This document shows, in pieces, positions 1-64,000 of a stretch of DNA of 64,000 nucleotides. Source of the DNA: Sphingomonas paeninsulae (GTDB taxonomy: Bacteria; Pseudomonadota; Alphaproteobacteria; Sphingomonadales; Sphingomonadaceae); the NCBI RefSeq assembly GCF_003660165.1, contig NZ_CP032827.1, forward strand, positions 1 through 64,000, given 5' to 3'. Numbering within the stretch: the stretch's first letter is position 1; each line of letters starts with the position of its first letter. The translations under genes and the position numbers were made by a program. The notes below the pieces were generated by a model. The model searched no databases. It was not told where the DNA came from and worked only from the letters and a program-made list of their open reading frames with translations.

Positions 1-334
1 ATGATGAGCTTCGACGTACTTGTCCGCGATGTCGACGGCCTCGAAGACGCGGATCTGGCGCGGTGGATCGCCAACAACTGGGTCAAACCGGACCTGGCGG
101 ATGGGCGATATGTGTTCGAAGAAATCGATATTGCGCGCGTACATCTTATCTACGAACTGCGCGAGGAACTGGACGTCAACGAGGCAGCGCTGCCGGTCGT
201 CCTCTTGCTGCTCGATCAACTCTATGACGTGCGCCGCCACCTCCTTGAGGTTGGGCGTCGCGATCGCTGAAACGGAGCCGGCTGACCTGCACCGGGCACT
301 TCAAGTGATTGCCGCACGGCGGTCCGAGCGATGA
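1..334 (+). CDS. cbpM: Chaperone modulator CbpM, probable frameshift near the 3' end
   Basis: Small MerR-like modulator of the DnaJ-type co-chaperone CbpA. The N-terminal half has the family pattern: a tryptophan-rich WIANNWVKP stretch, then YVFEEIDIARV, then a helical region ending in LLLDQLYDVRR. The first frame stops at 270 with an atypical tail. A one-base shift near 250 continues into a tail RLGVAIAETEP that fits the family's helical end and stops at 334. The gene begins at the window edge, so the start could lie further upstream. cbpA would be expected just before it. Family assignment is from residue pattern only. Confidence 0.72.
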
Positions 335-688
335 CGCTGCAACTGCGCGGGTAATTGGCTGGTCGTGGTGGTCGCATTTAAAGAACAACCACTTTCGTTG
401 CGTCAACTTCGTCAACACCCGTCGCGGCAGGTACGTTCACGGCGCAAAAATCGTCCCGAGGTACGGATGGCGAACCGGCGGGTTCGTGACCAAGGCATTG
501 TGGGTGCCCTGAAAAAATGCGTGCCGTTGATATCCAGATTAGCTCCGCAACGGCGAACATCTTATAAATGGTCGGATCGCGCACTTCCGCGATACAATCG
601 AAGATTGAATCATTGAAGAGCCAAATGAAGAGCCATGATAGTTTTCTCACAGCTCTGACCCGTGCTCGATCAGCAAATTATTGCTCGG
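335..688. other. Intergenic region, no gene recognised
   Basis: Lies between two convergent genes. Short open frames here overlap on several strands, have no recognisable family pattern and look like noise. No copy of the 19-nt element and no clear terminator was found. Confidence 0.5.
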
Positions 689-1369
689 TCAAAAGGGGGT
701 CGGGATTTGCGTCATGAAGCGGCACTTCGTCGACCCCCATTTCCGGCGGTAGATATGCCCATGAACATTTGCTCCTCCTAGGGACCGAAGGAGTTCGATT
801 TTTGCCTTCTCATCGCGATCGTCTGTGGTTCGCACCCATAACAGCAACCCACCCTTTGTGAGTTGCTCCTCGATATGATCTGCGTGGTGTTTGCCCACCA
901 TGCGCGCTGCAACTGCACCGAAGCCACCACCGAAGGCACCACCTGCCAATCCCGCGACGGCTGCCGCGAGTATCCACCCGCCGCTAGCGAATATTGCAAC
1001 AAGCGCCGCGGTTGCACCGATATATACTGGTATGGCGATCACTGCGCCAACCCCCTCGGCCATTTCGTAGCGGCTTACCTCAATGCCCTTTTCGACATTG
1101 TCGGCATCCGACGACTGCGAAGTCCGCCGGAAAAGATGCCCGAGCTTGCTGTCTATCGTCTCCGCGCTGGACATGACGCTGATCGCAGCCCGGTCGACTC
1201 CGGAGATTTCCAGTCTTTCGATCGCAGTCTCGAGTGCGCTGGGATCATCGAATACAGCGACTACCTCTCGGAGGGCAAAAACCTGCTCGCCAGAGCCTGG
1301 TGTCACCGCTCGCTCATTTTGCATTGTAGCCGTCCCGATATAATGGCTTGGTTTTGGGTTTTTTGGCAA
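689..1369 (-). CDS. General stress protein with YflT/DUF1269-like domain and glycine-rich membrane segment
   Basis: About 226 residues. The N-terminal part (EVVAVFDDPSALETAIERL, then SGVDRAAISVM) matches the general-stress or heat-induced YflT-type fold that reads as a permuted ferredoxin-like domain. A long Gly/Ala-rich hydrophobic stretch (residues about 105-160, e.g. GGWILAAAVAGLAGGAFGGG) could form a glycine-zipper membrane hairpin. The C-terminus returns to a soluble strand-helix pattern (LLLWVRTTDDRDEKAKIELL). Start may be Met1 or the internal Met at 1324. It follows a small gene at 1381-1779, and both probably depend on the element at 1822. Exact function unknown. Confidence 0.68.
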   Translation of the reverse strand: MPKNPKPSHYIGTATMQNERAVTPGSGEQVFALREVVAVFDDPSALETAIERLEISGVDRAAISVMSSAETIDSKLGHLFRRTSQSSDADNVEKGIEVSRYEMAEGVGAVIAIPVYIGATAALVAIFASGGWILAAAVAGLAGGAFGGGFGAVAARMVGKHHADHIEEQLTKGGLLLWVRTTDDRDEKAKIELLRSLGGANVHGHIYRRKWGSTKCRFMTQIPTPF

Positions 1370-1380
1370 TCACGATGCAC

Positions 1381-1779
1381 TCATTTGGCGTCCGGGGGCA
1401 GGGTCAACATGATTGCCTCCACTTGTTTGCTGATTTGCTTGGTTCGGTTCGCGGGATTGTACCCCGCGCCGCCGCTTGCCTTCCGGCCCTCACACTCCGC
1501 TGCTATGAGAATATTTGTGATCTGGGAGGAACTCAGCCTCGCGTCGCGTCGATGTAGGGCTCGGGCACTCTCAGCAATGGCATTCTCATTGTCCGGGCCG
1601 GCGAGCATTCCAGCAAGTGACCTTACTTGCTCTGCCCCGCCGACCGATGCAGGGCGACCATTGATGGATTTGGACATTCGGTTGCCGTAGATTCTGGCGC
1701 GCAGGCAGCCAACGTTAGGGTAAATACCAATATTGTTTCCGCCCGCATTGTCGGCCTCTCGGTTCAAACCACTCATCAT
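1381..1779 (-). CDS. Hypothetical small protein
   Basis: I do not recognise the family. The better start is probably the internal ATG at 1677 (MSKSINGRPASVGG), giving about 98 residues. The longer frame from 1779 begins with an unconserved-looking leader. The product is hydrophilic with short helical segments (ESARALHRRDARL, then SSQITNILIAAECEG) and no signal peptide or membrane span. It is a convincing gene mainly because a perfect copy of the 19-nt element core lies immediately upstream and the stress-protein gene follows 11 nt after its stop. Confidence 0.5.
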   Translation of the reverse strand: MMSGLNREADNAGGNNIGIYPNVGCLRARIYGNRMSKSINGRPASVGGAEQVRSLAGMLAGPDNENAIAESARALHRRDARLSSSQITNILIAAECEGRKASGGAGYNPANRTKQISKQVEAIMLTLPPDAK

Positions 1780-1821
1780 TTGCTGTCGAAGCTATCCATA
1801 TCGGCGATCAACGAACGGAGT

Positions 1822-1840
1822 TAGGCTCGGAAACTACTCA
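1822..1840 (-). promoter_or_regulatory. FixJ-type box, site 1
   Basis: On the minus strand the core reads TGAGTAGTTTCCG, followed by AGCCTA. It points to the small hypothetical gene (start 1779 or 1677) and the stress-protein gene behind it. Confidence 0.8.
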
Positions 1841-1956
1841 AGTTCTTCTATGAAGCTTCGCGCCTGATGCCGCGGACAGGGGTATGGGCATCTTCCCTCG
1901 CTCATGGTTGCTCTGCTAATTGGATTGCATTGCCCCCTCGATATCCCTCGGCCTGG

Positions 1957-2614
1957 TCAAAACCTACCCGCGATACCGTTCCAGTGCGCGAGGACGGCCA
2001 GTCGGGGTGACTGGGATTGAATGCCAGCACACTTACCGATGCCGGGTCCAGTTGAAGATGCTGTGCTGCTGCGACCGGCAAGCCGATCCATCGGGCGGCG
2101 AGACTGCAGCCGAATTGTCCGTGCGAAAAGACCAAGACGCTACCCGATAGTGTCCGCAGCGAAGCGATGACGCAGTCCGCCCGCAACATCACATCCGAAC
2201 GCTTTCGCCTCCGGGGCACCCGTCCTGATAGACGTTCCAGTCCGGCCGATCCTTGCGGATGTCGCTCGAACGCCTGCCTTCATAGTCGCCGTAATCCCAC
2301 TCGGTGAGATCGGCGCATTCGGCTGCAACGTCGCCAAATCCCGAAAGCTCGCAGGTCCGGCGCGCGCGCAGGGCGGGACTGGTCAGCACATGATCAAACT
2401 CGATGACTCCCAACACGGACGCGAGGGCAACCGCCTGCTCCTCGCCGTGCTCGGTCAATGGAATGTCGGTATTCCCGGTGCTGTCCGGTCAGAGACCAGG
2501 CTGTTTCGCCATGGGCACTAGATAAATTTCCAGGGGGTCTCCCCTGCCGGAATGGCCATGGGGTTGCACACTGCTCTTGTCGACCGTCTCTTTTTGGGGG
2601 GCGTCCATATCCAT
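1957..2614 (-). CDS. Histidine phosphatase family protein (phosphoglycerate mutase-like), frameshifted
   Basis: Phosphatase of the RHG family acting through a phosphohistidine. The reading frame must be repaired at about 2510 (restoring IYLVRHGETAW), 2478 (restoring TGQHTGNTDIPLTEHGEE), 2197 and 2000. After repair it shows the catalytic RHGET near residue 33, the LTSPALRARRT helix and the second catalytic FSHGQF. The repaired C-terminus VLAHWNGIAGRF ends at 1957. The start ATG at 2614 overlaps the aldolase stop (TGATG), so translation is probably coupled. The substrate may be a sugar phosphate, given the aldolase and phosphoketolase genes upstream, but this is inference. Confidence 0.75.
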
Positions 2615-3657
2615 CAGGAGGCCTTGCGATAGCCTTGGTCCGATTCCATCGCCGCGTCATACGTGCCGCGCAGCGCAGCATGGTTGCACAGCGCGCGGTG
2701 GAGGAGCGCCCGTTGCGCCGCATTCGCGTTCGAACCCTTGCCACGCCAAATGTCCAGCGCGGGCTGCTGGATGGCACGCGCGAACGAAAAGACCAGCGGC
2801 CAGGGTGCCGCATCGCGCAGCAATATAGCATTCATTGCATTGAGCCGCGCCGATGCAAGTTCGGCTGATTGGCCGCCGGAAAGGAATGCCACGCCTGCGA
2901 CAGTGGGCGGTATCGCCTTAAGCAGGCAGTCAATTGTCGCCACTGCGACAATCTCTACCGGCGCCTGTATTGAGCAGTCGAGGCCGGGCAGGACCATGTT
3001 GGCTTTGAGGATGACACCTTCGAGCAGCACCCTTGGACGTGGAGTTCCGAACAGCACGGTCAGTACATCGCCGGTCACCGAACGCGATCGTTCGAGCGGA
3101 TGAGCGCCCGTCATAAGCACTTCCGGCTCAACGATCGGCACCATCCCGGCCTCCTGGCACAGTGCCGCATAGCGGGCGAGTGCCTGCATGTTGGTGCGAA
3201 TGCAGGCAAGGCTGGGATGATCGCCATCCAGACCGATGACCGCGCGCCACTTGGCGAACCGTGCGCCCATGCCAGCATAGTCCGCGAGCCTGTCGCGCAG
3301 GCCGTCGAGACCCTCGGTGACCTTCTCGCCGACGTGGAGCGCCAGCGGCTTCGCGCCGATGTCGACCTTGATACCGGGAATGATGCCCGCATCGATCAAA
3401 CGGTCGATCAGTCGTCGACCACGATGATCGCATTGCCGGATCGTTTCGTCATAAAGGATTGCGCGCTGATGCTGTCACCGAGTCCCGGTGCGGTCACGAG
3501 CAACTCGCGCCAGGCGCGCCGCATCTCGACCGTCTGCGGTATGTCCAGTGCAGCGAAGCGTCGATTGCAGGTCGGACTGCTCTCGTCCATCGCGAGCAGA
3601 CCTTTGCCGCTTGCAACAAGGCTGCTGGCGCATGTGATGAGTTTCCTGCCGGTTCAT
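2614..3657 (-). CDS. Class I fructose-bisphosphate aldolase, two apparent frameshifts
   Basis: Cleaves fructose 1,6-bisphosphate to dihydroxyacetone phosphate and glyceraldehyde 3-phosphate through a lysine Schiff base, in the cytosol. Recognisable blocks: [16 protein letters not shown] near the N-terminus, [30 protein letters not shown], then the Schiff-base segment [10 protein letters not shown] and FLSGGQS. The length of about 347 residues fits the class I family. The start ATG at 3657 overlaps the phosphoketolase stop (ATGA). Frames must be joined at about 3615 (one G short in TTGGTTGC) and 3470 (one G short in AGCGGCGC). It is the middle gene of a three-gene operon behind the element at 6203. 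Confidence 0.88.
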
Positions 3658-6091
3658 GCGGAACGGCCGGCCGACCCCTCCCAGGTCCAATTGATGATTT
3701 CGGGCAGGTCCTCGCATGCTTGTCGATGTAATGCTTATGCTCGATCAGCTTGTCGCGCATGAGTTGCTGGAGATAGGCACCTTTGGTTCCGAGGTTCGGC
3801 ACGCGATCGACAACGTCCTGGACAAGATGGAAGCGATCGAGCTCGTTTTGGACGCGCATGTCGAACGCCGTGGTGATCGTGCCTTCCTCCTTGTAGCCGC
3901 GGACATGGAGATTGTGATTGGTACGGCGGTAGGTGAGACGGTGAACCAGCCAGGGATAGCCGTGGAAGCCGAAAACGATCGGCTTGTCCGTGGTAAAGAG
4001 TTGATCATAGGCTCGCTCGCTCAGCCCATGCGGATGTTCCGAACAGGGTTGAAGTCGCATCAGATCGACGACGTTGATGACGCGGATCCTGAGCTCGGGA
4101 AGATGTTCGCGCAGGATCGAAACGGCCGCAAGAATTTCTAGCGTCGGTGTATCGCCGCAGCAGGCCATGACGACATCGGGATCCTCTTCCTGGTCGTTGC
4201 TCGCCCATTGCCAGATGCCGAGCCCCTCTGTGCAATGGATGACGGCGGCCTCCATCGACAGCCACTGCGGCAAAGCATGCTTGCCGGCGACGACCACGTT
4301 CACATAGTGGCGGCTGCGCAGGCAGTGATCGAATACCGAGAGCAGGCAGTTGGCGTCGGCCGGAAGATAGACACGGACAATGTCGGCCTTCTTGTTGATG
4401 ACATGATCGAGAAAACCGGGATCCTGATGGGTGAAGCCGTTATGATCCTGCTGCCAGACATGCGAGGCGAGCAGGTAGTTCAGCGAAGCGATAGGCCGGC
4501 GCCACGGCAGCTCGGACGTTACCTTGAGCCACTTGGCGTGCTGGCTGAACATCGAATCGACGATGCGGATGAAAGCTTCGTAGCTGTTGAACAGGCCGTG
4601 GCGCCCGGTCAGTAGATAGCCCTCCAGCCAACCTTCGCACTGATGCTCGCTCAGCATCGAATCGAGCACGCCGCCTGTGGGCGCGAGGAATTCGTCGTCC
4701 TCAACGGTGCGCGCGTCCCACTGGCGCGGCGTCACCTCGAACACGGCGCCCAGGAGGTTGGACAAGGTTTCATCCGGTCCAAAGATGCGGAAGTTACGCG
4801 GCTCCGCATTTAGCGCAGATACGTCGCGCAGAAATTTGCCGAGCACCATGGTATCTTGGGCCTTGACGGCGCCTGGCGCAGGTATGGCGACCGCGTAGTC
4901 GCGGAAGTCCGGCATGACCAGGTCGCGAAGTAGCGCGCCGCCATTGGCATGCGGATTGGCCCCCATCCGGCGGTTCCCGTTGGGCGCTAGCTCGGCCAGT
5001 TCCGCGATCAAGCGTCCTTGCTCGTCGAACAGTTCCGGGCTTGTAGCTTCGCATCCAGCTTTCGAGCTGAGCGACGTGTTCGGGGTGGTCCGCGTTCACC
5101 AGCAACGGCACCTGGTGTGCCCGGAACGTTCCCTCGATCTTCAGCCCGTCTACCATCTTCGGCCCGGTCCAGCCCTTTGGCGAGCGCAGCACGATCATCG
5201 GCCAGCGGGGGCGGCCGGTATCCTGGCCCGATCGAGCCTTCTGCTGAATGGCGTGAATCCTCGATGACCTGATCCATCGTCGCGGCCATCAGGCGGTGCA
5301 TCGTCTCCGGGTCGTCGCCCTCAACGAAATAGGGGATCCAACCGCAGCCTCGAATGAACTGTTCGAGCTCGTCGGGTTCGATTCGTGCGAGCAGGGTAGG
5401 ATTGCTGATCTTGAAGCCATTGAGATGGAGGATCGGCAGAACCGCGCCGTCGGTGACGGGATTGAGCAACTTGTTGGACTGCCAGGCTGTGGCGAGCGGC
5501 CGGTCTCGGCCTCGCCGTCGCCGACAACACAGGCAACGATCAGGCCGGGGTTGTCGAACGCGGCACCGAACGCATGACTGAGCGAATAGCCAAGTTCGCC
5601 GCCCTCGTGGATCGAACCCGGCGTGGTGGGCGCCACGTGGCTTGAGATTCCGCCGGGGAACGAGAATTGCGTGAACAGCTTCTTCAGGCCGGCCACGTCC
5701 TGCGTGACGTTGGGGTAGACCTCGCTCCAGGTGCCTTCCAGGTAAACGTTGCCGACAATGGCGGGCCCTCCGTGCCCCGGGCCGGCGATGTAGAACATGT
5801 CGAGGTCGCAGCGTTTTATGATGCGGTTCAGGTGGGCGTAGATGAAGTTCTGACCCGGTGTCGTGCCCCAGTGTCCCACCACCAGCGGCTTCACATGAGC
5901 CAGCGTCAGCGGTTCGCGAAGCAGCGGGTTATCATAAAGGTAGATCTGCCGACCGACAGGTAATTGGCCGCGCGCCAATAGGCATCGATCAGGCGCACTT
6001 CCTCGGCATCCAACGTGAACTGGCCCGCTGTCAGCGCCGACTCTGATGAGGCGGGGTGTTCGGCTTCGGGCGTTGTAATCATCACGTCCAT
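3654..6091 (-). CDS. xfp: Phosphoketolase (xylulose 5-phosphate/fructose 6-phosphate), five apparent frameshifts
   Basis: Thiamine-diphosphate enzyme that splits xylulose 5-phosphate or fructose 6-phosphate with phosphate, giving acetyl phosphate plus glyceraldehyde 3-phosphate or erythrose 4-phosphate. Spans about 812 codons, normal for the family. Signature blocks in order: [90 protein letters not shown], and [11 protein letters not shown]. Joins are needed near 5950, 5500, 5258, 5042 and 3711. Each looks like a missing base or two in a short run, so this is probably an intact gene with consensus errors. The start is the ATG at 6091 ([11 protein letters not shown]). First gene of the operon, 118 nt after the box at 6203. 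Confidence 0.92.
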
Positions 6092-6202
6092 TTTTTTCGT
6101 CCTCGCGGATGTCGTCCTGCACCCGCCACTTCGCGGCGCGGCGCGGCCAACTTTAAGGTGTAGGGGGCAGAGAGACGTTACCCGGGCGCACGCGCCAACC
6201 GA

Positions 6203-6221
6203 CAGTGTCGGAATCTACTCA
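6203..6221 (-). promoter_or_regulatory. FixJ-type box, site 2
   Basis: Minus-strand core TGAGTAGATTCCG followed by ACACTG, a full match. It points at the phosphoketolase operon, 118 nt before its start. The divergent manA gene begins 149 nt on the other side and has no box of its own. Confidence 0.85.
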
Positions 6222-6369
6222 GGCAGGCAGAAGCCCGGGCTTCGATGCTCAAAGTGTCAGATCGCGCAGCAGTCACATCCATTCCCGATGTTCAGCCGCC
6301 CGCGGACATGCGCTTTGGGTAGTTTCCGATGCTGCTGCTCCAGCCGTTTTGGGCGCAAAGAGTCTAACC

Positions 6370-7362
6370 ATGACCGAGACCATTTTCACGCCACTACGCT
6401 TCGAACCCATCTGCCAGTATCGGCTGTGGGGAGGTCGGCGCCTTGCGGGCTGGCTCGGCGCGCCGCTGCCCGGTGACGGGCCAATCGGCGAGGCCTGGCT
6501 GTTGAGCGACCGAGACGACAATCCCAGCCGAGTGTCGGATGGGCCGCTGAGGGGCAGTACTCTTGCGAAACTGATCGAGGCGTCTCCCACAGCCATCCTG
6601 GGGAACTTGGCTCCGCGCTTCCGGCGCTTTCCGCTGCTGCTAAAGTATCTCGACGTGTCGGCGATGTTGTCGGTGCAGGTGCATCCGTCCGATCACCAGC
6701 CCGACCTCATTCCTGAGCGAGAAACGGCTAAAACCGAGGGCTGGGTGGTCTTGGAGGCCGAGCCGCGCAGCCGCATTTATGCCGGGCTTCAACCGGGCGT
6801 CGCTGCCTCTGCGCTGCGTGCCTTATCGCAGGCGACGGTGGATGACGCGCTGCCGAGCTTTACGCCGTCGCTTGGGGAGAGCGTGTTGATCGAAGCGGGC
6901 GACGTTCATTCGCTCGGCGATGGCGTGGTCGTGCTCGAAGTCCAGCAGAACAGCGACGTCACTTTCCGCCTTTACGACTGGGATCATATCGATCCGAAGA
7001 CAAACGCGCATCGACCGCTCCAAGTCGAGCAGGCGCTGCGGTGCGTCAATCTGGCGCAAGGTGTCATTCGACCGACCGTGCCGCAGACCGAGGAAACCGG
7101 ATCGGTTCGGCGCGATCGCCTGCTCGACTGCCCGCACTTCCGATTGTGGCGCATCACGGCATCGGTGCCGTATCCGGTGGGCAGAGCGGACACGCCAACC
7201 GTGCTGGTGTGCATCGATGGAAGCGGTAACGTGGAACATGACCATCGCGATTTCGCGATGAACAAAGGCGCGGTGTTACTGCTGCCTGCGGCGACCGGTG
7301 TGTGCCGGTTCCGGCCAGAAGGGGACGCAACGCTGATCGAGATCATGGTCCCGCATTCCTGA
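6370..7362 (+). CDS. manA: Class I mannose-6-phosphate isomerase
   Basis: Interconverts mannose 6-phosphate and fructose 6-phosphate using zinc. The 330-residue product starts at the ATG at 6370 with FEPICQYRLWGG, the usual N-terminal signature. The metal-binding region SVQVHPSDHQ (about residue 102) and the later IEAGDVHSLGDG (about 177) supply Gln, His and His ligands. A cupin-like C-terminal half closes the protein. The reading frame is intact. It diverges from the phosphoketolase operon and feeds, or draws from, the same hexose-phosphate pool. Together with the PMM-like phosphatase, GH130 and the glycosyltransferase further on, it suggests mannose-containing glycan metabolism. Confidence 0.9.
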   Translation: MTETIFTPLRFEPICQYRLWGGRRLAGWLGAPLPGDGPIGEAWLLSDRDDNPSRVSDGPLRGSTLAKLIEASPTAILGNLAPRFRRFPLLLKYLDVSAMLSVQVHPSDHQPDLIPERETAKTEGWVVLEAEPRSRIYAGLQPGVAASALRALSQATVDDALPSFTPSLGESVLIEAGDVHSLGDGVVVLEVQQNSDVTFRLYDWDHIDPKTNAHRPLQVEQALRCVNLAQGVIRPTVPQTEETGSVRRDRLLDCPHFRLWRITASVPYPVGRADTPTVLVCIDGSGNVEHDHRDFAMNKGAVLLLPAATGVCRFRPEGDATLIEIMVPHS

Positions 7363-7603
7363 CGTGATCGGTTCATGCTTCGTGGCGAATTGAGCGCCGC
7401 TCCCGGAGTTTTCGAGACTGGAGTCCGATCGTGAGTCGTCTACCCTGGCTCCAGCGGAAGATTAGCAGGAGCGAGGCAACCAAGCCCAATTCATGACATC
7501 GTTGCGGGCAACCGTTGACGGCATGAACGCTGACCCGCTGGCCAAGCTGCTGTCCCAGCGCCCCCAGCAACGAAGTGTCGCGAGCGGCGCCGGGAGAAAG
7601 TGC

Positions 7604-8050
7604 TCAATAGAAGTCGGCCACGCGCGGCGAATTGGCTCTGCATGCTCGGCGATTGCCATGGTGGCAGGCGGCAACCTGGCGGCGCCACGCCGCCATCGCA
7701 GTGGCGTACGCCCTTTGCTGCCGTGCATAGCGCCGATCGTAACGGTTCACAGCACGATGATACCGCGCCATTACCGCGGCCTGATAGGCTCGTCGGTCCA
7801 TTCTGTCTTGCGCGCGCGCACGCGACCTCATCCGGTAATATTTGCCGTTGGCACGGTTCAGTTGGTTCGCCGTTGTTCTTGGACGTGCCGATGCGGAGCT
7901 CGTCTCGCGGGTCGGCATGTCACTACGCTTGGCGGCCGAGGGCATCGTGTCGGTTCTGCTGGTTTCGGGACGCATTGTTCCGGCTTGGGCAAACGCCGAC
8001 CCGCTCGAACTGGCGAGGATGGCAGCAAATAATAGAGCTTTTATCGACAT
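7604..8050 (-). CDS. Secreted basic Arg/Tyr-rich protein of unknown function
   Basis: 148 residues with a clear Sec signal peptide: MSIKALLFAAILASSSGSAFA with cleavage after AFA. The mature part has a Ser/Thr/Arg-rich linker, then a very basic helical region with repeated tyrosines and arginines (RRAYQAAVMARYHRAV, then RRYARQQRAYATAMAAW), two cysteines near the end (ACHHGNRRAC) and a terminal ADFY. I recall similar RQQRAY...AMAAWR...ADFY proteins in sphingomonads but know no function for them. Likely periplasmic. A perfect box lies 116 nt upstream. Confidence 0.62.
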   Translation of the reverse strand: MSIKALLFAAILASSSGSAFAQAGTMRPETSRTDTMPSAAKRSDMPTRETSSASARPRTTANQLNRANGKYYRMRSRARAQDRMDRRAYQAAVMARYHRAVNRYDRRYARQQRAYATAMAAWRRQVAACHHGNRRACRANSPRVADFY

Positions 8051-8159
8051 GCTTGGCTTCCTTCCGTTACCCGCTCAGCAAGAGGCGTCGTGCCCTTCGC
8101 ATTAAAGCGTGTGTGATTTTATCCTGGACGCATGGCTAACCGGATCGGATGTCGGCCAT

Positions 8160-8178
8160 CAGGTTCGGAAACTACGCA
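8160..8178 (-). promoter_or_regulatory. FixJ-type box, site 3
   Basis: Minus-strand core TGCGTAGTTTCCG followed by AACCTG, a full match. It overlaps the stop codon of the preceding glycosidase-like gene and points to the secreted protein gene starting at 8050. Confidence 0.82.
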
Positions 8179-9322
8179 TGCGGGGCTTTTTCAACCCGTG
8201 TTTCAGGCGATCCGTCGATACTCAGGGCTGTTTGCCAGTGGGGCGCGAGCAGATTTAAGTCTGCTGTTGCTAGCCGAGACGTCAGTTCCATCGCATTCAT
8301 GTCGGCCGCAGCGAGCAAGGCCGAGACGACAGATTCTGCACCGCAATTGGCATTCACCCGGTCAGGATGCAGGCCATCACAGCAGCGGCCGGTTTTCGGG
8401 TCGAGCAAGGCCAGGCCCAAATCATTTTCCCCCAGGAGCCAGCGCCAGGCTCGGTCAGCGTCGGTCCGATACCGGGGAGCACCGGTTATCTCATAGGCAA
8501 TCCGGCAAGCCGCGACGGTCGCCGCGACTTCGAGCGGCTGCTGATCGAACGGCTCGGGTCCGGCATGGGGCGCGCCAAAGCTGTCCGATCCGACCGGGCG
8601 GAACAATCCCGTCTCGCCCGTTTGCAGCTCCAGCAGCCAGTTCAGGCTCCTGACACCGCGTCGATCAGGTGCTGATCCCGTCGTGCATGCCCCGCTGTCA
8701 GCAGGGCCTGAGGGAGCCGCGCGTTGTCATAGGCCAAGACATCCTCAAACCAGATCCAGTTTGCATGTGCCTCGCGTTCCAGAAGGTCGACCAATTGCCC
8801 GGTCAGGCGGTCGCACATCCGTGTGGCAACCGGGTCGCCCGGTCGGGTGTCCTCAAACGCACATAGTCCCATTATGGCAAAAGCCCACCCACGCGGCGAT
8901 CGAAAGGTCGCCATCGCCGGGTAGCTTTTCTGGAGCAGCAATCGGGCCCATTATCGCCGCAGGGGGGAGGGATCGTCGCGGCTGCAAACGCCGAGCGCCC
9001 ACAGCGTTCGGCCGTGGCTGTCTTCCGAGCCCTGTGGTTCGAGCCAGTTGCGGTTGTAGCCCATGAAGTTGCGGAACCGGCGCTCGTCCGGATTCCAAGC
9101 GTACTGAATGAACGCGACGAAACGATTGCCCAACATTTCTGCGTCGATATCCTCGCCTTCGGCGGCCAGGCTATAGCTGGCAAGCAACGCGCGGGCATTG
9201 TCGTCGATGCAATAGCCGTGGGCGAGATCTGCGGTATCCAGAACGGCGTGCTGGAAGATGCCCGTGTCATCGCACAGGGCGCGAAAATACTTCGGTGAAA
9301 TGTAATGCATGTGGTCGCTCAT
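8172..9322 (-). CDS. Six-hairpin glycosidase-like protein linked to a glycosyltransferase; interrupted frame
   Basis: About 383 codons. The pattern of repeated helical hairpins with conserved acidic and aromatic positions (HGYCIDDNARALL, MGYNRNWLEPQGSEDSHGRTLWALG, WIWFEDVLAYDNARLPQALL, GPEPFDQQPLEVAATVAA) resembles the alpha-alpha barrel proteins encoded beside family 1 glycosyltransferases. The frame is broken twice: an in-frame TAA at 8951-8953 and a one-base loss near 8655 (restoring RSLNWLLELQTGE). Its ATG overlaps the glycosyltransferase stop (ATGA at 9319-9322), so they form an operon. Probable role: modifying or trimming a mannose-type glycan (inference). Confidence 0.66.
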
Positions 9323-10616
9323 GCCGCGGAGAGCCTGAGGTCTGCACGACTTTCGGTCGCTCGCACCTTGCGACCAACGGCGTCAAAGAAGAGATCGAGA
9401 TAGAGTTCGGCCGTGCGCTGCCAGGTCATGGCGCGCCCTTCCTGGTAGCTTCGCCGGCTGATAACGTTTCGCCGATTTGGGTCTGCCAGTAGACCCGAGA
9501 CCGCCCGGCCGGTTGCCTCGTAATCGCCAAAAGGGACCAAGACCCCGCGTCCGTCGGCCAGCAATTCGGCGGCATGCCAATATGGGGTCGAGACGATGGG
9601 CCGGCCGAGCCCAAAGCTGTAGGCCAGCGTGCCCGACGTCAGCTGCATTTCGGAAAGATAGGGCGTTACATAAACATCGCACATCGCGATAAAATCGAGT
9701 AGCTCGGCGCGTTCGACGAACTGGTTGATGAACAGGATGCTGTCTGCCACGCCCAGCGCTTTGGCTCTGGCAGCCAGGCTATCCCGATAAGGCTCGCCAT
9801 TGTCACGCAGGAGATTCGGATGGGTGGCGCCGAGCACGATGTAGAGCGCGTCGGGGCAGGATCGCAGGATCATCGGCATGGCGTCGATCATCACTTCGAT
9901 GCCCTTGTTCGGGCTCAACAGCCCGAAGGTGAGGATGACGGTGCGGCCGGCAAAGCCGAGCCTTTCCTTCATCCGTTCGGAAGGAACGATCTTTACGTCG
10001 GGTATGCCGTGGGGGATGACATCGATCTTGCGCGGATCGACGTTATAGTTGCCAGCCAGCAGGCGCGCCCCTTTTGCCGCCATCACGACGACCCGCGAAG
10101 AGGCGCGACCGATGCGATCAATCACGTTGCGCTGCATTATGGAGGGCGCTGCGAGGATGGTGTGCAGGGTGGTGACCAACGGCGCCCGAAGATGCTCGAC
10201 GAGGCGCAGAATATGGCTCCCGTCGGGGCCGCCAAAGATGCCGAATTCATGCTGCAGCGAGACTACGTCGAAAGGCCCGGCATTCAGGAAGCGAGCGGCG
10301 GCATCATACGCTAGCGGGTCTTCGTCCGCGATCGACAGTGCGACGCTGGCTGGATAATCATATTCCTGCACTCGGTCAGTCATGGCGATGATTGATGCTC
10401 CGCCAACGCGGGTGATTGGTCCAACGCTTGCTGAAGATCGGTGGTAAAGGTGGCGATGCCGCAGAGCCGGGGGAGCGAGTTTCCGATCAGCGCGATGTCG
10501 AGCTGCGCAATGCTGGCTGGCCGCTTGGAGAAAAGACCGACAGCGCCGAGCGGGTCTGTATTGGTGCCTTCCGGTCCGCATGGGTCAATTGTGCGCTGTT
10601 GCTCCAGGAACGGCAT
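9319..10616 (-). CDS. GT-B glycosyltransferase, family 1/4, one apparent frameshift
   Basis: About 432 codons. Typical GT-B family features: LIGNSLPRLCGIATFTTDL (glycine-rich acceptor loop) at the N-terminus, VSLQHEFGIFGG, VVTTLHTIL, VIPHGIPDV at the hinge, then ILTFGLLSPNKGIEVMIDAM and the nucleotide-sugar site YVTPYLSEMQLTSGTLAYSFGLGRPIVSTPYWHA. The N-terminal frame from ATG 10616 joins the main frame at about 10398. The donor sugar cannot be told from sequence. It shares an operon with the six-hairpin protein and sits 76 nt after the box at 10686. Confidence 0.86.
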
Positions 10617-10685
10617 TGGGCGAACTCCCGAAGGGATGAATGGGCTTATTCTGGATATATGTTGATGCCAGGCCGGTAGACGCGC

Positions 10686-10704
10686 CAGCGCCGGAATCTA
10701 CTCA
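10686..10704 (-). promoter_or_regulatory. FixJ-type box, site 4
   Basis: Minus-strand core TGAGTAGATTCCG followed by GCGCTG. It points to the glycosyltransferase operon (start 10616). Confidence 0.83.
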
Positions 10705-10799
10705 GGCGGTGGGCGCGCGCATCATCCAAATAAATCTACGCTGAATCGGGTCAGCGGGTAAAACACGAGCAACACCTAGCTGGAACAGTTACCCAGCGG

Positions 10800-11260
10800 T
10801 CATCGACGCCCGGCGCCGAAATTTGTCGCGCCTTGGTCGGCGGTCACATAGGCTTTCAAAGCCGAGGCGTCGCATAGCGCGTTGTGCGGGGTCTGACTGA
10901 GCGATGGGAGTCGAACAGTGGAAGGTTTAGCAGTTCAAACCGGACGGTTTGCATTGGCAGGCGCGATCCAGGTCCCGTGATCAGCAGAAGCGTAAAGTGG
11001 GCAATATCTTCCGGCCAATCGGCGACCACGATGGGCTCGGGGTCACCTTTAAAATAATCGGCGAGACGCGCAGTGATGTCGGTCCGCGTTACAGCGTCAA
11101 TCTGCAGAACCGGTAGCACATGATCTCGAACCCAATTGGTTGGCGCTTCGCAGTGGAGAGCGGCATAGAAGGCAACGGCGTGATCCGCCTCGGGCACGAG
11201 CGCGAGCGAGATCAGCTGGCCCTGGAAGCCATTGAATTCAGCATCGAGAAAGTAGCGCAT
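10800..11260 (-). CDS. DEDDh-type 3'-5' exoribonuclease-like protein, one apparent frameshift
   Basis: Begins MRYFLDAEFNGF, the first acidic exonuclease motif (DxE at residues 6-8). A second acidic motif falls around ADWPEDIAHF. In the raw frame the protein ends with an odd tail at 10856. Adding one base near 10890 restores PHNALCDASALKAY, the third DEDDh motif with its His and Asp, and moves the stop to 10800. About 153 residues, which fits the small uncharacterised exonuclease family. It lies downstream of ackA in the same direction and may be the last gene of that operon. The RNA substrate is unknown. Confidence 0.74.
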
Positions 11261-11295
11261 CGGCGGTCTCCGTAATCGGCCATAAAGTTGTTTTC

Positions 11296-12480
11296 CTAGT
11301 CTGCGCGAGCAAGCAGGCGGGTTTGCCGCGCAATCTCGTCATCTTCGCGCGACGTCAGCACAAGGACAGTGGTTCGGCCATTCACGTCGCTGTGCGAGTT
11401 GCAGCCCTCTCCATTGTGGTCCCCGTCGAGATGGATCCCGCACCATGACAGCCGCTCGACGATGCCAGCACGCGCGCCGCCATCATGCTCGCCAATTCCC
11501 CCGGTAAAAACCAGAGTATCGATCCCACCTAGCGCGACGATCATTCCCGCAATCTGCTTGGCAACCGAGATGCGGAACATATCGAGAGCCAGACGGGCCT
11601 TGGGTTCGGTTGCTTCAACCGCATTGAGTTTGCGTACGTCGCTGCTGACACCGGAAATCCCGGCCAACCCAGACCGGCGATTGATCAGATCTTCGAGGTC
11701 ATCCGCGTCGAGATGCTCGCCGCGCATGAGATACAGCAAGATACCGGGATCGATATCACCGGTCCGGGTGCCCATGATCACGCCTCCGGCGGGTGTCAGG
11801 CCCATGCTGGTATCGATCGAGTGCCCCGCTTTTACGGCGGTTACGCTGGCGCCATTGCCGAGATGCGCGATGACGAGCTTGTCGGCGAAGTTGCGGCCAA
11901 GCTGCCGCACGATCGATTCGCAGGACAGGCCATGGAATCCGTAACGCTGAATACCGCGCGCGCGCAGTTCGTGCGGCAGGGGTAGGGTAGTCGCTACTTC
12001 GGGCATAGTCGCATGAAAGGCGGTGTCGAAGCAGGCTACCTGCGGCAGGCCAGGAAAATGCTCTCGGGCGTAGCGGATGACGGCAAGCGCCGGCGGCACG
12101 TGCAGCGGCGCGAAGCAGACCGCAGCGTCGAGGGTTTGCAAAACGGCGTCATCGATCAGGCAATGAGTGCGCAGGCTTGGCCCGCCATGGACGATGCGGT
12201 GGCCAATGGCGGTCGGTGCAGACGCCTTCGCGCGGTCGAACAGCGCGCCCAGCCGGCTGACGCCGTCTGATGGTGACCTCATGGGCAATTTCTCGTCGAT
12301 CAGCGTGTCTCCTGCGGCGTCATTCGCGCGAATCCGGCAGTAGCCTTCGCCGATCGTTTCGATCTCACCAGAAATCAGCGCGACCGGCTCGCTCTTTTCA
12401 AACCGATACAACCCGAACTTGAGCGACGACGACCCGCTGTTGAAGGTCAGCGCCGTTGTAGCGCCATGGAACTCACTCAT
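11296..12480 (-). CDS. ackA: Acetate kinase
   Basis: Converts acetyl phosphate and ADP to acetate and ATP. The start ATG at 12480 gives 394 residues, normal for the family. Motifs in order: LTFNSGSSSLKF (phosphate loop), HRIVHGG, CFDTAFH, RRYGFHGL-type block (IQRYGFHGLSCES), HLGNGASV, DTSMGLTPAGG, MGTRTGDIDPG, SGLAGISGVSSDVR and FTGGIGEH. No phosphotransacetylase is visible in the window, so its likely acetyl-phosphate source is the phosphoketolase at 3.7-6.1 kb. It sits behind the slipin gene in one operon after the box at 13456. Confidence 0.95.
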   Translation of the reverse strand: MSEFHGATTALTFNSGSSSLKFGLYRFEKSEPVALISGEIETIGEGYCRIRANDAAGDTLIDEKLPMRSPSDGVSRLGALFDRAKASAPTAIGHRIVHGGPSLRTHCLIDDAVLQTLDAAVCFAPLHVPPALAVIRYAREHFPGLPQVACFDTAFHATMPEVATTLPLPHELRARGIQRYGFHGLSCESIVRQLGRNFADKLVIAHLGNGASVTAVKAGHSIDTSMGLTPAGGVIMGTRTGDIDPGILLYLMRGEHLDADDLEDLINRRSGLAGISGVSSDVRKLNAVEATEPKARLALDMFRISVAKQIAGMIVALGGIDTLVFTGGIGEHDGGARAGIVERLSWCGIHLDGDHNGEGCNSHSDVNGRTTVLVLTSREDDEIARQTRLLARAD

Positions 12481-12511
12481 AGCGTCGACCCGATGGAAAT
12501 TGACTCCGGCG

Positions 12512-13363
12512 TCACGCTGGCTCGGGAACCGGCTTTGAGACAACAACCGCAGGCGCGTTCGAGATCTTCGGCCGAGCATCACCATTTGGCTTCGCGTCAG
12601 CCGCCGTCTCCAGCAACGCCAGGAATGGCTTCACAATGTCGATCGGCATCGGGAATACGACGGTCGTATTCTGTTCGGCACCGATTTCGGTCAAGGTCTG
12701 CAGATAGCGAAGCTGCATGGCCGCCGGGATGCTGGAAAGGATGGTAGCGGCGTTGACGAGCGTCTGCGAAGCCTGGAACTCCGCTTCGGCATGGATCACC
12801 TTGGCGCGGCGGTCACGCTCGGCCTCGGCCTGCTTGGCGATGGCGCGCACCATGTTATCGGACAACTCGACGGTACGGATTTCGACATTGCTGACCTTGA
12901 TGCCCCATAGCTCGGTCTGCGCATCGAGGATGCTCTGCACATCGCTGCTCAGCTTCTTGCGCTCGGACAGCATCTCGTCGAGCTCGTGTTGCCCCAGAAC
13001 CGCGCGCAGCGTCGTCTGCGCCAGCATGTTGGTGGCGGGCATATAATCCTGCACCTGGATGATCGCATGTTCAGGATTGACGACGTTGAAATAGAGAACG
13101 GCATCGACCTTCATCGAAACGTTGTCGCGTGAGATGACATCCTGGCTTGGAATCTCGATGACCTGAATGCGCAGATCGACGCGCACCATCTGCTGAATGA
13201 AAGGTACGAGAAAAACGAGGCCGGGCCCCTTCACCTTTTGAAAGCGCCCAAGCGTGAAGACCACCGCGCGCTCATATTCGCGCAGGATCCTGATGCTTGC
13301 CATGGCGAGGATCAGCAGAGCGAATACAAGGACGGGCACTAGGTATATCATGGGGTCAATCAT
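12512..13363 (-). CDS. Slipin/stomatin-like SPFH membrane protein
   Basis: 283 residues. One N-terminal membrane span (IYLVPVLVFALLILAMASI), then the SPFH domain (EYERAVVFTLGRF, VDLRIQVIEIPSQDVISRDNVS, AVLYFNVVNPEHAIIQV, TTLRAVLGQHELDEML) and a coiled-coil rich in Ala, Glu and Arg (IAKQAEAERDRRAKVIHAEAE). The tail is Pro/Ala-rich and charged. Such proteins organise membrane microdomains and often pair with an NfeD protein, but no NfeD is seen here. The start at 13363 (MIDPM) is chosen because the longer frame has a non-conserved leader. First gene after the box at 13456, with ackA following. Confidence 0.88.
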   Translation of the reverse strand: MIDPMIYLVPVLVFALLILAMASIRILREYERAVVFTLGRFQKVKGPGLVFLVPFIQQMVRVDLRIQVIEIPSQDVISRDNVSMKVDAVLYFNVVNPEHAIIQVQDYMPATNMLAQTTLRAVLGQHELDEMLSERKKLSSDVQSILDAQTELWGIKVSNVEIRTVELSDNMVRAIAKQAEAERDRRAKVIHAEAEFQASQTLVNAATILSSIPAAMQLRYLQTLTEIGAEQNTTVVFPMPIDIVKPFLALLETAADAKPNGDARPKISNAPAVVVSKPVPEPA

Positions 13364-13455
13364 TTGCCGTTCCTGATGGAGTATGCTCGCACGTCGCCGG
13401 ACAGATCGGCATCGAACCCGATCCCGGCCAAAATAGTCGGTGACGAGCGCCGGCA

Positions 13456-13474
13456 CAGGGTCGGAATCTACCCA
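13456..13474 (-). promoter_or_regulatory. FixJ-type box, site 5
   Basis: Minus-strand core TGGGTAGATTCCG followed by ACCCTG. It points to slipin-ackA (slipin start 13363). Confidence 0.82.
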
Positions 13475-13556
13475 TGCCTGCATAGAGACTGGCAATGCTC
13501 CCGATTGGCGGTGCTGAATTGTCGGCGACAGCGCGTCCCTGGCGCCCTCGCAATCC

Positions 13557-14300
13557 CTATTTCAGGCACAGCGCGATTGCTTCGGTCACCCGGCGGGTTT
13601 CAGCCACATCTCTGACACCGATCGTGTCGAAGCCGGCTTCGTGAACCGGATAGTCATTGCCTCCCGGATAGAGCGCGTCGCCGATGAAAATCATCTCGTC
13701 GGCGGGGATGCCCGAGGCTTTCGCCAGCTTGGCCATGCCGTAGGCCTTGTCGATGCCCTTGCGTGTGATATCGATCGAGGTCGATCCGCCAACGCGCACC
13801 GCAAAGTCAGGGAGCAGGGGGATCAGCGCCGCCTGGAGGCGCTTGCGCTTGGCGAAGTCGGCGTCCCATGCTTGTTTGGCGTCCAGGGGCGCGCGCTGAC
13901 CCAGACCCGAAAAGGTGATCTGGCTGCCGCGGTACTCGATCCTGTCGCCCCAGCTTCGCGCCGCGCCAAGGCCTTGTTCGGCTACCGTCGATGCGAGAGC
14001 TTTGAGGATGCGCTTGCGTTCCTCTTCCGAAAACAACTCGGCATAAACCTGATCCCACCTTGCTCGAAAGCGATAGAGTTTGGTGCCTGAGGCGGGCAGC
14101 AAGAACAGCCGATCCAGATCGGTATCGTCGGGCAGCTTTCCGATGAGCTGTTCCTCGAATTGCGGCCAATCGCCTCCTGAAATGACCGCGACCAGGGCAA
14201 CCTTGGTGAGACGCGCAAGCAACGCCGCGGTTTCCGGATCGATCGGCTGTTTGCTTTCGGCAAGGGTTCCGTCGAGATCATAGGCAACGAGCCGCTTCAT
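13557..14300 (-). CDS. HAD-IIB phosphatase, eukaryote-type phosphomannomutase-like
   Basis: 247 residues from ATG 14300. HAD motifs: AYDLDGTLAES (motif I, nucleophile Asp8), ISGGDW (motif II), then a cap domain and KGIDKAYG with FIGDALYPGGNDYPV (motifs III and IV). The cap segment VGGSTSIDITRKGIDK resembles that of eukaryotic-type phosphomannomutases, which use a glucose/mannose bisphosphate cofactor. With manA and GH130 nearby, mannose 1-phosphate/6-phosphate interconversion is plausible, but a plain sugar phosphatase cannot be excluded. The reading frame is intact. Controlled by its own box at 14381, divergent from site 7. Confidence 0.8.
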   Translation of the reverse strand: MKRLVAYDLDGTLAESKQPIDPETAALLARLTKVALVAVISGGDWPQFEEQLIGKLPDDTDLDRLFLLPASGTKLYRFRARWDQVYAELFSEEERKRILKALASTVAEQGLGAARSWGDRIEYRGSQITFSGLGQRAPLDAKQAWDADFAKRKRLQAALIPLLPDFAVRVGGSTSIDITRKGIDKAYGMAKLAKASGIPADEMIFIGDALYPGGNDYPVHEAGFDTIGVRDVAETRRVTEAIALCLK

Positions 14301-14380
14301 TTGTGCTTCCCCTTCCGCTTCGACGGCAGTCTTTGACTCGACCGAAGGCTCGGGGCATCGTCGATAAATCGCGGCCCTTG

Positions 14381-14399
14381 CAGGGTCGGAAACTACGCA
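14381..14399 (-). promoter_or_regulatory. FixJ-type box, site 6
   Basis: Minus-strand core TGCGTAGTTTCCG followed by ACCCTG. It points to the HAD phosphatase gene. Divergent partner of site 7, with 41 nt between them. Confidence 0.84.
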
Positions 14400-14440
14400 C
14401 CGGACTATCAGAGCCCGCCTGCGACCACGGTCCGGCCATC

Positions 14441-14459
14441 TGAGTAGATTCCGTCGCTC
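14441..14459 (+). promoter_or_regulatory. FixJ-type box, site 7
   Basis: Plus-strand core TGAGTAGATTCCG followed by TCGCTC. It points to the SHOCT-GH130-tpiA operon (first start 14560). Confidence 0.82.
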
Positions 14460-14559
14460 GATATCGCGCCTATCGAGCGCCATCTTAAGCCGCACGGCAG
14501 TTCGATCCGGGATTACAACGGATTTACAGCAGGTGCCGGCATTCAGTCGAGGTCTTCCC

Positions 14560-14796
14560 ATGCACAATTTCAACTCAAACTATGACTATTTCGGTTGGGG
14601 CTGGATCCTCTGGTTTGGCTTCATTTTCCTTGTGTTTTCCAGTTTCGGTAACTGGGGCTACGCATATCGCGCGCACCGCAAGTTCGACGGTTTGCCGCGA
14701 AAGGATGCCGCGTCGATCCTGAACGAGCGATATGCCGCCGGCGAACTGACGCGCGCGCAATATCTCGAACTGAAGTCCGACATCGCCGCCAAATAG
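14560..14796 (+). CDS. Small membrane protein with SHOCT domain
   Basis: 78 residues starting MHNFNSNYDYFGWG. One aromatic-rich hydrophobic span (WILWFGFIFLVFSSFGNWGY), a basic linker, then a C-terminal SHOCT motif (AASILNERYAAGELTRAQYLELKSDI), the short amphipathic helix pair often found at the ends of small bacterial proteins. Function unknown; the SHOCT motif is thought to mediate oligomerisation. First gene after site 7, about 70 nt before GH130. Confidence 0.75.
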   Translation: MHNFNSNYDYFGWGWILWFGFIFLVFSSFGNWGYAYRAHRKFDGLPRKDAASILNERYAAGELTRAQYLELKSDIAAK

Positions 14797-14868
14797 CGCT
14801 GAGCGCCGATGTGATTTCGGCGTGAGGAAACCCGTCGCGATCCGATTATCTCCTGCAAACGAGGCTCC

Positions 14869-16167
14869 ATGGCCGACGACATCGTATCGCACCTGCCGCT
14901 TCTGCTTAAACCGGATCCCGCGCGAGTGGTGATCCGGCCTTTTGCTCCAGCGGACGACGAACCCGATTTCGCTTCGGCAACTTGCACCCGCGCGCAGCGG
15001 ATCGCGGATCGCGTGCTGGCGCTCAATCCTGCCACCGTCAGCGAAGCACTGCACGATGCCGTGGCGAGCCTGAGCGAGCACCACCGCGACGTGGAGAGCG
15101 TTCTCCTGCGGCGGTTTCACGACATCAACGGCCTGTCGATCGCTGCGGCATCGGTGAGCGATGATCAGGCACATCTGATCGGGGGCTATTTTAGCGAGGA
15201 ATATGCGTTCGAGGCGGCCGCGCTGTTCAACCCAAGCATCGTGGCGGCGCCCGACCAAAGCGGCGTGCCTGAGGGTGCACTCCGCTTCATCCTGGCGCTG
15301 CGCGGCGTGGGGGAAGGGCATATCTCGTCGGTCACATTCCGGACTGGCACGCTGATGGCGGACGGCTCGGTTACTGTCGATGCGCCGAGCAAACAGGCCG
15401 TGTCGCCCCGGATCAAGCTCATTCCCGGTGGTAATCCGGACGATCCCGGCGTGCGGCTGTTCTGCGAGGGAAGTCGCGATCTGTCCGAAACCGTCATCTT
15501 CCCGGTCACGGATCACCAGCGCCACGGGATCGAGGATCTCCGCCTGGTCAGGTTCGTCGACGATGACGGCAATGTGACCTATCTCGGAACCTACACGGCA
15601 TTCGGCGGCGACGATATCCGCGAGGAACTGCTCCGGACGACCGACTTCCAGACTATCGATCTGACCGCCTTGGGCGGACGCGCCGCTCATGCCAAGGGCA
15701 TGGCGCTGTTCCCCCGCAAGATTGACGGCCGCTATGCAATGCTGGGGCGCCAGGACCATGAGAACATCTGGTTGCTGACCTCCGACGACCTTTATCACTG
15801 GGAGGGCGGCGCAAAGATCGTGAAGCCGCTCTGGCCCTGGGAGTTCGTCCAGATGGGCAATTGCGGCTCGCCGATCGAGATTGACGAGGGATGGCTGGTC
15901 GTCACGCATGGCGTTGGCGCCGTGCGCAACTACTGCATCGGCGCGTGCCTGCTCGACAAGGACGACCCGTCCAAGGTGCTCGCGCGCGTGACGGTGCCTC
16001 TGATCCGGCCCAGCACAGCTGAACGCTACGGCTACGTCCCCAATGTCGTCTATAGCTGCGGTTCGCTGGTCCATGGTCGGATGCTGCTGCTGCCCTATGC
16101 GATTGCCGACAACGTGACGACCTTTGCGACTGTCCAGCTCGATGCGCTGATCGCGGCGATGGCATAG
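14869..16167 (+). CDS. Glycoside hydrolase family 130 (beta-mannoside phosphorylase-like)
   Basis: 432 residues, beta-propeller type. Blocks such as FNPSIVAAPDQ, LRGVGEGHISSVTFRTG, IEDLRLVRFVDDDG, TYTAFGGDD, AKGMALFPRKIDGRYAMLGRQDHENIW, and GNCGSPIEIDEGWLVVTHGVG follow the GH130 pattern. Family members phosphorolyse or hydrolyse beta-1,4- or beta-1,2-mannosides to mannose 1-phosphate or mannose. This fits the manA and PMM-like genes in the window. The substrate is not deducible. The frame is intact; it is followed 15 nt later by tpiA, so the two are co-transcribed. Confidence 0.87.
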   Translation: MADDIVSHLPLLLKPDPARVVIRPFAPADDEPDFASATCTRAQRIADRVLALNPATVSEALHDAVASLSEHHRDVESVLLRRFHDINGLSIAAASVSDDQAHLIGGYFSEEYAFEAAALFNPSIVAAPDQSGVPEGALRFILALRGVGEGHISSVTFRTGTLMADGSVTVDAPSKQAVSPRIKLIPGGNPDDPGVRLFCEGSRDLSETVIFPVTDHQRHGIEDLRLVRFVDDDGNVTYLGTYTAFGGDDIREELLRTTDFQTIDLTALGGRAAHAKGMALFPRKIDGRYAMLGRQDHENIWLLTSDDLYHWEGGAKIVKPLWPWEFVQMGNCGSPIEIDEGWLVVTHGVGAVRNYCIGACLLDKDDPSKVLARVTVPLIRPSTAERYGYVPNVVYSCGSLVHGRMLLLPYAIADNVTTFATVQLDALIAAMA

Positions 16168-16182
16168 AGGAGTCGGGCACCG

Positions 16183-16947
16183 ATGCGGACCCTGATCGCC
16201 GGTAACTGGAAGATGCACGGGCTGCAGGCGCAGATCGGCGAGATCGCCGCGATGGCCCGCGCGAACGCCGGCGGCCCGAGTGACGTAGAGGTGCTCGTCT
16301 GCGTCCCTGCGACGCTGATCGCGCATGCCGTGCAGGCGGCGGATGGCGTCATCCAGATCGGCGGCGAGGATTGCAGTGCGGAGGAGGCGGGTCCTTTCAC
16401 CGGTGACATCGACGCGCAGATGCTGCGCGACGCAGGCGCGACGAGCGTCATCCTCGGCCATTCCGAGCGCCGTCAAGGGCATCACGAGACCGACGCGACA
16501 GTGGCCGCGAAAGTGAAGGCAGCGTGGCGGCATGGTCTGGCGACGATCGTATGTATCGGTGAGACGCAGGCCCAGCGCCACGATGGCAATGCGCTAAAGG
16601 TCTGTGGTGACCAACTTGCAGCGAGCCTGCCCGACATACCAGCAGGGGCATGCACCTCGGTGGCGTACGAGCCGCTCTGGGCGATCGGCTCGGGCACGAT
16701 GCCGACGCGAGAACAAATCATCGGGGTGCTTGGCCATCTTCGTGCGGCGTTGGACGAGCGCTTCGGGAGCACATCGCAATCGATCCGCATCCTTTATGGC
16801 GGGTCGGTCAAATCCGAGAATGCACTCGAGATCTTGGATACACCCGACGTTAATGGCGTGCTGATCGGCGGCGCAAGCCTGTTGGCGCATGACTTCAACG
16901 CGATTGTCGATGTGGCGCGCGGGCGAACGCCAACCGGCAGCGTCTGA
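16183..16947 (+). CDS. tpiA: Triosephosphate isomerase
   Basis: 254-residue cytosolic enzyme interconverting glyceraldehyde 3-phosphate and dihydroxyacetone phosphate. Catalytic features are visible: GNWKMHG (Asn and Lys near residues 8-10), ILGHSERRQ (His), VAYEPLWAIGSG (catalytic Glu) followed by the flexible loop, and LYGGSVKSENA with LIGGASL at the phosphate site. It probably serves the glyceraldehyde 3-phosphate released by phosphoketolase. Being outside the usual glycolytic cluster and behind site 7, it may be a second, condition-specific copy (inference). Confidence 0.94.
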   Translation: MRTLIAGNWKMHGLQAQIGEIAAMARANAGGPSDVEVLVCVPATLIAHAVQAADGVIQIGGEDCSAEEAGPFTGDIDAQMLRDAGATSVILGHSERRQGHHETDATVAAKVKAAWRHGLATIVCIGETQAQRHDGNALKVCGDQLAASLPDIPAGACTSVAYEPLWAIGSGTMPTREQIIGVLGHLRAALDERFGSTSQSIRILYGGSVKSENALEILDTPDVNGVLIGGASLLAHDFNAIVDVARGRTPTGSV

Positions 16948-17067
16948 GCAGTAGCTTACAACGCCGCGTCTTGCGACGTTTTGCCGGACGACCGCGTGTC
17001 TCCAGGACAAAAATGCGGAGTGAGCCGCCGAGTCGCGCCTCAAGTTGCCGCCCATCTGTCTACGTTA

Positions 17068-17086
17068 TGAGTAGATTCCGAAGCTC
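17068..17086 (+). promoter_or_regulatory. FixJ-type box, site 8
   Basis: Core TGAGTAGATTCCG followed by AAGCTC. It points to cydAB (start 17222), 141 nt ahead. Confidence 0.83.
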
Positions 17087-17221
17087 AAAAGGGAATCCCG
17101 GTTCCTGTAGCATTGTCTGACCGGTACTCCGAAAGGGTCGAGCATTGATCGAGCGATTTGCCCATAGTCGGCCCTTGCGCGTCTGCTCTGTCGGTCGGCC
17201 AGCGCCGACGATCATTCGTCG

Positions 17222-18618
17222 GTGACGCTCGACCCGCTCCTGCTCTCGCGGCTGCAATGGGTCTGGGTAATCTCCTGGCATATCCTGCTCCCGGCCTTCA
17301 CGGTAGGGCTCGCCTCTTATATCGCAGTCCTCGAGGGCCTCGCTTTCTTCACCGGACGCGAGGTGTGGAGCCGCATCTCGGCTTTCTGGACCAAGATCTT
17401 CGCCGTATCCTTCGGGATGGGCGTTGTTTCCGGCATCGTCATGCCCTTCCAGATTGGGACCAACTGGAGCCGCTTCTCAGATACGACCGCCAATGTACTG
17501 GCACCGTTGCTCGCCTATGAGGGATTGACCGCCTTCTTCCTCGAAGCGTCCTTCCTCGGGGTTCTGCTTTTCGGTCGCAAGCTTGTGCCGCCCTGGGTAC
17601 ATTTCTTCGCAGGTTTGATGGTCGCGGCCGGCACGCTGTTCTCGACCTTCTGGATCCTGTCGGTAAACAGCTGGATGCAGACCCGCAGGGTTTTCATATC
17701 TCAGACGGCAGGTTCTTTCCTGACAATTGGTGGGCGATCATCTTTAGCCCATCTTTCCCGTACCGCTATCTCCACAACGTCAATGCCTTTTACATCACGA
17801 CCGGCTTCGTCGTACTGGGCGTCGGCGCCTGGCTGCTGCGCCGCGGCCGATCGACCGAAGAGGCGGGCATCATGATCCGCATGGCGCTCAACCTGTTGAT
17901 CGTGCTGGTGCCGTTGCAGTTCGTGATCGGTGATCTGCATGGCACCAACACGCGAGAATATCAGCCGGCAAAGTTCGCCGCGATCGAGGGACGCTACGAT
18001 ACCGTCAGTCCGCTGCCGCTGACTCTGTTTGGCATACCCGACGATGTCTCGGGTAAGATGCGCTACGCCGTCGAAGTACCAGCTCTGGGTAGCCTGTTGT
18101 TGATGCATTCGCGCACCGCCACCATCAAGGGGCTCGACAGCTATCCGATGGACCAGCGCGCACCGGTCGGACCGCCCTTCTTCGCGTTCCGGATCATGGT
18201 CGGGATCGCAATGCTTATGCTCTTCGTGGCAGTCGTAGGCCAATTGTTGCGGCGACGCGGCAGGCTTTACCGGTCCGTCTGGTTTCTGCGCCTGTGCCAA
18301 TGGACAGCGCCGCTAGGCTTCATCGCCGTGATCGCCGGCTGGACGACGACCGAAGTCGGACGGCAACCCTGGACCGTCTATGGCTTGCTGCGCACGGCAA
18401 AGTCCGTCACGCCATCGCTAACCGGGACCGATGTCGCCATCTCGCTCGCGCTTTACGTGCTCGTCTATCTGATCATGTTTCCGACCGGCTTTGCCTTCAT
18501 GGCCGGCATCGTGCGGCGCGGCATGCATGCTGCGACCGATGCACCGGATCCGATCGAAGCGGGACGGTCGATCCCGCCTTTCGTCGCCCTGGCCGCGGAT
18601 GATCATCATGTGGCATAG
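17222..18618 (+). CDS. cydA: Cytochrome bd (cyanide-insensitive type) quinol oxidase subunit I, one apparent frameshift
   Basis: Integral-membrane subunit that oxidises quinol and reduces oxygen at haems b558, b595 and d. Starts at GTG 17222. N-terminal SRLQWVWVISWHILLPAF carries the first haem-ligand His, and GVVSGIVMPFQIGTNWS and LAYEGLTAFFLEASFLG are typical. A missing C in a C run near 17685 breaks the frame; restoring it gives QTPQGFHISDGRFFPDNWW. The second ligand region reads YLHNVNAFYITTGF, and TTEVGRQPWTVYGLLRT marks the short Q-loop (CIO) subgroup. The stop at 18618 overlaps cydB. Expected under low oxygen, matching the upstream box. Confidence 0.92.
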
Positions 18619-19614
18619 TTTGGTCCCGATCTGGACCGTGATCCTCGGGCTTGGGATATTCATCTACGTTGCGCTCGACGGCTTCGACCTTGGTGTCGGT
18701 ATGTTACATGGCCTTGTCGCACCTGCGCACCGCGAAGTCGTCATGAACTCAATCGGACCGTTCTGGGATGGCAACGAGACATGGCTGATCCTGGGCGGGG
18801 TAGGGCTCATGGCAGCGTTCCCGTTGGCGTTCGCGATTATCATCCCGGCAGTCTATTTTCCGATCCTGATCATGCTGCTGGCCTTGGTGTTTCGGGGTGT
18901 CGCCTTCGAATTTCGGTTCAAACATACCGGACTCAAACGCTTCTGGGATCGAGCCTTCTGCTTCGGGTCGCTCGTCGCGACGTTCGCGCAAGGCGTGGTG
19001 CTCGGCAGCTTTATCCAGGGGTTCAAGGTCGAGGGCCGGCTATTTACCGGAACCTCGTTCGATTTCGCTACGCCGTTCGCGCTGCTCACAGGCGTAGCGC
19101 TTTTCTTTGGTTATGCCCTACTCGGGGCAGGTTGGCTGGTTATGAAAACTGAAGGTGAGCTCCAGTCGTGGTGTCGGCGTGCTGGCCGGAGCAGCCTGAT
19201 CGGCGTATCATTGTGTATCGCGGCGGTCAGTATCTGGACGCCGCTCGCGAACAGCGTGATTTACCAGCGATGGTTTGGGTGGCCGAACACCGCATTCCTC
19301 TTGCCCATCCCGATCGCGACGGCCGCATCGGGACTCTATGCGTGGCGTGCTCTGGGGCGCGACAGTTCCTGGGAAGCGTTTGCCGCCTCGGTCGGCCTAT
19401 TTGCCCTTTCCTTCCTGGGTATCGCGATCAGCCTGTGGCCGATGATCGTTCCCGGCCATTACACATTGTGGGAGGCGGCATCGCCGGAGAGCACCCAGGC
19501 TTTTCTGCTCGTGGGCACGCTCGCCCTGCTTCCTGTCATCCTCTTTTATACGGGTGGTCCTACTGGGTTTTCCGCGGCAAAGTTCAGCAAGGCGCCGGCT
19601 ATCATGCACCGTGA
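18608..19614 (+). CDS. cydB: Cytochrome bd oxidase subunit II, frameshift near the end
   Basis: Partner subunit with eight or so membrane spans. N-terminal WTVILGLGIFIYVALDGFDLGVG and SIGPFWDGNETWLI are diagnostic. The raw frame runs on to 19648 with an unlikely tail. Adding one T in GGGTTGG near 19555 restores FYTGWSYWVFRGKV and ends GYHAP at 19614, the usual CydB terminus. The start could be 18599 or 18608; both ATGs are in frame and overlap the end of cydA. No cydX-like small gene is seen afterwards. Confidence 0.92.
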
Positions 19615-19682
19615 CGCGGCTGCAGAGGCGCCAGTTCCCCTGGCATGAACCTTCGAGCAGGGTTGTTCATTCGTTGAGCCGC

Positions 19683-19701
19683 TGAGTAGTTTCCGAGCCT
19701 G
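19683..19701 (+). promoter_or_regulatory. FixJ-type box, site 9
   Basis: Core TGAGTAGTTTCCG followed by AGCCTG, a full match, 112 nt before the first PRC-barrel gene. Confidence 0.85.
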
Positions 19702-19807
19702 TCGCTCTCGACCCTACCAGCCGTAATATTCTAACCGATGCCCGACTGTCGTGCAGTTCTCCGCCGTTGCGGTCGTAGGTCAGAATTGCAAGTCCAAGGA
19801 TCGTACC

Positions 19808-20587
19808 ATGCTAAACGAACTGTCGTCGCTCAAAGGATCCGCGCTCCAGGCCAAGGATGGCACCCTCGGGACGGTCGCAGACTTTTTGTTCGACGACAGC
19901 ACCTGGAAGGTCCGCTGGCTGGTCGCCGACACGGGAGGGTGGCTGACCGGGCGCAAGGTCCTGATCCACCCCTCAGCCGTGGTCTCGGTCGAGCCTGCCG
20001 TGGAGGGGTTCACGGTCGCGCTGACCAAGGCGCAGGTGGAAGGCAGTCCTGACATTCTGAAGGATCGCCCGATCTCGCAACAGATGCAGAACGACCTCTA
20101 CGGCTATTATGGCTGGAGTCCGCTCTGGAGTGGGGGAATCTTCGGCGCAGGGATGTATGGCGGGATGGCGGGGATTGCGACACCCGTATTGGCTCCCAGC
20201 CCATTCGGCGCCAGGGCCGCCGGCAAAGCCGGGCAGGACGATGGTCGTGGTTGGTCCAGTTCCGAAGAGGGCGATCCCAACCTTCGCAGCACCTCCGAAG
20301 TAACCGGATACCACGTACATGCGAGCGACGGCGAGATCGGTCACGTCCAGGATTTCCTCGTCGATGAGGCGAGCTGGGAGGTCCGCTATCTCGTCATCGA
20401 CACCTCAAACTGGTGGTTCGGGCAGCACGTCCTGATCTCGCCCTCGGCCGTGAACAGCGTGGAGTGGTCCGATCGCCATATCCGGCTCGACATTTCTCGC
20501 GAGCAGGTAAAGTCCAGCCCTTCCTGGAGCCCGGCGCAAGCCGTCGACGACGACTATGAGCGCCGACTGCACGATCATTATGCCTGA
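19808..20587 (+). CDS. Two-domain PRC-barrel protein
   Basis: 259 residues with two PRC-barrel domains: residues about 5-75 (GSALQAKDGTLGTVADFLFDD, WKVRWLVADTGGWLTGRKVLI) and about 165-240 (VTGYHVHASDGEIGHVQDFLVDE, WEVRYLVIDTSNWWFGQHVLI). Between them lie NDLYGYYGWSPLW and a Gly/Ala-rich linker. PRC barrels are small beta folds seen in photosynthetic reaction-centre H subunits and in RimM. The role of these stand-alone tandem proteins is unknown. Cytosolic, no signal peptide. A close paralogue with the same architecture lies at 41718-42491, also behind a box. Confidence 0.88.
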   Translation: MLNELSSLKGSALQAKDGTLGTVADFLFDDSTWKVRWLVADTGGWLTGRKVLIHPSAVVSVEPAVEGFTVALTKAQVEGSPDILKDRPISQQMQNDLYGYYGWSPLWSGGIFGAGMYGGMAGIATPVLAPSPFGARAAGKAGQDDGRGWSSSEEGDPNLRSTSEVTGYHVHASDGEIGHVQDFLVDEASWEVRYLVIDTSNWWFGQHVLISPSAVNSVEWSDRHIRLDISREQVKSSPSWSPAQAVDDDYERRLHDHYA

Positions 20588-20708
20588 CCGGCTAGCTTTC
20601 TGATGCACGGGGCCAAGGAAAGCATCGCCAGATGCGCCTTCGCACCCGTTGTGGCTGCTCGTAGCTCGACCCAGTAGCGCGGCTGGCCCGCCTCCGGCGA
20701 CGCGCGTC

Positions 20709-20727
20709 TGCGTAGATTCCGACCCTC
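20709..20727 (+). promoter_or_regulatory. FixJ-type box, site 10
   Basis: Core TGCGTAGATTCCG followed by ACCCTC, 121 nt before the P-type ATPase gene. It probably serves the ATPase-ppk2-tal-rpiA run. Confidence 0.82.
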
Positions 20728-20842
20728 GGCTCTGAATGTGCATTGCTTATCGTCCGACGCTTGTCCGAGCCGCCTGTTGGCGGGTCCGCTCCGACGTCTG
20801 AAACCGTTGAGCAGGCACAAAGAACCAAGAGGAAGAGTCGCG

Positions 20843-23814
20843 ATGGCGAAGTCCGCAGCTGAACATGCCAAGGTATCGGATGTCAAAACGGCTTCGCCCG
20901 CGGACGCCAAGGACGACCTCAAATCCCTTCCCCTGCCCGAGGTTGAGAAGCGGCTGGATACGACGCCGGATGGCCTCAGCCAGGCGGAGGCCGCGAAGCG
21001 ACTGGAGAAGTACGGTCCGAACGAAATCGCGGAAAAGAAAACCAACGCGATTCTGAAATTCCTATCGTACTTCTGGGGGCCGATCCCATGGATGATCGAG
21101 ATCGCCGTCATCCTGTCGGGTGTCGTCCGGCATTGGCCTGACTTCTTCATTATCCTTGTGCTGCTGGTTGCGAACGCCACGATCGGCTTCTGGGAAGAAC
21201 GGCAAGCCGGGGACGCTATCGATGCGCTCAAGGCCAAGCTTGCGATCAAGGCCCGGGTGAGGCGGGACGGCAAATGGGTCACGCCACCGGCCAAGGAACT
21301 CGTGCCCGGTGACGTCATTCGCCTGCGGCTGGGCGACATCGTACCGGCCGATGCGCGCCTGCTGGATGGTGACGAAATTTCGGTGGACCAGTCGGCGCTG
21401 ACTGGTGAGTCGCTGCCCGCTTCCAAAAAGTCCGGCGAGGCGGTGTTCTCCGGTTCGATTATCCGGCGCGGGGAAATCGGTGCGCTTGTCTACGCCACGG
21501 GCGCGAAGACTTATTTCGGCAAAACCGCCGAGCTGGTCGAAACAGCGCACACGACCAGTCACTTCCAGAAGGCCGTGCTCAAGATCGGCAACTATCTGAT
21601 CGTACTCGCGGTCGCGCTGGTGGCCGTCATCATCAGCGTCGGCCTCTATCGCGGCGACCCAATCCTCACCACGCTGCAGTTCGCCCTGGTGCTGACAGTG
21701 GCGGCAATTCCGGTGGCTATGCCGACGGTTCTCTCCGTCACCATGGCAGTCGGCGCACGCCTGCTCGCCAAGAAGCAAGCCATCGTCAGCAAGCTCGTTG
21801 CTATCGAGGAACTGGCGGGCGTGGACATCCTGTGCGCGGACAAGACCGGCACGCTCACGCAGAACAAGCTCGCCCTCGGCGACCCGTTCTGTGTCGGCGA
21901 CGCGTCCGCGTCCGATGTCATCCTCTTCGGCGCTCTTGCCTCGCGCGCGGACAATGACGACACGATCGATCTGGCCGTACTCGCCGGCGTGAAGGACGAA
22001 AAGGCGCTGCAGGCCTATTCGGTCCAGCATTTCCAGCCATTCGATCCCGTCCACAAGCGCACCGAGGCGACCGTCAAAGGCGCCGAGGGCGCAGCCTTCA
22101 AGGTCAGCAAGGGCGCCCCCAGGTCATCCTCGAGCTGGCAGGGAGCACCGGAAAGGCGAAGGCCGCAGTGACAAAGGCGGTCGATGACTTTGCCGCGCGC
22201 GGCTTCCGCGCTCTTGGGGTGGCGCGGGCGGGCGGCGACGGCAAATGGCAGCTCGTGGGCGTCCTGCCGCTGTTCGATCCGCCGCGGGAGGACGCGAAGG
22301 CAACGATCGCAACGGCGCGCCAGATGGGCATCGAACTCAAGATGGTCACGGGGGATGCGCTCGCTATCGCACGCGAGACCGCCAAGACCCTGGACATGGG
22401 CGCCGACATTCTCGACGGAGCGAGCCTGGGCGATCCCAAGCACGATGAAACCGATGCCATGGCAAGGTCGATCGAGCACGCCGATGGCTTCGCGCAAGTT
22501 TTTCCCGAGCACAAGTTCCACATCGTCGACACCCTGCAAAAGCATGGCCACATCGTCGGCATGACCGGCGACGGCGTGAACGACGCCCCCGCGCTCAAGA
22601 AGGCGGATTGCGGCATCGCCGTCTCGGGCGCCACTGACGCGGCGCGTGCCGCCGCTTCGATCGTTCTGATGACCGCCGGGCTTTCGGTGATCATCGAAGC
22701 GATCAAGGAGAGCCGGCGCATCTTCCAGCGGATGAACAGCTACGCGATCTATCGCATCGCCGAGACCTTGCGCGTGCTGCTGTTCATGACCCTGGCGATC
22801 CTGGTCTTCAATTTCTATCCGTTGACCGCGGTGATGATCGTCATGCTGGCACTGCTGAACGACGGCGCAATCCTGTCGATCGCCTATGATAACGTCCATT
22901 ACCGCAACGCGCCGGAAGCCTGGAACATGCGCCTGGTGCTGGGCGTCTCGACCGTGCTGGGCGTGCTGGGGGTGATCGCCGCGTTTGGGCTGTTCTATCT
23001 CGGCGAGCGGGTTCTTCACGTCGACCGCGCGCACATCCAGACGATGATGTATCTGAAGCTGTCAGTGGCTGGCCATCTGACGATCTTCCTGACCCGCACG
23101 CGCGGCCCATTCTGGTCGATCCGCCCCGCGCGCATCCTGTGGGTGGCCGTGCTGGGAACGCAGCTTCTAGCGACCTGCATCGCGATCTTCGGTCTTGGCC
23201 TTGTCACACCACTACCATGGCACTTGGCTTTGCTCGTCTGGTGTTGGGCCCTGGCCTGGTTCGTCGTCAATGATCGGGCAAAGCTGCTCACTTACAAGCT
23301 GCTCGATCATTTCCGTGCCGACGAGACGGCCGATCCCACGACTGCGGACAAACCGTCCGCGTCGCCGAATGCACCGCAAGCCGATCCTAGCCCCGACGCC
23401 AAGCGCGGCAAGGACGACGCGAAAGCTCATGCGTCGCCGGATGGTGAAACGCCCCAAAAGCCGACGGATGATGCGAAAGTGCAAGGTGCGCCAGCAGCGC
23501 CCGCACCGGTGCAACCCGACGCGAAACAAGAATCCGCGAAGGCCAGCCATTCCGACAAAAAGCAGGGTGATGTCCCGGAACCTGCTGCCGCGTCAGGCGG
23601 CTCACAGCAAGAACCCAATTCGACAGTTCCGACTCTTGCGACGCTGCTCGACACCAAGCTCGGCGACGTGTTGCTGGCAGGCCTGGTCGAACATCCCGAG
23701 GCCGCCGGAAAGCTCGTCAGCGAGGAGCTCGGCAGGGCCGAGCAGGCAAAGGTCGAAGCCTCCCCGAAACATGCAACCCCGAAGAAGCGTCCCCAGAAAC
23801 CCGCAAGCCACTGA
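20843..23814 (+). CDS. P-type plasma-membrane proton ATPase (P3A-type) with long charged C-terminal tail; one apparent frameshift
   Basis: About 990 residues after repair. Cation-ATPase N-domain (YGPNEIAEKK), actuator DQSALTGESLP, ion-channel helix VLTVAAIPVAMPTVLSVTM, phosphorylation site CADKTGTLTQ, and hinge MTGDGVNDAPALKKADCGIAV. The P3A pattern in the membrane helices suggests proton export. The frame breaks at about 22118 (a CCCC run read as CCC); repair gives KGAPQVILELAGSTGK. After the last membrane span the protein has an unusual tail of roughly 165 residues rich in Pro, Ala, Asp and Lys, ending in a short helical segment (LLDTKLGDVLLAGLVEHPEAA) and a basic end. Probably limits cytosolic acidification. 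Followed closely by ppk2. Confidence 0.9.
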
Positions 23815-23843
23815 CAGCCGCCTCCTGAACAGGAACAGTCGCC

Positions 23844-24713
23844 ATGAAAATTCACCTTAAGGACTATCGCGTTGCCGAAGGGGACGATGTCGATCTCAAG
23901 AAGCGGGCGACGAGGGTTGATCCCGTCTTTAAATCGAAGTCGGATTATAAAAAAATTCTCGCGAACCATGTCGAGAGCCTCAGCGAGCTGCAGCGCATGC
24001 ACTATGCCTCGAGTAAATATGCGGTGCTCGTCATCTTCCAGGCGATGGACGCAGCGGGCAAGGACGGCGCGATCCGGCACGTCATGTCTGGAGTCAACCC
24101 GCAGGGCTGTCAGGTCTTCAGCTTCAAGCATCCGAGTGCGACCGAGCTCGAGCATGATTTCCTGTGGCGCACCACGCGCGACCTGCCCGAACGTGGAAGG
24201 ATCGGCATCTTCAACCGCTCCTATTATGAGGAGGTCCTGATCGTTCGCGTGCATCCGGACATCCTGCAGGTCGAGTCCATTCCGGACGCGCCACATCACG
24301 ACGCCAAGCTCTGGAAGGACCGCTACCGCTCGATCGTCGATCTCGAACGCCATTTGCACGCGAACGGCACGCGCATCGTCAAGATATTCCTCCATCTGTC
24401 GAAGGAAGAGCAACGCGAGCGCTTCCTCGCGCGGATCGATGAGCCGGACAAGAACTGGAAATTCAGCTCCGCCGATATCAAGGAGCGCGGGTTCTGGAAG
24501 GATTACCGCAAGGCCTATGAGGAATGCATCGCCGCCACCAGCACCGAGGATTCGCCGTGGTATGTCGTGCCCGCCGACGACAAGGACAATGCCCGCCTGA
24601 TCGTGTCACAGATCATCGTCGACACGCTGAAGGAACTGAAGGCGCACTACCCAGAGGTGACCGCCGAGCGCGCGTGCGAGTTGCTAGCGATCAGGGCCAA
24701 ACTCGTAGGCTGA
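23844..24713 (+). CDS. ppk2: Polyphosphate kinase 2 family nucleotide phosphotransferase
   Basis: 289 residues. Transfers phosphate between polyphosphate and nucleotides. The Walker A-like [16 protein letters not shown], the following [27 protein letters not shown], the lid [21 protein letters not shown] and [20 protein letters not shown] are all canonical. The length and the AAGKDG loop point to the AMP/ADP-phosphorylating group used to regenerate ATP or ADP from polyphosphate when respiration fails (family knowledge). 29 nt after the ATPase gene, same operon. Confidence 0.92.
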
Positions 24714-24777
24714 CGCAGGTCGCGCCGATCGGTCAATCGCTCGAAAGCATTCACCTCATCGCCAACAGGAGGCAAAG

Positions 24778-25860
24778 ATGGCGCCAGACGCTCCCAGAAC
24801 ATTGAACCGGATCGGCCAAAGCCTCTGGCTCGACAACATCACCCGTGACTTGCTTGATAGTGGAACGCTGCAGCGTTACATCGACACATTGTCGGTGACG
24901 GGCTTAACCTCGAACCCGACGATTTTCGATCACGCCATATCGCGCAGCGACGCCTATGATGCCGAGATCCATCGCAAGCTCGATGCGGGCCTGTCGGCGG
25001 AAGCCCTGTTCTTCCATCTTGCCATACAAGATCTCACGCGCGCTGCCGACCTGTTCGGTCCCGTTCATGCCCGGACGGGCACGGTAGACGGCTTTGTCTC
25101 GCTCGAAGTGTCGCCGCTGCTTGCCTATGACAGCTCGGCCACCGTGGAGCAGGCCAAAGCGTTGCACGCGCAGGCGAACCGGCCAAACCTGTTCATCAAG
25201 ATACCGGGGACCAGGGAAGGGTTGGCCGCGATCGAGGACGCCATCTTTTCTGGCGTTCCGGTGAATGTGACCCTGCTGTTCTCCGCCGATCAGTATAAGG
25301 CAGCAGCCGATGCCTACATGGAAGGCCTAGAACGCCGGGTTGCCGCAGGACTTTCGCCCGACGTTCGGTCGGTTGCGTCGCTGTTCGTCAGCCGGTGGGA
25401 CGTGGCCGTCATGGACAAGGTTCCGCCCGCCTTGCGCAACACCCTCGGCATAGCGGTTAGCAAGCAGACCTATCAGGCCTATTGCGACGTGCAGGAGAGC
25501 ACCCGGTTCCAGCGCCTGGCGAATCTAGGCGCGCGGGCGCAGCGGCTCCTGTTTGCCAGTACAGGCACCAAGGACAAGTCTGCCTCGGACACCTTGTATA
25601 TCTCGGGACTTGCCGCGCCGAATACGGTCAACACAATGCCAGAGGGCACGCTGCTTGCCTTCGGCGATCATGGGACCGTCACTGACATGCTCCCGCGTGA
25701 CGGAGGAGACGCCGAAGCTTCGCTTAGCGCCCATGCCAAGGCTGGAATCGACCTGGTCGCGATGGCCGACCAACTGCAGTCGGACGGCGCGAAAGGTTTC
25801 GTCGACTCCTGGCGAGACCTGCTCGGTGCGATCGAGGTTAAGAGCAAGGTGCTCGCATGA
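24778..25860 (+). CDS. tal: Transaldolase
   Basis: 360 residues, pentose-phosphate pathway. N-terminal QSLWLDNITRDLL and VTGLTSNPTIFDHAI, then FVSLEVSPLLAYDSSATV, and the Schiff-base lysine in RPNLFIKIPGTREGL (about residue 141), with VNVTLLFSADQY next. TNP-type C-terminal block (LYISGLAAPNTVNTMPEGTL). This is the longer TAL type found alone or fused to glucose-6-phosphate isomerase; no fusion here. Its stop overlaps the rpiA start (ATGA). It joins phosphoketolase, aldolase and RpiA in a sugar-phosphate rearrangement set. Confidence 0.94.
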   Translation: MAPDAPRTLNRIGQSLWLDNITRDLLDSGTLQRYIDTLSVTGLTSNPTIFDHAISRSDAYDAEIHRKLDAGLSAEALFFHLAIQDLTRAADLFGPVHARTGTVDGFVSLEVSPLLAYDSSATVEQAKALHAQANRPNLFIKIPGTREGLAAIEDAIFSGVPVNVTLLFSADQYKAAADAYMEGLERRVAAGLSPDVRSVASLFVSRWDVAVMDKVPPALRNTLGIAVSKQTYQAYCDVQESTRFQRLANLGARAQRLLFASTGTKDKSASDTLYISGLAAPNTVNTMPEGTLLAFGDHGTVTDMLPRDGGDAEASLSAHAKAGIDLVAMADQLQSDGAKGFVDSWRDLLGAIEVKSKVLA

Positions 25861-26597
25861 TCGAAAGCAAAAAGCCAATGGCAAGCCTGGGCGACACCGC
25901 GCACCGCTTCAAGCAGCAGGCTGGCGAGCAGGCGGCTTCGCTGGTTCAGTCCGGTATGGTAATCGGCCTTGGCACCGGATCGACAGCGATCTTCGCCACC
26001 CGCCGGGTCGCTGCCCGGATCCACAGCGGTGATCTGAGCGGCATTGTCGCCATCGCCACGTCTCGCGCCAGCGAGACTGCCGCGCGATGTTTGGGCATTC
26101 CCATGCTGACGGATGATATTCCGCGTGAAATCGACCTTACCATTGATGGCGCCGACGAAGTAGATCCGGCGATGAACCTTATCAAAGGCGGCGGCGGCGC
26201 GTTGCTACGTGAGAAGATCGTGGCGCAGGCAAGCCGCCGCGAGATCATCGTGGTGGATGCGGGAAAGCTGTCGCCCCGGCTCGGCACACATTGGCTGCTA
26301 CCGGTCGAGGTGCTCGAGTTCGGGTGGCGCTCGCAACTGCGGCTTTTGGAAAGCCTCGGCGCGATCGTCACGCCCCGGATCGCTGACGACAACCTCTACC
26401 GCACGGATCAGGGCAACATCATCCTCGACAGCCGGTTCGGGCCGATCCCCGACCCCACCGGTCTTGCCGGAAAGTTGGAAGCACACGCCGGGCTCGTCGG
26501 GCATGGGCTGTTCATCGGTCTTGCCTCTGATGTGATCGTGGCAGGGGAGGCGGGGATACGTCATCTCCACCGCGGCGTGGAGCAAGCGGTCGATTAG
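25857..26597 (+). CDS. rpiA: Ribose-5-phosphate isomerase A
   Basis: 246 residues interconverting ribose 5-phosphate and ribulose 5-phosphate. Substrate loops are visible: VIGLGTGSTA (residues about 35-44), AIATSRASE, DLTIDGADEVDPAMNLIKGGGGALLREKIVA with catalytic acidic residues and Lys, and DAGKLSPRLG. Start overlaps tal by four bases (ATGA), so translation is probably coupled. Last gene of the ATPase-ppk2-tal-rpiA run. The frame is intact. Confidence 0.94.
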   Translation: MIESKKPMASLGDTAHRFKQQAGEQAASLVQSGMVIGLGTGSTAIFATRRVAARIHSGDLSGIVAIATSRASETAARCLGIPMLTDDIPREIDLTIDGADEVDPAMNLIKGGGGALLREKIVAQASRREIIVVDAGKLSPRLGTHWLLPVEVLEFGWRSQLRLLESLGAIVTPRIADDNLYRTDQGNIILDSRFGPIPDPTGLAGKLEAHAGLVGHGLFIGLASDVIVAGEAGIRHLHRGVEQAVD

Positions 26598-26732
26598 CGC
26601 GAGGGCATAAGTCTCGGCGGCAGCGCAGCTAACGTATCGCGACGGTTTTTTTGAACCCAGATTCGCTCCAGCCAAGCGGCGGTCCCGCCGTCATTGCTGG
26701 CGGGGAATCCACTGGCTGCGGCGAACCTGAGC

Positions 26733-26751
26733 TGAGTAGAATCCGAAACTG
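26733..26751 (+). promoter_or_regulatory. FixJ-type box, site 11 (one mismatch)
   Basis: Core TGAGTAGAATCCG, one mismatch (A for T), followed by AAACTG. It lies only 39 nt before the CheB fragment, the shortest spacing in the window, consistent with loss of the gene's 5' part. Confidence 0.72.
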
Positions 26752-26784
26752 CAGGAGTTCTGCACAAGCCGCTATTGTCGGAAA

Positions 26785-27087
26785 ATGTTTTTGGAAGAAA
26801 GGCAGAACAGCAAGGGGAGTGAAGGTCTGTGCGGCATCCGCGCGATCGGCGGCATAACGATCGCTCAATTGCCCGCGTCGACCGAACATTCCTATATGTC
26901 CGTTAGCGCGATTGCGAGCGGTTGCGTGGATTACATTCTCACACCCGAGCAGATCGCCGCACAGCTCGTCAGAATCATTGGTTCGCTGGACCAACTCGCT
27001 GATTATACCAAATCCCTGAGGGGGTTAGGCACACCGCGTCTGACCTCAGAGGCGGTGACCGCCACCCTTAGTCTCGCGTGGGAATGA
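26785..27087 (+). pseudogene. CheB-type methylesterase, C-terminal remnant
   Basis: 100 residues. The segment GSEGLCGIRAIGGITIAQLPASTEH, followed by AIASGCVDYILTPEQIAAQLVRI, matches the C-terminal third of the CheB methylesterase catalytic domain (the region around the catalytic Asp and the AxxxGxVDxVL block). The upstream two thirds, with the catalytic Ser and His, are absent, and the tail after LVRI is not typical. CheB domains often occur fused to CheR and sensor kinases. Here an internal deletion seems to have joined the regulatory region (site 11) to the fragment. A functional product is unlikely. Confidence 0.62.
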
Positions 27088-27103
27088 GTATTTTCCGATC
27101 CTT
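27085..27103 (+). promoter_or_regulatory. FixJ-type box, orphan variant site 12
   Basis: Core TGAGTATTTTCCG, one mismatch, followed by ATCCTT. It points straight into the truncated 3' edge of the IS21 remnant, starting at about 27102. No gene follows in the plus direction, so its former target seems to have been lost. Confidence 0.55.
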
Positions 27104-28436
27104 CGACCGCACAGAGTACCGCTTGCTCGTCATGCTGAAGCACAAGTGCAAGGATCTCGACCATCTCCCGATCGCCGCCCGAACGCTTCAGCAGAATGCC
27201 TTGCAACTGGCGGAACGCCTCGGGCATCTCGACGAAGGGTGCCCCATTGCGCAGAGCACCGGGCTTGCGCTGGATGACCGCCAGATAATGACGCCAGTCA
27301 TAAACCGTTCGCCCCGGCTGATGTGACCGCTCGATGATCCGCACATGCTCGCACAGGATCTGACCTTCTGCGGCGACAACGATCTTTTGCGGATAAATCC
27401 GCAGGCTGACCGGACGGTTGGCGAACGAGGCCGGTACACTGTATCGGTTGCGCTCGAAGTGCACCAGGCAGGTCGGCGACACACGCTTGGTATGCTCGAC
27501 AAAGCCGTCAAAGGGTCGCCCCAGCGGCATCAGGCTGGCGATCTCATCGGCATGTACATCGGCCACGGTACCCGGCAGGTTGCCGTGCTGGATCTGGCTC
27601 CACTGTTCGATGCATCGTAGTTCAAGCCACGCATTCAGCGCATCCAGATCGGCGAAGCTGGGCATCGGCTGCCACAGTCGCCGCCATGCATCCTGCACAT
27701 TCTTCTCGACCTGTCCCTTCTCCCACCCCGAAGCCGGATTACAAAAGTCAGGTTCGAACAGGTAATGGCTAGCCATCGCAGCAAAGCGCGCGTTGACCTG
27801 ACGGGCCTTGCCCGAACCGATACGATCGACGGCAGTGCGCATGTTGTCGAAGATCCCGCGTCGTGGAACGCCGCCCAGCATCCGAAACGCCTGGGTCAGC
27901 GCGTCGAACAGCATCTCGTGGGTCTGCAGTGGATAGCCCCGCACGGCAAAAGCCCTGCTGTGCGACAGCTTGGTGTGCGCCACCTGCAATTTGGTGCGCT
28001 CCCCGGCGATAACCGCCCAGTCCTCGCTCCAGTCGAACTGGAAGGCCTCGCCGGGCGAAAAGATCAACGGCACGAACGTTCCACGGCCGCTGGTCTGCTG
28101 CTCACGCTGGCGATCGGCCTTCCAGCACCGCACGAAGTCAGCGACGCGACCGTAAGCCCCGTCGAAACCGAGCACGACGAGATCGGCATGCATCTGCTTT
28201 GCCGTCCGCTTCTGTTTGCGCGACTTGCCCGCTTCGACGCGCAACCATCCCGACAGCTTCTCGGCAAACGGGTCAAGCTTGTTCGGCCGGTCAGGAACCT
28301 TGAACGTCGGCTCTACCGCATCGCTGCGCAGATACTTGCGGATCGTATTGCGCGACAGACCAGTCCGCCGCTCGATCTCCCGGATCGGCATCCCCTCACG
28401 GAAATGCCAGCGACGGATTACACTCAATAACGCCAT
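27102..28436 (-). pseudogene. istA: IS21 transposase IstA, 3'-truncated
   Basis: About 445 codons remain of roughly 500. N-terminal helix-turn-helix (IREIERRTGLSRNTIRKYL), then the DDE integrase core: FQFDWSEDWAVI (first Asp), GIFDNMRTAVD (second Asp) and SGWEKGQVEKNVQDAWRRL (Glu), with a C-terminal beta-barrel-like region (VHFERNRYSVPASF). The homologous part ends at QAVLCAVE; the frame then runs on into unrelated flanking DNA to 27003. Without IstB, the ATPase helper, transposition is not expected. Confidence 0.85.
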
Positions 28437-28489
28437 GTCGATCACTCCTGTATCCTCCGACCCAAGAGCCGGAGAAACGATCAAAACAT

Positions 28490-28510
28490 GGGTCAATTCT
28501 CAGTGGAAAT
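28490..28510. repeat. IS21 inner terminal repeat
   Basis: A 21-nt segment beginning GGGTCAATTCTCA. It matches the outer repeat at 28524-28544 at about 17 of 21 positions, in the same direction. Multiple subterminal repeats of this kind are typical of IS21 ends. Confidence 0.65.
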
Positions 28511-28523
28511 TTAGGCCTCCCCC

Positions 28524-28544
28524 GGGTCAACTCTCATTCGAAAT
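28524..28544. repeat. IS21 outer terminal repeat
   Basis: A 21-nt segment beginning GGGTCAACTCTCA, partner of the repeat at 28490. The following bases to about 28549 (ending AACA) probably mark the element end. Confidence 0.65.
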
Positions 28545-28549
28545 CAACA

Positions 28550-28792
28550 GTTTCCGGCATCGACGAAGGAATGGATCGCTTCGCTGGCAATGGCAGAACT
28601 GCCGGTCCACAGCGCGGCAGCGGACTTTGCAAGCGCGACCAGCACGTCCCCGGCCAAGGCGGCGCGCACGGACGGTGTGGAGGAGTTCTTGCGTCTTGAT
28701 ACCATGAGTTCTTCCGTCGAACTTGCGGCCCATAGGCGGCTGCATCGCTAGCGCGCGCTCGGGTTCCTGCGCGCAGGGCACCTCAGGCCGCT
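28550..28792 (+). other. Open-frame remnant next to the IS21 end
   Basis: Directly after the IS end a plus-strand frame stays open for about 66 codons (ASTKEWIASLAMAELPVH at its beginning) and stops at 28749-28751. It has no start of its own, so it may be the 3' end of a gene cut by the IS. I do not recognise it. The remaining 40 nt hold nothing visible. Confidence 0.35.
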
Positions 28793-29983
28793 TTATCCAG
28801 CGCGATGCGAAGCGAGATCGATGACGAAGCGATAGCGCACGCTCTTGCGTTCCACCCGGAGGTACGCGTCGTCGATCTGATCCGGGAGGATCACCTCGAT
28901 CTGCGGCCGGATGCCGTTGGCGCAGCAATAATCGACCACGTCCTGCGTCTCGGGCATGCCGCCGATGCAGGACCCGGCGATCGAGCGACGCTTACCCCAC
29001 AGGGCGCCGCCGCTGACGCCGGCAATTGCGCCAGGGGCGCCGACGTTGACGAAGATGCCGTCCAGCCGGAGTAGCTGCAGGAAGGGCGCGATGTCGAACG
29101 GGAAGGGGATCGTCGACAGCATAAAATCGAAGCGGTTCGTCATCTCCCCGACTAGCGGGATCGGGTCGGTCGCAGCCGGGTGCCACACGACGACATCCTT
29201 AGCGCCCATGGCATAGGCATCCTTGGCCTTGTCCTCGCTTGTCGTGAAAACGGTCGCTTCGGCGCCGCGATGGACCGCGAGCTTCAGTGCCATATGCCCC
29301 AGCCCACCGAGCCCGATCACCGCGAAGCGTTGGCCCGAACCCAGGCGCCAATGCTGCATCGGGGAAAAGGTCGTGATGCCCGAACACAACAACGGCGCGG
29401 TTGAGGCCAAGTCCGCACCATCGGGAATTTTGACGACGAAGCGATCGCGCACCACGATCCGTTCGGCATAGCCGCCGTAAGTCTGCCCGGGACCACGCGG
29501 GTCGGGCGAGGCATAGGTCAGCGTGGTGTCCTTGATGCAATATTGCTCCAGACCCGCCTTGCAACTGTCGCAAGCGCAGCAGCTGTCGACCATGCAGCCC
29601 ACCCCGGCAAAATCTCCTGGCGAGAACCGGGTGACCGCTTCGCCGACGGCAGACACCCGACCGACGAACTCGTGCCCCGGCACCATTGGAAACGGCTGTT
29701 CACCCCATTCCCCGCGGATCATGTGGATATCGCTATGGCACACGCCACAATAGAGGATGTCGATGGCGACATCGTCCGGCATGAGCGCGCGGCGGTCGAT
29801 GTTCATGCCATGGATCGGCCCGTTGCTGCGAAGCGCGCCATAAGCACGCGTCGGTCCACCATGATGCTCGACGATCGGCGAAAGGTTGTTCTGTGTCCGC
29901 ACGGTTTCCGTTCTGTCGGCGAATTTCTCCGGGAAGAATGTATCGGTCACAACGGCCTCCATGGTTTCGCGGATGCCAGCCAT
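28793..29983 (-). CDS. Zinc-dependent NAD(P) alcohol dehydrogenase (YahK/cinnamyl alcohol dehydrogenase type)
   Basis: 396 residues with an N-terminal extension of about 45 residues before the catalytic domain. Catalytic zinc: ILYCGVCHSDIH and VPGHEFVGRV. Structural zinc: four Cys in MVDSCCACDSCKAGLEQYC. Rossmann motif VIGLGGLGHMALKLAVH. The family reduces aldehydes to alcohols with NAD(P)H. The start at 29983 is uncertain; Met8 (29962) is also possible. Single-gene unit behind the box at 30044. One of four zinc alcohol dehydrogenases here, probably regenerating oxidised cofactor or detoxifying aldehydes (inference). Confidence 0.88.
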   Translation of the reverse strand: MAGIRETMEAVVTDTFFPEKFADRTETVRTQNNLSPIVEHHGGPTRAYGALRSNGPIHGMNIDRRALMPDDVAIDILYCGVCHSDIHMIRGEWGEQPFPMVPGHEFVGRVSAVGEAVTRFSPGDFAGVGCMVDSCCACDSCKAGLEQYCIKDTTLTYASPDPRGPGQTYGGYAERIVVRDRFVVKIPDGADLASTAPLLCSGITTFSPMQHWRLGSGQRFAVIGLGGLGHMALKLAVHRGAEATVFTTSEDKAKDAYAMGAKDVVVWHPAATDPIPLVGEMTNRFDFMLSTIPFPFDIAPFLQLLRLDGIFVNVGAPGAIAGVSGGALWGKRRSIAGSCIGGMPETQDVVDYCCANGIRPQIEVILPDQIDDAYLRVERKSVRYRFVIDLASHRAG

Positions 29984-30043
29984 GCCTTGCTGTGCAATCG
30001 CGACGAATAAAAGACGAAGTTGCGCCAGGACGCCGCGGCCCGA

Positions 30044-30062
30044 CAGGGTCGGAAACTACCCA
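30044..30062 (-). promoter_or_regulatory. FixJ-type box, site 13
   Basis: Minus-strand core TGGGTAGTTTCCG followed by ACCCTG, a full match. It points to the alcohol dehydrogenase starting at 29983. Confidence 0.84.
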
Positions 30063-30175
30063 GGGACCGAGGATCTTGGGGGCAGCGCGGCGCCGTACGG
30101 GCATCCACCATCGGCCGTAGATCGACGCTGAGCATAGCGCTTCGGTTCTGTTACGGGCCAGCTGGCACTTGCCGG

Positions 30176-31159
30176 TCAGGGCACCAAGACTGCCGCGCCG
30201 TCGAATCGGCCTGCTCGCAGGTCATCGAGCGCCGTGTTGGCCTGGTCTAGCGGATAGACGGTCGTCTTCACGACAATGCCTATCTTCGGGACAAGGCCAA
30301 GGAAATCGATTCCGTCCTGTCGTGTGAGATTGGCGACCGACAGGAGTTGCCGCTCTTCCCAGAGGATGTCGTAGGGGAAGCTGGGGATATCGCTCATGTG
30401 GATGCCTGCGCAGACTACCCGCCCGCCCTTGCGCACCGCCTTGAGCGCCACCGGCACAAGATCGCCAACGGTGGCGTAGATGATCGCGGCATCGAGCGGC
30501 TCGGGCGGCATTTCGTCCGAACCGCCCGCCCAGGTCACGCCCAGGCTGCGCGCGAACTCTTGCGTGCCCGTGTCGCCCGGCCGCGTAAATGCAAAGACCT
30601 CGCGGCCTTGCCATTGGGCGACCTGAGCGACGATATGGCCGGCGGCACCAAAGCCATAGATGCCCAGCCGCTTGCCGTCGCCGGCGATCTCCAAAGAGCG
30701 CCAGCCGATCAACCCGGCGCACAGGAGCGGCGCGAGCGACACGTCGCTGCCCGTCTCACCAAGGGAAAATGCAAAACGCGCATCGGCGATAACCGCGGTC
30801 GCAAAGCCGCCGTCACGGGTGTACCCTGTAAACAGCGGCGCGTCGCAGAGGTTCTCTTTATGCGCTTTGCAATAATAGCACACGCCGCAGGTGTGGCCGA
30901 GCCAGGGAATTCCAACCCGTTCTCCGAGGTGGAGACCAGACACATTTGAGCCGATTGCGTCGATTCGACCGACGATCTCATGCCCGGGAATGATCGGTGA
31001 TTTCGTGTTCGGCAGTTCGCCGTCGAAAACGTGCAGATCGGTGCGACAGACGCCGCACGCGAGTACCTTTACGCGGACTTCCCCAGGGCCGGGCTGTCGG
31101 TCGGGCAATTCCGTCCATACCAGCGGCGTTCCAGGCTCTTTGAGTACCATTGCTTTCAT
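30176..31159 (-). CDS. Zinc-binding alcohol dehydrogenase family protein
   Basis: 327 residues. Catalytic zinc ligands in ACGVCRTDLH and IPGHEIVGRI, structural zinc Cys cluster in HTCGVCYYCKAHKENLC, Rossmann loop IYGFGAAGHIVAQVA. Shorter than the other alcohol dehydrogenases in the window and with a distinct zinc-loop pattern (GYTRDGGFA). It lies 69 nt behind the Nnr gene in the same direction, without a box in the gap, so it probably shares that operon's promoter. Substrate unknown. Confidence 0.87.
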   Translation of the reverse strand: MKAMVLKEPGTPLVWTELPDRQPGPGEVRVKVLACGVCRTDLHVFDGELPNTKSPIIPGHEIVGRIDAIGSNVSGLHLGERVGIPWLGHTCGVCYYCKAHKENLCDAPLFTGYTRDGGFATAVIADARFAFSLGETGSDVSLAPLLCAGLIGWRSLEIAGDGKRLGIYGFGAAGHIVAQVAQWQGREVFAFTRPGDTGTQEFARSLGVTWAGGSDEMPPEPLDAAIIYATVGDLVPVALKAVRKGGRVVCAGIHMSDIPSFPYDILWEERQLLSVANLTRQDGIDFLGLVPKIGIVVKTTVYPLDQANTALDDLRAGRFDGAAVLVP

Positions 31160-31228
31160 GGTCGGCCAATCCTTCGTTATGCAGCTGTCCGCCAGGGCAG
31201 GGGGTAGGGGGTGGGGGCGGTCACTTTC

Positions 31229-32724
31229 TTAGGGTGCCGTCTGAGCCTTGAGCTTCTGGAGCACCTTCGGCAGAGCATCCGGTAGGTCCTGCGCGATCAG
31301 CCCCAGCCCGAATTCTGCGGCCGCTGCGCCGTGCAACCAGACGCCGGCCGCAGCGGCCTCGAACGTGGGCATGCCTTGAGCGAGCAAAGCGGCGATAAAA
31401 CCGGTCAGAACATCGCCGCTGCCTCCGGTCGCGAGTTGCGGCGGTGCGTTTGCATTGATGATGGCGCGACCATCGGGGCTTGCGATGACGGTATCGGGCC
31501 CTTTGAAGACCACCACCGCGCCGCTTTTCAGGGCGGCGGCGCGCGTGCGCTCCAGCTTGTCACCGTCGAAGTGGAACAGCCGCATGAACTCGCCCGCATG
31601 TGGGGTCATCACGCACGGCCCGACGATCGCACCAAACAAATCCTCGGGTGCCTCGGCAAACGAGGTCAACGCATCAGCATCGAGAACTATCGCCCTTTTT
31701 GTGGCGAGAGCAGCAAGGACATACCCTCGGGTCATTTCGCCGATGCCAGCGCCAGGCCCAATCGCGACGGCGTTGCGACGCTCGTCCGCCAGCAGGTCCA
31801 GCCATCCCGCCGCCCCATCGAACCAGCGCACAATCGCGTTGGTCAGCGCGCCGGCATAAAGGCTCCACACCTCCGCCGGTGCGGCGAGGGTGACCATGCC
31901 GGCGCCGGCACGGGATGCCGCCAGCGTCGTCATTCGGCTGGCACCCGTGATAGTCGCGCCGCCGAGAACGAGGACCTCACCACGCGTATATTTGTAGCTT
32001 TGGGACTGCGGCCACGGGTAGGATGCCTGCCAGAGACCAGGATCGTTCTCCCAGCAATCGGGCGCAACCCCATCCAGCACCGACAACGGCGTACCGATAT
32101 CGGCGACCAAGATCGCGCCGCACAGTGCTCGTCCCGGGTACAGCAGATGGCCCGGTTTTTTGCGGAAGAACGTCACCGTTAGTTCGGCCGGTGCCGCATC
32201 CCCGCGAACCAAACCCGAAGCACCGTCGAGCCCACTGGGGACATCTATTGCACAGACAGGAATCTCTCGGGTTTTAAGCGCGTCGATCATGACCAGCGCT
32301 TCCCCTCGAGTGGCCTTGCTAGGCCCGCGCCAAAGATTGCATCGACGACAATCCCCGCGCCGTCGAGGCTTTCGGGATCAAAGGGTGTCAACTCGCCGTT
32401 CCAAACCGCCGCCGCATGCGCAGCCTCGCCGGTGAGCTTTTCGCGCGTGCCAAGCAGGGCGACTTTGACCGGCCACCCTGCAGCTTCGAGATGCCGCGCG
32501 ACAACAAATCCGTCGCCGCCATTGTTGCCAGGGCCGCACAGCACCGTAATCGGCTGCATCGACCAGCGTCCGCCGACTGCGACCGCAACGGCTGCGCCGG
32601 CCGCCTCCATCATCGATCTGCCGCTAATGCCAGCCGCTTGGGCGGCGCGGTCGGCAGCGCCCATCTGTGCTGGGGTCAGGAGCGCAACTGAATCCCGTTG
32701 CCATGTATCTTCGGAATGACTCAT
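31229..32724 (-). CDS. nnr: Bifunctional NAD(P)H-hydrate epimerase/dehydratase, one apparent frameshift
   Basis: Repairs hydrated NADH and NADPH. N-terminal epimerase domain (about 1-200): LLTPAQMGAADRAA, VLCGPGNNGGDGFVVARHL, VVDAIFGAGL, then after the join DVPSGLDGASG. C-terminal ADP-dependent dehydratase domain: EVLVLGGATITGASRMTTLAASRAGAG, VAIGPGAG, VLDADALTSF, MTPHAGEFMRL, VFKGPDTVI, and ATGGSGDVLTG. The two frames join at about 32292 (extra or missing base in GGGGAAGCG), giving EALVMIDALK. The start at 32724 (MSHSEDTW) leaves normal spacing to the variant box at 32796. Its link with redox enzymes here makes sense, because hydration of NADH rises in stressed cells. Confidence 0.88.
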
Positions 32725-32795
32725 CTTCAGTGGATTCCTGCCTGCGGCCATTCGCTTGGGATAAGCTCCGAGTACGCGGTACCCACCCGCCGCGG

Positions 32796-32814
32796 CAGGG
32801 TCGGAATTCACTTA
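32796..32814 (-). promoter_or_regulatory. FixJ-type box, weak variant site 14
   Basis: Minus strand reads TAAGTGAATTCCG followed by ACCCTG. Three or so core mismatches, but CCGANNCTG is fully kept and the spacing to nnr (78 nt) is typical. Divergent partner of site 15. Confidence 0.5.
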
Positions 32815-32969
32815 CACAGACGTCTTTTTCAAAAGCGGCATCGCAACGCGAAAGCGCCGATCGGTCCTGAAGTGTCATCGCGCGGCGTAGCTCGATCGAT
32901 TGAAGGCACTGGCACACGGACGCGGACAAGGTCAGCACGGCCCGGTGGCCGGGCTAACGCCAATGGGGA

Positions 32970-32988
32970 TGAGTAGATTCCGACGCTG
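32970..32988 (+). promoter_or_regulatory. FixJ-type box, site 15
   Basis: Core TGAGTAGATTCCG followed by ACGCTG, a perfect match. It points to the alcohol dehydrogenase (start 33103) and probably the run of genes to 41.5 kb. Confidence 0.86.
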
Positions 32989-33102
32989 ATATCCCAACGT
33001 GATGAATCCTAAATCGCAATCGTGAACCAGCCGCAGCAGTTCGGCTGAACAACCGTCCCAGGCAAATTCTGCGGCCAATCCGAGACCAGGAGCAAGAACA
33101 TC

Positions 33103-34140
33103 ATGAAGGCATTCGTTTACGGCGGCGTGGGCAAAAAGAGCCTTGAAGACCGGCCGAAGCCCGAGATCGCCGACCCGGGCGATGCGATCGTCAAAATGGT
33201 CAAGACGACGATTTGCGGGACCGACCTGCACATCCTGAAAGGCGATGTCGCGACTTGCGCGCCCGGGCGTATACTCGGTCATGAAGGCGTGGGTACGATC
33301 GAGACCGTCGGTGCCGGCGTCACCACATTCAAAACTGGCGACCGCGTCCTCATCTCTTGCATCTCATCGTGCGGAAAATGCGAATATTGCCGCCGCGGCA
33401 TGTATTCGCACTGCACGACCGGGGGCTGGATCCTCGGCAATTCGATCGACGGCACCCAGGCCGAATATGTTCGCATCCCTCACGCCGAGACGAGCCTCTA
33501 TCCGATCCCCAAAGATGCGGATGAGGACGCGATGGTCATGCTGAGCGACATCCTGCCGACCGGGTTCGAATGCGGTGTGCTCAACGGCAAGGTTTCGCCG
33601 GGATCGACAGTAGCGATCGTCGGCGCAGGACCGATCGGGCTGGCGGCTTTGCTCACCGCACAGCTCTATTCGCCCGCCGAGATCATCATGATCGATCTGG
33701 ACGACAATCGCCTGGCGATGGCGATGAAGTTTGGCGCAACCCGCATGATCAACAGCGCGGACGGCAAGGCATCAGACAAAGTGAAAGCCCTGACCGACGG
33801 AAAGGGCGTCGACACCGCGATCGAGGCGGTCGGTATCCCGACGACTTTCGAGCTGTGCGAGCAGATCATCGCTCCCGGCGGGATCATCGCCAATATCGGC
33901 GTTCACGGCCAGAAGGTCGACCTGCATCTGGAGACGCTCTGGTCGCAGAACATCGCGATCACCACGCGGCTGGTCGACGCCGTCACCACCCCGATGCTGT
34001 TGAAGACCGTGCAATCGGGGAAGATCGACCCGACCCGGTTGATCACGCATCACTTCAAGCTCGACCAGATCCTCGACGCTTACGACACGTTCGGGCGCGC
34101 CGCGGAAACCAAGGCGCTGAAGGTCATCATCGACGCCTGA
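33103..34140 (+). CDS. Zinc-dependent alcohol dehydrogenase
   Basis: 345 residues. Catalytic zinc ligands in TTICGTDLHILKG and ILGHEGVGTIETVG; structural zinc Cys in SSCGKCEYCRRGMYSHC. Rossmann motif VAIVGAGPIGLAALLTAQL followed by IMIDLDDNRLAMA (Asp ending the second strand suggests NAD preference). Family members act on ethanol, butanol or related alcohols. First gene of a long plus-strand run with aldehyde dehydrogenase, transhydrogenase, porin, another alcohol dehydrogenase and OYE. The frame is intact. Confidence 0.9.
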   Translation: MKAFVYGGVGKKSLEDRPKPEIADPGDAIVKMVKTTICGTDLHILKGDVATCAPGRILGHEGVGTIETVGAGVTTFKTGDRVLISCISSCGKCEYCRRGMYSHCTTGGWILGNSIDGTQAEYVRIPHAETSLYPIPKDADEDAMVMLSDILPTGFECGVLNGKVSPGSTVAIVGAGPIGLAALLTAQLYSPAEIIMIDLDDNRLAMAMKFGATRMINSADGKASDKVKALTDGKGVDTAIEAVGIPTTFELCEQIIAPGGIIANIGVHGQKVDLHLETLWSQNIAITTRLVDAVTTPMLLKTVQSGKIDPTRLITHHFKLDQILDAYDTFGRAAETKALKVIIDA

Positions 34141-34197
34141 CGACACGGCCGGCGGCCTGCCCTTTCCCTTCGTCATTCTAACAGAAAGCTGAATTTC

Positions 34198-35580
34198 ATG
34201 ACCTATCAAAGCCTCAATCCGTTCAATGGCAAACTCGTTGAATCCTTCGCCGATCTCGGCGATCCGCAACTCGAGACCAGGATCGCGACGGCCGACGCCT
34301 GCTTCCAGACGTGGCGTCACACATCCTACGCCGACCGCGCCAAGATCATCGCAAAGGCGGGCGAGATCCTCCACGCGCGGGCCGACGCGTTCGCGCGCAT
34401 CATGACGACCGAGATGGGCAAGCGCATTGGCGAGGCGCGGGGCGAAGTGGAATTCAGCGCGCGGATCATGGCCTATTACGCCAAGAACGCCGAACGCTTC
34501 CTGGCGCCGGTCAAGCTCGATCCGACCAATGGCGAAGCGCATATGGAGAGCAGCCCGATCGGGGTGATCTTCTGCGTCGAGCCGTGGAATTTCCCATATT
34601 ATCAACTCGCCCGCGTCGCCGGGCCGCATCTGATGGCGGGCAACACGATGTTGGTGAAACATGCCGGCATCGTGCCGCAGTGCGCGATCGCGTTCGAGAA
34701 GCTGCTGATCGAAGCGGGCGCGCCGATTGGTCTGTATACCAATCTTTTGATCAGCCATGACCAGTCCGACGATGTCGTGGACGATCCCCGCGTCAAGGGC
34801 GTCGCGCTGACCGGCAGCGTCGCCGCGGGCCGCAGTGTCGCCTCGCGCGCTGGCAAAAACCTCAAAGTCTCGTCGATGGAATTGGGTGGCAGCGACGCCT
34901 TCATCGTGCTTGAGGATGCCGATCTCGACCTGACCGTTCCCTGGGCGGTGTGGGGCCGGATGTACAATACCGGCCAGACCTGCTGCGCGGCCAAACGCTT
35001 CATCGTGGTCGAAAGCATGGCGGACGCGTTCCTCGAGAAATTCAAGAGTGCGCTCGGCGCGCTTGAGGCGGGCGATCCGATGGATGAAAAGACCACGCTC
35101 GGACCGCTTTCGACCGAACAGGCGCTGGTCGATCTGCTCAAGCAGGTAGATGGCGCGGTTGCACACGGCGCCAAGGTCGCGCTCGGTGGCAAACGCGTCG
35201 ATCGTGCGGGATCGTTCATGATGCCGACGATCCTGACGGACATTGCGAAGGACAACCCCGCCTTTCGCGAGGAATTCTTCGGACCGGTCGCTCTCTTCTT
35301 CCGCGTGAAGGACGAGGACGAAGCCATTGCAATCGCCAATGACTCCGATTTCGGCCTCGGCGGCTCGGTGTGGACCAGGGATGTGGCGCGCGGAAGGCGC
35401 ATCGCCAGCAAAGTCGAGACGGGCATGATGTTCATCAACAACATCGACTGGACCGATGCTGAGCTGCCCTTCGGCGGGATCAAGGATTCAGGCTACGGCC
35501 GTGAACTCGGCGACATGGGTATCCAGCAGTTCGTCAACAAAAAGCTGGTCCGCATCCACAACGCAAAGGCCCCCGCCTGA
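34198..35580 (+). CDS. NAD(P)-dependent aldehyde dehydrogenase (succinate-semialdehyde dehydrogenase type)
   Basis: 460 residues. Catalytic features: PWNFPYYQLAR (cofactor loop with Asn), ALTGSVAAGR, SMELGGSDAFIVLEDADLD (general base Glu) and NTGQTCCAAKRFIV (catalytic Cys, one of an adjacent Cys pair). Length and sequence are of the short Sad/YneI-type group that oxidises succinate semialdehyde and other aldehydes. If the Gad-like pathway at 47-51 kb makes GABA, this enzyme could act downstream, but no GABA transaminase is visible. 57 nt after the alcohol dehydrogenase. Confidence 0.9.
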   Translation: MTYQSLNPFNGKLVESFADLGDPQLETRIATADACFQTWRHTSYADRAKIIAKAGEILHARADAFARIMTTEMGKRIGEARGEVEFSARIMAYYAKNAERFLAPVKLDPTNGEAHMESSPIGVIFCVEPWNFPYYQLARVAGPHLMAGNTMLVKHAGIVPQCAIAFEKLLIEAGAPIGLYTNLLISHDQSDDVVDDPRVKGVALTGSVAAGRSVASRAGKNLKVSSMELGGSDAFIVLEDADLDLTVPWAVWGRMYNTGQTCCAAKRFIVVESMADAFLEKFKSALGALEAGDPMDEKTTLGPLSTEQALVDLLKQVDGAVAHGAKVALGGKRVDRAGSFMMPTILTDIAKDNPAFREEFFGPVALFFRVKDEDEAIAIANDSDFGLGGSVWTRDVARGRRIASKVETGMMFINNIDWTDAELPFGGIKDSGYGRELGDMGIQQFVNKKLVRIHNAKAPA

Positions 35581-35593
35581 GTTTTAAAAGCGG

Positions 35594-35615
35594 CGCCCGG
35601 CTCGTCTGCCGGGCG
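35594..35615 (+). terminator. GC-rich hairpin between aldehyde dehydrogenase and pntA
   Basis: Perfect 8-bp stem CGCCCGGC/GCCGGGCG with a 6-nt loop, 14 nt after the stop codon. There is no T run after it, so it may be a weak attenuator or an mRNA-stabilising stem rather than a full intrinsic terminator. Confidence 0.35.
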
Positions 35616-35645
35616 TCTCGATGCCGACACCGAGCGGAGCACATC

Positions 35646-36791
35646 ATGTACGTTAATATCGCCGTTCTCAAAGAAACCCAACCACACGAGTGCCGGGTAG
35701 CGCTGGTTCCGTCCGTCGTACCCAAGCTGACGAAGCTGGGGGCAAGGCTTCATATGCATACGGGCGCAGCCGACGCGATCAGAGTGTCCGATTCGGCCTA
35801 CGGCGAAGTGGTCTTCATGGATGATCGCACCGCTCTGGTCGCCAATGCCGATGTGGTGCTGTGCGTCCAGCCACCGGCGCTCGACGTCGTTGATGCAATG
35901 AAGCCCGGCGCAATCTTGCTGTGCTTCGTCTATGCGGCGAACGAGCCCGAACTGGTGAAACGCCTGCTCGCAAGGCACATCACATGCTTCGCGATGGAGC
36001 GCATCCCGCGTATTTCGCGCGCTCAGGCGATGGACGCGCTGTCGAGCCAGTCAGCGCTGGCGGGCTATTATGCCGTCGCGCTCGGCATGACGCATATGGA
36101 CCGCGTCCTGCCCAAGATCACATCGGCGGCAGGCGTCCTCGGACCGGCCAAGGTGCTTGTGATGGGGCTCGGTGTCGCCGGGCTGGAGGCGATCGCCACC
36201 GCGCAGCGGTTGGGCGCGGTGGTCGAGGGCTATGACGTACGGCCCGAAACGCGCGAACAAGCACTGTCGCTCGGCGCGACCTTTGTCGACACAGGCGTCG
36301 ATGCCACCGGCAAGGGAGGGTACGCGCGAGAGCTCACGGCCGAGGAAAAGACCAAGGTCGATGCGGCGCTGACCAAGCATATCCAGGCGTCTGACCTGAT
36401 CATCACAACTGCCGCGATCCCCGGCAAGGCCTCGCCCAAGCTGATCAGCAGGCCCCAAGTGGCGGGCATGAAACCGGGCGCGGTGATCGTTGATCTCTCG
36501 GCAGAGGGGGGCGGCAATTGCGAAGCGACCCAGCCCGGCGAGACGATCCGCGTCGGCGGGGTTACGATCGTCGCGCCGCTCAACGTGCCGTCGAACCTCG
36601 GAGCGGATGCCAGCGAGCTTTACGCCAAGAATCAGTTCAACCTGCTCGCGCTGATGCTGCACGACAATATCGTGACGATCGACTGGACCGACGAGGTGCT
36701 GGCGAAGACCGCGCTGACGCACGACGGCAAGCTCTGCGATGCCGTCAAGACGCCCGAGCACTCCGCCACACCGACCGCGAAAGCGGCGTGA
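35646..36791 (+). CDS. pntAA: NAD(P) transhydrogenase subunit alpha, part 1 (soluble NAD-binding domain)
   Basis: 381 residues, domain I of the proton-translocating transhydrogenase that links NADH and NADPH pools to the proton gradient. AlaDH/PNT N-terminal region (VAVLKET-like start NIAVLKETQPHECRVAL), MERIPRISRAQAMDALSSQ, the dinucleotide fold VLVMGLGVAGLEAIATA, and VIVDLSAEGGGNCE. The three-gene arrangement (split alpha) is usual in alphaproteobacteria. Followed 19 nt later by part 2. The frame is intact. Confidence 0.94.
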   Translation: MYVNIAVLKETQPHECRVALVPSVVPKLTKLGARLHMHTGAADAIRVSDSAYGEVVFMDDRTALVANADVVLCVQPPALDVVDAMKPGAILLCFVYAANEPELVKRLLARHITCFAMERIPRISRAQAMDALSSQSALAGYYAVALGMTHMDRVLPKITSAAGVLGPAKVLVMGLGVAGLEAIATAQRLGAVVEGYDVRPETREQALSLGATFVDTGVDATGKGGYARELTAEEKTKVDAALTKHIQASDLIITTAAIPGKASPKLISRPQVAGMKPGAVIVDLSAEGGGNCEATQPGETIRVGGVTIVAPLNVPSNLGADASELYAKNQFNLLALMLHDNIVTIDWTDEVLAKTALTHDGKLCDAVKTPEHSATPTAKAA

Positions 36792-36810
36792 CCGCGATGG
36801 GACCCCAAGC

Positions 36811-37158
36811 ATGAACGCCGAACTCGCCATGACGGGCTTCATCGCCCTCTATATTTTCATGCTCGCCGGCTTTGCCGGCTGGGTGATCATCGGCAACGTG
36901 CCGGCGATCCTGCATACGCCGCTAATGTCGGGGTCGAACTTCGTCCACGGCATCGTCGTGGTCGGCGGCCTGTTCGCACTTCTCAACGCCAGCACGCCGC
37001 TCGAACAGGGCATCGGCTTTTTCGCGGTGCTGCTCGGCGCGGGCAATGCGGCCGGCGGTTATGCCGTGACCGACCGGATGCTCGCAATGTTCAAGTCGAG
37101 CGGCGACGACACCAAGCACAAGACCGCCACGGTCCATCACCTCAAAAAGAAGGGGTGA
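36811..37158 (+). CDS. pntAB: NAD(P) transhydrogenase subunit alpha, part 2 (membrane)
   Basis: 115 residues forming the membrane part of the split alpha subunit: three or four hydrophobic spans (IALYIFMLAGFAGWVIIG, FVHGIVVVGGLFALLNAS, IGFFAVLLGAGNAAGGYAV) with the conserved TPLMSGSNFVHGI segment, then a short basic tail ending HHLKKKG. Start ATG at 36811. It lies between pntAA and pntB with 4 nt to the latter. Confidence 0.94.
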   Translation: MNAELAMTGFIALYIFMLAGFAGWVIIGNVPAILHTPLMSGSNFVHGIVVVGGLFALLNASTPLEQGIGFFAVLLGAGNAAGGYAVTDRMLAMFKSSGDDTKHKTATVHHLKKKG

Positions 37159-37162
37159 GGAC

Positions 37163-38614
37163 ATGCTCGCCATCATCTCCCAAATCGCGATAGGCGCGAC
37201 CGATCTAGTCGCGGCCTTCCTGTTCCTCTTCGGGCTCAAGCGCATGTCGTCGCCGGCAACTGCCGCCTCGGGCATCCGCGTCGCAGGCATCGGCATGGTC
37301 GCCGCCGTGCTGGTCAGCTTCCTTTATGTGTTCACGATCGACGCTGCGGCGCGACCGCATCTGATCGTTAACCTCGTACTCGCCATCGTCGCACTCGCGA
37401 TCGGTGGTGGCTTTGCATGGATCGTCGGCCGAAAGGTCGCGATGACCGCCATGCCTCAGATGGTGGCGATCTATAACGGCATGGGCGGCGGGGCGGCGGG
37501 CGGCATCGCCGCGGTCGAACTGTTCGGGAACCGCGCGACCGGGACCACGCATCTCGTCGTGACATTGCTCGGCGCGCTGATCGGCGCGGTTTCGATGTCG
37601 GGGTCGGTGATCGCCTGGGCCAAGCTTCAGGGTGTGCTCGGCGCTCCACTGCGGTTCGGCGGCCAGCGCGCCCTGAACGGCGTCGTGTTCGTTGCCGCGC
37701 TCGCGGTCGGCGGATGGATGGTGTTCACCGCATTCAGCGGCGTGCCACCAGTGCTGCCCGTTGCTACCTGGATCCTGATCTTCTTCGGCCTCGCTTTGCT
37801 ATTCGGCGTCCTGATGACGCTGCCGATCGGCGGCGCGGACATGCCGGTCGTGATCTCGATCTACAACGCCTTCACGGGGCTTGCTGTTGGGTTCGAAGGC
37901 TATGTGCTTGGCAATCCCGCGCTGATGATCGCCGGCATGGTGGTCGGTGCGGCGGGCCTGCTCCTCACGCTGCTGATGGCGAAGGCGATGAACCGATCGG
38001 TCGCCAACGTGCTCTTCTCAAACTTCGGCGAGGTTCCCGCCAAGGGGAAGCCGGGCGCCGTCGCCGGCACGGAGCGCGAAACGCAGGCGTCCGACGCGGG
38101 CATCCAGATGCGCTATGCGAGCAGCGTCATCATCGTGCCGGGCTATGGTCTGGCGGCCGCGCAGGGGCAGCAGAAGCTCTATGAATTCGTCAAGCTGCTG
38201 CTTGCCGCCAAGGTGCAGGTCCGCTTCGCGATCCATCCCGTTGCCGGGAGAATGCCGGGACAGATGGACGTGCTGCTGGCTGAGGCCGGCGTGCCCTATG
38301 ACCTCATCTTCCAGCTCGACGACATCAACGCCGATTTCGCCACCACTGACGTCGTGCTGGTGATCGGAGCCAACGACGTCGTCAATCCGGCGGCGCGCAC
38401 CGATAAATCCTCGCCGATCTTCGGTATGCCGATCCTCAACGCGGACATGGCCAAGCAGGTTTACGTCATCAAACGCGGACAGGGCAAAGGCTATTCCGGT
38501 ATCGTCAACGCGCTGTTCTACAAACCTAATTGCGACATGGTGTACGGCGACGCGCAGGCGGTGCTGATCAAGATGATCGAAGCCGTACGCGGCCTCGGGG
38601 CGGCGGCGGCATGA
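37163..38614 (+). CDS. pntB: NAD(P) transhydrogenase subunit beta
   Basis: 483 residues. N-terminal half with about eight membrane spans (KRMSSPATAASGIRVAGIGM, then PQMVAIYNGMGGGAAGGIAAVE, VISIYNAFTGLAVGFEGYVL), C-terminal NADP-binding domain III (VIIVPGYGLAAAQGQQKLYE, RFAIHPVAGRMPGQMDVLLAEA, VLVIGANDVVNPAAR, IKRGQGKGYSGIVNALFYKPN). Its stop overlaps the next start (ATGA). Together the three genes would move reductant between NADH and NADPH when respiratory flux changes. Confidence 0.95.
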   Translation: MLAIISQIAIGATDLVAAFLFLFGLKRMSSPATAASGIRVAGIGMVAAVLVSFLYVFTIDAAARPHLIVNLVLAIVALAIGGGFAWIVGRKVAMTAMPQMVAIYNGMGGGAAGGIAAVELFGNRATGTTHLVVTLLGALIGAVSMSGSVIAWAKLQGVLGAPLRFGGQRALNGVVFVAALAVGGWMVFTAFSGVPPVLPVATWILIFFGLALLFGVLMTLPIGGADMPVVISIYNAFTGLAVGFEGYVLGNPALMIAGMVVGAAGLLLTLLMAKAMNRSVANVLFSNFGEVPAKGKPGAVAGTERETQASDAGIQMRYASSVIIVPGYGLAAAQGQQKLYEFVKLLLAAKVQVRFAIHPVAGRMPGQMDVLLAEAGVPYDLIFQLDDINADFATTDVVLVIGANDVVNPAARTDKSSPIFGMPILNADMAKQVYVIKRGQGKGYSGIVNALFYKPNCDMVYGDAQAVLIKMIEAVRGLGAAAA

Positions 38615-39084
38615 TCGCCCGCACGTCAGGGACGTGCGCGCTCGGGCGTGTGGCGCTATCCTTCGCAGCCCTCGCGATGCTAGCAGGCGGCGCATCCACA
38701 GCGCAGGCGCAAGTGCGCGGCGCCGACACCGCGATCGTGATGCCTGAACAGACGAACGTGCCAATGCCGCCGCCGGTGCTGAGCGTCAGCGTAACCGGCG
38801 CGTCGGACTACATCTTTCGGGGCGTGAGCCAGACGGAAAACGGTCCCGCCGTCTTCGCGGGTGCCAAGATCAACTACGATCATTTCTACGTCGCTGCAGG
38901 CGGAGAGAATGTCGATTTTCGGAACGGCATCGACGTCGAATATGACCTGTCCGCCGGATGGGCCTCATCGCTGGCCGGTTTCGACGTCGATGTCGGGGCG
39001 ATCCGCTACGGCTACATCGGCGCGCACGACTTCGGCAGGCTCTACCGCAGCCATCTGGTCGCCTCGGCAAAGCTCGGATTCTGA
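38611..39084 (+). CDS. TorF-family putative porin, short form
   Basis: 157 residues. Sec signal peptide ending ASTAQAQ, a Pro-rich spacer, then the TorF/CHP02001 pattern: SVSVTGASDYIFRGVSQTENGPAVFAGAKINYDHFYVAAGGENVDF, and VEYDLSAGW. Family members are usually 200-250 residues, so this copy seems to lack the later beta-strands and ends VASAKLGF, although the final Phe is a proper outer-membrane signature. Its ATG overlaps the pntB stop. It may be a short natural form or the result of an internal deletion. Confidence 0.68.
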   Translation: MIARTSGTCALGRVALSFAALAMLAGGASTAQAQVRGADTAIVMPEQTNVPMPPPVLSVSVTGASDYIFRGVSQTENGPAVFAGAKINYDHFYVAAGGENVDFRNGIDVEYDLSAGWASSLAGFDVDVGAIRYGYIGAHDFGRLYRSHLVASAKLGF

Positions 39085-39124
39085 GCCTCATCCGCACAAT
39101 CGTCCCCCAACTAAGGAACGCGTC

Positions 39125-40222
39125 ATGATTCCCAAGACAATGCACGCCGCTGTCGTCACCGCTTTCGGCAAACCGCTGGAACTGCAGGAATGCGCCGTCC
39201 ACCTGCCCGGGCCCGGCCAGATCCTCGTCAAGACCGAGGCCTGCGGGGTCTGCCACACCGACCTTCATGCGGCGAAGGGTGACTGGCCGCTCAAACCAAC
39301 ACCGCCGTTTATTCCGGGGCACGAGGCGATCGGCATCGTCGTTGCGCTCGGCGCCGGGGTCACGATCGTAAAAGAAGGCGATCGGGTCGGCGTGCCATGG
39401 CTCTATTCCGCGTGCGGTCACTGCGAATATTGCCTGTCGGCATGGGAGACCGTGTGTGCCGAAGCAAAATTCGGCGGTTATACCCAGAATGGCGGCTTTG
39501 CCGAGTATGTGCTCGCTGACCCCAATTACGTCGCACATATCCCCAAGGAATTAAACCCGGCCGAGGCGGCCCCGCTGATCTGCGCCGGGATCACGACCTA
39601 CAAGGGCATCAAGGAAACCGAAGCCCGCCCGGGCGAATGGATCGCCATTTCCGGGTGCGGCGGCCTTGGCCATCTCGCGATCCAATATGCAAAGGTGATG
39701 GGCCTGCACGTCTGCGCGGTCGACATCGATGACGGGAAGCTCGCCCATGCGACGCGGCTCGGCGCCGATATGGTCATCAACGCCCGGGCGCAGAACCCAG
39801 GCGAGGTCCTCAAGAAGGCGATCGGCGGCGGCGCGCACGGGGTGCTGATTACGGCGCCATCGTTGCCGGCGTTCAAGCAGGGGATCGAGATGACACGCAA
39901 GCGGGGCACTTGCGCGCTCGTCGGTCTTCCGCCGGGCGAATTCCCAACGCCGTTGTTCGATATCGTTGCGAATTGCATCACCATCCGCGGGTCGTTCGTC
40001 GGTACCCGGATAGACATGGCCGAGTGCCTGCAATTTGCGGCCGAAGGCAAGGTCAAGGCAGATATCGAACTGCAGCCGCTCGCATCGATCAACACGATCT
40101 TCGAGCGGCTCGAGCATGGCGACGTGCCGTCTCGCGTCGTGCTCGATTTCACCGACACGAAAAGCGACAAAATTGCCGATGAAGCCAGGGCGGCGAAGCC
40201 AGCCGTCCCTGTCCACGCCTGA
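39125..40222 (+). CDS. adhP: Zinc-dependent alcohol dehydrogenase, AdhP type
   Basis: 365 residues. Catalytic zinc ligands in ACGVCHTDLHAAKGDWP and IPGHEAIGIV, structural zinc Cys in SACGHCEYCLSAWETVC, cofactor loop AISGCGGLGHLAIQYAKVMG. GYTQNGGFAEY and LICAGITTYKGIKE are typical of the AdhP/ethanol-active group (acetaldehyde to ethanol, NADH). A C-terminal extension of about 25 residues (TKSDKIADEARAAKPAVPV) is unusual. Follows the porin-like gene by 40 nt and is probably in the same operon from site 15. Confidence 0.92.
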   Translation: MIPKTMHAAVVTAFGKPLELQECAVHLPGPGQILVKTEACGVCHTDLHAAKGDWPLKPTPPFIPGHEAIGIVVALGAGVTIVKEGDRVGVPWLYSACGHCEYCLSAWETVCAEAKFGGYTQNGGFAEYVLADPNYVAHIPKELNPAEAAPLICAGITTYKGIKETEARPGEWIAISGCGGLGHLAIQYAKVMGLHVCAVDIDDGKLAHATRLGADMVINARAQNPGEVLKKAIGGGAHGVLITAPSLPAFKQGIEMTRKRGTCALVGLPPGEFPTPLFDIVANCITIRGSFVGTRIDMAECLQFAAEGKVKADIELQPLASINTIFERLEHGDVPSRVVLDFTDTKSDKIADEARAAKPAVPVHA

Positions 40223-40336
40223 TCCCATGCATCCCAGTCGGCCGCAATGCGCGCCCGAGTGGGTCGTATCGGCATGTTGCCTGACGGCCGCGCCGACTGT
40301 GATTCACACAATGGCCAACAGGCCCGGAGATGAGCT

Positions 40337-41485
40337 GTGTCCCGAACGTATCAGCACCGTAAACCCGATGCGCTATTTGAACCTGCCGAGGTTGGTGCCC
40401 TTCGCCTGGCCAATCGCATCGTAATGGCGCCGTTGACCCGCAACCGCGCTGGCCCAGGCCTTGTGCCCAGCCCGTTCGCCGCCGAATATTATAGTCAGCG
40501 CGCATCCGCAGGCCTGATCATCGCCGAAGCGACACAGATCTCTGCGCAGGCGCAAGGCTATTCCGGCACTCCGGGCTGTTACACCGACGCGCAGGTCGCC
40601 GGCTGGCGAACGGTAACCGATGCGGTCCACGCCAAAGGCGGCAAGATCGTCGTACAGCTCTGGCATACCGGGCGGGTTTCGCACACGAGCTTTCAGAAGG
40701 ATGGCCAGGCACCCGTTGGTCCCTCCGCGATCCGGGCCAACACCAAGACGTTTGTAGCTGGGCAGGGCTTTGTCGACTGCTCGATGCCCCGCGCCCTCGA
40801 ACTGGCGGAACTCCCTGGCATCGTGGAAGACTTCCGATATGCATCGACACGAGCGCTCGAAGCAGGCTTCGATGGTGTCGAGTTGCACGGTGCTCACGGC
40901 TATCTGCTCGACGCCTTCCTGCGCGATGGTACGAACCACAGGACGGACGCCTATGGCGGATCAATTGAACGCCGGTCGCGACTCCTTCTTGAGGTGACCG
41001 AGGCTTGTGCGAACGCAATCGGCGCAGACCGGCTTGGTATTCGGATCTCACCGGTCTCGACGGCAGGGGACTCTCATGACAGCGACCCCCAGCCGCTGTT
41101 TGAACATGTCGTCGATCGGCTCAACCCCCTTGGTCTGGCCTATGTGCATGTGGTCGAAGGAGAAACCGGTGGGGCGAGAGACAGCCTCCCATTTGATTAT
41201 GCTGCGCTGCGCGATCGCTTCAAAGGCGTTTGGATGGTCAACAATGGCTATGACCGCCAGATGGCGAGCGACGCCGTTGCCAGCGGCTGCGTGGATCTGG
41301 TTTCTTTCGGCCGGCTGTTGCTCGCCAATCCGGATCTGGTGGAGCGTTTCAGAAAAGGCGCAGCGCTCAATCCGCTGATGGAAGCCGCAACTTTTTATGG
41401 CGGCGGTGCCCATGGATACACCGACTATCCGACACTCGATCAGCTTCAAAAGCCAAGCGAGCCCGCGCCAAGTCCGGTTACGTGA
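40337..41485 (+). CDS. Old yellow enzyme family alkene reductase
   Basis: 382 residues from a GTG start at 40337. FMN-dependent TIM barrel that reduces activated C=C bonds or nitro groups with NAD(P)H. Signatures: LFEPAEVGALRLANRIVMAPLTRNRA, EATQISAQAQGY, QLWHTGRVSH, ELHGAHGYLLDAFLRDGTNHRTDAYGGS (His pair that binds the substrate oxygen), and DLVSFGRLLLANPDLVERF. Likely handles electrophiles. No box directly upstream, so it is probably the last gene of the run from site 15. Confidence 0.92.
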   Translation: MSRTYQHRKPDALFEPAEVGALRLANRIVMAPLTRNRAGPGLVPSPFAAEYYSQRASAGLIIAEATQISAQAQGYSGTPGCYTDAQVAGWRTVTDAVHAKGGKIVVQLWHTGRVSHTSFQKDGQAPVGPSAIRANTKTFVAGQGFVDCSMPRALELAELPGIVEDFRYASTRALEAGFDGVELHGAHGYLLDAFLRDGTNHRTDAYGGSIERRSRLLLEVTEACANAIGADRLGIRISPVSTAGDSHDSDPQPLFEHVVDRLNPLGLAYVHVVEGETGGARDSLPFDYAALRDRFKGVWMVNNGYDRQMASDAVASGCVDLVSFGRLLLANPDLVERFRKGAALNPLMEAATFYGGGAHGYTDYPTLDQLQKPSEPAPSPVT

Positions 41486-41634
41486 ATCTGACCGGCAACA
41501 GCCGGTGTGACAGGGCAAGTCCTTTGGACCGCGGCACGGCCGTCCTGATTACACGCTCCAGTGACGGGTGGAGACGCGGGCAGCGTTGATCTTGGAGCTG
41601 GTCAGCCCGTCTAACGCTTTGCCGACGCGCGTTG

Positions 41635-41653
41635 TGAGTAGATTCCGGCCCTG
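41635..41653 (+). promoter_or_regulatory. FixJ-type box, site 16
   Basis: Core TGAGTAGATTCCG followed by GCCCTG, 70 nt before the second PRC-barrel gene. Confidence 0.84.
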
Positions 41654-41717
41654 CACACGCCGGATCGCGCCGGATTATGATCTCGGCTCGCTGTCCTTAA
41701 ATCGTGAGAGACCTGCT

Positions 41718-42491
41718 ATGTTGAGACATACTTCGAAGATCAGTGGTTACACCGTTGGCGCAAGTGACGGTCAAATTGGCTCGGTCACCGACTTACTGTT
41801 TGACGAGGTTTCCTGGCGGGTTCGCTGGCTGGTCATCGACACCGGAACCTTCCTGTCGGGCCGTAAGGTGCTGCTTCCGCCGTCGGCACTCAGCCATGTC
41901 AATCACATCGGCCATCAACTGGCAGTCAACTTGACCAAGCAGCAGGTGAAGGACAGTCCCGACGTCCAGTCCGACGAGCCGGTCTCGGGTCAGATGGAAA
42001 CCGATCTCTACGATTATTATGGCTGGAGCCCTTATTGGTACACTGGCTTCTACATGGGCGGCTCCGGCTGCGCTGGAGGTCCTTTCGCCCCCAACATCCC
42101 TGGATCTCGTTCAAATGAGCGCGGCACAGGAGATGCAGATCGCGCGCGCGGCGATAGGCACCTGCGCAGCGTCAAAGAGGTGACTGGCTACCACATCCAT
42201 GCACGTGATGGTGAGATCGGGCACGTTGCCGACTTTCTGCTCGAGGACGGGGACTGGAGCGTCCGCTACTTGGTCGTGGACACGCGCAACTGGTGGCCCG
42301 GAAAGAAGGTTCTGATCTCGCCGCGCTCCATTCAATCGACGAGCTGGTCGGACCGAATGGTGAACCTCGATGTTGACCGCGAGACGGTCAAACACAGTCC
42401 CGCGTATGACGGATCAGAGGCCATCGACCGCGCTTACGAGTATCAGTACCACGGCTATTATGATGGCCGACGGGTCCCTGAGCCGGTCTGA
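41718..42491 (+). CDS. Two-domain PRC-barrel protein, paralogue
   Basis: 257 residues, same architecture as the gene at 19808: first PRC barrel (SGYTVGASDGQIGSVTDLLFDE, WRVRWLVIDTGTFLSGRKVLL), central TDLYDYYGWSPYWYTG followed by a Gly-rich linker, second barrel (VTGYHIHARDGEIGHVADFLLED, WSVRYLVVDTRNWWPGKKVLI). Both copies keep the YYGWSP motif in the linker, which may be a binding element. No signal peptide. Function unknown; its own box upstream suggests low-oxygen induction. Confidence 0.88.
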   Translation: MLRHTSKISGYTVGASDGQIGSVTDLLFDEVSWRVRWLVIDTGTFLSGRKVLLPPSALSHVNHIGHQLAVNLTKQQVKDSPDVQSDEPVSGQMETDLYDYYGWSPYWYTGFYMGGSGCAGGPFAPNIPGSRSNERGTGDADRARGDRHLRSVKEVTGYHIHARDGEIGHVADFLLEDGDWSVRYLVVDTRNWWPGKKVLISPRSIQSTSWSDRMVNLDVDRETVKHSPAYDGSEAIDRAYEYQYHGYYDGRRVPEPV

Positions 42492-42795
42492 TATCATTCG
42501 GCGGAATTCGTACGGTTGGATGCATGGTCGGCTTACCGCGCTCGACCTCGAGCGTGACGATCGTAGCCATTCCTGAAACGTTGCGGCCCGGCCACGATTG
42601 GCCGCGCGGCTCCCTCCGAAAGAGCCGCGGCACGACCGCAAGACCACGCCAAGCCACGCTAGCGGTTGAGGAAGCAAAGAAGAGCGGTGCTCGCCACCGT
42701 AACGCGACGGGCCGTAGCGCGAGAACCATATCGTTAGCACGGCCGACGCCTGGGATACTCACGAACGGGTCCGCTTCAGCTCCAAGGAAATCGAC
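42492..42795. other. Intergenic region, no gene or box seen
   Basis: 304 nt between the PRC-barrel gene and the flavoprotein gene. Open frames here look like shadows. No 19-nt element and no clear hairpin with a T run was noticed. Confidence 0.45.
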
Positions 42796-43470
42796 ATGAC
42801 GCTCCTGATTTCGTCAACAACCCAAGTGGGACGCCATGTCGTTGTGCTTTGCCACTCCGATCCCGATAGTTTCAATCGATCGATCGCGGATACCTATTGC
42901 GCCGCGGTCAGCGCGGCAGGCCAGGACGTCATTTTTCGCGACCTCTATGCGATGGGTTTCGACCCGGTGCTAAAGGCGTCCGAACGACCAACGATTCCTG
43001 GCTTCCAGCGTTCTGCCGATGTCGAACGAGAGCTCGCGATGCTCAGCGGCAGTGATATTTTCGTACTGATCTACCCGGTCTGGTTTGGCTCGCCGCCAGC
43101 GATGATGAAGGGCTATGTCGAAAGGGTTCTAGGCGCCGGCGTCGACCCGGAGGCGATACAACGACACGACGTCAGTGACCTGCTCGGGGGGAAAAGGCTG
43201 CTCAGTTTTACAACATCTGCAGCAACGACAATTTGGCTCGACGAGCAGGGCGAGGTGCAAGCGCTTCGCGATGTGTTTGACCGCTACCTTGTGGCTGGCT
43301 TTGGCATGCATTCCCAGAAGCACATGCATCTAGGGCATATCACGTCGCAATTGACCGATCGGTTCGCCCATCAAGACTTTTACGAAGTCGAGGAAGAGGC
43401 GAAACGGATTTGCGAAGAGCTCGCTCTGGCGCTTGCTGGCGACACGAATAATCGCCGAGAGGCGAGCTGA
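42796..43470 (+). CDS. Flavodoxin-like NAD(P)H:quinone oxidoreductase
   Basis: 224 residues. The flavodoxin-like fold of the NQO1/MdaB group: VVLCHSDPDSFNRSIADTY (FMN/FAD phosphate loop), VIFRDLYAMGFDPVL, DIFVLIYPVWFGSPPAMMKGYVERVLGAG (aromatic flavin-binding loop), and LLSFTTSAAT. Reduces quinones by two electrons with NAD(P)H. Cytosolic. It has no box of its own; the nearest is site 16, before the PRC-barrel gene. Confidence 0.88.
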   Translation: MTLLISSTTQVGRHVVVLCHSDPDSFNRSIADTYCAAVSAAGQDVIFRDLYAMGFDPVLKASERPTIPGFQRSADVERELAMLSGSDIFVLIYPVWFGSPPAMMKGYVERVLGAGVDPEAIQRHDVSDLLGGKRLLSFTTSAATTIWLDEQGEVQALRDVFDRYLVAGFGMHSQKHMHLGHITSQLTDRFAHQDFYEVEEEAKRICEELALALAGDTNNRREAS

Positions 43471-43633
43471 CAAAGCGGGTTGATACTGGATGGGCGACAA
43501 ACTGTTAATTTGCCGGCGGTGTATCGGTCACAAAAGTGAAGGCACTTTGTGCATAAACGCTTGCCAAAAAAAACGACGACAACCTTCGAATGCGCGGCGT
43601 GACGACAACAGCTACGGGCTGGTGAAGCGAGGC

Positions 43634-43942
43634 TTACAATGAGCAAGAGCTGCATTGACAACCCGAGCTTGCCACCGACGAAGTCAGGAACGTCTTGATA
43701 TCCTGCTTGAGCGCCGCATGATCGAGGCCCTCAAACGCCGCCGCATATCCGAAATCGTCGCCCAGCGGATTGGCTTGCGGACCGTTCGAATGAAGTTGTT
43801 CGACCTTGAGCCGGTTCGGATACCAGTCTGACAAGGTCGGCGGAGTGCCGAGCGTGCCGCCAATGCGGTCGCCGCCAAACGGGCATTTGCCTGCCATCTG
43901 GAAGCTCGCGGTGTTGGTCTTATAGGTTTTGATATCGAGCAT
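43634..43942 (-). pseudogene. Catalase-peroxidase KatG, N-terminal remnant
   Basis: 102 residues. [52 protein letters not shown] and the adjoining residues match the N-terminal portion of KatG before the haem domain. The protein then ends in an unrelated Ser/Cys-rich tail, so more than 85% of the gene, including both active-site segments, is gone. No downstream part is present nearby. Non-functional remnant. Confidence 0.78.
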
Positions 43943-44120
43943 GATGCTATCCTTTCAAGCTGAAGTCCGCGGCGGCTGCGCGAACTCGGGAGGCTGGTGT
44001 CTTGGACAGGCATGCCGTTGCCGGCTGCGAACGAACGGCCAAAGACGGAATGCCGACCGCGCAAGGCACAGACGTGCCCGCATCGCCGCGACATCGCGTC
44101 GCGGTTCGGCGGTATCCGCA

Positions 44121-45692
44121 CTATCGGTGGAGCGTCCGGATCGCATCGACGATCACCTTGGGACTGTGCAGCCCCTTATAGACCGGCGGCGGCGCCTTAT
44201 CGAGCTTGAGCAGCGTGTAGACCGCGGTCATCGCGCAGCGGATCGAATATTCCACCGTGAAGACCACGTCGTCGGGCTGCTCGGCATATTGGCCGAGAAA
44301 GGCTAGGTTGGTCGATCCGATCGGCACCACTAGAGGCCGGTCGCCCATTTTGCGCTTCATGAACTGGCTGGTGATGTAGGGCATCGCGCAGGGGATGCAG
44401 TTTGAGGCAGCGAGGACCGCCGCGCTGTCGGGCGCGCTGAAACGCAGATGGCCCAGCACTTCCTCCAGGATCTCCGCGCCCGTGCAGTCGACCAGCTTCT
44501 TCTTGACGTAGTCGCCGGGGCGATCGTGGAACAGGCCGTAACCCCACCAAACCGCGATACCTTCGGGTTGATCGGGGAAGAACGGCTGATGATAGATCGA
44601 TAAAGTCAGCAGCCAGGCCGATTGCTTGAAGGTGATCAGCCCACCTGTCCCGGCCGCGCTGCCGCTGAAGCGCTCCATCAACTGCAGGAACAACGGGTCT
44701 TTCACCGTGACGGTAAAGGAGATCCACGAACTCTCTTGAACATTCCCGTTAAAGGCAGCCGGGTTACCGAGGGCAGGGCGACCTTGCGCGAGCTTTTCCC
44801 ACAGGTTCCACGCGCCCGAATGGTTGGTCGCATCGAGGCCGGGGGCCTCGGTCATCGACCCGAATGCCTTGTCCGCGGTCATCGACCCGTTGGTGACGAA
44901 CACCAGGTCGCTAGGCGCGACCGGGATCGCGGCCGGGCCATCAGCGGTCAGCGTCGATATGCTGGTGACGGTCAGCGCGTCGTTGCCCGCGGCGAACCCC
45001 AGATCCTCGACACGGACGCCGTGCCGGAACTGGACACCCCGGTCCCTTAACCAGGTGACGATCGGCACGATTATGCTGTCATACTGATTGTAGACAGTGC
45101 GATAGATGTCGTGCTGAACGTCGATTGTCGAGAAATGGTGGACGAACCGACGCAAATAGCGGCGGAACTCGATCGCGCTGTGCCACGGTTCGAACGCGAA
45201 CAGCGTGCACCATTCCATCCAGAAATTGGTCTCGAAGAAATGCGGCTCGAAGCAGTCGGTGATGCGCTTGTCGTCGAGCAGGCTTTCAGGCTCGCCGATC
45301 AGCGCGATCAGGTCGATCCGGTCGCGCTCGGTAAATCCCATGGTGTGTGCGTCGGGCACGCTACCGTCCAGATTGACCAGCCTGACCTTGTTATCCCACG
45401 GCCACATCTTCGCGGCCCGGTTCGTTTCTGCGGTCACGGAAATTGTCGGGTCCGTCGCCGAGGGTATGCCGTCGAGCAGATCGAAGGTGCATTGATACAT
45501 CGCCTCGAACATGCGGCTGCCGCTCATGAAATAGCCGTCCTCCGCCGAGCCATGCGCATCGAAGGCGCCCCCGGTCTGGTGGCTTTCCTCGAGGATCGTG
45601 ATGTCCTTGCCCGCAACGTCGCCATCGCGCAGCAGGATGACCGCTCCCGCGAGCGAGGCGATTCCGCTGCCGATGAATGTGTAGCTGCTCAT
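44121..45692 (-). CDS. ohyA: Oleate hydratase
   Basis: 523 residues. FAD-dependent enzyme that adds water to the cis double bond of oleic acid to give 10-hydroxystearate. N-terminal FAD loop IGSGIASLAGAVILLRDG, then LEESHQTGGAFDAHGS, GYFMSGSRMFEAMYQCTFDLL and the C-terminal block NCIPCAMPYITSQFMKRK, PIGSTNLAFLGQYAEQPDDVVFTVEYSIR. Complete, uninterrupted frame. Membrane-associated in characterised relatives. Preceded by a box at 45750, suggesting a role in lipid change or fatty-acid detoxification under low oxygen. A C-terminal remnant of a second copy lies at 61928. Confidence 0.95.
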   Translation of the reverse strand: MSSYTFIGSGIASLAGAVILLRDGDVAGKDITILEESHQTGGAFDAHGSAEDGYFMSGSRMFEAMYQCTFDLLDGIPSATDPTISVTAETNRAAKMWPWDNKVRLVNLDGSVPDAHTMGFTERDRIDLIALIGEPESLLDDKRITDCFEPHFFETNFWMEWCTLFAFEPWHSAIEFRRYLRRFVHHFSTIDVQHDIYRTVYNQYDSIIVPIVTWLRDRGVQFRHGVRVEDLGFAAGNDALTVTSISTLTADGPAAIPVAPSDLVFVTNGSMTADKAFGSMTEAPGLDATNHSGAWNLWEKLAQGRPALGNPAAFNGNVQESSWISFTVTVKDPLFLQLMERFSGSAAGTGGLITFKQSAWLLTLSIYHQPFFPDQPEGIAVWWGYGLFHDRPGDYVKKKLVDCTGAEILEEVLGHLRFSAPDSAAVLAASNCIPCAMPYITSQFMKRKMGDRPLVVPIGSTNLAFLGQYAEQPDDVVFTVEYSIRCAMTAVYTLLKLDKAPPPVYKGLHSPKVIVDAIRTLHR

Positions 45693-45749
45693 GCGATGAC
45701 GATCCTTTGCCCAAAGGACTCCGCGGTAGCGCCGATCTTGCGGAGCGCG

Positions 45750-45768
45750 CAGCGTCGGAAATTACTCA
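45750..45768 (-). promoter_or_regulatory. FixJ-type box, site 17 (one mismatch)
   Basis: Minus-strand core TGAGTAATTTCCG, one mismatch, followed by ACGCTG. It points to ohyA, 64 nt from the start. Confidence 0.75.
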
Positions 45769-45812
45769 CGACCCGCACCTCGGCTATTATCGTGGCAACG
45801 ACCCGTCGAACG

Positions 45813-46784
45813 CTAAAACGCCAAGGCAATCGCTATTTGGGGCGCAACGTAGGACGGTGTGTTTAGGCCCGCGACGGACACCTCGACCCCCGCGATGAGC
45901 CCGGCGCGGGCCGACCAATTATATTCCAGCGCGGGAGCGAGAATTGTTCGGGATGCGCGCTGACCCGTGGTTCGTAGCGCTGTACCGCTGGAATCCACGC
46001 CCGTTAGGCGCGACCGGCCCATATCGCTACGAACCAGATCGAGCGCAATGACCCAGCGCTGGTCGAGCGCATAGCCGGCGGCCACACCAACCTGCACGGA
46101 CACACCGGGAGCGGCGTGACCAGCGAACCCGTCCGTCGTTCCATAAACACTCAGGTCGTAAACATCCGCCGACGCCAAGGCCTCGGTTACGGAGGCGAAA
46201 AGGCGGATCCGAACCGGGTGCCCCCCCTTGGTGTCGAACAGGGATTCGACAACGATGCCCTGCTTTGCCAGCATCGTGCCCGTGCCAAGGCCATCAAGCC
46301 CGGTCGTCAGATGATCGTATCGACCGATCGGCAGCACGACGCCGGCGCTTACGGTGATCGAGGGCGATCCGGTTCGGCCATTCTCGTCCTTCAGTCGATA
46401 TTCCAGCTCGAGCGGCAGATCCGCGATCCCGGAACCGCGCGGATCATGACCATCGGTCACGCGGACGAACGTCGGTAGCGCCTGAAAGCTCACCCGATTG
46501 GTGAGCGCATATTTGAATACCGTCACCGACTGCATCTGATGAACGCCGTCGCCGCCGGGATGGCGATGGCCCTGATTGTCATATTTTCCGGTATCGATCT
46601 TGTAGATGAGATAGGGTTCGATCGCGAGCGTCCCCGCCGTCGACAAGGCTGGCGACGATGCCTCGAGCGAGCCAGTGAACCATTGGTTTCGAACAGCGAT
46701 ATCAGCGTCCTGCGCCATTCCCGCGACCGGCAATCCCAGCGTACAAAGCGCGAGAAGCGTCTGCGCCGCGCGCCTGATCTTCAT
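45813..46784 (-). CDS. Outer-membrane beta-barrel protein (phenol-degradation MetA-like)
   Basis: 323 residues. Sec signal peptide MKIRRAAQTLLALCTLGLP with cleavage near GMAQDA. The mature part has alternating beta-strands (EPYLIYKIDTGKYD, LPLELEYRLKD, VSAGVVLPIGRYD, ILAPALEYNWSARAGLIAGV) and ends with Phe (IAIALAF), as outer-membrane barrels do. It resembles the transporter/MetA-pathway family. Start overlaps the stop of the MarC gene (46781-46784), so it is the last gene of the gad-like operon. Confidence 0.78.
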   Translation of the reverse strand: MKIRRAAQTLLALCTLGLPVAGMAQDADIAVRNQWFTGSLEASSPALSTAGTLAIEPYLIYKIDTGKYDNQGHRHPGGDGVHQMQSVTVFKYALTNRVSFQALPTFVRVTDGHDPRGSGIADLPLELEYRLKDENGRTGSPSITVSAGVVLPIGRYDHLTTGLDGLGTGTMLAKQGIVVESLFDTKGGHPVRIRLFASVTEALASADVYDLSVYGTTDGFAGHAAPGVSVQVGVAAGYALDQRWVIALDLVRSDMGRSRLTGVDSSGTALRTTGQRASRTILAPALEYNWSARAGLIAGVEVSVAGLNTPSYVAPQIAIALAF

Positions 46785-47476
46785 CGCGCAGAACCCGCTG
46801 CGCCAAGACCTGGGAACAGGACGACCAGCGCGCTCGCCATGCCGCCGACTGCGATCGCGACGACGAGCAGACCAAAGACTTTTTCAGTTATCAGCAGAGC
46901 CTTTTCTCCGATCACGCGCGTGATCGGAGCAGCAAGAAAATTGAGCGCGACGATGATCGACGCATTCGCGAGGATAGCGACCATCGCGGCGAGATAGACC
47001 GGCCGGTTGCCGCTCCCCCAGGCGATGATGACCGACAGCACCCCCGGTCCGGCATAGATCGGAAACCCCAACGGTAGGATTCCGACCGATGTGGGCGACG
47101 GCGCGACAGTCCTATCCGTCGCGACCGGCACGTGCGTGTTCGACGCGCGGTGGTGATGGCTGCGCACCGGCGTCGCTTCGGTTGGGGTCGGCGCATTCAG
47201 CATTTGCCATCCGATCACGCCGATCACCGCCATTCCCGCCACGCGCAGGGCGGCGACGCTGACCCCGAAGACGCCGAGCGCGGCATTACCGACAAACAGC
47301 GCGAGCATCCCCGCGACGACATAGGTCGCCGCCGCAATCAGCGCGGTGCGACGTTGGTCCCCGGGTGTCTGACTTGCGGTAGCCGCCACGAACAGCGGCA
47401 GGACTGCGATCGGTGCCGTGATCGCGAACAGGCCGATGATCATCCTCACCAGCGCAGTGGTGTCAATCGCACTCAC
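46781..47476 (-). CDS. MarC family integral membrane protein
   Basis: 231 residues with about six membrane spans: MIIGLFAITAPIAVLPLFVA, TYVVAGMLALFVGNAALGVFG, VAGMAVIGVIGWQML, then a hydrophilic loop with four His residues (SHHHRASNTHVP), LPLGFPIYAGPGVLSVII, AAMVAILANASIIVALNF, and FGLLVVAIAVGGMASALVVLF. MarC proteins are putative transporters of unknown substrate. Overlaps gadC at its start (ATGA) and the barrel protein at its stop, so it belongs to the acid-resistance-like operon. Confidence 0.87.
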   Translation of the reverse strand: MSAIDTTALVRMIIGLFAITAPIAVLPLFVAATASQTPGDQRRTALIAAATYVVAGMLALFVGNAALGVFGVSVAALRVAGMAVIGVIGWQMLNAPTPTEATPVRSHHHRASNTHVPVATDRTVAPSPTSVGILPLGFPIYAGPGVLSVIIAWGSGNRPVYLAAMVAILANASIIVALNFLAAPITRVIGEKALLITEKVFGLLVVAIAVGGMASALVVLFPGLGAAGSAR

Positions 47477-48992
47477 GCCGCGGTCTCGAACGGTTCAAAG
47501 TCGGAACCTGCCGCTTTCCAGTCGGGCTTGTGAAACGCGTAGATCACGAACGGGATGGCGAGGAAGACCACCGATCCGATCGCCAGCGTGCCGACGTAGA
47601 GTACCGGACTGCCCGTGCTGATCTGTGCCGGCGGAATGAAGCTGAACCCCAGCGCGATGAGCGCCCCGGCAAGCCCCAACAGGCCGACCAGCCACATGCC
47701 GACATTGCCACCAGGGATGCGGAACGGCCGCTCCCGGTCCAGCTGGCTGTACCGCAGCCGGATCGCGGCGACGTACAACAGGACGTACATGACCAGATAG
47801 ATGATCGTCGCCATCTGGCTGAGCAGCTGGTAGGCGGATTCGACCGAAGGCAGCACCGTGAAAGCGACGCACAACAGTGTGACCAGCACGCCTTGCAGGA
47901 TCAGGATCGCAACCGGAATGCCGTGTGCGTTGGTCTTTTGCAGCAGAGGCGGGAGATATCCCGCTTTGCCGACCGCAAGCAGCCCGGTCGAAGGCCCGGC
48001 GACGATTACGCTGACTTGGCCGAGCACGCCGAACGCCAGCATCGCCGCCATCACATTGCCTAGCCACGGCAGACCGAACGCCGCCCACAGTTCGTTATAG
48101 GCGACGAGCAGCCCGCGGTTGATGTCGATCGCCTCGCGCGGAACGACTGCGCCAACCGCGAGCGTGCCAAGCACGAAGATCACCACGACCATCACCGTAG
48201 CGATGAGCACCGACAGCGGATAACTGCGTGTCGGATTCTTTAGGTCCTGCACATGGACTGCCTGCATCTCCATGCCCGCGAAATAGAGGAAGACGCTCGC
48301 CGCCAGCACCATGTTGTGGAAATCGCTGAAGTCGGGGATCAGGCTGTCATGCAAATCGAGGTGCATCGGCTTGCCGCTCGCGACATAGGCCACGCCGAGC
48401 GCGATCAGGATCGCGCCGGGGATGATCGTTCCGAACAGGCCGCCGAGCGAACTCAACCGCGTCGATGCCGCCATGCCGCGGAAGGTGAACAGCGTGACGA
48501 ACCAATAGACCGCAAGCAGAATGACGATCGTGTAGAGCTTGTTGTCGGCCAGCGCCTGATCGAACGCTGGCGGCCACCAGATATAGGCGAGCGCGGCCGC
48601 GGCGAAGATCAGCACGGTCGGGAACCAGATCACCACTGCCTGCCATTGATAATAAATCGCGGCAAAGCCCAGCGCGGGCCGAAGGCCTCGCCGATCCAGC
48701 GGAACACGCCACCCTGTTTGGGGAATGTCGCGGCGAGTTCGGCCGCGACCAGCGATACGGGCACCAGGAACACGATCGCTGCGAACAGATAATAGAAGAT
48801 CGACGCCATGCCATATTCGGCTTGGGCCGGCATGCCGCGGAGACTGACGATCGTGGTCACGTTCATGATCGCAAAGGCGATCATGCCGATTACGATCTTG
48901 GGCTGTGGCTTGGTCTGGCCGCCATGGGCGAGCCACCCCGTAGCTTTGGGCTTGCCGCCGGGCACGGAGGCGGGGAGCGAGCGCTCGGTCAT
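47473..48992 (-). CDS. gadC: Amino acid antiporter, GadC-like, one apparent frameshift
   Basis: APC-superfamily permease of about 506 codons. First part from ATG 48992: IGMIAFAIMNVTTIVSLRGMPAQAEYG, YLFAAIVFLVPVSLVAAELA, FPKQGGVFRWIGEAFG. A missing G near 48678 shifts the frame; repair gives GEAFGPALGFAAIYYQW and the remaining spans to 47473. The block LRGMPAQAEYG and the C-terminal region resemble glutamate/GABA antiporters. Paired with the decarboxylase gene immediately upstream, it would exchange external amino acid for the decarboxylated product, consuming a cytosolic proton per cycle (family knowledge). Confidence 0.85.
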
Positions 48993-49055
48993 GCAAACAG
49001 CCTTGAAAGGGGGCGCCGCCGACGATGGTCGACGGCGCAGAGATCGAACGAAGGG

Positions 49056-50827
49056 TTACCGTTTGAGCACTTCGTCGCGGGCTGCCGCGACGCAGTGCAG
49101 CGCCCACTGCATCGTCTCGGGCGTGATGAAAACGTTCATCGGAAACGACTTCAGCGCGTAGACGACGGCTTCTTCGTCGGTCCCGTCACGATTATAGGTC
49201 GCGTCGCGGAAGCCCGTGCTGAAGCTCATATACGGCGTGTACTTACCGTCGATCTGCTTGCCCGAGCGGAACCATTCGAACAGCTTGTTGCCAACCGCTT
49301 CGGTCAGATGGTTATGCTTGATCAGGTCGCTGCGCAGCGCAGGATCGCTCAGTTCGCGACCGAATTGCACCTGCGCGTCCACGCCCTCGGGATAGACCCG
49401 GAACAGCGTTATCAGCCCGGTGTCGTCCGGGTTGACGCAGACCATGTCAGGATGGCTGCGGATGAGATCGTAGAGGTAATATTTGGTCTCGAGGATGCCG
49501 CCGAGGATCGCCTGCATCCCTTCCTTGCCGAAATATTTGAGCGTCGCCCAACCCGCGAGCGAGCCCGATGCGGTGCGCGACACTTCGAGTGTGTAATACA
49601 TCGGGTTATACGGCGTACGCGCCTGCAGATAGGCGTCCGCGCCGCGGCGGTGGATCGACTCGAATTCGGTCGCGTCGCGGTACAGGAAGCAGCTGCTGAC
49701 ATAGGGCGCCCAGCCGACCTTGTGGAAATCGATCCCGACGCAATCGGCATATTCAAGCTCGCGCATCGCCTCGCCATTGCGGCGCAGCACGGGCAGGATA
49801 CGGTCGGAGAATTCGAGCGGATTGGCCTCGAAGTCATAGTCCTTGAAGTAGATCCACGACCATCCGACGACCGCATCGGCATATAATACCGCCTTGCCGA
49901 AGCCCTCGGGATTGGGGTGGCGGTCCATCACTTCACGGACCAAGCCGATCGGATCGAACGCGCTCGCGTCGGTTGTGCCCATCGTGCAGACGACGGTCGC
50001 GACCGGGATGCCGCGCGCGGCAAAATCGGTCAGCAATTCCTCGAGATGGACGAGATCCATCTGGTTGGTCGCCACATCAGTGCGGACGTGGACGATGTTG
50101 TCCATGCCGAGGCCGAGCCAGTCGGTCGCGTTCTGCTGCACGTAATGCGCCTGCTGCGAACAAATTACCTTGGCGTCCGTCCGCACGCCCTTTTCGCGCG
50201 AATCCTTGAGCACCCGCGTCAGGCCGTATTTCAGGCCGTAGGTCCAGCAGCCACCGCCGCCATAAGTGTAGATCGCGCCGCTGTTGACCGGAGTCCAGCC
50301 AAACATGTTCGCGACCATGCCCGCCGTCTCCAGCTCGGCACGATGGACGTTCCAGGCATATTCCCCTCCAGGATATTGGCGGAGAACACCTGCGACAGCA
50401 TCGACGCAACGACCGCGGCGGTATTGGACTGCGGGATGACGTTACACATCGTCAGCGGGTTGCCCCAATTGGGCGCGCCCTCGAACAGGCCGACCACATC
50501 GTCGAGCACCTGGTCAAGATCCCCCATCGCCTGTGGAACTGTAATGTTCTTGACGTCGGGATAGGCATAGGTCAGCGCCGGGCTCTTGCCGAGAAATGCG
50601 GGACCGCCCTTCTCGGGACGCAGCATATCGAGCTTCTCGACGAACTTGTTGATCTGGCGCGCGAGAGGATCGTCGTCGCCGCGGAAAGGCGAGGGAAATT
50701 CACCTGCCATCTTGGCGTGGTAGTTTGCCCATTTTGGAGTCTTCGCTACCGACGACGCAGTTTCAGAGTCGCTCTCGGTTGATGACGCGTGCACAATGGC
50801 GGCGGCGGCGTGAGTCCGGTCGTGCAT
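49056..50827 (-). CDS. gadB: Pyridoxal-phosphate-dependent amino-acid decarboxylase, Gad-like, one apparent frameshift
   Basis: About 590 residues, longer than E. coli GadB (466). N-terminal region includes SPALTYAYPDVKNI and NPLTMCNVIPQSNTAAVVASML. A GGGG run read as GGG near 50366 breaks the frame; repair gives EGEYAWNVHRAELETAGMVANMFGW. PLP features: YGGGGCWTYGLKYGL, TVVCTMGTTDASAFDPI, and the lysine in GIDFHKVGWAPYVSSCF. Longer PLP decarboxylases of this type can prefer aspartate, tyrosine or glutamate, so substrate is uncertain. Glutamate is favoured by the adjacent antiporter. First gene after the box at 50893; starts the operon with gadC, marC and the barrel protein. Confidence 0.85.
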
Positions 50828-50892
50828 GGTAAGTACCTTTGATGGTCGAAGGGCGGGCAAGGCCTCTGATCGACATATCGCAGTTCTCGCGG

Positions 50893-50911
50893 TAGCCTCG
50901 GAATCTACTCA
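50893..50911 (-). promoter_or_regulatory. FixJ-type box, site 18
   Basis: Minus-strand core TGAGTAGATTCCG followed by AGGCTA. It points to the gad-like operon, 72 nt from its start. Confidence 0.83.
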
Positions 50912-51103
50912 GCAGGGGCTGGGCGGAGCCAACCCAAAGCGCGCAGTCCAGCCCCTGCTGGGCACTGAACTCTTGGAATTAGCGCGGGACCCGCCGCGCC
51001 AGCGGTGGGTCCGGTCAGGCGCCGAGCTGTTGCGCCGATCACGTTGTCATATTGATCGCGCAGCTGACGACTCTAGCCATATCCGACCCATTTGAGCAGA
51101 AGG

Positions 51104-51600
51104 TTACAACCCTGCGCCAGCGCGTTTTTCCCGATTAATGGACATCAGGATGCCCAAAAGGATCAGAACAGTCATCATTGCCGAACCCCCATATGAACGC
51201 AGGGGCAGGGGGATGCCCACGACAGGTGCGAGACCCATGACCATCGCTATGTTGATGCTGACATAAAGGAACAGTGTGAAGGCCAGTCCGGCCGCTGCCA
51301 GGTGCCCAAACACTGAAGGGCTATGCGATGTAACCTTCGTTCCCCACCTGACGAGATAGCCATAGGTGAGCAGGATTAAGACGCCCCCGACCATGCCCCA
51401 TTCTTCCATCATGGTGGCGAAGATGAAGTCGGTATGTGACTCGGGCAGGTATTCGAGATGACTTTGGGTGCCCTGAAGAAAGCCCTTGCCGAATACGCCG
51501 CCCGACCCGATCGCGATTTTTGAACAGTGTCAGGTAGTAACGGTGCCCAGCGGGTCGCTCTCTGGGTTCAGGACAATAAGGATGCGGTTTTTCTAATAAT
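51104..51600 (-). pseudogene. rodA: RodA (SEDS family) C-terminal remnant
   Basis: The C-terminal part of RodA, the SEDS peptidoglycan polymerase for elongation: KIAIGSGGVFGKGFLQGTQS, YLPESHTDFIFATMMEEWG, then membrane spans ending VVGIPLPLRSYGGSAMMTVL and the terminal basic RE...KRAG. The first 180-200 residues are missing and the frame is shifted near 51522. Since RodA is normally essential, a full copy is expected elsewhere, and this piece is probably debris of a rearrangement. Next to an IS1182 remnant. Confidence 0.75.
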
Positions 51601-51759
51601 CGTGAAGCATCCCCCAGGCTGTTCGAATGACGCGCAGCTCGCAAGCGGCGCCCCCGATTGCGGCTCCAAGGGCCTCGCCACCTGAGCCCAAAGTTTCCCG
51701 TCGACCCTTAATCCATGCGCTTGCGGGCCGCGCAGTCGGAATGTCGATATTTGTCGTGG

Positions 51760-52070
51760 TTACCCGACAGGCGTGGCGAATGCGGTTACGAACGCCAGGA
51801 TTAGCGCGATCAGGCAAAAGAGCGCTTTGTTTCCGAGCTTTTTCGAGACTGCGATGCCGACGAGGCACTGCACAGCGCGATGGCAAAGCTGCAGATGAGG
51901 AGGTAAGTCGTGCGCTTGGAAAGCGTGCGCCGAGAAACCTCGATGAGACTTCCAGATCCACTGATCGCATCAGCGACCGCAGCGCTGAACTGGCTGAACA
52001 CCGCTATCAGCACCAGCGGATAGGTAAGCCAGATCCCAACAATTCCCGCGAGTTGCATCAGCGCATTGTC
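51760..52070 (-). pseudogene. Membrane protein, C-terminal remnant
   Basis: Minus-strand reading gives IWLTYPLVLIAVFSQFSAAVADAI, then SLIEVSRRTLSKRTTYLLICSFAIALC, and after one or two frame changes AVQCLVGIAVSKKLGNKALF with a stop at 51760. These are hydrophobic spans of a multi-pass protein whose family I recall only vaguely. The 5' part is replaced by the transposase gene reading the other way from about 52060. Non-functional remnant. Confidence 0.5.
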
Positions 52071-53159
52071 CGCGACCTGTCGGAGCAGAAAATGAAATTG
52101 CTGTGCCGCCAAATGGGGCTGCTGGCGGGCGCAAGCATCGCCATTGACGGCAGCAAGTTCAAGGCCGTGAACAACCGGGATCGCAACTTCACCAAAGCCA
52201 AACTGGAGCGCCGGCGTCAACAGATCGAGGAAAGCGTTGCTCGCTATCTGGCCCAGTTGGATACCGCCGACCGGCAGGAGCCGACGGATGTGCTGGTGGC
52301 CAAGGGGGACAGGCTCAAGGAGAAGATCACGAGGCTCGAACAAGAGATGGAGCGCCTCGATGGACTGGAAGCGCAGATGCTGGCGTCACCAGACCGCCAA
52401 ATATCGCTGACTGATCCTGACGCGCGATCGATGTCGAGCAGCGGACGCGGAACGGGCGTTGTGGGCTATAATGTGCAGGCTGCTGTCGATACCGAGCATC
52501 ACCTCATCGTCACACATGAGGTCACGAACGTCGGCACCGACCGAGCAAAGTTGAGCGGCATGGCGAAAAAGGCGAAAGCAGTTCTGGAGGCAGAACGGCT
52601 CGATGTGGTGGCCGACCGCGGCTACTTCTCCGGCGAAGAGATACTGGCCAGCGAACAGGCCGGCATCACTGTGACCCTGCCGAAACCGATGACCTCTCGT
52701 GCCAAGGCGGAGGGACGGTTCGGAAAAGCGGACTTCGTCTACCTGCCCGAGCGAGACGTTTATCGCTGTCCGGCCGTCAACATGCTGACCTATCGGTACA
52801 CCAATGTGGAAGCGGGTCTGACAGTGAGCCGATATCGGACGAGTGCTTGCCCGAAATGTCCGATCAAGGCTCAATGCACACCGGCAAAGGAACGGCGCGT
52901 CACCCGATGGAAGCACAAGGCCGTCCTCGAAACCATGCAGAAACGCCTCGATGCCAATCCAGATGCCATGCGCATACGCTGCCAGACGGTGGAGCATCCC
53001 TTTGGCACTTTCAAAGCTCGCATGGGCTCCACCCACTTTCTAACAAAGACAAAGCCGCGTGTTTCAACCGAAATGGCGCTCCATGTTTTAGCCTATAACC
53101 TGACGCGGGTGCCCAACATCATGGGTAGCAAGGCAATCGTGAAAGCAGTCGCAAGCTGA
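52056..53159 (+). mobile_element. IS1182-family transposase, 5'-truncated
   Basis: The last 365 or so residues of an IS1182-type transposase: LLAGASIAIDGSKFKAVNNRDRNFT (first catalytic Asp region), a long coiled coil (RRRQQIEESVARYLAQLD), GVVGYNVQAAVDTEHHLIVTHEVT, LDVVADRGYFSGEEI (second Asp), a Cys cluster CPKCPIKAQC, and HPFGTFKARMG (Glu region). The N-terminal 80-100 residues are absent; upstream of about 52060 the DNA belongs to the membrane-protein remnant on the other strand. The open frame reaching back to 51627 is an accident. I could not identify terminal inverted repeats. Probably inactive. Confidence 0.8.
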
Positions 53160-53411
53160 GGCCCCTTTTGAACCATAAGACCCAATGTCTTCATAGCGAA
53201 TGGCCCGCGCACAATGTGCCGATCGCGTTTTCACACAGCCTGGGTCGGAAGCAGACGTTCACAGATCGCGTCAAGCGATGCCGGTAAATGAGGAAGGCTG
53301 GCCGTAAGAGGAACGACCCCTTTCCATCAAGATTGCCGCAATTGCAGACAATCATGCCGGTCTGGTGACCGCATGTTATTTTGCGACGAACTGCCGATAA
53401 CACTCGGCCGT

Positions 53412-54950
<1,539 letters not shown>

Positions 54951-55394
54951 TTACGCCGTATAATTCAAAAGCAATTCCGCCACATCGGCGGCTGGCCGAC
55001 CGGCATAGTCCTTGTCGATTTCGGCCACGAGCCGCTTTTTCAGGTCCGCACTATATCGCGGGCGGATGAAGCCCAGCACATGCGGCGCGGCCACGATGAT
55101 AAAATCGAAATCGGATTGTAGCGCCAGTGCGTTCAACCTGTCGATTGCGGCCCTCGCGAAATCGTCCTCATCGGCTTGGTGGAAATCAGTCGTTTCGTGC
55201 GCGCTCCGCCCATGGCCCACCGAACTGAAACTCCGACCTGGCTTATCGGTGCCGATGTCGGCTGTCTGCGCCGCGTGCTGGACGCTGTGCTCCACCAGTT
55301 CGAGATCGATGGCAAAGTCGCGTCCGCGATTGCGGAACAGCGACAGTTTTGCACCATCGATGACAAGGATCATGGCACCATGAAAAACGAGCAT
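54951..55394 (-). CDS. Host attachment protein family (PF10116-like), small stress-type
   Basis: 147 residues from ATG 55394, chosen because GGGAG sits about 8 nt upstream. MILVIDGAKLSLFRNRGRD begins a fold similar to the baeRF/eRF1-like domains annotated as proteins required for attachment to host cells. Further blocks: DEDDFARAAIDRLNALAL, FIIVAAPHVLGFIRPRYS and ADLKKRLVAEIDKDYAGRP. The name comes from an Agrobacterium gene; the molecular function is not known. First gene after the box at 55449, followed by the CoA transferase. Confidence 0.78.
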   Translation of the reverse strand: MLVFHGAMILVIDGAKLSLFRNRGRDFAIDLELVEHSVQHAAQTADIGTDKPGRSFSSVGHGRSAHETTDFHQADEDDFARAAIDRLNALALQSDFDFIIVAAPHVLGFIRPRYSADLKKRLVAEIDKDYAGRPAADVAELLLNYTA

Positions 55395-55448
55395 CTTCTC
55401 AACTCCCTTTGGATGAGCACAGTTTGCCATCCCGCGGCGCTTCCTTAC

Positions 55449-55467
55449 CAGCCTCGGAGATTACGCA
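55449..55467 (-). promoter_or_regulatory. FixJ-type box, site 19 (two mismatches)
   Basis: Minus-strand core TGCGTAATCTCCG followed by AGGCTG. It overlaps the 3' end of the receiver-domain gene and points to the host-attachment-family gene, 61 nt from its start. Confidence 0.66.
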
Positions 55468-55843
55468 GTTGGCGGGCAGATCGCCTCACTCATCCCAGCG
55501 ATGGCGGCAACCAGTGGCCGGTCACCGATCGCACGGTTGAATATCTTGTCACCGTGTCGGTCTGCCTTCCGCACCAATGCGTCCTCCGGATCGGTGTCAT
55601 CCAAAAGAATAGCCCTGCCGTGCCACCCGGTTGCCCTCATCTCGCGCAGGAACGCCACACCGTCGACATCGTGCATTCGGACGTCGAGGACGATACAGAA
55701 ATAATCCCGCGAAACCGGATCGGCGAGCAGCGCCGCGCAGGTGGAATACGACCGGACATCGTAGAGTTCTGAGCGCAACATGATCTGGCGCGCGCGTCGT
55801 ATCGCCGGGTCGCCATCGACAAGGGAAACACGGATTTCAACAT
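55461..55843 (-). CDS. Degenerate single receiver-domain protein, possible FixT-like antagonist
   Basis: About 127 residues if a missing base near 55825 is restored, giving the start MLKSV and then SLVDGDPAIRRARQIMLRSELYDVRSY. A phosphoacceptor-like Asp is present in FCIVLDVRMHDVDGVAFLREM. The acidic pair reads DGD, the switch Thr position reads LLDDTD, and the invariant Lys is lost (IFNRAIGDRPL), so normal phosphotransfer is doubtful. No output domain. It directly follows fixJ in the operon. In Caulobacter and Sinorhizobium a small protein, FixT, inhibits FixL; in Caulobacter it is a receiver-fold protein. The same role here is inference. Confidence 0.66.
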
Positions 55844-55925
55844 TCTGGGTGATGGTACGATGCCTCTGTGGACCTCGACCGTTGCACCTGTTCGCCTCCG
55901 GCGTCTGTACGTAGAAAGCGAGGGG

Positions 55926-56555
55926 TTACAACGGGCTAGGCTCATCCAGTCCTGCCGCGAACGCGATCCGCAATACGTCGGAAAGGCTCCTCGCATGAAG
56001 CTTTTCCATCAGATTGGCGCGGTGAACTTCGACCGTGCGTGTCGCTATGCTCAGGTCGAACGCGATCAGCTTGTTCGGACGCCCCGCAACCATTCCGTTC
56101 AGGACGTCGTGCTCGCGGGCAGTCAGCGCAGCGATCCGCACGACCGCGTCCTCTTTGGCAAGTTTATCCTGAATGCCCCGCTTTGCATGGCGCAGGCCAT
56201 CTTCGATCGCCGCCAGCAGGACCACGCGCTCGAACGGCTTTTCCAGAAACTCGATGGCCCCCGCCTTGATTGCGCGCACCGCCAGCGTCACGTCGCCGTG
56301 CCCGGTCAGCATGATGACGGGCAAGACGATGCCCAGCGCATTGAGCCGCGCCTGAACCTCCAGCCCGTCCAGTCCCGCCATCCGAACGTCGAGCAGGACG
56401 CAGCCCTGACTCTCGCGCGTGACGGCCTTCAGAAACTCGTCGCCGGACACAAACGCGGTAACGTCATAACCGGCTTTCCGCAGCAGGAACCCGACCGACT
56501 GCCTGATCGCCTCGTCATCATCGACGACATAAACCGCGTTGAGCGTCTCAGGCAT
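55926..56555 (-). CDS. fixJ: FixJ-like response regulator
   Basis: 209 residues. Receiver domain with acidic trio VVDDDEA (Asp12-14), phosphoacceptor Asp56 in CVLLDVRMAGLDG, Thr84 in IMLTGHGD and Lys106 in FLEKPF. LuxR/FixJ-type HTH from about 142: LTAREHDVLNGMVAGRPNKLIAFDL with recognition helix TRTVEVHRANLMEKL. The order and linker match FixJ-class regulators. Start ATG 56555 overlaps the kinase stop by eight bases (ATGCCTGA). The DNA element repeated through the window contains GTAGWTTCC, which resembles known FixJ targets, so this is the most likely regulator. Autoregulation is suggested by the box at 59668. Confidence 0.92.
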   Translation of the reverse strand: MPETLNAVYVVDDDEAIRQSVGFLLRKAGYDVTAFVSGDEFLKAVTRESQGCVLLDVRMAGLDGLEVQARLNALGIVLPVIMLTGHGDVTLAVRAIKAGAIEFLEKPFERVVLLAAIEDGLRHAKRGIQDKLAKEDAVVRIAALTAREHDVLNGMVAGRPNKLIAFDLSIATRTVEVHRANLMEKLHARSLSDVLRIAFAAGLDEPSPL

Positions 56556-58101
56556 TAAAAACATCCGCCAGCGGGACAGTAAAATTGAACGCTGTCCCGC
56601 CACCCTCCACCGCATCGGCCCAGATGCGCCCGCCATGCGCCTCGACAATCGTTCGGCAGATCGACAAACCCAGCCCCATGCCATCTTCCTTCGTGGTTGC
56701 GAACGCCTCGAAAAGACGTGCCCGAACGCCAGCCTCGATCCCTCCGCCGGTGTCGATAACCGCGATCCTCACCCAGCCCGGCTCGTCCCGAGCTGTAGCG
56801 ATCCGCAGTTCCTTACACACCGTCGCCTGCATCGAGTGAAGCGCGTTGCGGATAAGGTTGACGATCACCTGCTGGATCTGAATCCGGTCCACCCGAACGT
56901 GACCTAGCCCAGACGCAATGTCGGTCGCCACCATTACCCCGGCTTCATGCGCGCCCAACAGGCCCAGCGTCGTCGCTTCCCTCACCAGCACATCCAGCGG
57001 CTCCAGCTCGAAACCGGTTTCACCGCCATCGACAAACGCCCGCAACCGACGAACGATCTGCCCCGCGCGCAGCGATTGCGCCGCCGCCAGTTCGATGGCC
57101 TCCGCAATCCCCCCTAGCGCGCCATCGGGTGCGTCACCAATCATCTCGCGTGCGGTTTCCAGATAGTTTACAATCGCGGTCAGCGGCTGGTTGATCTCAT
57201 GCGCCAGTGTCGAGGCCATCGTCCCCATCGCGCTGACCCGCGAGACATGGACGAGTTCGGACTGTAATTCCTGCATCCGCCGCTCGCTCTCGACCCGCGC
57301 CGTGACGTCGCGAATAAATCCGGTGAAAATCCGCTCCCCCGCGATCGAAACCTCACCCACCGCCAGTTCGATAGGGAACCTCTCGCCATTCCGCCGCATC
57401 GCGGTCACGCTGCGAATACTGCCGATGATGTGCCGTTCACCGGTTTTCAGATAGGTCGACAAATGGCCGTCATGGGCCGAACGGTCGCCAGATGGCATCA
57501 ACATGCTGACGTTGCGCCCGACGACTTCGTTTTCGGCAAACCCAAAGAGTTGTTCGGCGGCGGCGCTGAACGAAGCGACCGTCCCCCGCTCGTCCATCAC
57601 GATCATCGCATCAGGAACGGTCGCCAGAATCGAATGCAAATGATGCTCACGGCGGACGATCGCCGCCTCGGCCGCCTTCTGATCGGTAATGTCGCGAATG
57701 ACCTTGCCGAAGCCCCTCAGCGCACCATTCTCATCGCGAAGCGCGGTGATCGTCACGCTCGCCAGAAACTCCGACCCGTCCTTGCGAACCCGCCAGCTTT
57801 CTTCCTCGATACGCCCCAGATCATTTGCCAGCGCAAGGTCGCGTACTGGCTTGCCCGCAGCCACATCGTCGGGCGGATAGAAGACCGCGACATCCTGCCC
57901 GATGATCTCCGCTTCGCTCCACCCCTTGATGCGTTCGGCGCCACGGTTCCACAGCGTCACCCGGCCCGCCGGATCGAGCATATAGATCGCGTAATTAGTC
58001 GCGCCGTCGATCAGCAGCCCGAGTTCTTCGGCCATCATCGCCTGCCGCCGCGCCGCTATTTCGGCCCCGCTATGGCTTTGCTCGGGGGGCGTTGAGGTCA
58101 A
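56548..58101 (-). CDS. fixL: FixL-like PAS-PAS histidine kinase, probable haem oxygen sensor
   Basis: 517 residues, no membrane span, so cytosolic. PAS1 about 28-142, PAS2 about 150-272, HisKA with phosphoacceptor His301 in STLAHEINQPLTAI, then HATPase with N box (VIVNLIRNAL), DTGGGI and GMGLGLS. PAS2 carries GERHIIGSIR: His224 and Arg230 have the same spacing as the haem-ligand His and propionate-binding Arg of rhizobial FixL (HIIGxxR, from memory). The linker LQELQSELVHVSRVSAMG is also nearly that of FixL. Expected: oxygen binding turns the kinase off. Overlaps fixJ. Complete frame. Confidence 0.9.
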   Translation of the reverse strand: MTSTPPEQSHSGAEIAARRQAMMAEELGLLIDGATNYAIYMLDPAGRVTLWNRGAERIKGWSEAEIIGQDVAVFYPPDDVAAGKPVRDLALANDLGRIEEESWRVRKDGSEFLASVTITALRDENGALRGFGKVIRDITDQKAAEAAIVRREHHLHSILATVPDAMIVMDERGTVASFSAAAEQLFGFAENEVVGRNVSMLMPSGDRSAHDGHLSTYLKTGERHIIGSIRSVTAMRRNGERFPIELAVGEVSIAGERIFTGFIRDVTARVESERRMQELQSELVHVSRVSAMGTMASTLAHEINQPLTAIVNYLETAREMIGDAPDGALGGIAEAIELAAAQSLRAGQIVRRLRAFVDGGETGFELEPLDVLVREATTLGLLGAHEAGVMVATDIASGLGHVRVDRIQIQQVIVNLIRNALHSMQATVCKELRIATARDEPGWVRIAVIDTGGGIEAGVRARLFEAFATTKEDGMGLGLSICRTIVEAHGGRIWADAVEGGGTAFNFTVPLADVFNA

Positions 58102-58110
58102 GACACCAGC

Positions 58111-58770
58111 CTAGCCCTTAAGCTTTGGATTAGCGAGGTTAACCTGTCGGTGCGCACTGATCAGGGCCAGAACGGCAGCGAGCCCTGCTCCCAGCCACAG
58201 CGCCGACATCCCCATCGCATGATCGGCGCTGGCTCCCAGAACCGCGCCACTCAACAGGCCGCACCACAGCAGCAGATAGGAACGCCAGCCGACCGGGTCG
58301 CCGCCGCGAATGGCGATGGCGAGGCACCGCCCCAGATTGACGATGGTGCCGGTCATGTACGTCAGCCCGATCGGCGTTTCCCCCGCCTGACCGACAACGG
58401 CATTTTCCGCGCCCATCCCAACCGCAAGGCAGGCGATGGCAACGGACTCGTCTCCAAACGACGCGAGCACCGCCGATGCCACCAGGAGCACCGACACCAT
58501 CGACAGCACCACAACGCGCCGAAATCGACCCGCCCAGTCGCCCGCAAGTGATGCGCCCGTCACGCCCATGACAAAGCAACCGATCAGGCCGAATGCGATC
58601 GCGGCGGCATGGCTCTGCCCGGAAAGACCAACACCCAGCCGCGTAGTATTGCCGCTCATGAACGACACGAAGAACCCGCCCGTCTCGATATAGGCGACGG
58701 CATCCACATAGCCTGCCAGCGCGGCAAGGGCGATCGCCAGCGCCTGAACCGCGCGACTATGCCGGATCAT
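58111..58770 (-). CDS. DUF1275 (YoaK) family membrane protein
   Basis: 219 residues with six or so membrane spans. The family signature GYVDAVAYIETGGFFVSFMSGNTTRLG is at the N-terminus, and GLTYMTGTIVNLGRCLA follows in the second half. Function unknown in general. It lies between the universal stress gene and fixL, with gaps of 18 and 9 nt, so it is part of the fixLJ operon. Confidence 0.88.
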   Translation of the reverse strand: MIRHSRAVQALAIALAALAGYVDAVAYIETGGFFVSFMSGNTTRLGVGLSGQSHAAAIAFGLIGCFVMGVTGASLAGDWAGRFRRVVVLSMVSVLLVASAVLASFGDESVAIACLAVGMGAENAVVGQAGETPIGLTYMTGTIVNLGRCLAIAIRGGDPVGWRSYLLLWCGLLSGAVLGASADHAMGMSALWLGAGLAAVLALISAHRQVNLANPKLKG

Positions 58771-58788
58771 CGGGGCCGGATCATCGCG

Positions 58789-59619
58789 TCAATGCGACAG
58801 CAGCGCGCAATAACCGGCATGAAGCGTCAGGTCGCGCGTAACCCCGCCGAACACCCACTGACGCAACCGGCTATGTCCATAGGCACCCGCGACCACGACA
58901 TCGGTCCGGTTGTTCTCAAGTGCCTCGTTGAGTTGATAGGCGTCGTCGCCCTGCGTCGTCGGCGTGAAGATCACCTCAGCCACAATCCCGTGCCGGTCGA
59001 GCCATCCGGCCACATCCTTCATCCCAGCCAAGGCGTCATGGCGGTCACGCTCGGGTGCCAGATGCACGATGCTGACATGGCTCGCCGTCTTCAGCAGCGG
59101 CAGCGCATCGGCCACCGCGCGCCTTGCCTCGGGCGTTTCCTTCCACGCAATGGTCATGCGATTTAGCTTCAAACCGGGCGCATCACGCGGCACGATCAAC
59201 ACAGGTCGCCCTGTTTGCAACACGATCTGGGCCGGATTTTCCCTGCGCGCGGTGTCGCTCGGGTCGAACGAAACCGCACTGGTCACCACGAGATCGGCAC
59301 AGCGGGCTTCTCGCGCCACGAAATCCGAAGTCGGCTCGAGCCCAATTGAAGACCGCCATTCGATCTGATTGGGTTTGCCAAAAAACGCCGCCCGGAACTC
59401 GGCTTCCGCCAGTCCCATTTCGCGGCGGATCTCTTTTGTGTCCTCCTCCATCAGCGTCGGCGGCAGAGGAACCTCGCAATACACGATAGGGATCGGCTGA
59501 CAGGCAACCACCCCGACTATTCTCGACCCGAAACGGTCGGCGAGTTCGCTGACGACCGTCAGCAAACCGGTGTTGGTATGCGACAGCTTCAAATGAACCA
59601 TGATCGTCTGATACATCAT
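58789..59619 (-). CDS. Universal stress protein, two-domain UspA type
   Basis: 276 residues. First Usp half: IMVHLKLSHTNTGLLTVVSELADRFGSRIVGVVA; second half: MTIAWKETPEARRAVADALPLL, and the ATP-binding-type end VVAGAYGHSRLRQWVFGGVTRDLTLHAGYCALLSH. Tandem Usp proteins are common in low-oxygen regulons. First gene after the box at 59668 and first of the operon usp-DUF1275-fixL-fixJ-receiver. Confidence 0.9.
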   Translation of the reverse strand: MMYQTIMVHLKLSHTNTGLLTVVSELADRFGSRIVGVVACQPIPIVYCEVPLPPTLMEEDTKEIRREMGLAEAEFRAAFFGKPNQIEWRSSIGLEPTSDFVAREARCADLVVTSAVSFDPSDTARRENPAQIVLQTGRPVLIVPRDAPGLKLNRMTIAWKETPEARRAVADALPLLKTASHVSIVHLAPERDRHDALAGMKDVAGWLDRHGIVAEVIFTPTTQGDDAYQLNEALENNRTDVVVAGAYGHSRLRQWVFGGVTRDLTLHAGYCALLSH

Positions 59620-59667
59620 AATATTGCACCCTTCGCAAAGAGTGTGACGCGACGTCCGGTGCGCAGC

Positions 59668-59686
59668 CAGTATCGGAAACTACGCA
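59668..59686 (-). promoter_or_regulatory. FixJ-type box, site 20
   Basis: Minus-strand core TGCGTAGTTTCCG followed by ATACTG, a perfect match, 55 nt before the stress-protein gene that leads the fixLJ operon. Supports autoregulation. Confidence 0.85.
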
Positions 59687-59699
59687 GCCCGCTCCGATC

Positions 59700-60401
59700 T
59701 CAGATCGCTGTACCCACCAGCCGCCCAATGCCCGCCGTTATGCCGAGAGCCAGCCCGCCGCACAGCAACACGCGCATCGTAGCGCGCCCAATACCGGCAC
59801 CGCCCGCCGCGCCACCAATCGCCCCGAGCAGCGCCAGAAACAACAGTGTCCCCACCGTCTCTGCGACAATCAAAAGCCGGGCAGGGGCAAACATCACGAT
59901 CAGCAACGGCATCAGCGCCCCGCACGTAAACGTCGCGGCGGACGTAACCGCCGCTTGCAATGGGCGCGCGAGGCTGACCATCGTGATGCCGAGTTCGTCG
60001 CGGGCGTGAGCGCCCAGCGCGTCTTTTGCCATCAACTCTTGGGAAACCGTGCGCGCCGTTGCGTCATCCACGCCGCGTTCCACATAGATTTGCGACAACT
60101 CCTCGGCCTCGCCGACAGGGTCGCTTTTTAGTTCGGCACGCTCACGCGAAAGGTCCGCCTGTTCGGTGTCATGCTGCGAACTGACCGACACATATTCACC
60201 GGCGGCCATCGACATCGCACCCGCTACAAGGCCCGCTGTTCCCGCGATCAGGATATTAGCCCTCGACCCGCCAGCAGTCGCGACGCCGAGTATCAGGCTG
60301 GCCGTCGATAATATCCCGTCATTTGCCCCCAGAACAGCTGCGCGCAGCCACCCCACCCGCGCGACGAGATGATGTTCGGGCAATGTCTTCAGCCGCGTCA
60401 C
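59700..60401 (-). CDS. VIT1/CCC1 family iron/manganese transporter
   Basis: 233 residues. N-terminal WLRAAVLGANDGILSTASLILGVATAG and GTAGLVAGAMSMAAGEYVSVSSQHDTE are the family hallmark (metal-site residues in the first two spans), a cytosolic helical domain with several Glu, then three more spans at the C-terminus. Likely moves Fe2+ or Mn2+ out of the cytosol. Iron handling under low oxygen is plausible. 5 nt after the GNAT gene, so in the operon from site 21. Confidence 0.9.
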   Translation of the reverse strand: MTRLKTLPEHHLVARVGWLRAAVLGANDGILSTASLILGVATAGGSRANILIAGTAGLVAGAMSMAAGEYVSVSSQHDTEQADLSRERAELKSDPVGEAEELSQIYVERGVDDATARTVSQELMAKDALGAHARDELGITMVSLARPLQAAVTSAATFTCGALMPLLIVMFAPARLLIVAETVGTLLFLALLGAIGGAAGGAGIGRATMRVLLCGGLALGITAGIGRLVGTAI

Positions 60402-60406
60402 AATAT

Positions 60407-60925
60407 CTATCCAAGCCGACGCTGAACCAGCGTGAGCGCCGGATCACCCGGATATGGCCCGACGACAAAGCCCATTTCACGCTCCATATCGATCGCCGCC
60501 CGATGATCGCGCCGTTCGATCGACTGGATGGTTTTCACCCCCTTCGCCTTAGCATAGCGCGCGACATGGTTCAGCAAATCCCAGCTTACCCCGCGCCCTT
60601 TATAGTGAGGCAGAATCGCCATAGCTACCTCGCCGGTTTCCATCCCGCCGTCACAGGCCAGCATGGCCGTCGCGATCAGTTCCGATCCGTCATCGACGAA
60701 CGCCAGAAAATTCTCGGTCGTCCGGTGATCGACATCGGTCATCGCATCGATTTGCGACTGCCCGACCGTCGTCAGGCCGGTCAGAAACCGAAACCGCAGA
60801 TCCTCGGGCGTCACGCCAGCAAAGAACGATTTCAGGGCCGCCTCGTCCAACGCATTGGCAGGCCTCACGCTAAACTCGAAACCGCTGTTCGTGGTCAGGT
60901 CGGCACTCCAGTCTGCATTGATCAT
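60407..60925 (-). CDS. GNAT family N-acetyltransferase
   Basis: 172 residues. FSVRPANALDEAALKSFFAGVTPEDLRFRFL is the N-terminal GNAT pattern of the group related to the acetyltransferase domain of lysine acetyltransferases. EVAMAILPHYKGRGVSWDLLNHVARYAKAKGV carries the acetyl-CoA loop (QxxGxG-like YKGRGV). Substrate unknown; a protein lysine is one possibility. Start overlaps the preceding small gene by four bases (60922-60925). Confidence 0.85.
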   Translation of the reverse strand: MINADWSADLTTNSGFEFSVRPANALDEAALKSFFAGVTPEDLRFRFLTGLTTVGQSQIDAMTDVDHRTTENFLAFVDDGSELIATAMLACDGGMETGEVAMAILPHYKGRGVSWDLLNHVARYAKAKGVKTIQSIERRDHRAAIDMEREMGFVVGPYPGDPALTLVQRRLG

Positions 60926-61065
60926 TTGATTGACCCTCGATGCTCGACCGCGAAGCCGGGTGGTGTGCCGGCCCCATTGCCATTATTGCCGATCAAGCCC
61001 GCACCCGAAACGCCGGTCGCAATGGTCACGGCGGCAAAAGCCAAAACTGTCAGTTTGTTCCTCAT
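60922..61065 (-). CDS. Small exported peptide
   Basis: 47 residues: MRNKLTVLAFAAVTIATGVSGA is a typical signal peptide or membrane anchor, followed by a short Gly/Asn-rich part (LIGNNGNGAGTPPGF) and VEHRGSIK. Too short to have a known family. Its start overlaps the stop of the preceding gene (ATGA) and its stop overlaps the GNAT start, so it is embedded in a tightly coupled chain, which is the main support for it being real. Confidence 0.6.
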   Translation of the reverse strand: MRNKLTVLAFAAVTIATGVSGAGLIGNNGNGAGTPPGFAVEHRGSIK

Positions 61066-61337
61066 AGTCTCGCCGCCGATCCCCCGCCCGACCGGGCCAT
61101 CGGAAAAGCGGCCGACGGCTTTTTGATGCGAAAGGCATCGAGCGAAAGCGCCGCTCTTGCTCCCGGCCTGAACGGCGTGTCCGCGCTCATCAGCGAGAGT
61201 AGTCTGGCCTGATAACAGGCCGCCAGCCCGCGATGGGCTAGCACAGCCCCCGCATTGTCGGACGTTGCCGCCATATCGAGCGAGCACTTCAGACGCCGCT
61301 CATAATATTCGGCTTCGACGGGGTCGTTAAACATCAT
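61062..61337 (-). CDS. Small hypothetical protein
   Basis: 91 residues from MMFNDPVEAEYYERRL. A helical N-terminal part with EAEYYERRLKCSLDMAATSDNAGAVLAHRGLAACYQARL is common at the start of small sphingomonad stress-region genes, but I cannot name it. Basic C-terminus. First gene after site 21 and translationally coupled to the small exported peptide. Confidence 0.6.
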   Translation of the reverse strand: MMFNDPVEAEYYERRLKCSLDMAATSDNAGAVLAHRGLAACYQARLLSLMSADTPFRPGARAALSLDAFRIKKPSAAFPMARSGGGSAARL

Positions 61338-61460
61338 CACCCTCCCTGATTGCCGACCCCTGACCCTTGATCGCGCGTCTGTTTCGGCGCGCGAAGAAAG
61401 CTGAAGTCGTCCGGTCACCTGAACCAGCCTGTCCTGAATAACCGACCAGAGTTTTGCCGC

Positions 61461-61479
61461 GAGACTCGGAAAATACGCA
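61461..61479 (-). promoter_or_regulatory. FixJ-type box, site 21 (one mismatch)
   Basis: Minus-strand core TGCGTATTTTCCG, one mismatch, followed by AGTCTC. It points to the small gene at 61337 and the GNAT-VIT1 chain. Confidence 0.68.
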
Positions 61480-61508
61480 GGCGAGGGGAATGGGAGCTGC
61501 TCGAGCTG

Positions 61509-61901
61509 CTACACCGTCTCCGGTGCGCGCAGTCGCTGGCGAAACGCATCGAGTTTGGTGCGATATCCCTCCGCATCGCCATATTCCAGAAAGCCGAAAT
61601 AGCGTTCGTGCGGGTCGGTGATCCGCACCGAATGTTTGATCGGGCACCAATATTGTTCGGTCCGGCTGCTGATTTCGCGGACATAGCCGACCAGCCCGTT
61701 GGCATAGGCGCAGAACTGGCAGTTGATGACCTCGATGACGTTCAGAGAGGCAAGTTTCTGGCGGTCGAATGCGATATAATCGGCCCGGCGCACGCGCGCT
61801 ATGCCATAGGCGCGAAAGCAGATTGCCTGATACACGCTCACCCACAGGTCGACCAGAACCAGCGGGACGATTAACGAATAAATCACCGGGGCCGTGATCA
61901 T
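61509..61901 (-). CDS. Conserved hypothetical membrane protein
   Basis: 130 residues from MITAPVIYSLIVPLVLVDLWVSVYQAICF, one N-terminal membrane span, followed by a conserved cytosolic part: VRRADYIAFDRQKLASLNVIEVINCQFCAYANGLVGYVREISSRTEQYWCPIKH, with three or four Cys that could bind a metal, and a final YGDAEGYRTKLD. I have a memory of this as a conserved protein family of unknown function, often with the same CxxC-like and CPIKH motifs. No box directly upstream. Confidence 0.7.
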   Translation of the reverse strand: MITAPVIYSLIVPLVLVDLWVSVYQAICFRAYGIARVRRADYIAFDRQKLASLNVIEVINCQFCAYANGLVGYVREISSRTEQYWCPIKHSVRITDPHERYFGFLEYGDAEGYRTKLDAFRQRLRAPETV

Positions 61902-61927
61902 CGTCCTGAAATCCGACTGCGCCGGTC

Positions 61928-62047
61928 CGGAGTGCGATGACGGCGGTCTACACATTGCTCAAACTGAACAAAAAGCCGCCGCCGGTCTACAAGGGCTTGC
62001 ATAATCCGCAGGTTGTTGTGGATGGGATACGGACGATGCACCGATAA
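61928..62047 (+). pseudogene. Oleate hydratase, C-terminal remnant
   Basis: The last 39 codons of an oleate hydratase. AMTAVYTLLKLNKKPPPVYK and the following GLHNPQVVVDGIRTMHR line up with the end of the complete copy at 44121-45692, differing at about seven positions. The rest of the gene is missing. The upstream edge adjoins the membrane-protein gene on the other strand. Confidence 0.85.
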
Positions 62048-62563
62048 GGGGCAGCTCACATTTTGAAGTGCCCGCGCGTGGACTCAAAGCCAGTGCGTCG
62101 AAAAACATCGCAAGTTTGCAAACAACGACCTCGTAATCATGATCCCCGCGATCGCCCGGGAGAGCTCTGCAGGAACGTCCGCTCCTCGCTGAGAAGCGGT
62201 CATTTACCATGGACACGAGGAATGATCGTTAAGTCCCAAACCAAGACATTTTGACCTGCACTAATTTGACCGGAACGAGCGGCCGAAGGTGACAATGTCC
62301 AAAGCGGCCGCGAGCGAGCGGGGACTGGCTCGTCAGGCTATTTGGCTAACGTGAAGCGAACCAGCGTCGCCTGGCCCTACCGGTGGCCCGCTTAAGTTCC
62401 GTAAAAGCGCATTTTCACGAATTTACGACCTGCTCTTATTATTACAATTTTGTTAAGCAACTCGAATGCTTTGCCTCTCTCGCATTTGCGGTTCAGGATA
62501 AGTTGTTATTGAGCGCATCAGGTCGTCAGGCCACTGCCGAACTCGAGTTGAAGGACCGCATTC
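62048..62563. other. Upstream region of the FdhF-type gene, no gene recognised
   Basis: 516 nt between the oleate hydratase remnant and the oxidoreductase start. Its second half is AT-rich (around 62440), as a promoter region might be. I see no 19-nt box, no convincing FNR site and no coding pattern. Confidence 0.4.
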
Positions 62564-64000
62564 ATGGCCGATCAGAAGGACCTCCCCCACGATTCCGGTC
62601 CGGCAGGCGGGTGGGGCTCTATGAAGGGAATATCGCAGATTTTTGGAGAGACCTGGCCCGCGGGCGGTGGCGTCCGCAGCCTGGCCAAGATGAACAAGCC
62701 CAAGGGCGTGATGTGCGTGTCGTGCGCGTGGCCTAAGCCCGCCAATTATTCCGCATTCGAGTTCTGCGAGAACGGCGCGAAGGCGACGATGTGGGAGCTG
62801 ACCAAGGCGCGCTGCACGCCCGCATTCTGGCAGGACGACGCGCACACCGTCACCGCGCTGCGCGACTGGAAGGATCATGATCTCGAAAAGACCGGACGGC
62901 TGACGCATCCGCTGCGCTACAACGCGGAGACCGATCGCTATGTGGCGGTGAGCTGGGAGGATGCGTTCGCGGCGATTGGTACGACGCTACAGTCGATCGA
63001 TCGCGAAGCTGCGGTCTTTTATGCGTCGGGTCATGCGGGACTTGAGGCGTCGTATCTCTACGCGTTGCTGGCGCGTACTTACGGCAACAACAATTTGCCG
63101 CAGAGTTCGAACATGTGCCACGAAACGACCTCGGTTGGGCTGACCAAGGTAATCGGTTCGCCCGTCGGGACGATCGTCTGGGATGACCTCGCCGAAACCG
63201 ATGCGTTCTTCTTTTTCGGGCAAAATCCCGGCACCAACAGCCCGCGGTTCCTGCACCCGATGAAGGATCTGAAGGATCGTGGCGGCAAGATCATCACGTT
63301 CAACCCGGTGATCGAACAGGGACTGGTGTCGTTCGTCGATCCGCAAAGCCCGACGGCAATGCTGACCGGCAAGGAAACCAGGATTTCCGATCAATACCAC
63401 CAGCTCAAGGCCGGGGGCGACGTTGCCGCGATACTCGGGCTTTGCAAATGCGTGGTCGAGGCGGATGATGCCGCAAAGGCAGCGGGCAAGGCCGAGGTGA
63501 TTGATCATGGCTTCGTCAAGCAGCACACCACCGGCTTCGACGAGTTCATCGATTCGTGTCGCGATGCGAGCTGGGCGGAAATCGAGCAGGAATCGGGACT
63601 GACCGAGGCCGCGCTTCGTGAAGCTGGCGACGTCTATATCGCTGCCGAGAAAGTGATCGGCGTTTATGGCATGGGGCTGACCCAGCACACGCATGGTGCG
63701 CTGAACATCGCGATGCTGGTCAACCTGCTGCTGCTGCGCGGTAACATCGGCAGGCCGGGCGCAGGCTGCTGCCCCGTGCGCGGGCATAGCAATGTGCAGG
63801 GACAGCGCACCGTCGGGATCGCCGAGAAGGTCAAGCTGGTGCCACTGGATAAACTGAAGGCGCTGTTCGACTTCGATCCGCCGACAAAGGACGGCATGAA
63901 CATCGTCGAGGCGGTCGAGGGATTGTTTGCGGGCAAGGTTCGCGCGTTCGTCTCGCTCGGCGGCAATCTGGTGCGCGCCGTGCCCGACCAGAAGCGCATG
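62564..64000 (+). CDS. FdhF/YdeP-type molybdopterin oxidoreductase, partial
   Basis: First 479 codons of a gene running past the window end, with no interruption. N-terminus KMNKPKGVMCVSCAWPKPANYSAFEFCENGAK keeps two Cys near the usual iron-sulfur position. SSNMCHETTSVGLTKVIG places Cys at the molybdenum-ligand position (selenocysteine in FdhH). Cofactor-binding blocks: FFGQNPGTNSPRFLHPMKD, GKIITFNPVIEQGL, YGMGLTQHTHGALNIAMLVNLLLLRGNIGRPGAG and GHSNVQGQRTVGI. Such proteins are annotated as formate dehydrogenase-like (FdoG/FdhF) or as YdeP, linked to acid resistance; the substrate is uncertain. Confidence 0.9.
   Translation, partial: MADQKDLPHDSGPAGGWGSMKGISQIFGETWPAGGGVRSLAKMNKPKGVMCVSCAWPKPANYSAFEFCENGAKATMWELTKARCTPAFWQDDAHTVTALRDWKDHDLEKTGRLTHPLRYNAETDRYVAVSWEDAFAAIGTTLQSIDREAAVFYASGHAGLEASYLYALLARTYGNNNLPQSSNMCHETTSVGLTKVIGSPVGTIVWDDLAETDAFFFFGQNPGTNSPRFLHPMKDLKDRGGKIITFNPVIEQGLVSFVDPQSPTAMLTGKETRISDQYHQLKAGGDVAAILGLCKCVVEADDAAKAAGKAEVIDHGFVKQHTTGFDEFIDSCRDASWAEIEQESGLTEAALREAGDVYIAAEKVIGVYGMGLTQHTHGALNIAMLVNLLLLRGNIGRPGAGCCPVRGHSNVQGQRTVGIAEKVKLVPLDKLKALFDFDPPTKDGMNIVEAVEGLFAGKVRAFVSLGGNLVRAVPDQKRM

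Follow-up and report, generated by a model that had tools for sequence, protein, structure and literature searches.

The FixL–FixJ two-component pair of Sphingomonas paeninsulae probably exerts direct control over a plasmid-borne low-oxygen survival island. Our main finding is the recurrence of a DNA box that the sequence-only reading of this locus did not mention: 22 copies occur in the 64-kb window, by which we mean the whole stretch analysed (positions 1 to 64,000 of contig NZ_CP032827.1). The presence of about 22 boxes beside FixL–FixJ on a single replicon points to regulation of the island without a middleman gene.

The box in front of the operon that encodes the pair, TGCGTAGTTTCCGATACTG, agrees at 9 of 10 bases with GTAGTTTCCC, a published class of S. 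meliloti FixJ sites obtained by in vitro SELEX (available text of PMC4999443). The exact pattern TGNGTAGTTTCC occurs eight times in the 3.99-Mb genome (reversed-pattern control, 2), with all eight copies on contig C1 and seven of them in the window. Matches to an extended box with up to two mismatches number 21 genome-wide, and 19 of these lie on C1, a 222-kb replicon that makes up 5.5% of the genome. A matrix built from 18 of those 19 matches (203343 was omitted) identifies 22 boxes of at least 18 bits in the window, 14 of which were training sites, compared with none in the reversed window and one in total across 30 Markov simulations. Against a null mean of 5.0 and a maximum of 12, 20 of the 22 window boxes avoid Pfam-supported genes. 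Fourteen have a Pfam-supported start on their own strand no more than 250 bases downstream, where the null gives 2.2 on average and 8 at most. As regards its second base, the box has TG at 21 of the 22 sites. A k-mer count ranks GTAGTTTCCG first in all 13 loci compared, a result that was not blind because the loci were chosen for carrying boxes and L050 and L110 overlap. An Rfam search returned no match, and searches of CC-licensed papers gave nothing on this island. An EcfG-type promoter, considered as the identity of the box, was set aside, as the sense strand of the box carries no GGAAC.

Downstream of the box, column +42 holds an A in 11 of 19 window sites (14441, 26733 and 32796 were omitted) and in 34 of 49 sites from relatives, to which 80 sites were reduced by merging those at least 70% alike. 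The T expected at +46 for a −10 hexamer is not enriched (11 of the 49 relatives' sites). An A at a fixed distance fits a −10 element, which would place the box at an activator position, covering target promoters from about −52 to −34. The same fixed distance is compatible with an extended −35 element as well, and on that basis the box could, instead of being a FixJ site, belong to promoters read by an alternative sigma factor or serve some unrelated regulator. We regard this as very unlikely: the box matches the FixJ SELEX class, it associates with the FixJ helix type in named relatives (described below), and the TAAGTA and TAGGTA variants present in Polymorphobacter G134 resemble the S. meliloti fixK-promoter site TAAGTAATTTCCCTTA (PMC4999443, available text).

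Metabolic genes are among those that stand behind the boxes. On the minus strand, boxes precede the phosphoketolase and class-I aldolase genes at 6122–2614 (box 6203–6221), a small open reading frame at 7604–8050 (8160–8178), a glycosyltransferase gene (10686–10704), SPFH (slipin-type) and acetate kinase genes (13456–13474), a PMM/HAD-type gene (14381–14399), a zinc alcohol dehydrogenase gene at 28793–29983 (30044–30062), an oleate hydratase-type (MCRA) gene at 44121–45692 (45750–45768) and, 65 bases on from a 25.7-bit box (50893–50911), an ATG at 50827; a further minus-strand box of 27.7 bits lies at 1822–1840. On the plus strand they precede a mannose-6-phosphate isomerase-type gene (6316–6334), the cytochrome bd oxidase genes at 17222–19648 (17068–17086), a PRC-barrel gene (19683–19701), genes for a P-type ATPase, PPK2, transaldolase and RpiA (20709–20727), alcohol dehydrogenase, aldehyde dehydrogenase and PntAB genes at 33103–38614 (32970–32988) and a second PRC-barrel gene at 41718–42491 (41635–41653). 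One plus-strand box (27085–27103) lies within the far end of an opposite-strand transposase gene. Weaker boxes occur at 14441–14459 (plus strand, 21.6 bits), 26733–26751 (plus, 22.0 bits), 32796–32814 (minus, 21.0 bits), 61461–61479 (minus, 19.2 bits) and 55449–55467 (minus, 19.9 bits). The phosphoketolase, CydA and P-type ATPase genes each contain a frame break, which counts against our main reading.

The regulatory genes form a five-gene minus-strand run behind the box at 59668–59686: usp, a DUF1275 gene, fixL, fixJ and a degenerate receiver gene. This upholds the FixL–FixJ operon led by usp, with a box in front, that had been proposed from the sequence, and the limits proposed for it are correct: the small receiver gene ends at 55461 and the box begins at 59686. 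The usp ATG lies 48 bases on from the box, so that the usp–fixLJ operon has a box of its own. The first gene encodes a universal stress protein (58789–59619; Pfam Usp, E 4.5e-07) and is separated by 18 bases from that for the DUF1275 protein (58111–58770; PF06912, E 4.7e-35), which is followed after 9 bases by fixL (56548–58101); fixJ (55926 to about 56555) shares 8 bases with fixL. The next operon on the same strand (53412–55430) encodes a baeRF/Host_attach protein and a succinate/acetyl-CoA transferase, with the 19.9-bit box 18 bases ahead of the baeRF/Host_attach gene.

FixL comprises two PAS domains, the second being the putative haem domain, followed by HisKA and HATPase domains. Solved FixL haem-PAS domains match it at E 4.5e-39, and a construct with a FixL kinase at E 1e-75. 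The HIIGxxR segment and FixL linker that had been noticed in the sequence are both present: HIIGSIR occupies residues 224–230 (H224 and R230; window positions 57432–57412), and PDB FixL chains can be aligned over the linker QELQSELVHVSR. The haem-ligating His and the distal Arg have roles known from B. japonicum FixL. In the alignment with the solved FixL chain 8js5, H210 and R230 are the matching residues, with H210 equivalent to the haem His; the phospho-acceptor His is H301. Among 53 aligned proteins, the one from the window included, H210 is conserved in 49, R230 in 51 and H301 in all 53. T216 replaces an Arg of other FixL chains, a substitution that counts against our main reading. The NCBIfam rhizobial FixL equivalog is the top-scoring model at 491 bits, below its cut-off of 850, and we class the protein among FixL-type kinases rather than as the rhizobial equivalog. 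Haem and O2 binding by FixL and phosphotransfer to FixJ are predicted from these features.

For FixJ, which has a receiver domain and a LuxR-type HTH (NKLIAFDLSIATRTVEVHR), the NCBIfam FixJ model is likewise the top-scoring one, at 236 bits against a cut-off of 255 bits, and the closest PDB match is the FixJ structure 5xso (E 2e-55). The phospho-receiver residues and LuxR-type HTH ascribed to it earlier are borne out by D12/D13, D56, T84 and K106 (hand count on the translation) and by a GerE domain at E 3e-17. The D/D/T/K receiver residues, the LuxR-type HTH and the pairing with fixL that mark a FixJ are all present. Downstream, the single receiver domain encoded at 55461–55781 (minus strand) retains the aspartate and has lost the active-site Thr and Lys; its frame is open further upstream. 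FixT is a single receiver-type protein of FixLJ systems (available text of PMC7078487), and a protein of this kind beside FixLJ is what we find. The degenerate receiver is likened to FixT by position, and inhibition of FixL by it is putative.

In the sequence-only reading, the lack of a FixK/FNR-type regulator and of a cbb3 oxidase in the window led to the suggestion of a possible direct action of FixJ on metabolic genes. The absence of both extends to searches of the whole genome, and direct action gains support from the recurring box, which precedes metabolic genes and matches a published FixJ-binding class. Neither ccoN (TIGR00780) nor FixQ (PF05545) was found genome-wide. PF13545 gave eight matches, six of them above the cut-off, and by eye none of these six proteins carries the E..SR helix of FNR/FixK or an FNR-type cysteine cluster (reading criteria from the available text of PMC7713065); the single genome-wide PF00325 hit is among the six. 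The textbook wiring in Rhizobiales and Caulobacterales has FixJ activating fixK (available text of PMC4999443 and PMC13327599), and under such a cascade FixJ would switch on a fixK/fnr gene that mediates its effects. That arrangement is exceedingly improbable here: of the fixK/FNR-type gene and ccoN by which a FixLJ–FixK–cbb3 cascade is recognized, neither was found in the genome, and metabolic genes have boxes directly in front of them.

The boxes can also be followed in relatives. We grouped loci by the letters of the FixJ helix, admitting those that have a FixJ match and a FixL at least 45% identical across 300 residues or more (53 rows, the window's own included). Among named relatives, 26 of 30 loci with an NKL FixJ helix have boxes, compared with 0 of 14 with NKT or NRT (Fisher p = 2.7e-8, a value that overstates the association because the relatives are not independent, many being strains of one Sphingomonas group). 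Four NKL loci, L141, L102, L116 and L103 (4.3 kb), have no box in the available stretch. Eight loci with other helix letters stood outside the Fisher test; boxes occur in L115, L117, L119 and L135 of these and not in L118, L122, L132 or L133. A box is also present in L120, a 3-kb contig with no FixJ. Reversal of the relatives' loci gave three hits over all rows. Gene content by itself was rejected as the explanation: a plasmid island of Sphingomonas panacis resembles this one in its genes and includes fixLJ, with an NKT-type FixJ, yet 32.9 kb of it contain no box at 14 bits. For the sister FixJ clade, TACGTAGCGA from the k-mer count was tried as the box and rejected, the pattern TACGTAG[CGT]G having 15 matches against 15 for its reverse. 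Its position alone is suggestive: 7 of 24 loci have TACGTAG[CGT]G in the interval that separates fixJ from the receiver gene.

A second FixJ-type regulator that may share the boxes was overlooked in the earlier reading. The same replicon encodes, at C1:203432–207796, a 1454-residue CheB–CheR–PAS–kinase–REC–REC–LuxR hybrid with a FixJ-like tail (40% identity). The boxes could belong mainly to this hybrid, with FixLJ merely part of the island or feeding into those boxes as a second input; we consider this unlikely. It would explain Polymorphobacter G134, which has the same genes, 31 boxes in 120 kb, two hybrids (L161 and L163) and no close FixL (top match E 2.4e-18), and which means that the boxes do not require FixLJ. 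The HTHs of the hybrids are nearly identical, mostly SKNIAADL.ISQRTVENHR, in G000 the hybrid sits on the same arc of the replicon, and a hybrid tail is found about 4 kb from a box in G095 and adjoining one in G143. G143 and G003 have boxes despite FixJ helices reading NKT and NKA, respectively, and in G003 another FixJ-like gene lies between two boxes. Against this, in named Sphingomonas relatives the boxes are within 10 kb of fixLJ and follow the FixJ helix type, and the usp–fixLJ operon is itself box-bearing. Moreover, the same-genus draft G090 (120 contigs, 99% complete) has nine exact boxes (reversed control, 0), and its FixJ (77%) alone, among the listed matches, spans both receiver and HTH. 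The second base of the box was rejected as a mark of the regulator: it gives TA in 17 of the 31 G134 sites, and this difference from the TG of the window does not separate regulators because TG also predominates at the G003 and G095 sites. Two of 21 further box sites sit in DNA also covered by L110. We conclude that FixJ is the likely user of the boxes, though neither a proven one nor necessarily the sole one.

With direct control by FixL–FixJ as the preferred reading, a mechanism can be outlined by analogy with the family. The second PAS domain of FixL would hold haem; departure of oxygen from the haem would activate the kinase and lead to phosphorylation of FixJ. Phosphorylated FixJ would then bind TGNGTAGWTTCCGANNCTG and activate the operons behind some twenty boxes. 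Its targets would include its own usp–DUF1275–fixLJ operon, cytochrome bd oxidase, phosphoketolase and acetate kinase, together with alcohol and aldehyde dehydrogenases, transhydrogenase, PPK2, the P-type ATPase and others. Both the occupancy of the boxes by FixJ and the direction of regulation are predicted from sequence.

DosR, which governs dormancy in Mycobacterium tuberculosis, is a NarL/FixJ-type regulator in a haem-sensor two-component system and acts directly on many stress and metabolic promoters; its sensor domains, phylum and DNA site differ from those of FixLJ. The window system resembles DosR in its working and is not a member of that system. DosR has been compared with the lxa locus of Burkholderia cenocepacia, a low-oxygen-induced cluster of 50 genes that include metabolic ones and six for universal stress proteins, and whose proposed regulator is BCAM0049, a FixK homologue of the CRP family (available text of PMC6127331); here, by contrast, FixJ-type boxes stand on the operons themselves. 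No box reaches 14 bits in a Burkholderia stagnalis stretch (L172), although this stretch, which is unannotated and matched the acetyl-CoA hydrolase gene only, is perhaps not lxa. The window system shares with the FixL–FixJ pairs of rhizobia and Caulobacter a haem-PAS kinase and a LuxR-type response regulator with the signature residues kept, boxes belonging to the published GTAGTTTCC class of S. meliloti FixJ sites, and the adjoining small receiver seen with FixT. Candidate FixJ sites precede four genes in Rhizobiales and consistently only fixK in Caulobacterales (available text of PMC4999443), whereas the 64-kb window has 22 boxes and the genome searches yielded neither fixK nor cbb3.

The initial FixL–FixJ observation is confirmed. 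More broadly, and only tentatively, the Sphingomonadales may possess a low-oxygen survival island that is carried on plasmids and equipped with some 20 to 35 FixJ operators, in which FixJ is the direct master regulator without FixK and the hybrid uses the same operators in some lineages; a sister FixJ clade may use a TACGTAG-type operator, and a change in the FixJ helix would accompany the operator switch and the large direct regulon. FixLJ is a textbook oxygen switch whose regulator has been described with very few direct targets, the rest being reached through FixK; here FixJ appears to run a whole regulon on a plasmid-sized replicon. This makes it possible to test how a response regulator gains dozens of targets, whether helix and operator change together, and whether low-oxygen survival moves between bacteria as a package.

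The fixLJ genes of Sphingomonas paeninsulae lie on the minus strand in an operon that runs from usp (58789-59619) through a DUF1275 gene (58111-58770), fixL (56548-58101) and fixJ (55926 to about 56555) to a gene for a small receiver protein (55461-55781). Usp and the DUF1275 gene lie 18 bases apart, the DUF1275 gene and fixL lie 9 bases apart, and fixL and fixJ overlap. The usp start is 48 bases downstream of a 19-base candidate FixJ operator, here called the box (59668-59686). This arrangement agrees with the sequence-only reading of a FixL-FixJ operon led by usp behind its own box.

Pfam resolves FixL into two PAS domains, HisKA and HATPase. The second PAS domain matches solved FixL PAS domains in the PDB (1dp6, B. 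japonicum FixL, E 4.5e-39), and the kinase half matches the portion of PDB constructs that comes from FixL (4gcz, E 1e-75). The HIIGxxR segment that had been read in the kinase is present as HIIGSIR, contributing H224 and R230; H210, the equivalent of the haem histidine, and the phospho-acceptor H301 are also retained, and the residue aligned with T216 in the solved chain 8js5 is Arg. The haem roles given to H210, H224, R230 and the T216 position follow B. japonicum FixL. Among PDB entries, FixJ is closest to 5xso, Response regulator FixJ (E 2e-55). The FixL and FixJ models of NCBIfam score best for the respective proteins, both below the curated cut-offs (491 bits against 850 and 236 against 255), a shortfall that divergence of the clade may explain.

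The small receiver protein keeps the aspartate and has lost the active-site Thr and Lys. Such a degenerate receiver is conserved beside box-type fixLJ (FixJ helix letters NKL), and many counterparts in the sister clade, which has the other FixJ type, look like complete receivers. A FixT-like inhibitory role is plausible by analogy with the Caulobacter receiver protein FixT, an inhibitor of FixL (excerpt of PMC7078487).

The exact pattern TGNGTAGTTTCC occurs eight times in the 3.99-Mb genome, always on contig C1 (221,615 bases): seven copies are in the window and one is at 217906, which on a circular contig would adjoin the window. The extended pattern TRNGTAGTTTCCGANCCTG gives 21 matches with up to two mismatches (19 on C1, 2 on C3) and 42 with up to three, against 13 for the reversed control. 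A matrix built from 18 C1 sites, 14 of them in the window, finds 22 window sites of at least 18 bits; 30 Markov simulations together yield one such site and the reversed window none. In the other stretches of C1 scored with it, the matrix finds seven sites at 203-220 kb and one at 78 kb, and none at 80-100 kb or 126-142 kb; the remainder was covered by pattern scan only. Of the 22 window boxes, 20 are not in any Pfam-supported gene (a mean of 5.0 and a maximum of 12 under the null, 5000 draws), and 14 lie within 250 bases upstream of a same-strand Pfam-supported gene (null mean 2.2, maximum 8), a count favoured by partly hand-set gene starts.

Transposase genes lie within the island at 27003-28496, with one box inside, and 51627-53159. 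Judged against relatives or the family profile, phosphoketolase (4980-5035), CydA (17653-17683) and the P-type ATPase (22093-22126) carry one frame break each, as does DnaK elsewhere on C1 (L018, about 14081-14099); these are either sequencing errors or decay. Also in L018, a second SPFH gene (12288-13241), 87% identical to the window copy, sits beside a partial acetate kinase match. On the plus strand, 61925-62044 encodes a fragment of about 40 residues that resembles the C-terminal end of the oleate-hydratase-type protein (90% to locus L093).

When 19 of the 22 window boxes are aligned, the flanking column that carries most information is +42, with A in 11/19. The same base recurs in 34/49 de-duplicated sites of relatives (binomial p about 1e-13 at 0.2), in 21/31 sites of G134, a Polymorphobacter megasporae plasmid, and in 16/21 further sites, two of them in DNA shared with the first relatives' set. 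At +46, where a -10 hexamer should have its T, relatives show no excess of this base (11/49). If +42 is the second position of such a hexamer, the box would span about -52 to -34, overlapping the S. meliloti footprints quoted in an excerpt of PMC4999443 (-69 to -44 and -57 to -31). In that excerpt the SELEX classes of S. meliloti FixJ are GTAGTTTCCC and GTAMGTAG, and the fixK-promoter site is TAAGTAATTTCCCTTA; the usp box agrees with 9/10 bases of GTAGTTTCCC. In the sister clade 7/24 loci (L051, L054, L055, L056, L057, L060 and L173) carry TACGTAGCGA, which resembles GTAMGTAG, in the interval from fixJ to the small receiver gene; the overall count of TACGTAGCGA is no higher than in reversed sequence.

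The textbook relay runs from FixLJ through FixK to cbb3 oxidase. The FixLJ section of PMC4999443 names orthologues in Rhizobiales and Caulobacterales only, and in the excerpt four genes have a candidate FixJ site upstream in the former order, and only fixK does so consistently in the latter. The window had been read as lacking a FixK/FNR regulator and cbb3 oxidase. Whole-genome profile searches likewise find no ccoN and no FixQ. PF13545 has eight matches, six above cut-off, and by eye none of these six has the E..SR helix or cysteine cluster of the FNR/FixK type (as described in an excerpt of PMC7713065); the single PF00325 match is among them. Among relatives, ccoN is matched in 12/21 tested, including G003, G095 and 10/15 genomes with a FixL 53-59% identical, and lies about 4 kb or less from fixL in G071, G076 and G144. 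Those without ccoN include G090 and G029, both with box-type fixLJ, as well as G134 and G143. With three box-type genomes, the contrast with other fixLJ genomes is only suggestive.

Exact TGNGTAGTTTCC is present in 40/149 genomes of the family, most often in G134 (10), G090 (9), S. paeninsulae (8), G029 (4), G003 (3) and G143 (3); counts of 3 alone mean little, because in five genomes the reversed pattern also occurs three times. Scanning named genomes yielded 67 loci. At least one box lies within the stretch examined in 26/30 loci with an NKL-helix FixJ, against 0/14 with NKT or NRT (Fisher 2.7e-8, kinship among loci ignored). Reversed sequence gives three matches over all loci and Markov sequence next to none. 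Eight loci with other helix letters divide into four with boxes and four without, two of the latter (L122 and L132) missing the haem histidine; FixL relatives in L137 and L142 also lack it, and boxes are absent near all four. Among the family's genomes the link to helix type is weaker, given that G003 (NKA) and G143 (NKT) have boxes away from their own fixLJ, near other FixJ-like or hybrid tails. A same-strand box lies at most 150 bases before a Usp match in 18/36 loci listed, and L091 shares the order box, Usp, DUF1275, FixL, FixJ, receiver, box, baeRF. L173, a Sphingomonas panacis plasmid typed conjugative, has sister-type fixLJ and similar metabolic and stress genes, and no such boxes.

A candidate rival user of the boxes is encoded on C1 itself (203432-207796; L018:1817-6181): a 1454-aa hybrid with CheB-CheR-PAS-HisKA-HATPase-REC-REC-LuxR domain matches, whose tail is 40% identical to FixJ. 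In G095 a hybrid tail lies about 4 kb from a box. G134 (L159-L164) carries the same island genes, parts duplicated (cyd, P-type ATPase, PPK2, phosphoketolase, aldolase, transaldolase, RpiA, PntAB, ALDH, MCRA and others), and two CheB-CheR-kinase hybrids; 31 boxes scoring 16 bits or more fall within 120 kb. The best FixL match of G134 (E 2.4e-18) is at the level of other PAS kinases, and no close FixL was found. The draft genome G090 has nine exact boxes and FixJ, and no other protein spanning receiver and HTH among the matches listed. Boxes thus go with hybrids in G134 and with FixJ in G090, and it is probable that two kinds of FixJ-type protein share one operator. S. paeninsulae has both, and there the two candidate users are not separable.

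For FixLJ, a low-oxygen mechanism is, as a whole, probable. When O2 falls, the FixL haem would be freed of O2 and FixL would phosphorylate FixJ, steps proposed because of family membership. Phosphorylated FixJ would then bind the boxes adjoining sigma70-type promoters, a direct control proposed because of the boxes themselves, and may switch on genes for fermentation, bd respiration, polyphosphate and stress together with its own operon.
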